Source of the DNA: a virus
Virus record (IMG/VR): IMGVR_UViG_3300027861_000148
Location: 1-29,119 of that record
Length of the DNA stretch: 29,119 nucleotides
Direction: 5' to 3' (one strand)
Within the stretch, counting starts at the first letter, position 1. Each line of letters begins with the position of its first letter. The notes under the pieces are model-generated. The model did no database searches and was not told the DNA's origin. It was given only the letters and a program-made list of their open reading frames with translations. Both the position numbers and the translations under genes were made by a program. This document shows positions 1 through 29,119 of the stretch, piece after piece.

Positions 1-142
1 TAATGTTTATCCATTTAGAAATCGTGTAACCAATAGTTATTAAAAGTAATAATATTTTCAAACCGTCTTCTATTTGTGTAAAGGTTGTAACACTAAGCGT
101 GCCTACGTTCATAGCATATAGCTTTATATCTGATAAACTCAT
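1..142 (-). CDS. Holin-like small membrane protein (partial, runs off left edge)
   Basis: An ATG at 142-140 opens a frame that runs off the left edge; 47 residues are visible. It begins MSLSDIKLYAMNVGTLSVTT, followed by a short polar stretch and then a hydrophobic helix (LKILLLLITIGYTI, about residues 28-41) ending in a Lys/Trp boundary. One short N-terminal domain plus a transmembrane helix fits a phage holin or other small inner-membrane lysis protein, and its place after the virion genes fits a lysis cassette. It starts one base after the stop of the 92-aa gene. A GGAG lies 6 bases before the ATG, the clearest Shine-Dalgarno-like site seen here, which supports this start. Holin is an inference from size, hydrophobicity and position; the C-terminus is not visible, so another small membrane protein is possible. 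Confidence 0.6.
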   Translation of the reverse strand, partial: MSLSDIKLYAMNVGTLSVTTFTQIEDGLKILLLLITIGYTISKWINI

Positions 143-143
143 T

Positions 144-422
144 TTATTCTCCACATTTTTTTGATGGATCATCTACTCTTCTCCAGTCTTCTTTTTCAAA
201 CCAGTCTCTGAGTGTAGCTCCTTTTTTACGAGCGCCTTTAACGTTGGTTTTAGACGATCTTTTATACTTACCTTTTGCGCCAGCAGATTTTTTAGAGTTT
301 ACTAGCTTCTGTCTCTCTTCTTTACTCATGCTTCGTATTTTAGAAGCAGGCAAACAGGTTTTAGTTGTGCCTCCACCTTTTTGCTTTTTAGCAAATGGCG
401 AACTAGATTGTATATAAGCCAT
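144..422 (-). CDS. Small basic phage protein, 92 aa, function unknown
   Basis: A 92-residue protein extremely rich in Lys and Arg. The N-terminus (MAYIQSSSPFAKK) is followed by a Thr-Cys-Leu-Pro segment, a basic middle (KGKYKRSSKTNVKGARKKGA, about residues 50-69) and a conserved-looking tail with LRDWF, EDWRRVD and a terminal KKCGE. I recognise this style of protein from aquatic phage genomes, where short Lys-rich proteins with a W-x(n)-CG ending recur near virion genes, but I know no function. Its start overlaps the stop of the 50-aa gene (TAATG), which suggests translational coupling. A GGAGG lies 12 bases upstream, longer than optimal, and it also encodes the Gly-Gly of the 50-aa protein. 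It could bind nucleic acid given its charge; that is speculation. Confidence 0.8.
   Translation of the reverse strand: MAYIQSSSPFAKKQKGGGTTKTCLPASKIRSMSKEERQKLVNSKKSAGAKGKYKRSSKTNVKGARKKGATLRDWFEKEDWRRVDDPSKKCGE
149..152 (-). promoter_or_regulatory. Shine-Dalgarno-like site (GGAG) for the holin-like gene
   Basis: On the minus strand GGAG is followed by AATAAA and then the ATG at 142, a spacing of 6. The genes I examined upstream have A/T-only leaders, so this stands out. It lies inside the last codons of the 92-aa gene (Cys-Gly-Glu), so protein coding could also explain the bases. Confidence 0.4.
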
Positions 423-574
423 TATTTCTTTTTACCTCCAAAGTTACTAGGTCCACCAGCTTTAGTACATCTTACGCCCCAGCCTGAAGCATAAGCACTA
501 GGCCAAACCTTAAATTTCTTTTTTGCCGCAGCTTTACAAGCACTACTTATCTTTCCGTATAGTGGTGATGCCAT
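422..574 (-). CDS. 50-aa basic protein with a KVWPSAYASG motif
   Basis: Reading the minus strand from the ATG at 574 gives a 50-residue protein: MASPLYGKISSACKAAAKKK, then the motif FKVWPSAYASGWGVRC, then a Gly/Lys-rich tail. The K-x-W-P-S-A-Y-A-S-G block followed by a Cys is one I recognise from small proteins of aquatic phages, often next to another Lys-rich mini-protein as here; no function is known to me. The start overlaps the last 32 bases of the 3012-aa gene in a different frame, and its stop shares bases with the next ATG (TAATG). The clear motif and the perfect coupling to the next gene argue that it is real despite its size. The upstream leader is A/G-rich (AAAGAAAG) without a canonical Shine-Dalgarno site. 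Confidence 0.8.
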   Translation of the reverse strand: MASPLYGKISSACKAAAKKKFKVWPSAYASGWGVRCTKAGGPSNFGGKKK

Positions 575-3500
575 CTTTCTTTTTATTTTGTAGTTCAATT
601 ATCTTTTTAACTCTAGCATCTTCATAACGCAATGCTTTAATTTGTTTTTTGTCAAGACCTAAATCTAACAACATTTGTACTTGATCAGATGTTTTAGTAT
701 CTTTTTTCATTGTATCAAACTCACGTTGTTTAATCTCTTCAGGTGTTGGATCTTTAGGCTTGTCCCAACCTCCATAATATGGTAAGCCAACATCATAAGT
801 ACCCCAACCTAAACCTAATGCAACCTTTTGCCAAGTCTCTGTTTGATTACTTAATAAACCTCTAATGTTGTTTGCTTTTTTAACAACACGATCAACCGGT
901 ACGTTTGTGAAAGCAGATATAATTTGAGCACCTGCTAAGTAAGCTGGGTTTTCAAGGCTAAAGCCTTTTTCTTTCATTTCTTTTCTATTCCAGCTAAAAC
1001 TTTTTAATCCGCCTACTAGTTTTCTATATTTAGAATTAAGTGGTGGTGAAAATCCTAGAGCTTCAACTGATGCAGCTTCATACTCAGGTGTTTTCTTACC
1101 GTGCTCATCGTATAGTTTAACTATCATATTTTTAAGAGCTGAAACCGCTGTACCTGCAATACCTAAACCTTTTAATTGTGAATCAATCATACCGTTTGCA
1201 ACTCTAGCTATTTTTTTATCTTTTAAAGCTTTTTTCTTAGCATCTTCTTCTTCGTCTTCGCTATCACCAAATCCTATAGCAAACAAAGCTTGCTGCAGCG
1301 CGTTAAATATTAAGTTCTGTACAAAACCGTAATAAGCTATTTTAGATACATGAGTTCTCCAGTCGCCGCGACCTGCAATAAGATCTTGTGCAGATCTTTT
1401 TTGTATTCTAGCATACTGCATCGGAGTATTTGCCCAAGCAAGTATCACACGACCAGCAGCGGATGCTTGTTGCATACTAATTTTAGACGGATCACTTGAC
1501 TGTTGACTTTCTTCAGCTAACGCTCTAAAGTCATCAAATGCTTTTTCTTCTGCAAGCTTTTGATCCATACCTTCTTTGATATACTTCTTTATTCTATTTC
1601 TATAGAATGTAGCACCACCTGAAGCAATAGCAAAACTATCAGCAAACCTTGTCATAACAAAACCTTTGCTAAGTAAGAAAGCAATAGCAGCTCTTGGTTT
1701 GTTTTTAGAATCTTTTACTGCATCTGCTATTTCAGATTCACTTACATTAATCTTAAGACCATTACGGCGTTGCACTAAATAATCAGAGTTCATAAGTGAC
1801 ATAAAGTCTTTCCAGTACTGAGGTTGGTTCGCAAACGCTTTTCCTGCAGCTACAATATTATTATCACCCCAATTTATAAAGTTTACAGCAGAGATGGTCT
1901 GTAGCAATGCAGATCTTGTGTTTAAGAACATTACAGCGCCAACAGAGTTGTTTAGCCAGTCGAATATCTTTTCTGTTACAGGGTTGCTTCCTATTGGTCT
2001 ATTAGTACCAGCTTTCATACGACGTATGCTATCTTCCATAGCTCTACGCCATCTTGTACCGTAAGCAGCTTCCATTTTATTTAAGTTCTCAGGTGAGAAT
2101 ATAATATCTAAGTTCTCTCTAAACTCTTGCTGAGCTTCTGCTCTAATGACCTTGTTTATACCACCAATAATATCTGTAGTTAAGTTACCACCTAACCAGT
2201 CTTTACCAGGTTCAGGATATAACTTACCTTTTTGTATTGATATTAATTGATCTGCAAACGCTTGTAATTTAGGATCGTTCTTAATAAAGGCATTTAGCTT
2301 TCTAATGTCTGCTTTTGATAATCCAGGTATTGACATACCTTGCTGCGTCCATATGTAAGTTCTAATAGCATGTTGATATGTAAAACCACCAATACCAGTT
2401 TCTTTTCTAAATGTTTTAGGCAAACCTGGAAACTGCTGCTTAAGTGCCATAAAGTCATTAGCTGCAGATATTTTAGCTTGTACAACAGTGTCTTCAGCTT
2501 TCATATACGGATCTAACAAATTTGTTTTAAGAAAAGCCATTTGAGCATCACCTTTTTTTCCTTTGCCTAGCATTTTGTACAATAGCCCTGTAAAGTCTTC
2601 TGCCGATGCAGGTATTAAGAAATTATATTTACCTTTGTTAGCACCGACTGTTTTAGCTTTTGCAGCTGAAAACTGCTTGTATGTTTCAATTCCAGAAGAA
2701 TCAAATATCATATCATTGACTATAGTGTCAAATGTTTGCTTTTTACTAGCTCTAGCTTGTTGCACTCTTGATTTAACATCTATTTGATCTAAAACTTCTT
2801 TAACAGCTTTAACGTTTTTACCAGCGTCATCTGCAAAGTAAAAGTCATTATAGCCTTCAGCTGCTTTACCAGCTATCCATCTACCTTTAGCCGCAGCTGT
2901 GCCATCGCCTAAACCTGTTATATTGCCTAAAGGTATATCAATACCCAGCGCTTTCATAAAAGCCTTTATAGGACCAGCCGCTGCTTGTGGTCTTGCTGTT
3001 AATATAAATAAATCTTCTGTACCACGAGTATCTGCTATTTTTTTAGCAACATTAAATAGTGGTCCTTTCTTGCCATCAATGACTTGTTCAAACTGACTAA
3101 AATCAAATGTAGCGCCTTGTGCTTCAAGATCTGCCGCTTGTTCTGCAAACTGTGTAGCATTTATTTCTCTAGTAGCACCAGGCGTTTCTTTTAAAACTTC
3201 TAATTTTTGTTGCTCGTTTAAGCTATCATAGCTTTGTTTATAGCTAGGTAAGTTTTCAAATTCTTTTTTAAATTTTCTTCTAGCCACAATATCTAGCATA
3301 TCTGTGTCAATTTGAGATATCGGCTTTATTACTATAACTTTACTATTAGATCTTGCTAGTGTATCGTCAAAATCAAATACTCTAATTTTTTTAACTGGCT
3401 TGTCTAATTTTCTACCTTCTGCTAAAGCTTTGTCAAGAGTGTTAAGTTCATTTACTACTTTAACTGTGTTAGCGTCTTGATCACCTTCAATTTTTAAACT

Positions 3501-6500
3501 ATTAGGAGCTAAGTTGTTTATTTTTTTAGATTGCCTAGACTTAGAAACTTCTGTTTCTAATTGAAGATCTAATAGTTTTCTAGCCTTAGCTCTTGTTACA
3601 GCATCGCTACCAGTTAATATACCAGCCTCTGTTAATATTATTTTATTTATTAACTCGCCTTGTAGTTGTACTACATTTGGATTTTGCCTTAAGTTTGAAG
3701 CAACCTCTACATTAAAATCTACAGCAACATTTTTACCAAATATTTCTAAGTTGTTAGGGTTCAAGCTAGACGGACTCCAATTACCATTAGAATCAACAGT
3801 GCCATAACCACTAAAATACCTAAGCATAGAGCTAGGCACAGCATCCCAGTCTGCATCTTTACCTGATTTTATAGCTTTGTTTAAAGCTTCTATTAAAATA
3901 GGGTGAGAAGTTCCTCCACTGTCTCTCCAAGTATTTCCATTAGTATCAACTAGATTACCTTTAACAACATCACTTTCATTTTTTAAAGCTATTTGCCAGT
4001 AGTTATCTTTAATCCACTCTTTGTATTTTTTTAAAGAATTTTTAGCAGCTGCAATTTTTTTCTTGTCACCAGATTTTTCTGCATTAACTATATTTCTATA
4101 TAATTGAAGTTTTGCTTTGGCGTGTTCTATTGCTTGAAAAACATGTTCATCTGTGACCTTACTTCTTTTACGAGTTTTACCGTCTTCTGTTATTACAGCT
4201 CCAGATTCAACGCCAGCGTTAGTAGCTTGATTTCTATTTTGATTAGCGTTTAAGTCGTAATGATACATAAAGTCAGTTAAAACAGCAAAAGCTTCTTCTG
4301 AAGTTTTAGCTACTTCAAGTTCTGCGTCTATTAATAAATCAACTCCTGCATTGTGAAGATCTAGCTTGCTAAGTCTTAATTTATATTTAGACCCGTCTTT
4401 TTGACCTAAAGCTTCTTTTGTTTGTTTTATTTGATCTTCATTAAAATCAGGTGTATTTTTTATTGCATCTTTTCTTATAGATTCTAATTCTAAAATTTCA
4501 CCTTTTGCAATTAAATCTTTAGCTTCTTGTTTTAATTTAGGATCTAATATTTTGTTAGCGTCTGTTATCATGTCAAAACCTCTTTTGACCAGACTAGAAA
4601 CTTTATTTCCAGATGTAAAATTAACCGCTTTGTTTAAAACTTCTATAGGAAAAATAGAACCAAAAACATCTACTAGTATTTTTCTTTTTAAAGACTTATC
4701 ATTTCTTACTTTTTCTAAAGCTTCCTGATTAGCAATTTGCTGTATTTCTTTAAGTCCAGATGTTTTAGGTTGTTTTTTAGCGCTAAATCTAGCGCTTGTT
4801 TTTGTTTTAGCTGGTTTTGGTTTTTTAGCTACAATAAAAGTATCATTTTCAAATCCAGACATACCACCTAGCTTGTCAGCCATAGCCTCGGCTAGTCTTT
4901 TATAAAGCCTAATTCTACTAGGTTCTTTAGCTGTAAATATAACTCCTTCTATTTCAGGATTATTTTTTAAATAATCTACAACTCCATTTATATTAACTGA
5001 AAACACTTCAAAAGCATTACCAGCTGCAGTTATGTCCATACTGTCTGTTTCATCTGCAAATTGTAAATGATAGAATCTTTCAGAGCTTGATATATCGTCA
5101 CCTTCAAAGTCTTTTTGTATACCTAGTTTTTTTGCTATATTATCAATGTCATCATAAGTTTGGCCTTCGTCAAACTCCATGAAAGCAGTTTCTTCTAATC
5201 TAGTAGTATATTTTTTTCCTTTAACTTCAAACGTGGTTTGAACATCTTCGTCAGTTTTTTTCCAATTTAAATCTTGACGTGTTTTTAAACTAAATCTAGC
5301 ACCTGTTCTTGTTCTAGCTACAGGATCTGGTACAGCTTGCTCAAATATTAAGTTTCTAAGAGATAAATTAGCTAAGCCTTTTAAAGCTTGAGCATCAGCA
5401 GATCTGTATATAGCATCTTCACCTTTTTTTTCTTTAGCTTCAAGATCTAATGCATCAATTATGTTTTTATAATCTCTTAAACCTTTTCTAGTATCTCTTA
5501 CGTATTTGTCTTTAGAGTTTTTAGTAAATAAAGCTTCTAATATTTTACCAGGTATTGATGTTGATTTGCCTTCTATGTTTGCAGATTCAGCTAGCATAGC
5601 AAAGTCGGCATCTGCATTTGCGTTTAACAATTGTTGTAAAGCCGTGACAGCACCTGACTCAACATCGCCTTTCATGATGTTTTGATTTTTCTTAGAAAAC
5701 CTATTGGCTTTTAAACCAGTAGCTTTTTCCATTAAAGCAGCAACCGCAGGTCCTATGTCTTTAATGTCTTTAAACTCTTTTATTTCACCCTTATAAAAGT
5801 TAGCAATGTCATCTGCAATAGCCTCTTCAAACAACGCGTCTACTTCAGCCTTTGTGCTAACACCTAAGTTACTTAATATCGTGCTAGGATACTTCCTAGA
5901 CGCCTTAGGAGTTGTTCTAGCTCTTGCTTTTGGCTTTGTAGTAGTTGTTTTACCACCAGTCGTTTTGCTTTCAATTTTTCTTTGAATGTTTTCGTCTGTA
6001 GTAGATTGAATTATACGTTCATATCTAGGATCATCTTTAAAAAACTCAAAAAGTCTAGCATCTAAAAGTTTGCCACCTGCTGTTGACGAATTTAAATAAC
6101 CCATTATACTATCATTTCTAGCAGGATCGTAACCTTTAAGCAAGCCTAGCATACCTCTTGATTCGTCATATAGAAAGTTTCTTATAACATCTTCTCTAGC
6201 AATAGCATCAGCATCAAATTTTAATCTACGATCTATTTCATTAAACATGGCTGGATCGCTTACTATTTCAAAAGCAGCTTCTGTTTTTGTTGTAGGATCA
6301 ACAAGTTTATCTTTAAAAGATTCTACTTTTTGATATATACGCTCTGATTGTCTAGCTTTAGCTTGTTTTCTTCTTCTAGCCACAGCTTTAGGATTTGCTA
6401 TATTTTCAAATCCTTCTATTGTTTCTGTTTTAACAACATCACCACCCTCTTCGGTAACAATATTTTCAATAAATTTTTCATTAGTTATATTGTTATTTTT

Positions 6501-9500
6501 TCCAAGTCTCTCAGTATTATATAACTGCCCGTCTTTATCTTTTAATTCTATTTTTCTACTACCATCTTTTGCGGTTGTAACTGTAATAATATTTTTATCT
6601 CCATTGTCATCTATTGTTTCGTAAGTTTCTTTTTTTATAGAATCAGTATCTTGAATGGCGAGTTCGTTGTTTGTGGTTTCAGTTACCTTTATAGTTCCAG
6701 TTTTTGCAGCTATATCCGCGCCTTTACTACTTTTAATTGCTTTATTGTATCCTTTAACAAAGTCTAAAGCACTTCTACCAGTTCTAAAGCTAATATTTAA
6801 TTTACCGCCACTAAATATACTTTTTAATGTTCTGCCAAAATCTACAAATTTGTCAATTAAAGTAGTGTTTTCTACTATTTGATCATTAGATAAACCTTCG
6901 CTAGTTAAAGTAAAAACTTCTTCGTAGTACTGCTCTTCGCTTATATCTCCGTCTCTAAACTGTTTATTAGCTTGATTAAGTCTATTTGCGACTACAGCAT
7001 CTAGTTCTATGCCATCACTATTTAATAAAGCTTCTAGCTTTTTACCAGCTTTTATTTTAGCGGCACTGTTATTTACAAATATTTTATCTAACAAAGCATG
7101 TAAAACTTCGTGCTGAGCTGTAGTTGCTATATTATCTTGTAAAGCAGAAACTTCGTTTAATATAACTTGAGTAGTTCCATCGCCCATTCTAGATATAAAA
7201 CCATAACTTTGGTCTTCGGCAGGTAATATATTTCCTTTTTCATCTCTATCTAAACCTACAACTTCACCTCCATTAGCTTCAATTGCTTCAACAGATGATA
7301 TAAGATCTTCTGTGCCTTTAACAATTTCAAGTCCAACACCTTCAAGACCTTCAGCGAAAGCTTCAGCGCCTTTAATGTTTTTTAAAGTTCGATCTTGCGT
7401 AACTAAACTGTTTAATTCTGCGTCTATTTCTTTAAGTCTAGCAGACTCTGCTTTTGTTAAACTAGAGTTATCAACTTCCTTTATTTTATTTTTAAGATTT
7501 TTTTGTTCTATTAACAGGTCAGCAAACTCTGTTTGATTAGTAGTAACCTCTAGGGCATTTAAAACATTAGAAGCACCTTGTACATTTCTAGCTTTTTCTT
7601 TTATAGAATTAGCTTGGGCTTCTGTTATATCACCAGCGCTTAATTGTTTATCTGCTCTAGTGTTGATAGCCTGCAAAGATCCTTTTACTTTTAAAAGATC
7701 CATTTGAACGGGTGTTATGCCTTGTATACCATCTCCTACATCCAAACCGTCAAAAGCCTCATTAATACTAACTAAATTATTTTTAGTTAAAATATTATCT
7801 ATTTTTCTATTAGTAATACCGCTTTTAACATTAGCAACAGCTTGAGATATGTTAACAGGCGAAGTATATAAACCACCACCACCAACTCCAAGTAAGAAAG
7901 CATCTGGAACTCCTTCAAAAGGATCTTTACCTTTTATTAAGTTTTGAGTTATTTGAGTTGCAACTTCTTCGATACCTTCACCTAATGTACCAGCTATAGC
8001 ACCATATTTTTTTATAGCTGTTTCGTACATCTCTATTAACCCTTTTTTAAATACTTGAATACCTTTTTCTTTACCTTCTTTAGCTATTATTGTTCTATAG
8101 CTTCTACCAATTGAACCTTTACCAACAAAACCAAAAACTGTTTCAGCAGCTCCAAGAGCTAGTGAGTTTTTTATAACATTTAGATCAGACATTGCTGGAT
8201 TTTCTTCTCTCATTTCCCTCATTTCGGGACCAGCGAAAGCAATAGTTCCAGAAGTTATGAACGACCCAGCTCTCATATAAGCTCCACCTAGCATCATAGA
8301 TATAGAAACAGGGGCACTTTCAGCTAAGCCAGACGCTATTTGTTTAAATCCATCTAAATATCTACCAGCTGCAAAATTTTTAGCAACACCTTTTATTTTG
8401 TAATTAACTCTATCGTAATCTTCTTGTGTAGCTTTTAATTTATTACCTTCTTCTATGTAGTAATCTAATATGGGGTTAGATTTTAAATTAGCGGCAACGA
8501 CACCATGTCCGAGATACAATGGTTTATCACCACCAGCTAAAAAGCTTGTTATATCATACATGGTAGAAGGAACACTTGCTATCATTTCTCCTAAACTTGT
8601 ACTACCTTTTTGAAGGTCTATATTTAGCTTTGATAAAAAGCCCATTTCAGATATTATTTTATCAGCCTCTTTTTGAGCTTTAACATCTTTATCTATTTCT
8701 TTTTTTAAGCTTTCAACTAGTTTTTTTCTTTTTTCTAGTAAACTATCAAAATATTTTTTACCTTTTTTGCTTTTTATTACAGTTTGATTTTCTACTGTTG
8801 TTTTTTCATTTTTAAATTCACCAGTTTCTGGATCTGGATATTGAAATAAACTTTTTTCTTTTTTAGTTACTTTTTCAGTTTCAAAATTGTTTAAAGCAGA
8901 ATCAATTTCACCTATTTTAATTAATAAGTTGTCAGCGCCTATAGTTTCTTCAACATTATCAAAAGTTGGAAGGCCAGAAACCATTTCTATTTCAGCCTGT
9001 TGACCTTGCGCTTGATCTTCGTATTTTTTAAGATTTTTTAGTTGATCCTTGTCAAGATGATTTAATTTTTCAGCTATTTTAGCAGAAGCATAAGTATCTT
9101 CTTGAAGAATAAAATCTTTATCATCTTTAGATTTATAGTAATAATCTAATTGACCTTCTGGATTTACTTCAAATTTATATTGATAAGGATCATCTTCAGG
9201 ATTATAAACATCGCTTTGTTTGACTACTGTTTCATACTTTTTTTTGTATTTTCTATAATCATCAGCCGCTTTACCTCTAGCTACAATATTTTCAGCATAT
9301 TCAAAAAAGTTGTCAGTTTCAACTGGCTCAGGCTCTTGAGATACTAATTCTCCATCTACAGAATCTGAAAGATCGGACCCTGTGTTGTTCGTCTGCTCTA
9401 CAACCGGATCCGGCGTTATAGAGCTGTCTTGGTTTCCCACTTCAGGAGTCTGTTCATCGCTTTTAACTTCAACTTCTGCCTCTTCATCAGGCGTAAAGTT

Positions 9501-9581
9501 TTTAAGAATTTCTATAATTTGCTCAACTTTCAAAGGAGGAAACTGAGACTGAAGTTCTATAGTTTTTTCTTCTAATGTCAT
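543..9581 (-). CDS. Giant multidomain virion protein (probable ejected protein) with zincin-type and HAD phosphatase motifs
   Basis: A 3012-residue protein, the largest here. Visible parts: an acidic, Pro/Glu-rich N-terminus (1-100); Lys-rich helices (100-310); hydrophobic/Gly-rich segments (415-455, 525-575); helical linkers (600-760); HEVLH at 824-828, the zinc-metallopeptidase signature; a Lys/Arg-rich linker near 1060-1230; RFSxK motifs at 1294, 1429 and 1598; a complete HAD phosphatase set (DFDDT at 2070-2074, ILTAR ending near 2196, Lys2232, FADDAGKN at 2249-2256); and a long helical C-terminal third with hydrophobic patches near 2545-2570 and 2750-2772. Such giant proteins at the end of podovirus virion operons are commonly packaged inside the head and injected (compare T7 gp16 and the N4 virion RNA polymerase); I see no polymerase motifs. 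The leader is A/T only. The role is inferred from size, hydrophobic segments and neighbours; the catalytic motifs are seen directly. Confidence 0.8.
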   Translation of the reverse strand: MTLEEKTIELQSQFPPLKVEQIIEILKNFTPDEEAEVEVKSDEQTPEVGNQDSSITPDPVVEQTNNTGSDLSDSVDGELVSQEPEPVETDNFFEYAENIVARGKAADDYRKYKKKYETVVKQSDVYNPEDDPYQYKFEVNPEGQLDYYYKSKDDKDFILQEDTYASAKIAEKLNHLDKDQLKNLKKYEDQAQGQQAEIEMVSGLPTFDNVEETIGADNLLIKIGEIDSALNNFETEKVTKKEKSLFQYPDPETGEFKNEKTTVENQTVIKSKKGKKYFDSLLEKRKKLVESLKKEIDKDVKAQKEADKIISEMGFLSKLNIDLQKGSTSLGEMIASVPSTMYDITSFLAGGDKPLYLGHGVVAANLKSNPILDYYIEEGNKLKATQEDYDRVNYKIKGVAKNFAAGRYLDGFKQIASGLAESAPVSISMMLGGAYMRAGSFITSGTIAFAGPEMREMREENPAMSDLNVIKNSLALGAAETVFGFVGKGSIGRSYRTIIAKEGKEKGIQVFKKGLIEMYETAIKKYGAIAGTLGEGIEEVATQITQNLIKGKDPFEGVPDAFLLGVGGGGLYTSPVNISQAVANVKSGITNRKIDNILTKNNLVSINEAFDGLDVGDGIQGITPVQMDLLKVKGSLQAINTRADKQLSAGDITEAQANSIKEKARNVQGASNVLNALEVTTNQTEFADLLIEQKNLKNKIKEVDNSSLTKAESARLKEIDAELNSLVTQDRTLKNIKGAEAFAEGLEGVGLEIVKGTEDLISSVEAIEANGGEVVGLDRDEKGNILPAEDQSYGFISRMGDGTTQVILNEVSALQDNIATTAQHEVLHALLDKIFVNNSAAKIKAGKKLEALLNSDGIELDAVVANRLNQANKQFRDGDISEEQYYEEVFTLTSEGLSNDQIVENTTLIDKFVDFGRTLKSIFSGGKLNISFRTGRSALDFVKGYNKAIKSSKGADIAAKTGTIKVTETTNNELAIQDTDSIKKETYETIDDNGDKNIITVTTAKDGSRKIELKDKDGQLYNTERLGKNNNITNEKFIENIVTEEGGDVVKTETIEGFENIANPKAVARRRKQAKARQSERIYQKVESFKDKLVDPTTKTEAAFEIVSDPAMFNEIDRRLKFDADAIAREDVIRNFLYDESRGMLGLLKGYDPARNDSIMGYLNSSTAGGKLLDARLFEFFKDDPRYERIIQSTTDENIQRKIESKTTGGKTTTTKPKARARTTPKASRKYPSTILSNLGVSTKAEVDALFEEAIADDIANFYKGEIKEFKDIKDIGPAVAALMEKATGLKANRFSKKNQNIMKGDVESGAVTALQQLLNANADADFAMLAESANIEGKSTSIPGKILEALFTKNSKDKYVRDTRKGLRDYKNIIDALDLEAKEKKGEDAIYRSADAQALKGLANLSLRNLIFEQAVPDPVARTRTGARFSLKTRQDLNWKKTDEDVQTTFEVKGKKYTTRLEETAFMEFDEGQTYDDIDNIAKKLGIQKDFEGDDISSSERFYHLQFADETDSMDITAAGNAFEVFSVNINGVVDYLKNNPEIEGVIFTAKEPSRIRLYKRLAEAMADKLGGMSGFENDTFIVAKKPKPAKTKTSARFSAKKQPKTSGLKEIQQIANQEALEKVRNDKSLKRKILVDVFGSIFPIEVLNKAVNFTSGNKVSSLVKRGFDMITDANKILDPKLKQEAKDLIAKGEILELESIRKDAIKNTPDFNEDQIKQTKEALGQKDGSKYKLRLSKLDLHNAGVDLLIDAELEVAKTSEEAFAVLTDFMYHYDLNANQNRNQATNAGVESGAVITEDGKTRKRSKVTDEHVFQAIEHAKAKLQLYRNIVNAEKSGDKKKIAAAKNSLKKYKEWIKDNYWQIALKNESDVVKGNLVDTNGNTWRDSGGTSHPILIEALNKAIKSGKDADWDAVPSSMLRYFSGYGTVDSNGNWSPSSLNPNNLEIFGKNVAVDFNVEVASNLRQNPNVVQLQGELINKIILTEAGILTGSDAVTRAKARKLLDLQLETEVSKSRQSKKINNLAPNSLKIEGDQDANTVKVVNELNTLDKALAEGRKLDKPVKKIRVFDFDDTLARSNSKVIVIKPISQIDTDMLDIVARRKFKKEFENLPSYKQSYDSLNEQQKLEVLKETPGATREINATQFAEQAADLEAQGATFDFSQFEQVIDGKKGPLFNVAKKIADTRGTEDLFILTARPQAAAGPIKAFMKALGIDIPLGNITGLGDGTAAAKGRWIAGKAAEGYNDFYFADDAGKNVKAVKEVLDQIDVKSRVQQARASKKQTFDTIVNDMIFDSSGIETYKQFSAAKAKTVGANKGKYNFLIPASAEDFTGLLYKMLGKGKKGDAQMAFLKTNLLDPYMKAEDTVVQAKISAANDFMALKQQFPGLPKTFRKETGIGGFTYQHAIRTYIWTQQGMSIPGLSKADIRKLNAFIKNDPKLQAFADQLISIQKGKLYPEPGKDWLGGNLTTDIIGGINKVIRAEAQQEFRENLDIIFSPENLNKMEAAYGTRWRRAMEDSIRRMKAGTNRPIGSNPVTEKIFDWLNNSVGAVMFLNTRSALLQTISAVNFINWGDNNIVAAGKAFANQPQYWKDFMSLMNSDYLVQRRNGLKINVSESEIADAVKDSKNKPRAAIAFLLSKGFVMTRFADSFAIASGGATFYRNRIKKYIKEGMDQKLAEEKAFDDFRALAEESQQSSDPSKISMQQASAAGRVILAWANTPMQYARIQKRSAQDLIAGRGDWRTHVSKIAYYGFVQNLIFNALQQALFAIGFGDSEDEEEDAKKKALKDKKIARVANGMIDSQLKGLGIAGTAVSALKNMIVKLYDEHGKKTPEYEAASVEALGFSPPLNSKYRKLVGGLKSFSWNRKEMKEKGFSLENPAYLAGAQIISAFTNVPVDRVVKKANNIRGLLSNQTETWQKVALGLGWGTYDVGLPYYGGWDKPKDPTPEEIKQREFDTMKKDTKTSDQVQMLLDLGLDKKQIKALRYEDARVKKIIELQNKKKDGITTIRKDK

Positions 9582-9586
9582 TTAAT

Positions 9587-10687
9587 TTAAGTTAATTTGT
9601 TATCTTGTAAAAACTTTTGAGCTTTAGCTTTTTTAGCTTCTGCTAAATCAAATACAGCGGCGTCTGCCTCTACTGTAGGTAGCTTGTTTGTAGTAAATTG
9701 CTTTAAGTAATTATTCATAAAATAATCTCCGTATTTGCTTTCAAATAATTCTTTATTTTTTTGAGACAAAGGTAATACTTCTTTGTAATCCCAAGCAACA
9801 CTGCCTGCGTTTGCATTTTGTGCCATTTGATCATCTTCTTCAACACTTGATCCTTGACCAATAAAAACGTTCCAAGCAGCTACAACGCTTTGTTCTTGTT
9901 GTAACAAGCCTGCAACTTCAGCATTTACAAATGGCTGTGCTTTTCTTTTAATTTTATCTAAATCAAATTTAAGTACGTTTCTACCTTTACCACCGCCTAT
10001 GTCTATTATTTCATAGTCAAAAGATCCGTCTACATTTTTCATAACAAACTCTTCAGACAAAGAAGCTTCTGGTAGTAAGTTACCTTGTTCATCTGCAGAT
10101 CCCTCTGCTAAAACACCGCTATCAACTAATAGTTTTAGCATGTCTGCATTTACATCTGGAGTTTCAACTACAAGGCTAGTGTTTGATTCTAGTAAAGCAC
10201 TAAGCGTATTGTTGTTAATTACTAAAGGCTTTTCAAACAAAGGTCCTTCAAATACTATTTCCTGAGAACCATCTTGCATAAGATTTAAATAAACATTATA
10301 TCCTTCTGTCTTAGAAAAACCAGGTTTGTTAGTCATAATGCAATTAGCGACCATAAAAGAGTAATCGTTGTTAACATCATAGTAATTATCCTCTGTTACA
10401 GAAAGCTCGTCTACGACCTGTTGTAAGAACTCTATGGACTTCTGAGGAGCTTCATCTAGTCTCTTTACTTGCTCATGTTCATAATTACAGCTTTCATCTA
10501 AACATTTACCTGATTGTATAGCCATTTTTAGTTTAGCATACATCTTACCTGTATTGGCGTAAGCATTATCTAGTATCTTAAAAGAAGCGTCAATGTTAGC
10601 TGCAACATAATCTTCGTTGTAAGCTAGCGCGTTACTTTTATTAGCTTGTTGTATAGACAGATTATATGTTATGTTTTTATTCTCCAT
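9587..10687 (-). CDS. 366-aa acidic protein of the ejection block, function unknown
   Basis: A soluble-looking acidic protein lying 4 bases after the stop of the 220-aa gene and 5 bases before the giant gene. The N-terminal part is helical and polar (SIQQANKSNALAYNEDYVAA region), with a C-x(4)-C pair near residue 62 (GKCLDESCNYEH). The middle is a mix of short strands with many Asp/Glu, and the C-terminal part is helical and Lys-rich. I recognise no catalytic motif and no membrane segment. By position, between a gp14-like protein and a giant putative ejection protein, it may be another internal virion (cargo) protein or a chaperone for its neighbour. Alternatives include a minor tail component. 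The start is supported by the tight spacing and an A/T-rich leader (GATAATAAA). Confidence 0.6.
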   Translation of the reverse strand: MENKNITYNLSIQQANKSNALAYNEDYVAANIDASFKILDNAYANTGKMYAKLKMAIQSGKCLDESCNYEHEQVKRLDEAPQKSIEFLQQVVDELSVTEDNYYDVNNDYSFMVANCIMTNKPGFSKTEGYNVYLNLMQDGSQEIVFEGPLFEKPLVINNNTLSALLESNTSLVVETPDVNADMLKLLVDSGVLAEGSADEQGNLLPEASLSEEFVMKNVDGSFDYEIIDIGGGKGRNVLKFDLDKIKRKAQPFVNAEVAGLLQQEQSVVAAWNVFIGQGSSVEEDDQMAQNANAGSVAWDYKEVLPLSQKNKELFESKYGDYFMNNYLKQFTTNKLPTVEADAAVFDLAEAKKAKAQKFLQDNKLT

Positions 10688-10691
10688 TTTA

Positions 10692-11354
10692 TTATCGGTT
10701 ATTAAAATCTATACCGCCAAATAAACTAGCCGCGGCTCCAATGCCACCGGTCAAAGCAGCTGTGCTGTCTCTACTAGCAGAAGCGGCTTGACCTCTTAAT
10801 GCTGATATTTGATTAGAAACTCTATCTAACTGTTGTTGTTCTCTTTGTTCTGTCATGCCAAATACAAATTGTCTACCAGCTACGTCTGCTTGTTGTAGCC
10901 TTTGTTGTTCAGACATTTTTTGTTGCTGTAGTGTAGCTTCACCAGCTGCTCTTTGTCTTTCATTAGCTACTTCTTGACTTTCAATACTAGCTGCTACACC
11001 TTTTTTAGCCCGCAATGCGGCTTGAGCTAAAGCCGTGGCACCACCTGCTGAAGCACCCGTAGCTCTTATAGTGTCTAAGGTGTTAGCTAAAGCGATATCA
11101 GACTCTTCTATTTGCATTTCAGCCGCTTGAGTAGCTACGCTTAAATTAGCAAAAGGATTACTAAGCATTGAACTTAAATCTTGAATTCCTACATAAGGAT
11201 TAATTATTTCTTGACGATTTTTTTCTAGTTCAGTTAATTTTGTTTCTAGCTTAGCAGCCTTTCTACGAGCTCTTTTAGCAGCTCTTCTAGCCTTATTAGA
11301 CCCAAAAATACCACCAGCTAAACTAGCTACGCCACCTATTATAGCTCCTACCAT
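10692..11354 (-). CDS. Internal virion protein, T7 gp14-like layout
   Basis: A 220-aa protein with a hydrophobic Gly/Ala N-terminus (MVGAIIGGVASLAGGIFG), then a strongly basic helix (KARRAAKRARRKAAK), an amphipathic Ala/Gln/Glu-rich coiled-coil middle, and a hydrophobic C-terminal stretch (AALTGGIGAAASLFGG). This order, with an N-terminal membrane-inserting helix, a long helical body and a small-residue C-terminal helix, matches the small ejected inner-virion proteins of podoviruses such as T7 gp14 (196 aa), which enter the outer membrane and start the DNA-ejection conduit. The gene sits between the nozzle genes and the giant protein, as expected for an ejection set. The leader is A/T only. 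The assignment rests on layout and position; no strict sequence signature exists for the group. Confidence 0.65.
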   Translation of the reverse strand: MVGAIIGGVASLAGGIFGSNKARRAAKRARRKAAKLETKLTELEKNRQEIINPYVGIQDLSSMLSNPFANLSVATQAAEMQIEESDIALANTLDTIRATGASAGGATALAQAALRAKKGVAASIESQEVANERQRAAGEATLQQQKMSEQQRLQQADVAGRQFVFGMTEQREQQQLDRVSNQISALRGQAASASRDSTAALTGGIGAAASLFGGIDFNNR

Positions 11355-11372
11355 TTTTTTATATTTTTATTA

Positions 11373-13043
11373 TTAATATCCATTATTAAAATTATATTCA
11401 CTACCAACTTGAAATAACTGTTTTTCGCCTCCAAAATCAGTAGTAGAATCTGTTGACATTGTAACTACTGAGTAAAAACCTTTAATACCAGTTATGTCAT
11501 TTCCAAAATGAATTTCACCCTCTACCGGTGTACTATTATTAACTAAATTAGCATAATATTTATTTTCTTTACGATTAAAACCTGCTCTAAAAATATTACC
11601 AGTAAGAGGAGTAGGGAAAACATTGCCAAAAGAATCATAACTACCTTCTTCGTAACTTAAAACATTATTTGTAAAATCATTTGAAAAAGAATAAACACTA
11701 TTAATTTCATCTTCACCTGTTGAGTCTGAAATAAAAGAATCAACCTGCCAACCGTTATAACCTTCGTACTCTATATTTTTGAAAGTTTTAGATGTGCTAG
11801 GATTTTCGTTTAAGATAAATTTTATACTTGAATTGTAATTTATTCCGTAAAATTTGTTTCTTGCTAAATCACTAAAATTAAGTTGCGTATTGTCGTTTAA
11901 TATTTGAGCTTTATTAACTGTTATTGTATTACCGTTAATGCTTAATATAAATGTTCCAGGTTTTATTGTAGAACCGTAAACAATGTCACCTAGTCTTAAA
12001 TCACCTTGAATATTATCAAGAGTAATTAATTGACTAGTCTGAACAGGACCATTTGTCAATGCTTGAGTAATTTTGTTTTCATTATAATTATGAAGCCAAA
12101 GTCTGCCATTTTCCGTTGTGTATGTTTGGTTTCTAATTGATAATATTTGATCTGGTTTGAAGCTAAAAAAGCTAGTCCAACCTTTGACCCTTTCGTCCCA
12201 AGCTAAAGTAGTAGGTTTGTTATTATTGTCATTTAACGTTATATTTTTTCTAGTATTAACAAAATATTGACTTGTATACACATCCCAGCCACCTAATATT
12301 CTTCCTGGAGCTGAAGATAATTTTATTCTGTTTAATTCATCTCTAAAATAATCTTTCATACCAGCAGAAGATATTTCATCTATACCACTTCGAGAAAGTC
12401 TTAATATAACATTTTTGTTTGAATCTGAAAAATATTTATTGTATCCATAAACAGCAAAGCTTTCTGGATTTTTAGATATTCCATATTCACCAGCATAAGG
12501 TTGAATAGCACCTATAACTAAGTTAGAAGAAGTAACAGTGCCACCGCCTTCTGCTGAATAAATAGCGTCTTTATCAATTAAAGCTCTACTTACCTTAAGC
12601 TCTTGAAATATATTTAAATTAGTATCTTCAGCATAAAGTTTCTGTATAGATCCATTAACAGGGTCTAAACTTTTAGTTATTTCCTCTCCTACGCTAAAAA
12701 CATTAGTATTGTTTATACCTGTTCTAGAATTAAATATACCAGAGTATATAAGTGTGTTAACTCTTGGTGAAGCATTTGGCTCGTCTTCTACTAAATAAGC
12801 CTTAGCACCGTAATCTGTAGATGTATTATTATAACCACCTCTAATTCTAGCTTCTTCAATAGACCAATTAGTTAAATCGTCATCATCAACAGACAAAGGA
12901 AAAGTTCTAGGATAACCACCAATTTCTTGAGGTATACCTCTTGAGCCATTCCACATAGCTGTTCCATCGCTTGAATTAAAGCCGCTATTACTCTTTTTTA
13001 GAATAAAGGTATTAAAATATTTTACTTCTATTATAGCCGCCAT
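11373..13043 (-). CDS. Tail nozzle-type structural protein (second half of the nozzle/muzzle pair)
   Basis: A 556-aa beta-rich protein with no membrane segment. It contains blocks I associate with the propeller/nozzle part of podovirus tail stabilisation proteins: LYAEDTNLNIFQE (136-148), KVSRALIDKDAIYSAEGG (150-167), GEYGISKNPESF (185-196), AWDERVKGWTSF (281-292) and NGRLWLHN (312-319). The repeated DER-KGW, G-x-LW-x-H style is typical of a beta-propeller that lines the tail channel. It also carries one copy (337-392) of the beta module found four times in the upstream 1668-aa protein, which supports a common assembly. The two genes are 34 bases apart in different frames. My reading is that one nozzle function is shared by two polypeptides; a separate minor tail protein remains possible. 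Confidence 0.65.
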   Translation of the reverse strand: MAAIIEVKYFNTFILKKSNSGFNSSDGTAMWNGSRGIPQEIGGYPRTFPLSVDDDDLTNWSIEEARIRGGYNNTSTDYGAKAYLVEDEPNASPRVNTLIYSGIFNSRTGINNTNVFSVGEEITKSLDPVNGSIQKLYAEDTNLNIFQELKVSRALIDKDAIYSAEGGGTVTSSNLVIGAIQPYAGEYGISKNPESFAVYGYNKYFSDSNKNVILRLSRSGIDEISSAGMKDYFRDELNRIKLSSAPGRILGGWDVYTSQYFVNTRKNITLNDNNNKPTTLAWDERVKGWTSFFSFKPDQILSIRNQTYTTENGRLWLHNYNENKITQALTNGPVQTSQLITLDNIQGDLRLGDIVYGSTIKPGTFILSINGNTITVNKAQILNDNTQLNFSDLARNKFYGINYNSSIKFILNENPSTSKTFKNIEYEGYNGWQVDSFISDSTGEDEINSVYSFSNDFTNNVLSYEEGSYDSFGNVFPTPLTGNIFRAGFNRKENKYYANLVNNSTPVEGEIHFGNDITGIKGFYSVVTMSTDSTTDFGGEKQLFQVGSEYNFNNGY

Positions 13044-13077
13044 ATTATATTATCACTTATTTTTTTTTGTTTTAACT

Positions 13078-16000
13078 CTACGTTCCTGGTGTGCAATTTT
13101 CTTGACAAGAGCTTATAGTTCCAGAGCCGACTTGACCAGATGACACCATTTGCTGCCCGAATGAAAAAGTAGTAAATGGGTTATAAGGTGTAACGTCTGT
13201 TTGTTCTATAGGATAGCTTTCAAAATCACAGTTTCTATTAATTACTGCTGTTTTTTGAGGAAAAGCGTTTGTAACCTGTGCACACAGCTCTTGATATGTC
13301 GCTGGTTGGTTTGTGTTAACTGGGGAATAGTAAGGGAATTGCCCAGCAATCCTCATTCTAGGAAATACAGGAGTTGTAAAAACATCACTGGCTGCATTTG
13401 GCATTGTCACCAGCCATCTACCACTTGAAAAACTAATAACATCTCCAGCGCTTAAACCATGAGATTCAAATGTTGTTATTATAGCATCTGTTCCAAAATC
13501 ATTACTAAAAGGTGGTCCAGCATTTGTGTAATCTACAGAACTTACTCTTACTGTAGGATTATCGTTAGAATCTAATATAATAGAGTTTGGTGCAGTAGAA
13601 AAACCGCCAGAAGTTTGGTAAATTTCATCTCCATTAGCGGGGTTAGAAGTATTTCCGTCTGTTGGTTGCACGAATATAGGTCCTCTTGGAACTCCAGCTA
13701 TAACGTTAGGATCAAAAATACCTGATGTTGCTCCATTTGGAAAAAAAGCATTGTCACCCGACAAGTTTTCTGTTCTAAAAATATTTCCATCTAAAACTTC
13801 GGCTACAGTACAAGTACCATCTTTATAAACATCACCACCAACAGCCAGGTCTTTAGGCGTTATAAAATTCCAACTCCAAGCTTTTTCAACATTAATTCTA
13901 TTTACTCTAACTATTGCTCTGCAGTAAGGCTGCTGAGTTTCTAGAGAATCAAAACTTCCGTTAGCATCTGTCACTTTCAACCAAATAGCCCAATCTTGAA
14001 AATCTTCAAAAACTAAGCCAGTACCTCCAGCGGTAGTAGTAAAAGAAAAAGCCGGTGAAGCTGGGTCGGGTTTTTCTAATGTGCAAAAACTAACGCCTGA
14101 GTTTATTGAATCGCTAGTGGCTATAGTGGTATTTAAAGTAAAAGGTCCAGTTTGTCCAATATTTTCAATAGTATAGCCTGTCACAGGATCTGTATATACT
14201 TGATCAAAAACGTTTTGCTCACTAAAAGAGCCTCCAAATTCTTGCAATTGACTTGTACGCAGTTGCGCTACTATTTCAAATTGAAGTTCCTGACCTGCTA
14301 AAAATCTTTGTCCATAAACAGCACCATCTTCGTAAAATCTAGAACCATTTTCTGCTTCTATTATATTTATAGCTATAGTTTCTGTTTGTGATATGTCTAT
14401 ATTTGGCGGAGTATTACCATTTTCGCCATCATAACCAGGCGTGCTAGGACAACTTATAAAAGTAGGTATTTTATTTTTAAGCTCTATATTTTCTATAAAA
14501 TATGTTACAGATTGTTGTACCGTATTTGTTACTTTAATATTTACAACAAAGTTTCTTATAGCGGGATCTTCTAAGAAAACAAATAATTCGTTTGTTTTAA
14601 TTTGATAAAAACCTGGTGTAGTTGTTTCTTCTAAAACAAAAGCAGTACTTCTATCAGCTCCTGTTTGGTCTATAATGCTAGCTTCTCCTGGTACTTGTGA
14701 TTCTAATGTTATTTCAAAATCATTAGGGTCAACATCTGTTCCAAAAATATCTTGAACAGTAAAACCATTACCATTTATTATGGAAGATCCTATGGCTAAA
14801 TCTTCAAAAAACAAAGCATCGTTAAAATCTATTATTTCAATAGCACCTAATGTATCACTCAATATAGATGTATTTAAATCAGATATTAAACCGCTAGAAG
14901 AAGTTTCCCAAAATATATCTAGCAAACTTTCTACTGGTTCTGTTTCATAAACAGCTAAATACTGTATTCCAACTGGATTGGTTTGCGGGTTGTCAAAAAA
15001 CGTAAGCGTAGTTCCTGTTTCAAATATACTTTGTCCTTGTGCTGATCCAACAGAAATAGGACTTCCAGGAGCTGGATTAGCCAGCTTTACAGTAGGAAGC
15101 GATGCGACTGAAACAACTGTACCTTCTGCTAAACCTCCGCCCCTAACAGACATGCCACTTACTATAGTCCCTTGTATGTCAGCCAATGTAACTGTATCTT
15201 CCAGTACTACCGGTGGCGTCGTGCCAGTTTGAGCAGGAGTTTTAGTAGTATCAACAATACCGCTTCCAGTAACAAGATTAGTGTTGTTTATTTGACCTAT
15301 TTTATTTTCAGTAGTTATTCTAGCTATTAAAGGATTTGAAGTATAAGAGTAAAATTGTGGAAAAAAATCTGGTCTTTCGGAAACCAAAGGGCTAAAATCA
15401 AATAAATCATTTAGAGTGGATATAACAGAAACAGTATCTGGTTTTATTCCTGGGTAATAAGGTCTATTTTCAGAAAAATTCAAAACAGTAGGATCAACAT
15501 GGTTTTCTACTCTTCCAAAAATCCCAACTGAACTTCTAAATTGTTTTTGCTGTGGACCAACTTCATTTAAGTCTCTTGGTATCTTATTTATATTATCATT
15601 TATAAGAACAGTATGTGATGTTCTACCTAACTCTAGTAAAGCGTCTTTAGGATAAGCAGCCATTACGCCAGGCAGGTAAACATTGTAGTATTCTTGCTCT
15701 GTTTGTTTAACAACTATCTTCCAAGAGTACCAACCTAAAGGATTATATTTTGAGCTATTTTCATCTCCATTATACAATCCAGGCCAACCAATAGAAGTAT
15801 TTTTATTGCTAGGTCCAATGGGACTGTTGAAAGAAACTTTCAAGGAATCACCTGGCCAAGTAGATTGAACTATAGAGCTTGAATTATAAGCAGAGTATAT
15901 GGTAGACCCCTTAAATTCCACGCCTCTAGTGGTAACAGTGTTTAAACTATTTGAAAGTATAACGCTTGATTGTCTACCATATCTATCAGAAAGAACCACA

Positions 16001-18084
16001 CCTACTTGATAATTTCTATTTTGTTTTACAGAATGGTTTGGATACTCTATAATACTAGTAGCGTCTTGAGTATTACTAGCTGGCATTAGCTCTATTATAT
16101 CGCCGTTATTATAATTAACATTATTAGTCAATGTTAGCGTATTAGTGAAAGAGTCATAATCTTTAACAACAGTTCCAGCCGGTATACTTGCATCTCTACT
16201 TGTTATAATAGAACCAATTATATTACCACTATCCCATATGGTTCCAGATTCAGAACCAGAATTTATAGTTATTTTAGACGGTTCTTTTCCAGTTGGAGGA
16301 ACTTGAGAATCAGCAGTTCCATTATTTACTGAAAATTCAGCCTTAGGACTGGAGCTGACATTGTAATCTAAAAAAGCCGGAGGCGTATGTTTATTTTGAA
16401 AATTACCATAAACAACTCTATTGCTTATTATTTCTTGAGCTAAAGATCTAACTGGAGTTTTATCATACACTCTAATAAGATCTTTTTCTGGTAAAACTTT
16501 AAAAGGTTTTCTAGATTGATAATCATATATATAAAATCTAGGATTTCCTATTGTTATTATATCACCAGCATTTAAAGTTACATTTTCACTAAGTGTTATA
16601 TTTCCAGATGTAGGTATAGCTGGATTAGTTGGTGAAAAATTAGTTACTGTTATAGCAGAACCAGTGCTACCTTCAAATGTAACTTGAGAGCCAACTAATA
16701 TACCTCCTTTAATATTTTCAATAGCAAATGGACCTTGACTTGCTGTTACAGGATTCGTAACTTCGGCTTTACCTGAAGAGTTGAATATAGTTTCTATAGA
16801 AACTTGCTCTATAACTTTAACAGCCGCCTGGTTAGATTCTTTATAAAGAATATCTATAGAGTCAACTTTTAAAGCATTTTGCAAATCATAGTTATTAAAT
16901 GGAAGTGGTATATAAAGTAATATTTTATTTACTTTATTTTCCATAAATTCAACTATGGTACTTTGATACGATGCTTTTTGATCATTAATTTCTTTACTCG
17001 CGTAAACATTACCAGCAACATTAGGATCATCTAAGTCTGTTTTATTTGTAACAAAGTAACCATCTTGCTTTGGTATAAAAGCAGGTTGAGTAAAAGGTGA
17101 AAATATAGAGTTTTCACCATCAACAAAATTAAATCTATAACCAAATCTTACGAACCTATCTTCTAAGTAATTAGGATCACCATTGTATGATTTTTCAAAA
17201 TATGGATTTGGCTCAAAAACAATTTCTAAATCATCACTAACTATTGTTATATCTTTATCTAGTTGTATGTAAGCTGGAGGTGAGACTGAGGTATCAATTT
17301 TAGTTACTTTTGTGTCATTTAAAATAGTTGATCCAGGAGATGCAGATGACTTTAAAACAGAGTTTATATATATATTTCCAATTATATTAGAAATAGGTAC
17401 ATCTGTTCCAGCTGTGTAAGTTCCGGCAACAGAATTAGCAGTACCTCCATTTGGATAAAATTTACTAGTAACGTCTAGCATAGTTGTTTCATATTGTTCA
17501 GAACTAGATAATAAGCTTTGTCTGTACAATAGTATGCTTTGATATGGATTATATGTAGATACAGATATTTGATCTTCTGTTTGATAATAAGAACTAGAAC
17601 CTAAAGCCGATATTATATTTATTTTTCTAGGTTGATTTCTATTATCTGTCCAAAATAAAAAGTCTTCTAAAACATTAACACCGTATATAAAATTTGTTTT
17701 TGAAAAATTTAAAAAAGCACCTTCAACTAACTTATTAGCTACTTTTGATACAGTATTGTAAACATATATAAAGTTAGATGCAGTCGGAGAATATCTGAAG
17801 TTAGAAGGCGAAGGATCTGTGTAGTTTGTTAAAAATAAATATATATTATTATTAATGTCATCAGAAAAATAACCTATACATGTTAAATCGCTGACGTTTT
17901 CTAAAGAACCAAAATCTACAGCTAAAGAATTTCCTAAGACATTTTCTAAAGATCCTACTCCATCTCCTTCTGATCTACTTACTTGAACATTTAAAGCGTC
18001 TCTGTAATCACCGTTTCTTAATAATCTAGCGTCAATGTCTTTATTCATTTTAGACCCTAGAAAAGTATTTTGAGCTTTAGCCAT
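13078..18084 (-). CDS. Large tail nozzle/stabilisation protein (T7 gp12 / P22 gp10 / crAss muzzle-type)
   Basis: A 1668-aa, beta-rich, Lys-poor protein. The N-terminus (FLGSKMNKDIDARLLRNGDY, 8-27, then RDALNV and SRSEGDGVGSLENVLGN) is the signature opening of phage nozzle proteins: a blade that binds the ring above. IYLFLTNY and LEDFLFWTDNRNQPRKINI are further propeller blades. Four copies of a 56- to 69-residue beta module lie at about 230-292, 455-513, 603-667 and 962-1030. A cadherin-like/Ig-like stretch follows (about 1085-1210). The C-terminal 250 residues are Gly/Asn/Ser-rich and hold several cysteines, ending in SCQENCTPGT. The protein likely forms the tail tube nozzle, with the inserted domains facing outward, perhaps toward the receptor. 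It follows the 405-aa connector gene with only 6 bases between, and its leader is A/T only. Confidence 0.75.
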   Translation of the reverse strand: MAKAQNTFLGSKMNKDIDARLLRNGDYRDALNVQVSRSEGDGVGSLENVLGNSLAVDFGSLENVSDLTCIGYFSDDINNNIYLFLTNYTDPSPSNFRYSPTASNFIYVYNTVSKVANKLVEGAFLNFSKTNFIYGVNVLEDFLFWTDNRNQPRKINIISALGSSSYYQTEDQISVSTYNPYQSILLYRQSLLSSSEQYETTMLDVTSKFYPNGGTANSVAGTYTAGTDVPISNIIGNIYINSVLKSSASPGSTILNDTKVTKIDTSVSPPAYIQLDKDITIVSDDLEIVFEPNPYFEKSYNGDPNYLEDRFVRFGYRFNFVDGENSIFSPFTQPAFIPKQDGYFVTNKTDLDDPNVAGNVYASKEINDQKASYQSTIVEFMENKVNKILLYIPLPFNNYDLQNALKVDSIDILYKESNQAAVKVIEQVSIETIFNSSGKAEVTNPVTASQGPFAIENIKGGILVGSQVTFEGSTGSAITVTNFSPTNPAIPTSGNITLSENVTLNAGDIITIGNPRFYIYDYQSRKPFKVLPEKDLIRVYDKTPVRSLAQEIISNRVVYGNFQNKHTPPAFLDYNVSSSPKAEFSVNNGTADSQVPPTGKEPSKITINSGSESGTIWDSGNIIGSIITSRDASIPAGTVVKDYDSFTNTLTLTNNVNYNNGDIIELMPASNTQDATSIIEYPNHSVKQNRNYQVGVVLSDRYGRQSSVILSNSLNTVTTRGVEFKGSTIYSAYNSSSIVQSTWPGDSLKVSFNSPIGPSNKNTSIGWPGLYNGDENSSKYNPLGWYSWKIVVKQTEQEYYNVYLPGVMAAYPKDALLELGRTSHTVLINDNINKIPRDLNEVGPQQKQFRSSVGIFGRVENHVDPTVLNFSENRPYYPGIKPDTVSVISTLNDLFDFSPLVSERPDFFPQFYSYTSNPLIARITTENKIGQINNTNLVTGSGIVDTTKTPAQTGTTPPVVLEDTVTLADIQGTIVSGMSVRGGGLAEGTVVSVASLPTVKLANPAPGSPISVGSAQGQSIFETGTTLTFFDNPQTNPVGIQYLAVYETEPVESLLDIFWETSSSGLISDLNTSILSDTLGAIEIIDFNDALFFEDLAIGSSIINGNGFTVQDIFGTDVDPNDFEITLESQVPGEASIIDQTGADRSTAFVLEETTTPGFYQIKTNELFVFLEDPAIRNFVVNIKVTNTVQQSVTYFIENIELKNKIPTFISCPSTPGYDGENGNTPPNIDISQTETIAINIIEAENGSRFYEDGAVYGQRFLAGQELQFEIVAQLRTSQLQEFGGSFSEQNVFDQVYTDPVTGYTIENIGQTGPFTLNTTIATSDSINSGVSFCTLEKPDPASPAFSFTTTAGGTGLVFEDFQDWAIWLKVTDANGSFDSLETQQPYCRAIVRVNRINVEKAWSWNFITPKDLAVGGDVYKDGTCTVAEVLDGNIFRTENLSGDNAFFPNGATSGIFDPNVIAGVPRGPIFVQPTDGNTSNPANGDEIYQTSGGFSTAPNSIILDSNDNPTVRVSSVDYTNAGPPFSNDFGTDAIITTFESHGLSAGDVISFSSGRWLVTMPNAASDVFTTPVFPRMRIAGQFPYYSPVNTNQPATYQELCAQVTNAFPQKTAVINRNCDFESYPIEQTDVTPYNPFTTFSFGQQMVSSGQVGSGTISSCQENCTPGT
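14995..17397 (-). repeat. Four copies of a small beta module within the nozzle gene (fifth copy at 11868-12035)
   Basis: Protein-level repeats of about 56-69 residues: copies at 17209-17397, 16546-16722, 16084-16278 and 14995-15201, plus one in the next gene at 11868-12035. The shared pattern is a hydrophobic strand with Asn/Asp-Ile-x-Gly, then Gly-x-x-Val, then Ile-x-x-Gly-Thr-x-Val, then Thr-Leu-Thr-Leu, ending Gly-Asp-x-Ile. Examples are DIQGTIVSGMSV with AEGTVVS, GNIIGSII with IPAGTVV, and NIQGDLRLGDIVYG with IKPGTFI. The copies are diverged, so the repeat is visible in protein rather than DNA. The boundaries are approximate. Confidence 0.6.
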
Positions 18085-18090
18085 TTAATT

Positions 18091-19308
18091 TTAGTGTTTT
18101 ATCCATTTAGATTTACCTCTCATAACTTGAACTATTTCGTCAAGCTTTATATTAGATAATCTTATTTTAGCATTTCTAAGCTTAGCGCTTCTGTCTTTTT
18201 TAAATCTTTGCACTATATACTCAGGTTGATTAGCTCTTGTAGATATCATATTATACATTATAGAAGCATATAAAGCATCTTCAGCTAGCTTTGGTACTTT
18301 GCTATCGCCATCATAAGCTAAACCATCTGATATATACTCAAGTACGATTAATTTATCTACTAAATTACTTGAAAAAGACATTTTACCTTCTCTATAATTA
18401 GGGTTAAACCAACCATTTACTTGCGCATATTGTGGTTCTATTCCGTAAAGCTGACCATATGCTATAGTGTTGTCAAAGCCATAATAGTTAGCCCAATAAG
18501 CATAGTCGTCTAAATTATCAAATATACCTTGGTTAATTATAACATCATTTGCTTTTTTCCATCTTTCTTCAGTAATAGAAGTTCCTTCTATATTTGAGCC
18601 AAAGTTATCTTGAATTGGTAAACCTATGGCATCTTGAACCGGGTTCTTATATGGACTAGTTGTTAAATTGTTTGCTGGATATATAGGTCTTTTAACGCCT
18701 AAATGATCAATATAGCAAACACTAACATAGTTTACATAATCTTGAGGTAGTACTATATTTAAACTAGCTGGTATTGTTAATTCTTGAGAATGTATACTTT
18801 TTAAAGTGTCATAGCTAAATTCTTGTAAAGATCTTTTAGCAAAAAATAATACATCAGATTTGCTAGCTTTCTGTAATATCTTACCATCACCAACGTATCC
18901 AACCATAAAGTTGTCTATAGCATCATTTAATGTTATATACTCGTATCCTCCATAGTTATTCTCAACTGTTTGACCAAAAGCGTCTTGATTACCATAATTG
19001 CCACCGCTTAAAGATTTTAATTGAACAACTAAGTAGTGATTTATAGTTAAAGAACCAGTTACTTTTATAGTGTTATTTGTTACTTCATAAGCGTTAGTAT
19101 ATTCTGTAAAACTACCCGGCAAGCCTGTATTACTTGTGTATAATTTAAAGTTATTTAAAGCATAGTTAACATTTGTACTATCAGAAGATCCAAATATTAA
19201 ATCAGTATCAAATGTAGTTGTAAACTCTTGCTCAGTGCCTGTGGTAGGTATTAAGAAAACTTGAGCGCCTTGGTAGTATTGTTGATTTGTTTCTGTTACT
19301 AAACTCAT
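18091..19308 (-). CDS. Head-tail connector / ring protein (P22 gp4, T7 gp11, crAss R1-type)
   Basis: A 405-aa protein. The first 120 residues are beta-rich with many Thr/Asn. From about residue 125 comes a helical region with the blocks YITLNDAIDNFMVGYVGDG, FFAKRSLQEFSYDTLKS, then a strand series LTIPASLNIVLPQDYVNYVS and VCYIDHLGVKRPIYP. The rest includes an aromatic-rich part (AYWANYYGF) and a basic C-terminal helix (RFKKDRSAKLRNAKIRLS). The block of helices followed by an I-x-LPxDY strand is what I associate with the adaptor that seals the portal and joins it to the nozzle in podoviruses. Its position directly before the nozzle gene, as in T7 (gp11-gp12), supports this. The assignment is by pattern and synteny, not by a strict signature. 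Confidence 0.65.
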   Translation of the reverse strand: MSLVTETNQQYYQGAQVFLIPTTGTEQEFTTTFDTDLIFGSSDSTNVNYALNNFKLYTSNTGLPGSFTEYTNAYEVTNNTIKVTGSLTINHYLVVQLKSLSGGNYGNQDAFGQTVENNYGGYEYITLNDAIDNFMVGYVGDGKILQKASKSDVLFFAKRSLQEFSYDTLKSIHSQELTIPASLNIVLPQDYVNYVSVCYIDHLGVKRPIYPANNLTTSPYKNPVQDAIGLPIQDNFGSNIEGTSITEERWKKANDVIINQGIFDNLDDYAYWANYYGFDNTIAYGQLYGIEPQYAQVNGWFNPNYREGKMSFSSNLVDKLIVLEYISDGLAYDGDSKVPKLAEDALYASIMYNMISTRANQPEYIVQRFKKDRSAKLRNAKIRLSNIKLDEIVQVMRGKSKWIKH

Positions 19309-19312
19309 TTAT

Positions 19313-20305
19313 TTAAGATTTTTCGTTAGCCTCTACTTGTGCAGATTGCTGCGCTGCTGCTTGTATTATAGTTGGATCATTAATTATAATACCACAGTAT
19401 TTAAGTATACCTATTATTAAATTAGTTTGTTCTGATATGTCTAATTCAAAATCAACAGACGTTGAAGATGTTTCTCCTACCGGAGTAAATATATATTGAC
19501 CAACAGATCCAACATTAAAACCCCATACTGGAGAGCTTGGTTTTAAAATACAATTAACACTAACAGTGTCGCTAGGATTGTTAGGATTTGGATTTATTTT
19601 TAAAATTAATCTATTTAATGGAGTTATAGTTATTTGAGCAGAAGTAGTTCCACCATCAATTAAAAGAACGTCTCCAGGTAAATAACCAGATCCATAATTA
19701 GTAACATTAACACCTAGAACAAAACCATTAGGAGCGTTAACAGTAACTGTAAAGCCAGATCCATTACCACCAGTTGTTCCATGTGAAGAACCATTTACAT
19801 ATCCAGAACCATTATTGTTTATAGAAATCGCAGCATCAACTAAATCGCTGCTAGTTGTTCTAAATATAGGATATCTTTTAGTAGGAGCAGTTAATTTTGA
19901 TCTTGTTATTTTATCAAAATCTTTTTTACTAACAAGTTGAGTTACGGAAGAATACTGAGGTTGCCCACTATAAGTTGTTACAACATCACCAATTTTGAAT
20001 AATGTAGAACCTGTGTTATTATAAAAACACTCATTAGAAGAGTTATATGTGAAAGTTAATTCTCTTTCAAATGGGTGTAATTTATAATTTATATCTTTAA
20101 ACATGTTAAAGAACTCAGTGTCATTTTGGGAGTTATTTTGATTTAATCTATTCACTTGATTACCATCAGGAAAATAAGATTGAAATATTTCATCTTGTAC
20201 TTGCATAGCAAGACTGTTAAATTCAGCAGGTGTTATATATCCTCTCTGTTCTTTGTTTAATATATACAAGACTGTTTGGTATACTGTATTTACGCTTACT
20301 GCCAT
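19313..20305 (-). CDS. Connector/ring-region structural protein with GSGY-type insertion, 330 aa
   Basis: The N-terminal helical part (VNTVYQTVLYILNKEQRGYI, 5-24, then TPAEFNSLAMQVQDEIFQSY) is a pattern I know from structural proteins next to the connector in aquatic Bacteroidetes-type phages. A strand region follows (GDVVTTYSGQPQYSSVTQLV). Residues about 158-230 form a Gly/Asn/Ser-rich insertion with NNNGSGY at 163-169 and TNYGSGY at 202-208, a repeat style common in exposed beta structures of phage tail proteins. The C-terminus returns to helices (NLIIGILKYCGIIINDPTII) and ends Gln/Ala-rich. It is the first gene after the intrinsic terminator, with an A/T leader (AAAAAAATTAAT). It is likely a ring or adaptor subunit; the precise position in the virion is not known. 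Confidence 0.55.
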   Translation of the reverse strand: MAVSVNTVYQTVLYILNKEQRGYITPAEFNSLAMQVQDEIFQSYFPDGNQVNRLNQNNSQNDTEFFNMFKDINYKLHPFERELTFTYNSSNECFYNNTGSTLFKIGDVVTTYSGQPQYSSVTQLVSKKDFDKITRSKLTAPTKRYPIFRTTSSDLVDAAISINNNGSGYVNGSSHGTTGGNGSGFTVTVNAPNGFVLGVNVTNYGSGYLPGDVLLIDGGTTSAQITITPLNRLILKINPNPNNPSDTVSVNCILKPSSPVWGFNVGSVGQYIFTPVGETSSTSVDFELDISEQTNLIIGILKYCGIIINDPTIIQAAAQQSAQVEANEKS

Positions 20306-20324
20306 ATTAATTTTTTTAAATACT

Positions 20325-20346
20325 AAAAAGGCGGCCGAAACCGCCT
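20325..20346 (-). terminator. Intrinsic transcription terminator after the 272-aa gene
   Basis: On the minus strand a 6-bp stem AGGCGG / CCGCCT with loop TTTCGG runs straight into five T's and TA. The GC-rich stem in very AT-rich surroundings plus the T tract is a classic rho-independent terminator. It lies 21 bases after the stop of the 272-aa gene and only 19 bases before the next ATG, so it separates the head genes from the connector/tail genes, or only partly attenuates read-through. Confidence 0.85.
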
Positions 20347-20367
20347 ATGTATTAGTATCACTTGTTT

Positions 20368-21186
20368 TTATAGTTTTTTATCTATAGATTTATAGATCTC
20401 AACACCTTCATCTGTTTTCAAGAAAGCAGCAAATGCCGAGTAAGGGTTTTCATCAAAAGGTACGTTCATTAATTTTCTACCGTTTGATCCCCAAGTAAAT
20501 GTTCTTTGATCGCCTGATAGATTAATAATACCAGCCTCTGCAGCTCTAATAGCTACATTTCTTAATTGAACATTATCATCATTAGCTAAACTAATAAATA
20601 ATTGTGGATTACTTCTAGCAAATAATAGTAGATCTCTTTTAAGCTCTTTAGAACTCATGCTATTTACTTTAGATCCAATCTCTACTCTTAAAATAGCTTC
20701 AGCTTGATCAATATCTATATTTCTAGCTGCATTTAAAGCATCAATTTGAAGATCTAATACCTCTAGTTGATCTACTGCTTCTGCTTTTGCGCTAAACTCA
20801 TCATATAGTTTACCTTTTAATGGGTGATACAATGAAAGTAACTTTTGCAGATTTTGTTTTTCTTTTTTAACAGTTAGTGTTCCATCGTAAAATCTAATAT
20901 GTCCCATTGTAACTTCACCTTTTTGTTCATCAACAAAGGGAGATGATTGATTTGTAGCGTATCTTAACTCTCTTTGTTCACCTGTTTTATTATCAAAATA
21001 TAACAATGAGTGTTTTCTAGTATGCTTACCTGGAATAGTTAGAGTTAATGGATTTTTATTTCCTCTTAAATAATAAACTCTATCTTTAATTTCCCACGTT
21101 GGTTTTGTGGGTTTAGGAGCGGTTTTTACCGCAACCTCTTGAGGTGCAACCTCAACAGTTTCTACTGCTTTAGCTTTTTTAGCCAT
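20368..21186 (-). CDS. Head-region protein of unknown function, 272 aa
   Basis: I do not recognise a named family. The N-terminus is Ala/Lys/Val/Pro-rich and probably disordered (AKKAKAVETVEVAPQEVAVK). A compact, mixed strand region follows at about 30-120 (WEIKDRVYYLRGNKNPLTLT, then HSLLYFDNKTGEQRELRYAT), then a charged helical middle (about 125-210) and a C-terminal segment with FTWGSNGRKLMNVPFDENPY and a final helix. There are no membrane segments and no catalytic motif I can see. It lies between the major capsid gene and the terminator, so it is probably co-expressed with capsid and may be an auxiliary capsid or head-completion protein. A DNA-binding role is an alternative. The leader is A/T only, after the hairpin cluster. 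Confidence 0.6.
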   Translation of the reverse strand: MAKKAKAVETVEVAPQEVAVKTAPKPTKPTWEIKDRVYYLRGNKNPLTLTIPGKHTRKHSLLYFDNKTGEQRELRYATNQSSPFVDEQKGEVTMGHIRFYDGTLTVKKEKQNLQKLLSLYHPLKGKLYDEFSAKAEAVDQLEVLDLQIDALNAARNIDIDQAEAILRVEIGSKVNSMSSKELKRDLLLFARSNPQLFISLANDDNVQLRNVAIRAAEAGIINLSGDQRTFTWGSNGRKLMNVPFDENPYSAFAAFLKTDEGVEIYKSIDKKL

Positions 21187-21213
21187 AATATAATAAAATT
21201 AAATAGTTAATAA

Positions 21214-21265
21214 GGGTAACAGTTACCCCTGAAATTACATCAGGGGTAAACATTACCTGTGTAAT
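21214..21265 (-). promoter_or_regulatory. Hairpin cluster in the transcript just after the capsid gene
   Basis: Three inverted repeats fill the 78-base gap. A perfect 10-bp stem TTACCCCTGA / TCAGGGGTAA (21223-21232 and 21240-21249, 7-base loop) is flanked downstream by the near-palindrome GGGTAACTGTTACCC (21214-21228), which uses the same TTACCC arm and so excludes the first hairpin, and upstream by a 5-bp stem at 21252-21265. None is followed by a long T tract. It could be a weak terminator or attenuator, an mRNA-stabilising 3' end for the abundant capsid message, a processing site or a protein-binding palindrome. Confidence 0.6.
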
Positions 21266-22689
21266 TACACTCCTTGGAATAATACAAAGTTGTTAGCAGC
21301 TTGTGTTACTAAACATCTTTCAGATAGGAAGTTTACTTCCATAGCATCTAAAGTAGATGTAAAAGCTCCACCAGCAGAACCAGTCAACCAAGACTTCATG
21401 CGACGATCATCACTTTGTGAAGCTCTGTATCGTACGTGCAAGAAAGGTCTACGGATGTTAGTTCCTAGTACTTGATCGTATACAGTTGAAGTTCCAGCAG
21501 GTATTAATACACCTTCGATAGAATTTACACCTTGTACACCTCCACGAGTAGAAGCATCGTTCAAGTATTTCCAGTCTGTTTTATAGAAATCATAAGAACC
21601 TCTACGGAAACCGCTAAAACCTAAGTTCAATGCCATTTCTTCTGAGTTTTCAAATAATCCAAAAGCAGTACCACCAGCAGCTCCGCCAGAGATTGCAGCC
21701 AACATGTCGTCAAAATCCAAAGCAGTTTGTCTTTGTAAGAATAACATGTTTTCTTCAATAGCTCCTTGAGTATCTAAGTTTTTAAGAATTGCATCAAATT
21801 CGTCTAATCCGTTAGCAGCAGTAAATCCTACTTCTACGTTTCCACGAGATTTAATAGCAGCAAATAAACCTTCAGATCCTGGTACAAGAGCGGCGTTACC
21901 ACCTTGATTGTACTCACTTTCAATCATTGCCATTTCTAGGTAATCTTCAAAACGTAAACGAGTTTCAGATTCAGCTTTTAAATACCATAGGTATCCAGAA
22001 GCACCGTCTTCAGTAGCAACTTCTACCCAGCCAATTTGAGCCATGTCAGAACCAGATACTACGTATTGGTTTCTTAGGATAATTGGTGAGTTAGAAAATT
22101 GAGTTAATTGAGGTTCTACAGAAATTCTAGCATCAGCACCAGTTGTATTAGATCCTTTTCCATAAGAAGATCCGTATACAAATACTTTAATAGCACCGTT
22201 TGTAAATCCAGCAAATCCATTACCATCAAAAGTTGTAACTGTAATTGTGCCGTCTTGAGCAGCAGTTGTTGCTTGTGTAGCAGTTACAATACCTTTTTGC
22301 TCATCACCTGTGGCTGTATCTAAAATAACAACTGTGTCATTTACAGAAATAACATTTTGCACGCCAGGAAATCCACCTAGAGGAGCAACAGTTATAACGC
22401 CAGCAGCCTGCGTACAATCATCGTAAGATATATGTAATCTATTTTGTTCAGACCAAATTACTTGATCAGATGTCATTGGCATTTCAGCGCCAACCATTCG
22501 CAAGAATCCAGATAACGTTCTGTTTCCATAACGCTCTACTTCTTGTTCGTAAATTTCAGGTAGGTACTGTTGAGCGAAAGTATCTGTATCGCCAGCGCCA
22601 GCGCCACCGTTGAATTGTAAGTAGTTTGAATTCAAAAGTTCTTGTTTTGAACTTGGGATCAAACTTCCAAATTGAGGAGTTAAACTCAT
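21265..22689 (-). CDS. Major capsid protein (HK97-fold type, assigned by context and pattern)
   Basis: A 474-aa protein without Lys-rich tails or signal peptide. The N-terminal arm (MSLTPQFGSLIPSSKQELLN) is followed by QQYLPEIYEQEVERYGNRTL and then SGFLRMVGAEMPMTSDQVIW, a pattern I associate with capsid proteins of crAss-like and related Bacteroidetes podoviruses. A helical segment near 230-270 (ESETRLRFEDYLEMAMIESE) would be the spine-helix region, and the C-terminal part is strand-rich (RPFLHVRYRASQSDDRRMKS). Length, codon use richer in C-ending codons than the neighbours, the scaffold-like gene 15 bases upstream and the portal before that all fit the major head subunit. Its leader is AAAAACTTAATATT with no Shine-Dalgarno. 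The fold itself cannot be proven from sequence alone. Confidence 0.85.
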   Translation of the reverse strand: MSLTPQFGSLIPSSKQELLNSNYLQFNGGAGAGDTDTFAQQYLPEIYEQEVERYGNRTLSGFLRMVGAEMPMTSDQVIWSEQNRLHISYDDCTQAAGVITVAPLGGFPGVQNVISVNDTVVILDTATGDEQKGIVTATQATTAAQDGTITVTTFDGNGFAGFTNGAIKVFVYGSSYGKGSNTTGADARISVEPQLTQFSNSPIILRNQYVVSGSDMAQIGWVEVATEDGASGYLWYLKAESETRLRFEDYLEMAMIESEYNQGGNAALVPGSEGLFAAIKSRGNVEVGFTAANGLDEFDAILKNLDTQGAIEENMLFLQRQTALDFDDMLAAISGGAAGGTAFGLFENSEEMALNLGFSGFRRGSYDFYKTDWKYLNDASTRGGVQGVNSIEGVLIPAGTSTVYDQVLGTNIRRPFLHVRYRASQSDDRRMKSWLTGSAGGAFTSTLDAMEVNFLSERCLVTQAANNFVLFQGV

Positions 22690-22704
22690 AATATTAAGTT
22701 TTTA

Positions 22705-23913
22705 TTAGTTAAATTTTTTAGTTTTTATTTTTAGCTTTGTAGAGTCAGCACCTGAAATAGCTCGCACTTTAAATCCGTTTAAAAACACATCACCCTGAGA
22801 AGTCCTAGCTTTAGTGTCACTCAAGTTTTTTGATTTGTTTACAACGTCTTTTACAGCGTCTGCTTTTCCTTGCTCATAAAAATGAGCGGCAATCTTATCT
22901 ACATTTTCAGCAGCATAAATAGCCTTGTGATAACCATTAACGTCTTGAACATTACCATTTTCGTCTAGGAACTTCCCAACGAGGTTTGTTATATTAGACT
23001 GGCTCTCTGCAACTTTATCAACATTTTGAATATTGTACTTATATTTCTTTTCACCAACATTGATATCAAAACCTTTGAAATCATCACTGAAAAGTTTTTT
23101 AGTATTATCCTTAAACATTTGATGCTGTTGCTCAGCTTGTTTTTGCTCCTTATTATATCTATTGAAAAAATCCATAGCTTTTTGTTGTTCCTGAGTAACG
23201 CCCGGTCTCAACTTGATCTCGTCGTAATATTTACTCTTGGTTTCTTCCAAAAAGTTTTTGGCTTTCGCAACTTCTTCTTTAAACGCAAGTTTCTTTTTGC
23301 GTATATCCCTTTCTTCATCGATGTCCTCGTCATAGTCAAAATCTTCTAATAGAAGTTCGACGTCCGAGTTATCTAAGTAAGGTTTATTCTTTTTATAATA
23401 CTCTTTTAAAAGAGTTTTATCGTCTACATTACTGTAATCAGCATTTAGACGAGTATAATCTTCTATTGTCCCACCAGTTTCTTCCATAAAGGCTACTAGC
23501 TTTTCAATATTCTCTGGCAATGGTTTGCCTAATACTTTTTCATCTCTTATAGCTTCTTTAACTTCTGCTTCAACTTGTTTAACTTCAGCTTCTGTTACTT
23601 CTTGGATCGGAGAAAACCCTTCAGTAGTCTCGTTGGACTCTTGTATAGGTTCTCCCACCGTTGTGCTATCTCCGGATGGTTCTTCCACAGATACCTCCTT
23701 TGTTTCTCCGACTTGAATGGCATCTTGTTCTTCTTTTTTGATTTCTACCTTAGTTACATTGCTTTCTAGCTCTACTAAAGGTTCTTTGGGATTAACATTT
23801 ATTTTAGTTACGTTATCCTCTGTTTGAGTTAATTTTTTAGGTGTTTTCTTTTTTGTTTTTAATTTAAACTCACCTTCCTGTTTAACAGGTTCATTTGTTT
23901 TTACTTCTGACAT
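22705..23913 (-). CDS. Scaffold-like acidic coiled-coil protein (capsid assembly)
   Basis: A 402-aa, highly charged protein. The N-terminal third is Glu/Thr/Val-rich and low in complexity (KPVKQEGEFKLKTKKKTPKK type, with NVTK repeated), followed by acidic segments (about 125-200, with DVELLLEDFDYDEDIDEERD) and Lys/Glu/Gln-rich helices (about 205-285, with KEEVAKAKNFLEETKSK and NKEQKQAEQQHQMF). The C-terminus is basic (TKLKIKTKKFN), as expected for a scaffold tail that binds the capsid shell. Its place between portal and major capsid, the composition and the lack of any enzyme motif all match scaffolding proteins. No signature sequence proves it, and an internal head protein is an alternative. 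The stop lies 15 bases before the capsid ATG, consistent with co-transcription. Confidence 0.6.
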   Translation of the reverse strand: MSEVKTNEPVKQEGEFKLKTKKKTPKKLTQTEDNVTKINVNPKEPLVELESNVTKVEIKKEEQDAIQVGETKEVSVEEPSGDSTTVGEPIQESNETTEGFSPIQEVTEAEVKQVEAEVKEAIRDEKVLGKPLPENIEKLVAFMEETGGTIEDYTRLNADYSNVDDKTLLKEYYKKNKPYLDNSDVELLLEDFDYDEDIDEERDIRKKKLAFKEEVAKAKNFLEETKSKYYDEIKLRPGVTQEQQKAMDFFNRYNKEQKQAEQQHQMFKDNTKKLFSDDFKGFDINVGEKKYKYNIQNVDKVAESQSNITNLVGKFLDENGNVQDVNGYHKAIYAAENVDKIAAHFYEQGKADAVKDVVNKSKNLSDTKARTSQGDVFLNGFKVRAISGADSTKLKIKTKKFN

Positions 23914-23945
23914 AATATAATATAATTAAATAATTAAATAACGTT

Positions 23946-26333
23946 TTACATAAACGCGTTCATACCAGCGTCTGGCTGATTTTCAAAGTCTATTGGTAAG
24001 CCATCGTTATTTCTCTGGCTTATCATTTCACTTTGTTGCGTACCTTCCATTTTTATACGCTTGTCTTTTCTATCTTCTTTTTGTTGTTCTTTTTGAGATT
24101 GACCTTGAACTTCAAGTTGCTTCAATTGCATATCAAACTGATGCTGCATTTGCATTTTTTGTTGATCAAGCTGAGCTTGTATTTGCATTTTTTGAATCTC
24201 CATTTGAGTTCTAGCTTGTTCATATTGAACCTTAGATCCGCTAATAGCCTCTTGCTTCTGAACTTCGTTCATTGCAATTTTCTCATTAGCATCTGCTTGA
24301 GACTCGGCTTGAGCTCTAATATTAGCTTGATTATTCTCTTGGTCTTTCTTAGCTTTAGCCTTACGCTTAACCTTTAATAATTGATTAGCTAATTTAAGAT
24401 TTTTAATCTGTCTTAAATCTATAGCATCTTCAAGGTCAATACCTCCTTGCTGCAGCGCAACTTGTATATTAGCTTCTAACTGAGCTTTTTCTTCATCGTC
24501 TGGTTCTAACTCTAAGAAAATACCAAAGTCATGCAGATTTAAATTAACAACTTCTTTCAATGTGTTAACATTGTAATTACTAATAGAGTTAGTAAGCGAC
24601 TCAGCTGTTAATGGAAACTCTAGTGCATCTGCTATTTTAAGAGCTATGTTTTCTGCAACTCTAAGAGTTAAATAAGATGATGACTGCTTAATATGTCTAG
24701 TAGCAACATTAGATGCGTTAGCAGCCATTTTTTGTAAACCTACTAACGTACTTTTGTCTGGCGTACTACCATCTCTAGCTTCGTTAAGCCCCGTTACATC
24801 GCGTATCATTTGCAAGTAATACTGGTACGTATTTATAAGACTTTGTATCTTGCCTTGACCAGAGCTAGAGTTTAATTCTTGAATTGGTACTTTACCTCTG
24901 TTTAAATCACCGTCTTGAGTTAAGCTTCTACCTACAATAGAACCAGTTTGAAAATACATATTCAATGCTTCAGCTGGGTTGTAGTTAGTACCATTACCAA
25001 GATCTACCTCAGCCAAACCGTCCATATCTAAATAAACACCATCTGGTACTATTCTAGACATTACTTGCTGTAGCTTTAAATGTGTTATTTGAATCATATC
25101 AGCAAAGCCAATACATTTGCTAACTAAGCTTTCTATTCTACCTTTGTACATTCTAGGTGCACATATAGAATAATTCATTTTAACTTTAGTAGTATCAGCA
25201 TAAGGTCTTGACATGTTTTCAGCAAGTTCCCATTTAAGCATCGTATCAGTTCCTAATACTTTAGCGCCGCTGTATAAAACCTCTATTGATCTTGATACTC
25301 TTTCAAAGTTATCATTTTCAGGTGGATTAAACGTGTCTGGCTTTTCAATAGCTTTTAACAGACCTTGGTCTGTTTTCTTAATTTTAAATACTTGATTATG
25401 ATATGTCTTATAATCAAAGTATAAAACCTGTACAGTATTTTCATCGTATCCACCCCAACCAGTAACATATTGTCTATTGCCCGGCATTTGTTGTATACGC
25501 TGTAACTCTTTTTCAGATATATTTGGAAACTCTTTTTTAAGCTCTGGTATCGTTATAGATTTTATCTCACCTACGTAATATATGTCTTCGAAGTTAGGAT
25601 CTTCTGTATATGAATAAACCATATAAGCTGGGTCTACGTAATCAATAGTAATACCGTTAGCTGTGTTAAAGTTTGTTTTAGCAGCTGCGATACCACAAAC
25701 GGCTAAATCCATATTAAGTCTACGCTTTGTAAGCTCATATTTATTTTGAGCCATAACAGAAGATATAGCCTCTTCTTCAGCTATCTCTATGCTTTGCTTA
25801 TATGACAACTGCATATGAAGCTCTAGCTCTTCTTCGCTTTCTGGTAGTAAATCAGGGTTTGGTACTTGGTATAAGTCAATACCTAGATTTGTTTTTAAAT
25901 TATCTAAGTATTGTTTAGCTAGCATGTCTTCATATATCTTAGAAGCATACTCAGTTCTTTTCTTTATAGATTCAGGATCTTGAGCATAAGCTTTAACATC
26001 ATAAGAATGTGCTGATATACCATTAACAACAATGTCTACAAACTTAGATAAAATAGGTACAGGTTTCCAGTCTAAATTAAGATAAGACAAATCACCATTA
26101 ATAGATAATTCATCTTTATATTTTTGAACAGGCTGTTCTCCTCTAGCATATAATCTTAATGTATTAAAATTATTCCAATTGGTTAAATAAGCGTTACCAT
26201 TGGTTCTACCTGATTTGAACCACTCATACTCAATAGCCATAGCGACTTGACTGCCGTACTCTATGCTTGCTTTTTCAGCATCACTAACTACTTGACTTGG
26301 AAAAGCGCTATTTGAATTAGTATATATATTCAT
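23946..26333 (-). CDS. Portal protein
   Basis: A 795-aa protein. The body up to about residue 620 has portal-like features: DLAVCGIAAAKTNFNTANG (209-227) followed by IDYVDPAYMVYSY (230-242) in the wing, a stem-like helical region with ISICAPRMYKGRIESL-type sequence near 389-405, and the motif VTGLNEARDGSTPDKSTLVG (513-532) before helices NASNVATRHIKQSS. That last block is one I associate with portals of crAss-like and related Bacteroidetes phages. Residues about 640-770 are a long Gln/Lys/Met-rich coiled coil (MQIQAQLDQQKMQMQHQF), which could form an internal barrel or bind scaffold. The ATG follows the terminase stop with no spacer (TAAATG). It would form the dodecameric ring at one capsid vertex through which DNA enters and leaves. 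Confidence 0.9.
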   Translation of the reverse strand: MNIYTNSNSAFPSQVVSDAEKASIEYGSQVAMAIEYEWFKSGRTNGNAYLTNWNNFNTLRLYARGEQPVQKYKDELSINGDLSYLNLDWKPVPILSKFVDIVVNGISAHSYDVKAYAQDPESIKKRTEYASKIYEDMLAKQYLDNLKTNLGIDLYQVPNPDLLPESEEELELHMQLSYKQSIEIAEEEAISSVMAQNKYELTKRRLNMDLAVCGIAAAKTNFNTANGITIDYVDPAYMVYSYTEDPNFEDIYYVGEIKSITIPELKKEFPNISEKELQRIQQMPGNRQYVTGWGGYDENTVQVLYFDYKTYHNQVFKIKKTDQGLLKAIEKPDTFNPPENDNFERVSRSIEVLYSGAKVLGTDTMLKWELAENMSRPYADTTKVKMNYSICAPRMYKGRIESLVSKCIGFADMIQITHLKLQQVMSRIVPDGVYLDMDGLAEVDLGNGTNYNPAEALNMYFQTGSIVGRSLTQDGDLNRGKVPIQELNSSSGQGKIQSLINTYQYYLQMIRDVTGLNEARDGSTPDKSTLVGLQKMAANASNVATRHIKQSSSYLTLRVAENIALKIADALEFPLTAESLTNSISNYNVNTLKEVVNLNLHDFGIFLELEPDDEEKAQLEANIQVALQQGGIDLEDAIDLRQIKNLKLANQLLKVKRKAKAKKDQENNQANIRAQAESQADANEKIAMNEVQKQEAISGSKVQYEQARTQMEIQKMQIQAQLDQQKMQMQHQFDMQLKQLEVQGQSQKEQQKEDRKDKRIKMEGTQQSEMISQRNNDGLPIDFENQPDAGMNAFM

Positions 26334-28544
26334 TTAACTTATTATTTTTGATGTAGTTCCCCTGTTGTCATATCTTTTGATACCTAAATCTACAGGTTTT
26401 AAAATTCTTTTATTTACTGGTGAATATCTGTGTTTGTTACAAGCCATTAAAGCTAGTCCAGAGCTAATAGAAGCATCGTGCTTTGTTCTATTGTTTATAT
26501 TAAACTTAGCCCAGTCTTCTAATGTTTTTTGAAAATAAACATCACCGTAACCTGTTTCTTTTAATCCAACAAAATGCTCTATATAACTTTCTATAGCTGA
26601 AGCATGAGCTTGTTTTATATCTTCACTAGAGTTTGGTATACCGCCTAGTTCTTTTTCTGTTACTGATAACTTGCTATAAGTTCTATCAGGTCTGTTCATT
26701 GCAAATCCTCTATAACCTCTACGTTTAAAATAGTATAGAAGTCTTGGTTTGTTATTCTCTACTAATATTGGCATACCATAAAATACACATGCCATTAACA
26801 CGTCTTCAAAAAATATTTCAGCTGTTTGAGGTCTTGCTATATATTCTAAAAAGAAATGATTTGCTGGCGCGTCTTCCATTGAAAACTTGGTTAAGCCATG
26901 CAAAGATCCTTTAGAACCTCTTTTATCTACAGTACCTGATATATCGTAAGGGTCACATCCAAAAGCACCTATATGCTCGTTACCTGGGTAATTGATACCA
27001 TTTTTTTGATATCTTTTATTTTGCAAATGAACTGCTGGCACCCAAGTTACTAAAAATCTACCACTGTTATTTGGTACAAATATAACTTTACTGTCTTGCT
27101 GACCGTTCTCCCATTGAAAAGAACCTTTTGTTACACTTATAGAATTTTTAAGATCTTCGTTAAAATCTATCTGCTCGTATATTTTAGTTAGGTTAAATAA
27201 AGATTCTTTTGATTCATCTCTAAAAGCGTGCTTAGTAGTACGCGGAAACTGTCTATAAAATTCATTTAAAGCATCTTGATCTTGCTTTAATCCTTCAACT
27301 TCATTGTCCCAATACTCTATTACACCTAAATCTATTTCATCGCCTTGTGGTCCTTCAATTGGTTTTTTTGGCGTGTCGAAGACAGGTAATCCATAAGAAT
27401 CAATGTATCCTTCGTAATTCCACTCCATAGGTATAAACAAGCTATATAATCCAGAGCGAGTTTGTCCATTCGCATTTCGTTGAGTGACGTCCGAGTCATT
27501 GTATAATTTTTTAAAGTTATCACCACCTTTGTCTAATGAGTTACTAGTTGAACCCATCATGCACTTACCAATAATTCTAGAACCTAATCTAAGACAAGTT
27601 TTTGTTACTCGCCAGTTGTTTAATATATTATTAGGTCTTTCCCACTTACCACTTTCATCGTGGACTAGTAATCTTAGTTTCTCCCCGTCGTACGAGTTGT
27701 CCCCTGTGTTCTTCCAGTCGATCGTGGTGTCCAGACCATCGAGCTCTCTGAGCGATTCGTTTGTCTCAAGCTTCTTACGGGTATACTTTGTCGCGGGTAC
27801 TCTGTACGCAAGCTCTGTCTTTGGCCTGTCCATACCGTCCTGAATTGGTTTGAAAAAGAAGGGGTAATTGACCGATATTGGAACGACCTTGTCTGTAAAC
27901 ATCTTCTTTGCATCAGGGCCAGATTTGGACAATATTCCAAACCGTGAATCTGACTGAATTGTTGCAGCGTTAACCGTTTCAGCTGAAGACATAAAGGAGA
28001 ATCCAGATCGTCTATTCTTAAGGTAGCACATTCCGTAACTACGCTTGTCTGCTTTACAAGCTTCCCAGAATATAAAGAATAATCTGTTTGCTTCCCTAAA
28101 GTCTGGTTGCCCAACATCAATTTTGCTCCACTGCAAGTACATATAGTGAGTACCAGTAAGGTAAGTAGCCACATCCTTATTATAGAACCAAAAGCCTTCT
28201 TCCCTGCGGACGAACTCATTATCGATGTAATCATACCATTTTTCTTTAAAGTCTAGCGGGTATTCCTCCCAATCAAATACAGACTTTATTTTTTTTAATA
28301 CTTTAGGATATTCTGTATATTCCCATTTGTTATTTTCAAACTTATGTACATTATTAGCTTTAGGTAAAGCTATTTTTAAGTTTTGTATCTCGTATATCTC
28401 CCCTATTGTACCGTCTTTACTTATTATAACGATATCATGTTCTTTGTTATAACCGTACTCCCATTTCTTATAACGGTTCATACGGTTAACAACTTTAGGT
28501 TTTACGTGATCTTTTAAGACCTTATATAACGTTTGTTCGTACAT
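26334..28544 (-). CDS. terL: Terminase large subunit (packaging ATPase and nuclease)
   Basis: A 736-aa protein that powers DNA packaging at the portal and cuts the concatemer. ATPase motifs: a deviant Walker A KNRRSGFS at 176-183, Walker B LRLLVHDE at 290-297 (Asp296, catalytic Glu297) and a coupling motif MMGSTSN at 329-335. Nuclease region: GAFGCDPYD with Asp531, a possible acidic residue at 596 (LVENN) and KHDASIS with Asp690 near the C-terminus, in the order usual for RNase H-fold terminase nucleases. The N-terminal 100 residues are an extra alpha/beta part. The start is coupled to the preceding gene (TAATG). Codon use changes sharply inside the gene (about 27660-28260; see findings) although the frame and the motifs are intact. 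The family call is firm. Confidence 0.95.
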   Translation of the reverse strand: MYEQTLYKVLKDHVKPKVVNRMNRYKKWEYGYNKEHDIVIISKDGTIGEIYEIQNLKIALPKANNVHKFENNKWEYTEYPKVLKKIKSVFDWEEYPLDFKEKWYDYIDNEFVRREEGFWFYNKDVATYLTGTHYMYLQWSKIDVGQPDFREANRLFFIFWEACKADKRSYGMCYLKNRRSGFSFMSSAETVNAATIQSDSRFGILSKSGPDAKKMFTDKVVPISVNYPFFFKPIQDGMDRPKTELAYRVPATKYTRKKLETNESLRELDGLDTTIDWKNTGDNSYDGEKLRLLVHDESGKWERPNNILNNWRVTKTCLRLGSRIIGKCMMGSTSNSLDKGGDNFKKLYNDSDVTQRNANGQTRSGLYSLFIPMEWNYEGYIDSYGLPVFDTPKKPIEGPQGDEIDLGVIEYWDNEVEGLKQDQDALNEFYRQFPRTTKHAFRDESKESLFNLTKIYEQIDFNEDLKNSISVTKGSFQWENGQQDSKVIFVPNNSGRFLVTWVPAVHLQNKRYQKNGINYPGNEHIGAFGCDPYDISGTVDKRGSKGSLHGLTKFSMEDAPANHFFLEYIARPQTAEIFFEDVLMACVFYGMPILVENNKPRLLYYFKRRGYRGFAMNRPDRTYSKLSVTEKELGGIPNSSEDIKQAHASAIESYIEHFVGLKETGYGDVYFQKTLEDWAKFNINNRTKHDASISSGLALMACNKHRYSPVNKRILKPVDLGIKRYDNRGTTSKIIS

Positions 28545-28822
28545 TATTTCTTAGATCTTCCTTCAGCAAACCCTTTAAAAGTTCTTTCTTCTTTAACTTC
28601 TTTAGGTTTGTCGTTTAGCATATTCTCTTCTTCTTCAATGCGGTTAAGTATTTCAAAGGCATCGAATATAGCTAGCTTTTTAGTGGCGGCTGCGTTTTTA
28701 AGTCTGTCAGCTGATATATCATCATCTGAATCAACAATAGCTTCTTTAGCTACTTTGATTAACTCCTCAACTGCTCGCTGCCCAGCTTGGATTATATTCT
28801 TCTTCGTTTCCTTGGTGTTCAT
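28544..28822 (-). CDS. Small helical protein in the small-terminase position
   Basis: A 92-aa, all-helical, charged protein with an Ala/Lys/Glu-rich pattern: NIIQAGQRAVEELIKVAKEA, an acidic DSDDDISADRLKN, then AAATKKLAIFDAFEILNRIE and a basic tail ending EGRSKK. It precedes the large terminase and shares the TAATG junction with it, and its first 56 bases overlap the end of the upstream GroES-like gene in another frame. Small terminase subunits are short, helical, oligomeric DNA-recognition proteins encoded just before the large subunit, so that role is plausible from size and position. I see no helix-turn-helix I would call with certainty, and an unrelated packaging accessory is possible. Confidence 0.5.
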   Translation of the reverse strand: MNTKETKKNIIQAGQRAVEELIKVAKEAIVDSDDDISADRLKNAAATKKLAIFDAFEILNRIEEEENMLNDKPKEVKEERTFKGFAEGRSKK

Positions 28823-29119
28823 ACTTAATTACAATATCATTAGATTTCATACAGTAAAGTCTCTTTCCTTCAACTAAAAACTCCCATTCACCATTAGGCG
28901 TGTAGCCAACTAGGTCTCCTGGGTTTATTTCTAGCGCTTCTAAGGACTTATTACCATATTTTAATATACCAACAAGCTTACGCTCTTTATCAAGCGTTAG
29001 AGAATCATTACTTTTTATAGGTGTTATAAAACATCTGTCACCAACAGTGTTCCAACCTTTTTCATTTTTATATAAATAAACCTGGTCAAGGTTGCAAAAA
29101 TACAAATCATCTTCAAAAA
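28767..29119 (-). CDS. GroES-like co-chaperonin (partial, runs off right edge)
   Basis: The frame is open to the right edge; 117 codons are visible and the true start is outside. The codons before the TTG at 29105 remain in frame (Phe-Glu-Asp-Asp-Leu), so that TTG need not be the start. The C-terminal part reads GDRCFITPI, a loop-like SNDSLTLDKERK, LVGILKYGN, then INPGDLVGYTPNGEWEFLVE, GKRLYCMKSNDIVIKYE. The GDR-x(3)-P opening, the GD-x-V-x-Y strand, the EF-x-V-x-G turn and the closing M-x-S-NDI-x-x match the GroES/Hsp10 order (GDxVLYGKY, EYLLM-x-E-S-D-I). Phage co-chaperonins (T4 gp31) assist capsid folding, and the place ahead of the terminase and capsid genes fits. The N-terminal extension is unlike classic GroES, so the call is moderate. 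Confidence 0.55.
   Translation of the reverse strand, partial: FEDDLYFCNLDQVYLYKNEKGWNTVGDRCFITPIKSNDSLTLDKERKLVGILKYGNKSLEALEINPGDLVGYTPNGEWEFLVEGKRLYCMKSNDIVIKYEHQGNEEEYNPSWAASS

Follow-up and report, generated by a model that had tools for sequence, protein, structure and literature searches.

A cysteine-free giant protein of a marine crAss-related phage, probably an ejected polyvalent protein with a near-constant HAD domain

The DNA analysed here, a stretch of 29 119 nucleotides (the window), comes from a phage and makes up its structural block, and one of its genes codes for a protein of 3012 residues. With a probability of about 0.7, we regard this giant as a 'polyvalent' protein that is packed in the virion and ejected, from a marine phage that has crAss-like tail parts and probably infects flavobacteria. 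Proteins of this kind are known; the near-constant HAD unit and the swapping of cassettes between the zincin and HAD domains are new. The features are listed in table 1.

Table 1. Features of the giant protein and of the surrounding structural block. Positions are those of the window.
Feature	Position	Strand	Basis and remarks
Giant protein, 3012 aa, proposed ejected polyvalent protein	543..9581	-	single-frame ORF; 57 related loci in IMG/VR; 0 Cys
Conserved helical C-terminal domain, residues 2271–2931	789..2771	-	alignment, AlphaFold model, BFVD fold matches
HAD phosphatase domain (predicted), residues 2063–2270	2772..3395	-	motifs; Pfam HAD-type matches in family members; fold matches
Variable region, residues 1434–2041	3459..5282	-	unrelated segment here in relatives L005 and L007
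30-bp imperfect repeat, C-terminal edge of cassette	4783..4812	-	pairs with copy 5290..5319
163-aa cassette, residues 1434–1596	4794..5282	-	weakly DUF6934-like (sub-threshold); exactly absent from close relative L002
30-bp imperfect repeat, N-terminal side of cassette	5290..5319	-	26/30 identical to other copy
Zincin-like metallopeptidase domain, residues 749–900	6882..7337	-	AlphaFold model, pLDDT 75–90 in blocks of ten; family profile matches Elemovirus gp18, E 2e-12
E888, proposed third zinc ligand, helix after HExxH	6918..6920	-	54/55 aligned sequences
HEVLH active site, residues 824–828	7098..7112	-	HExxH in 54/55 long relatives
Ala/Gly-rich stretch, residues 419–593	7803..8327	-	sole part aligned by BLASTP with Elemovirus gp18, 27.5%, E 7.7e-4; low-confidence helices in model
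Acidic N-terminus, residues 1–100	9282..9581	-	net charge -22
366-aa ejection-block partner	9587..10687	-	position; 3 Cys
220-aa Cys-free ejection-block protein	10692..11354	-	homologue of phi38:1 gp099, BLASTP 31.6%, E 1.7e-8
crAss-type muzzle protein, C-terminal part	11373..13043	-	Pfam crAss_MUZ_C E 3.7e-11; phrog_14478
Muzzle protein, N-terminal part	13078..18084	-	phrog_14478
Probable major capsid protein	21265..22689	-	phrog_13704 virion structural protein, E 6.5e-90; 50% to UOF82499.1
Portal protein	23946..26333	-	phrog_6547
Terminase large subunit	26334..28544	-	phrog_6681; 62% to MW202828

The giant ORF starts with ATG and runs in one frame on the minus strand, the translation of the plus strand being full of stops; the earlier note had not stated the strand. 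The parts which that note had described (a very long ORF with an acidic N-terminus, an HExxH motif, a complete HAD set and a helical C-terminal part) are all confirmed. Its hydrophobic segments are the weakest claim: two windows of 19 residues exceed a Kyte–Doolittle value of 1.2 (1635–1653 and 2753–2771), and neither clearly represents a transmembrane helix. The whole protein has no credible match to any Pfam, PHROG, NCBIfam or PADLOC model, and a second Pfam scan, on parts of 22 relatives, gave just two weak matches, in one member each.

The nearest named relatives of the phage infect Flavobacteriia. The crAss_MUZ_C match of the muzzle protein scores 43.7 bits against a cut-off of 27. The capsid protein is named from its position, and UOF82499.1, to which it is related, is a structural protein of MW202828. 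Homologues of the 220-aa protein lie upstream of the giant gene in 45 of 56 loci. Crassvirales is absent from the NCBI lineages of the nearest named relatives (Elemovirus, Pervagoviridae with phi38:1, and Pachyviridae with phi13:2), and we therefore call the window crAss-related rather than a crassvirus; the lineage of phi14:2 does carry Crassvirales. The phage is a distant marine kin of the gut crAss phages, probably with a flavobacterial host.

The giant gene is the last of the head–tail–ejection block, the slot occupied by gp101 in the cultivated phage phi40:1. There, gp099, gp100 and gp101 are the last three genes of the block, and their GenBank annotation derives from MS/MS proteomics. 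The gp101 proteins of phi38:1 and phi40:1 (99.7% identical) are linked to the giant by position only, having neither an HExxH nor a HAD motif, and no virion proteomics was found for the giant or a close relative. The packaging and ejection put forward in the earlier note thus gain indirect support from block position, from synteny with phi40:1 and from the absence of cysteine, and it is from these that we infer them for this protein. Elemovirus gp18 is annotated as 'structural protein' on a basis that is not stated.

The comparison set consists of 55 long relatives from IMG/VR, which are not independent since some loci are near-duplicates (e.g. L003/L004, L030/L031, L020/L022 and L054/L058). 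Cysteine is absent from 44 of the 55. The relatives contribute 159 980 residues with 33 cysteines among them; 225 other ORFs from these loci have 867 cysteines in 117 720 residues. The rule is neither strict nor exclusive: besides the 366-aa partner, the giant of MW202828 has one cysteine, and cysteine is also lacking in scaffold-like proteins and in some small virion proteins.

HEVLH is the sole HExxH in the giant, which has 13 histidines; the expectation from composition only is 0.004. Each of the 54 relatives that keep the motif has exactly one copy (0.46 expected over all together). HAD motif I is found in 52 of the 55 and missing in three; because of this conservation, a chance origin of the two motifs is excluded. 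The surroundings of HExxH are barely alignable among the long relatives. Its occurrence in 55 of 55 sequences of the zincin alignment reflects their choice for having the motif; apart from E888, the best conserved positions of the region reach 44 of 55. The AlphaFold model has strands, the HEVLH helix and the E888 helix, so that model and conservation together reproduce the features of polyvalent-type zincins (HEXXH helix, Glu in the following helix, three-stranded sheet). Resemblance of the zincin to a solved fold is weak (Z 6.1, VIA-align). Most rows for the N-terminal model match one helical stretch (279–335) and are uninformative; the rows for lethal factor, none above Z 6.1, cover residues about 58–262 of its chain, which we take not to be the catalytic domain of lethal factor.

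The HAD set comprises FDFDDT (2069–2074), LTAR (2194–2197), K2232 and DD (2251–2252). Motifs I–IV (DxD, T/S, K, DD) are all present in 49 of 49 sequences, these having been chosen by motif I. There are 24 VIA-align rows with Z 8.0–10.5 over model residues about 15–241, most of them HAD-fold by our reading of their titles. Foldseek gave 1nnl with probability 0.95 at an E-value of 0.42. Pfam searches of family members at a cut-off of E 1 returned HAD-type families and also unrelated ones (e.g. TusA in 6 of 34), and nothing credible emerged when PDB sequences were searched with the HAD profile and a core profile. In the AlphaFold model this part has a Rossmann-like HAD fold, and the domain is a putative phosphatase.

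In the AlphaFold2 model of residues 2031–3012, the chain downstream of the HAD domain consists entirely of helices. This C-terminal model has no PDB chain at E ≤ 1e-3, and Foldseek gave no credible PDB relative of the helical part, which the VIA-align comparison barely covered; the model has 57 viral fold matches at that threshold in BFVD. Among the best 50 of these 57, most have 10–15 per cent identity and eight are named polyvalent.

Between the zincin and the HAD domain, the protein is swapped cassette-like among close relatives, as seen from the presence or absence of the cassette, its flanking repeats and the segment exchanged in the variable region. The tripeptide RFS brackets the cassette and was considered as a general linker cut by the zincin; this was rejected, R[FY]S being missing in 27 of 36 non-redundant N-terminal parts.

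The earlier note had been unable to name the combination of parts. It is in keeping with the class that Iyer et al. (2017, PMC5512222) call polyvalent proteins, known from phages and conjugative elements, in which zincins are commonly combined with other effector domains. Shared with the proteins described there are a very long multidomain chain, an HEXXH zincin with Glu in the next helix, exchangeable domains, a structural-gene context (here with portal and terminase) and a helical C-terminal domain whose fold relatives are partly annotated polyvalent. Several unrelated effector domains stand in a single ORF: the zincin, the HAD domain and the sub-threshold DUF6934-like cassette. A difference is the near-constant HAD unit that precedes the C-terminal domain of the giant, which is new relative to the known polyvalent proteins; the main text of that paper contains 'phosphatase' and 'haloacid' 0 times, and 'crAss' likewise.

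The T7 and N4 proteins invoked in the earlier note hold as functional analogues, while the nearest relatives found are flavobacterial phages. N4-type virion RNA polymerases, as portrayed in PMC12633501, PMC2784036 and PMC3715699, are packaged, ejected and Cys-free; like the giant, they are about 3000–3500 residues long and combine an HExxH domain with a large C-terminal domain of helices. However, no RNA polymerase domain was found in the giant, and the HExxH domain that directly precedes the C-terminal helices in N4 is separated from them here by about 1370 residues. The cargo proteins of phi-crAss001 (gp45, gp46, gp47, gp49 and gp50; PMC10172136) and phi14:2 g065–g067 are giant and virion-packed, and their genes lie near tail and muzzle genes, as does that of the giant; phi14:2 g065 also has one HExxH. 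Of these proteins, gp47, gp49 and gp50, like g065 and g066, form or accompany an RNA polymerase that is spread over several chains, whereas here there is one chain with no detectable polymerase. Elemovirus gp18 (3694 aa, from phages of Flavobacterium sp. BAL314) shares the slot, the absence of cysteine, a related zincin and a helical stretch; in contrast, no HAD motif was found in it, the HAD-plus-C-terminal profile gave no significant match, and it has a DUF3293.

The giant would thus act as a delivery chassis. Its constant part, the helical C-terminal domain with the HAD domain in front, would probably dock the chain or thread it through portal and tail. The zincin, a second constant part, would, once inside the cell, most likely act by cleaving the chain into functional pieces or by cleaving a host protein, and the stretch between zincin and HAD would hold the exchangeable cassettes. 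Having no cysteine, the chain would be free to unfold for its passage through the periplasm and could then refold with no risk of incorrect disulfides. Immediate action of the enzymes on host targets, as the earlier note had it, is one option only: for zincins, Iyer et al. (2017) propose processing of the polyprotein itself. A bolder version, which we consider doubtful, is that a marine crAss-related phage family injects one Cys-free polyprotein with a fixed zincin and HAD/C-terminal chassis and a cassette slot that recombination refills (at least once between short repeats of linker DNA), the zincin freeing the cassettes in the host and the HAD domain healing or removing phosphate marks of host defence at entry.

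A refinement of the ejected-protein reading, unlikely in our judgement, would make the giant an RNA-repair tool carried in the virion, with the HAD domain as a Pnkp-like 3'-phosphatase, joined in some relatives by a 5'-kinase, that heals tRNAs cut by host defence nucleases at phage entry. This idea is tempting but unproven. With VIA-align, the Pnkp1/Rnl/Hen1 complex ranks first for the HAD model (4xru_D, Z 10.5, rmsd 2.5, 119 residues, 17% identity), but the next rows follow at 9.6 (tied by the rule of the tool), 9.5, 9.4, 9.4 and 9.2. T4 pseT with rnlA provides a precedent by annotation, yet hhalign aligned only 23 columns of the HAD profile with pseT, around motif I (probability 29; the control, an Elemovirus HAD hydrolase, gave 10 columns of motif I at 7.9). 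In L034, the HAD domain is interrupted, directly behind motif I, by a P-loop kinase that matches the polynucleotide kinase phrog_505 (1.4e-8), although the kinase matches Zeta_toxin better (4.4e-13), zeta-toxin-like kinases belong to the polyvalent repertoire set out in PMC5512222, and this locus is the only one with a credible kinase Walker A motif. Ligase signals are weak: T4_Rnl1_C at 0.0022 in one member, and the RNA ligase phrog_8238 at 3.9e-4 inside the L034 kinase stretch.

It is also improbable that the giant is a non-ejected assembly protein, remaining in the infected cell or the tail, with the zincin as maturation protease of head or tail assembly. Proteases are common in head assembly and the gene lies in a late structural block; nevertheless, cysteine depletion, the MS/MS annotation of the phi40:1 slot, a cassette-like middle unlike that of a maturation protease and the fold kinship of the C-terminal domain with annotated polyvalent proteins argue against it. 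That the giant is a novel, cryptic type of virion RNA polymerase, in place of the crAss-type enzyme, is very improbable. The block position is comparable to that of the giant RNAP proteins of phi14:2, and a phi14:2 RNAP query that reaches 145 phage records, some at 22–23% identity, had 0 matches in the 12 records searched from this clade and its neighbours, of which nine are linear IMG/VR entries that state no completeness. Against this, searches of the giant with Pfam, PHROG and NCBIfam found no polymerase domain, nor did the fold-search matches listed include one, which is weak evidence because much of the middle is modelled at low confidence and the models leave out residues 1601–2030. A record search with PF00940 gave no match, and none in any control, and is worthless as evidence; the pattern D.DGD misses even the known RNAP phi14:2 g066, so its absence from the giant means nothing.

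If the ejected-protein reading holds, marine Bacteroidetes phages deliver, together with their DNA, a prefabricated and exchangeable enzyme set to the cell, and a HAD phosphatase is an almost invariable component of a protein that is probably injected. The family and its long relatives offer a comparative system in which the gain and loss of cassettes can be read at base level, and cysteine depletion provides a testable compositional hint for finding ejected proteins. Isolates of the neighbouring genera Elemovirus and Callevirus have already been grown on laboratory hosts.

The giant ORF is broken near residue 2340 in three relatives (L007, L050 and L054), which suggested a natural gene fission; this was rejected, as the DNA reads on in another frame, and we therefore place no processing site there. 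The giant ORF of L042 is also split, into several ORFs.

The giant protein that the earlier note placed at 543–9581 is encoded by one uninterrupted 3012-aa frame, which lies on the minus strand (the note gave no strand). Its combination of domains, which the note had been unable to name, is nameable and of a known kind, the polyvalent ejection protein. We put the probability that it is an ejected polyvalent protein at about 0.7, slightly lowered from 0.72 because proteins lacking cysteine are found beyond the ejection block as well; beyond architecture and conservation, the mechanism is what we infer.

Positions and affiliations of the features discussed (residue numbers refer to the giant protein)
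Feature	Position	Strand	Remarks
Terminase large subunit		minus	structural block
Portal		minus	structural block
Scaffold-like protein		minus	structural block
Probable major capsid protein		minus	structural block
272-aa protein		minus	structural block
330-aa protein	19313–20305	minus	matches virion PHROGs; residues ~149–231 match baseplate and other virion PHROGs
405-aa protein		minus	matches virion PHROGs
Muzzle protein, two ORFs (1668 and 556 aa)	11373–18084	minus	ORFs match different parts of phrog_14478
220-aa protein		minus	end of block
366-aa protein		minus	end of block
Giant protein	543–9581	minus	end of block
Zincin domain	residues 749–900	minus	
Cassette	4794–5282 (residues 1434–1596)	minus	163 aa
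HAD domain	residues 2063–2270	minus	
C-terminal domain	residues 2271–2931	minus	helical
92-aa protein	144–422	minus	end of block, after the giant; basic, 2 Cys
GroES-like ORF	28767–29117		phrog_13932; overruns window edge, near terminase

The window (29,119 bases, a virus record in IMG/VR) is probably a fragment of a genome, since an ORF overruns its right end and its content is almost wholly a structural block on the minus strand. Pfam crAss_MUZ_C is matched above cut-off, and we call the window crAss-related because of this muzzle domain and the gene order; Elemovirus, Pervagoviridae and Pachyviridae stand outside Crassvirales in the NCBI lineages. The terminase shares 62% identity with phage MW202828 (Manatee Spring) and 44% with Elemovirus phages of Flavobacterium sp. 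BAL314. Phage records matching the terminase number 87: 68 from Flavobacterium, 15 from Cellulophaga, two from Tenacibaculum, one from Maribacter, and MW202828; we infer a flavobacterial host. Nine GTDB MAG contigs bear the core of the giant's gene: four are labelled as various groups of Bacteroidetes, and the five labelled Woesearchaeota, Caldiserica or Maricaulis (L067, L068, L069, L072 and L073) are probably phage contigs in wrong bins. GroES adjoins the terminase in Elemovirus and phi38:1 too, and in both of these, as in the related loci L024 and L057, a single ORF covers both phrog_14478 parts matched by the split muzzle. The 92-aa protein has no match in a Pfam scan; 18 of 57 related loci have a homologue (61–100% identity) downstream of the giant.

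Residues 195–3012 have no tblastn match among 50,697 phage records, and the sole match of residues 2031–3012 there, in Tenacibaculum phage Gundel_1 (E 0.1), is doubtful. The IMG/VR search yielded 57 related loci, 55 of them with an ORF longer than 1900 aa. In BLASTP, most relatives align at residues ~2031–2931 and far fewer across the N-terminal two thirds, the HAD and C-terminal domains being the best conserved part.

Both the zincin-type and the HAD phosphatase motifs reported in the earlier note are conserved among the relatives. Exactly one HExxH is present in 54 of the 55 long relatives, the composition predicting 0.46 summed over all; the only one lacking it (L052:4304–11617) reads IEELFH in a similar stretch. 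Among 55 aligned sequences, chosen for having HExxH (54 relatives and the window), E888, 64 residues downstream, is kept in 54 and is the sole other position so conserved (next, 44/55). HAD motif I is found in 52/55 long relatives, and motifs I–IV are complete in all 49 sequences (window and 48 relatives) picked for having motif I. A permissive Pfam scan of members (E ≤ 1) gave DUF2608, which we take to be a member of the HAD clan, in 30/34 (best 1.7e-5), HAD in 9/34 (best 0.002) and some unrelated families.

Structure prediction and fold search gave a zincin-like topology at ~751–900 and HAD-fold rows for 2031–3012. The AlphaFold model of 401–1600 is poor overall (pLDDT 53.9, pTM 0.37); the zincin region reaches pLDDT 75–90 in blocks of ten, with strands followed by a helix bearing HEVLH and a helix bearing E888, in agreement with the metallopeptidase core as outlined in a passage on polyvalent proteins (PMC5512222). 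The match of the zincin to solved folds is weak (lethal factor rows, Z at most 6.1, rmsd at least 4.7). For 2031–3012 (pLDDT 72.4, pTM 0.57; HAD part 73–88 in blocks), the top VIA row is 4xru_D, Pnkp1/Rnl/Hen1 (Z 10.5, rmsd 2.5, 119 residues), followed by rows at 9.6, 9.5, 9.4 and below, most recognisable as HAD-fold proteins. When profiles were compared, T4 pseT aligned over the motif I stretch only; the Elemovirus HAD control aligned over that stretch alone as well, at a lower probability than T4 pseT. One relative, L034, carries a P-loop kinase within the HAD domain (AAA_33, 3.1e-13; Zeta_toxin, 4.4e-13; phrog_505 polynucleotide kinase, 1.4e-8).

At E ≤ 0.001, the C-terminal model matched nothing in the PDB by Foldseek but 57 viral proteins, four of which are sequence relatives (28–40% identity). 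Among the best 50 of the 57, most others share 10–15% identity and many are nameless; eight have 'polyval' names (large polyvalent protein associated domain, PolyVal ART, ART-PolyVal-like), these names being annotation and the query having included the HAD domain. The words 'phosphatase' and 'haloacid' do not occur in the main text of the founding polyvalent paper (PMC5512222), and a search of titles and abstract starts found no paper on HAD as a constant part of such proteins, which suggests that the near-constant HAD unit is new relative to known polyvalent proteins.

Packaging is addressed by cultivated phages. GenBank notes for phi40:1 gp091–093, gp095 and gp097–gp101 state annotation from MS/MS proteomics, and gp099–gp101 occupy the same last three block places as in the window. 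The 220-aa protein aligns with phi38:1 gp099 (E 1.7e-8); its homologue lies 1.06–2.03 kb before the giant in 45 of the 56 loci having more than 1.5 kb upstream, the other 11 giving no match. BLASTP of gp101 against the giant found no match, so that these two are linked by position.

The giant has no cysteine, against ~14 expected from the other 13 window ORFs tested (30 Cys in 6,408 residues). Forty-four of the 55 long relatives are also cysteine-free (33 Cys in 159,980 residues in all); 225 other ORFs from their loci, mechanical calls that may include spurious ones, contain 867 in 117,720. The last block proteins of phi38:1 (gp099–101), phi13:2 (gp124–127) and Elemovirus (gp18–20) also lack cysteine. 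The rule has exceptions: the MW202828 giant (1 Cys), the window 366-aa protein (3 Cys), nine of 45 proteins between the 220-aa homologue and the giant, and phi14:2 g065–g067 (1–2 Cys). Nor is the absence exclusive to the ejection block, since scaffold-like and some other proteins share it. N4-type virion RNA polymerases are reported to lack cysteine, with a possible link to tail or periplasm passage (PMC2784036, PMC3715699), and phi-crAss001 cargo proteins are thought, in a passage of PMC10172136, to unfold partly on their way through the tail. At listing level, our literature search found no paper extending the N4-type absence to these phages.

The phi14:2 RNA polymerase query reached 145 phage records and had no match in 12 records of the window's and neighbouring clades (nine linear IMG/VR records of unstated completeness, one partial genome, and the complete MW202828 and phi38:1); judged by sequence, a crAss-type polymerase is likely to be absent. 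The RNAP-associated phi14:2 g065 (L066:8–4273) contains one HExxH and g070 (L066:19371–21152) two; crAss virion proteins may often include a zincin.

The middle of the giant is variable. Identity to its relative L002, in 60-residue bins, is 58–95% (661–960), 83–98% (1081–1440) and 66–98% (1621–2340), and yet the cassette is absent from L002 despite this similarity on either side. A 30-bp imperfect repeat (26/30 identical), with copies in codons for ARTRTGARFS and AKTKTSARFS, flanks the cassette, and L002 has one copy at the join. Another relative, L007, is 93–100% identical over 121–300 and 481–960 and 88–96% over 1201–1380; it replaces 1434–2041 by a 468-aa segment that is 88.9% identical to L005 and does not match the window protein significantly anywhere (best E 0.35). 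The window cassette matches DUF6934 below threshold (3.4e-4), and the copy in L041 above cut-off (2.6e-8), with weak matches in L036 and L043. In L041:10823–12034, two cassette-like stretches lie between the HAD and C-terminal domains, and DUF6934 is matched once there.
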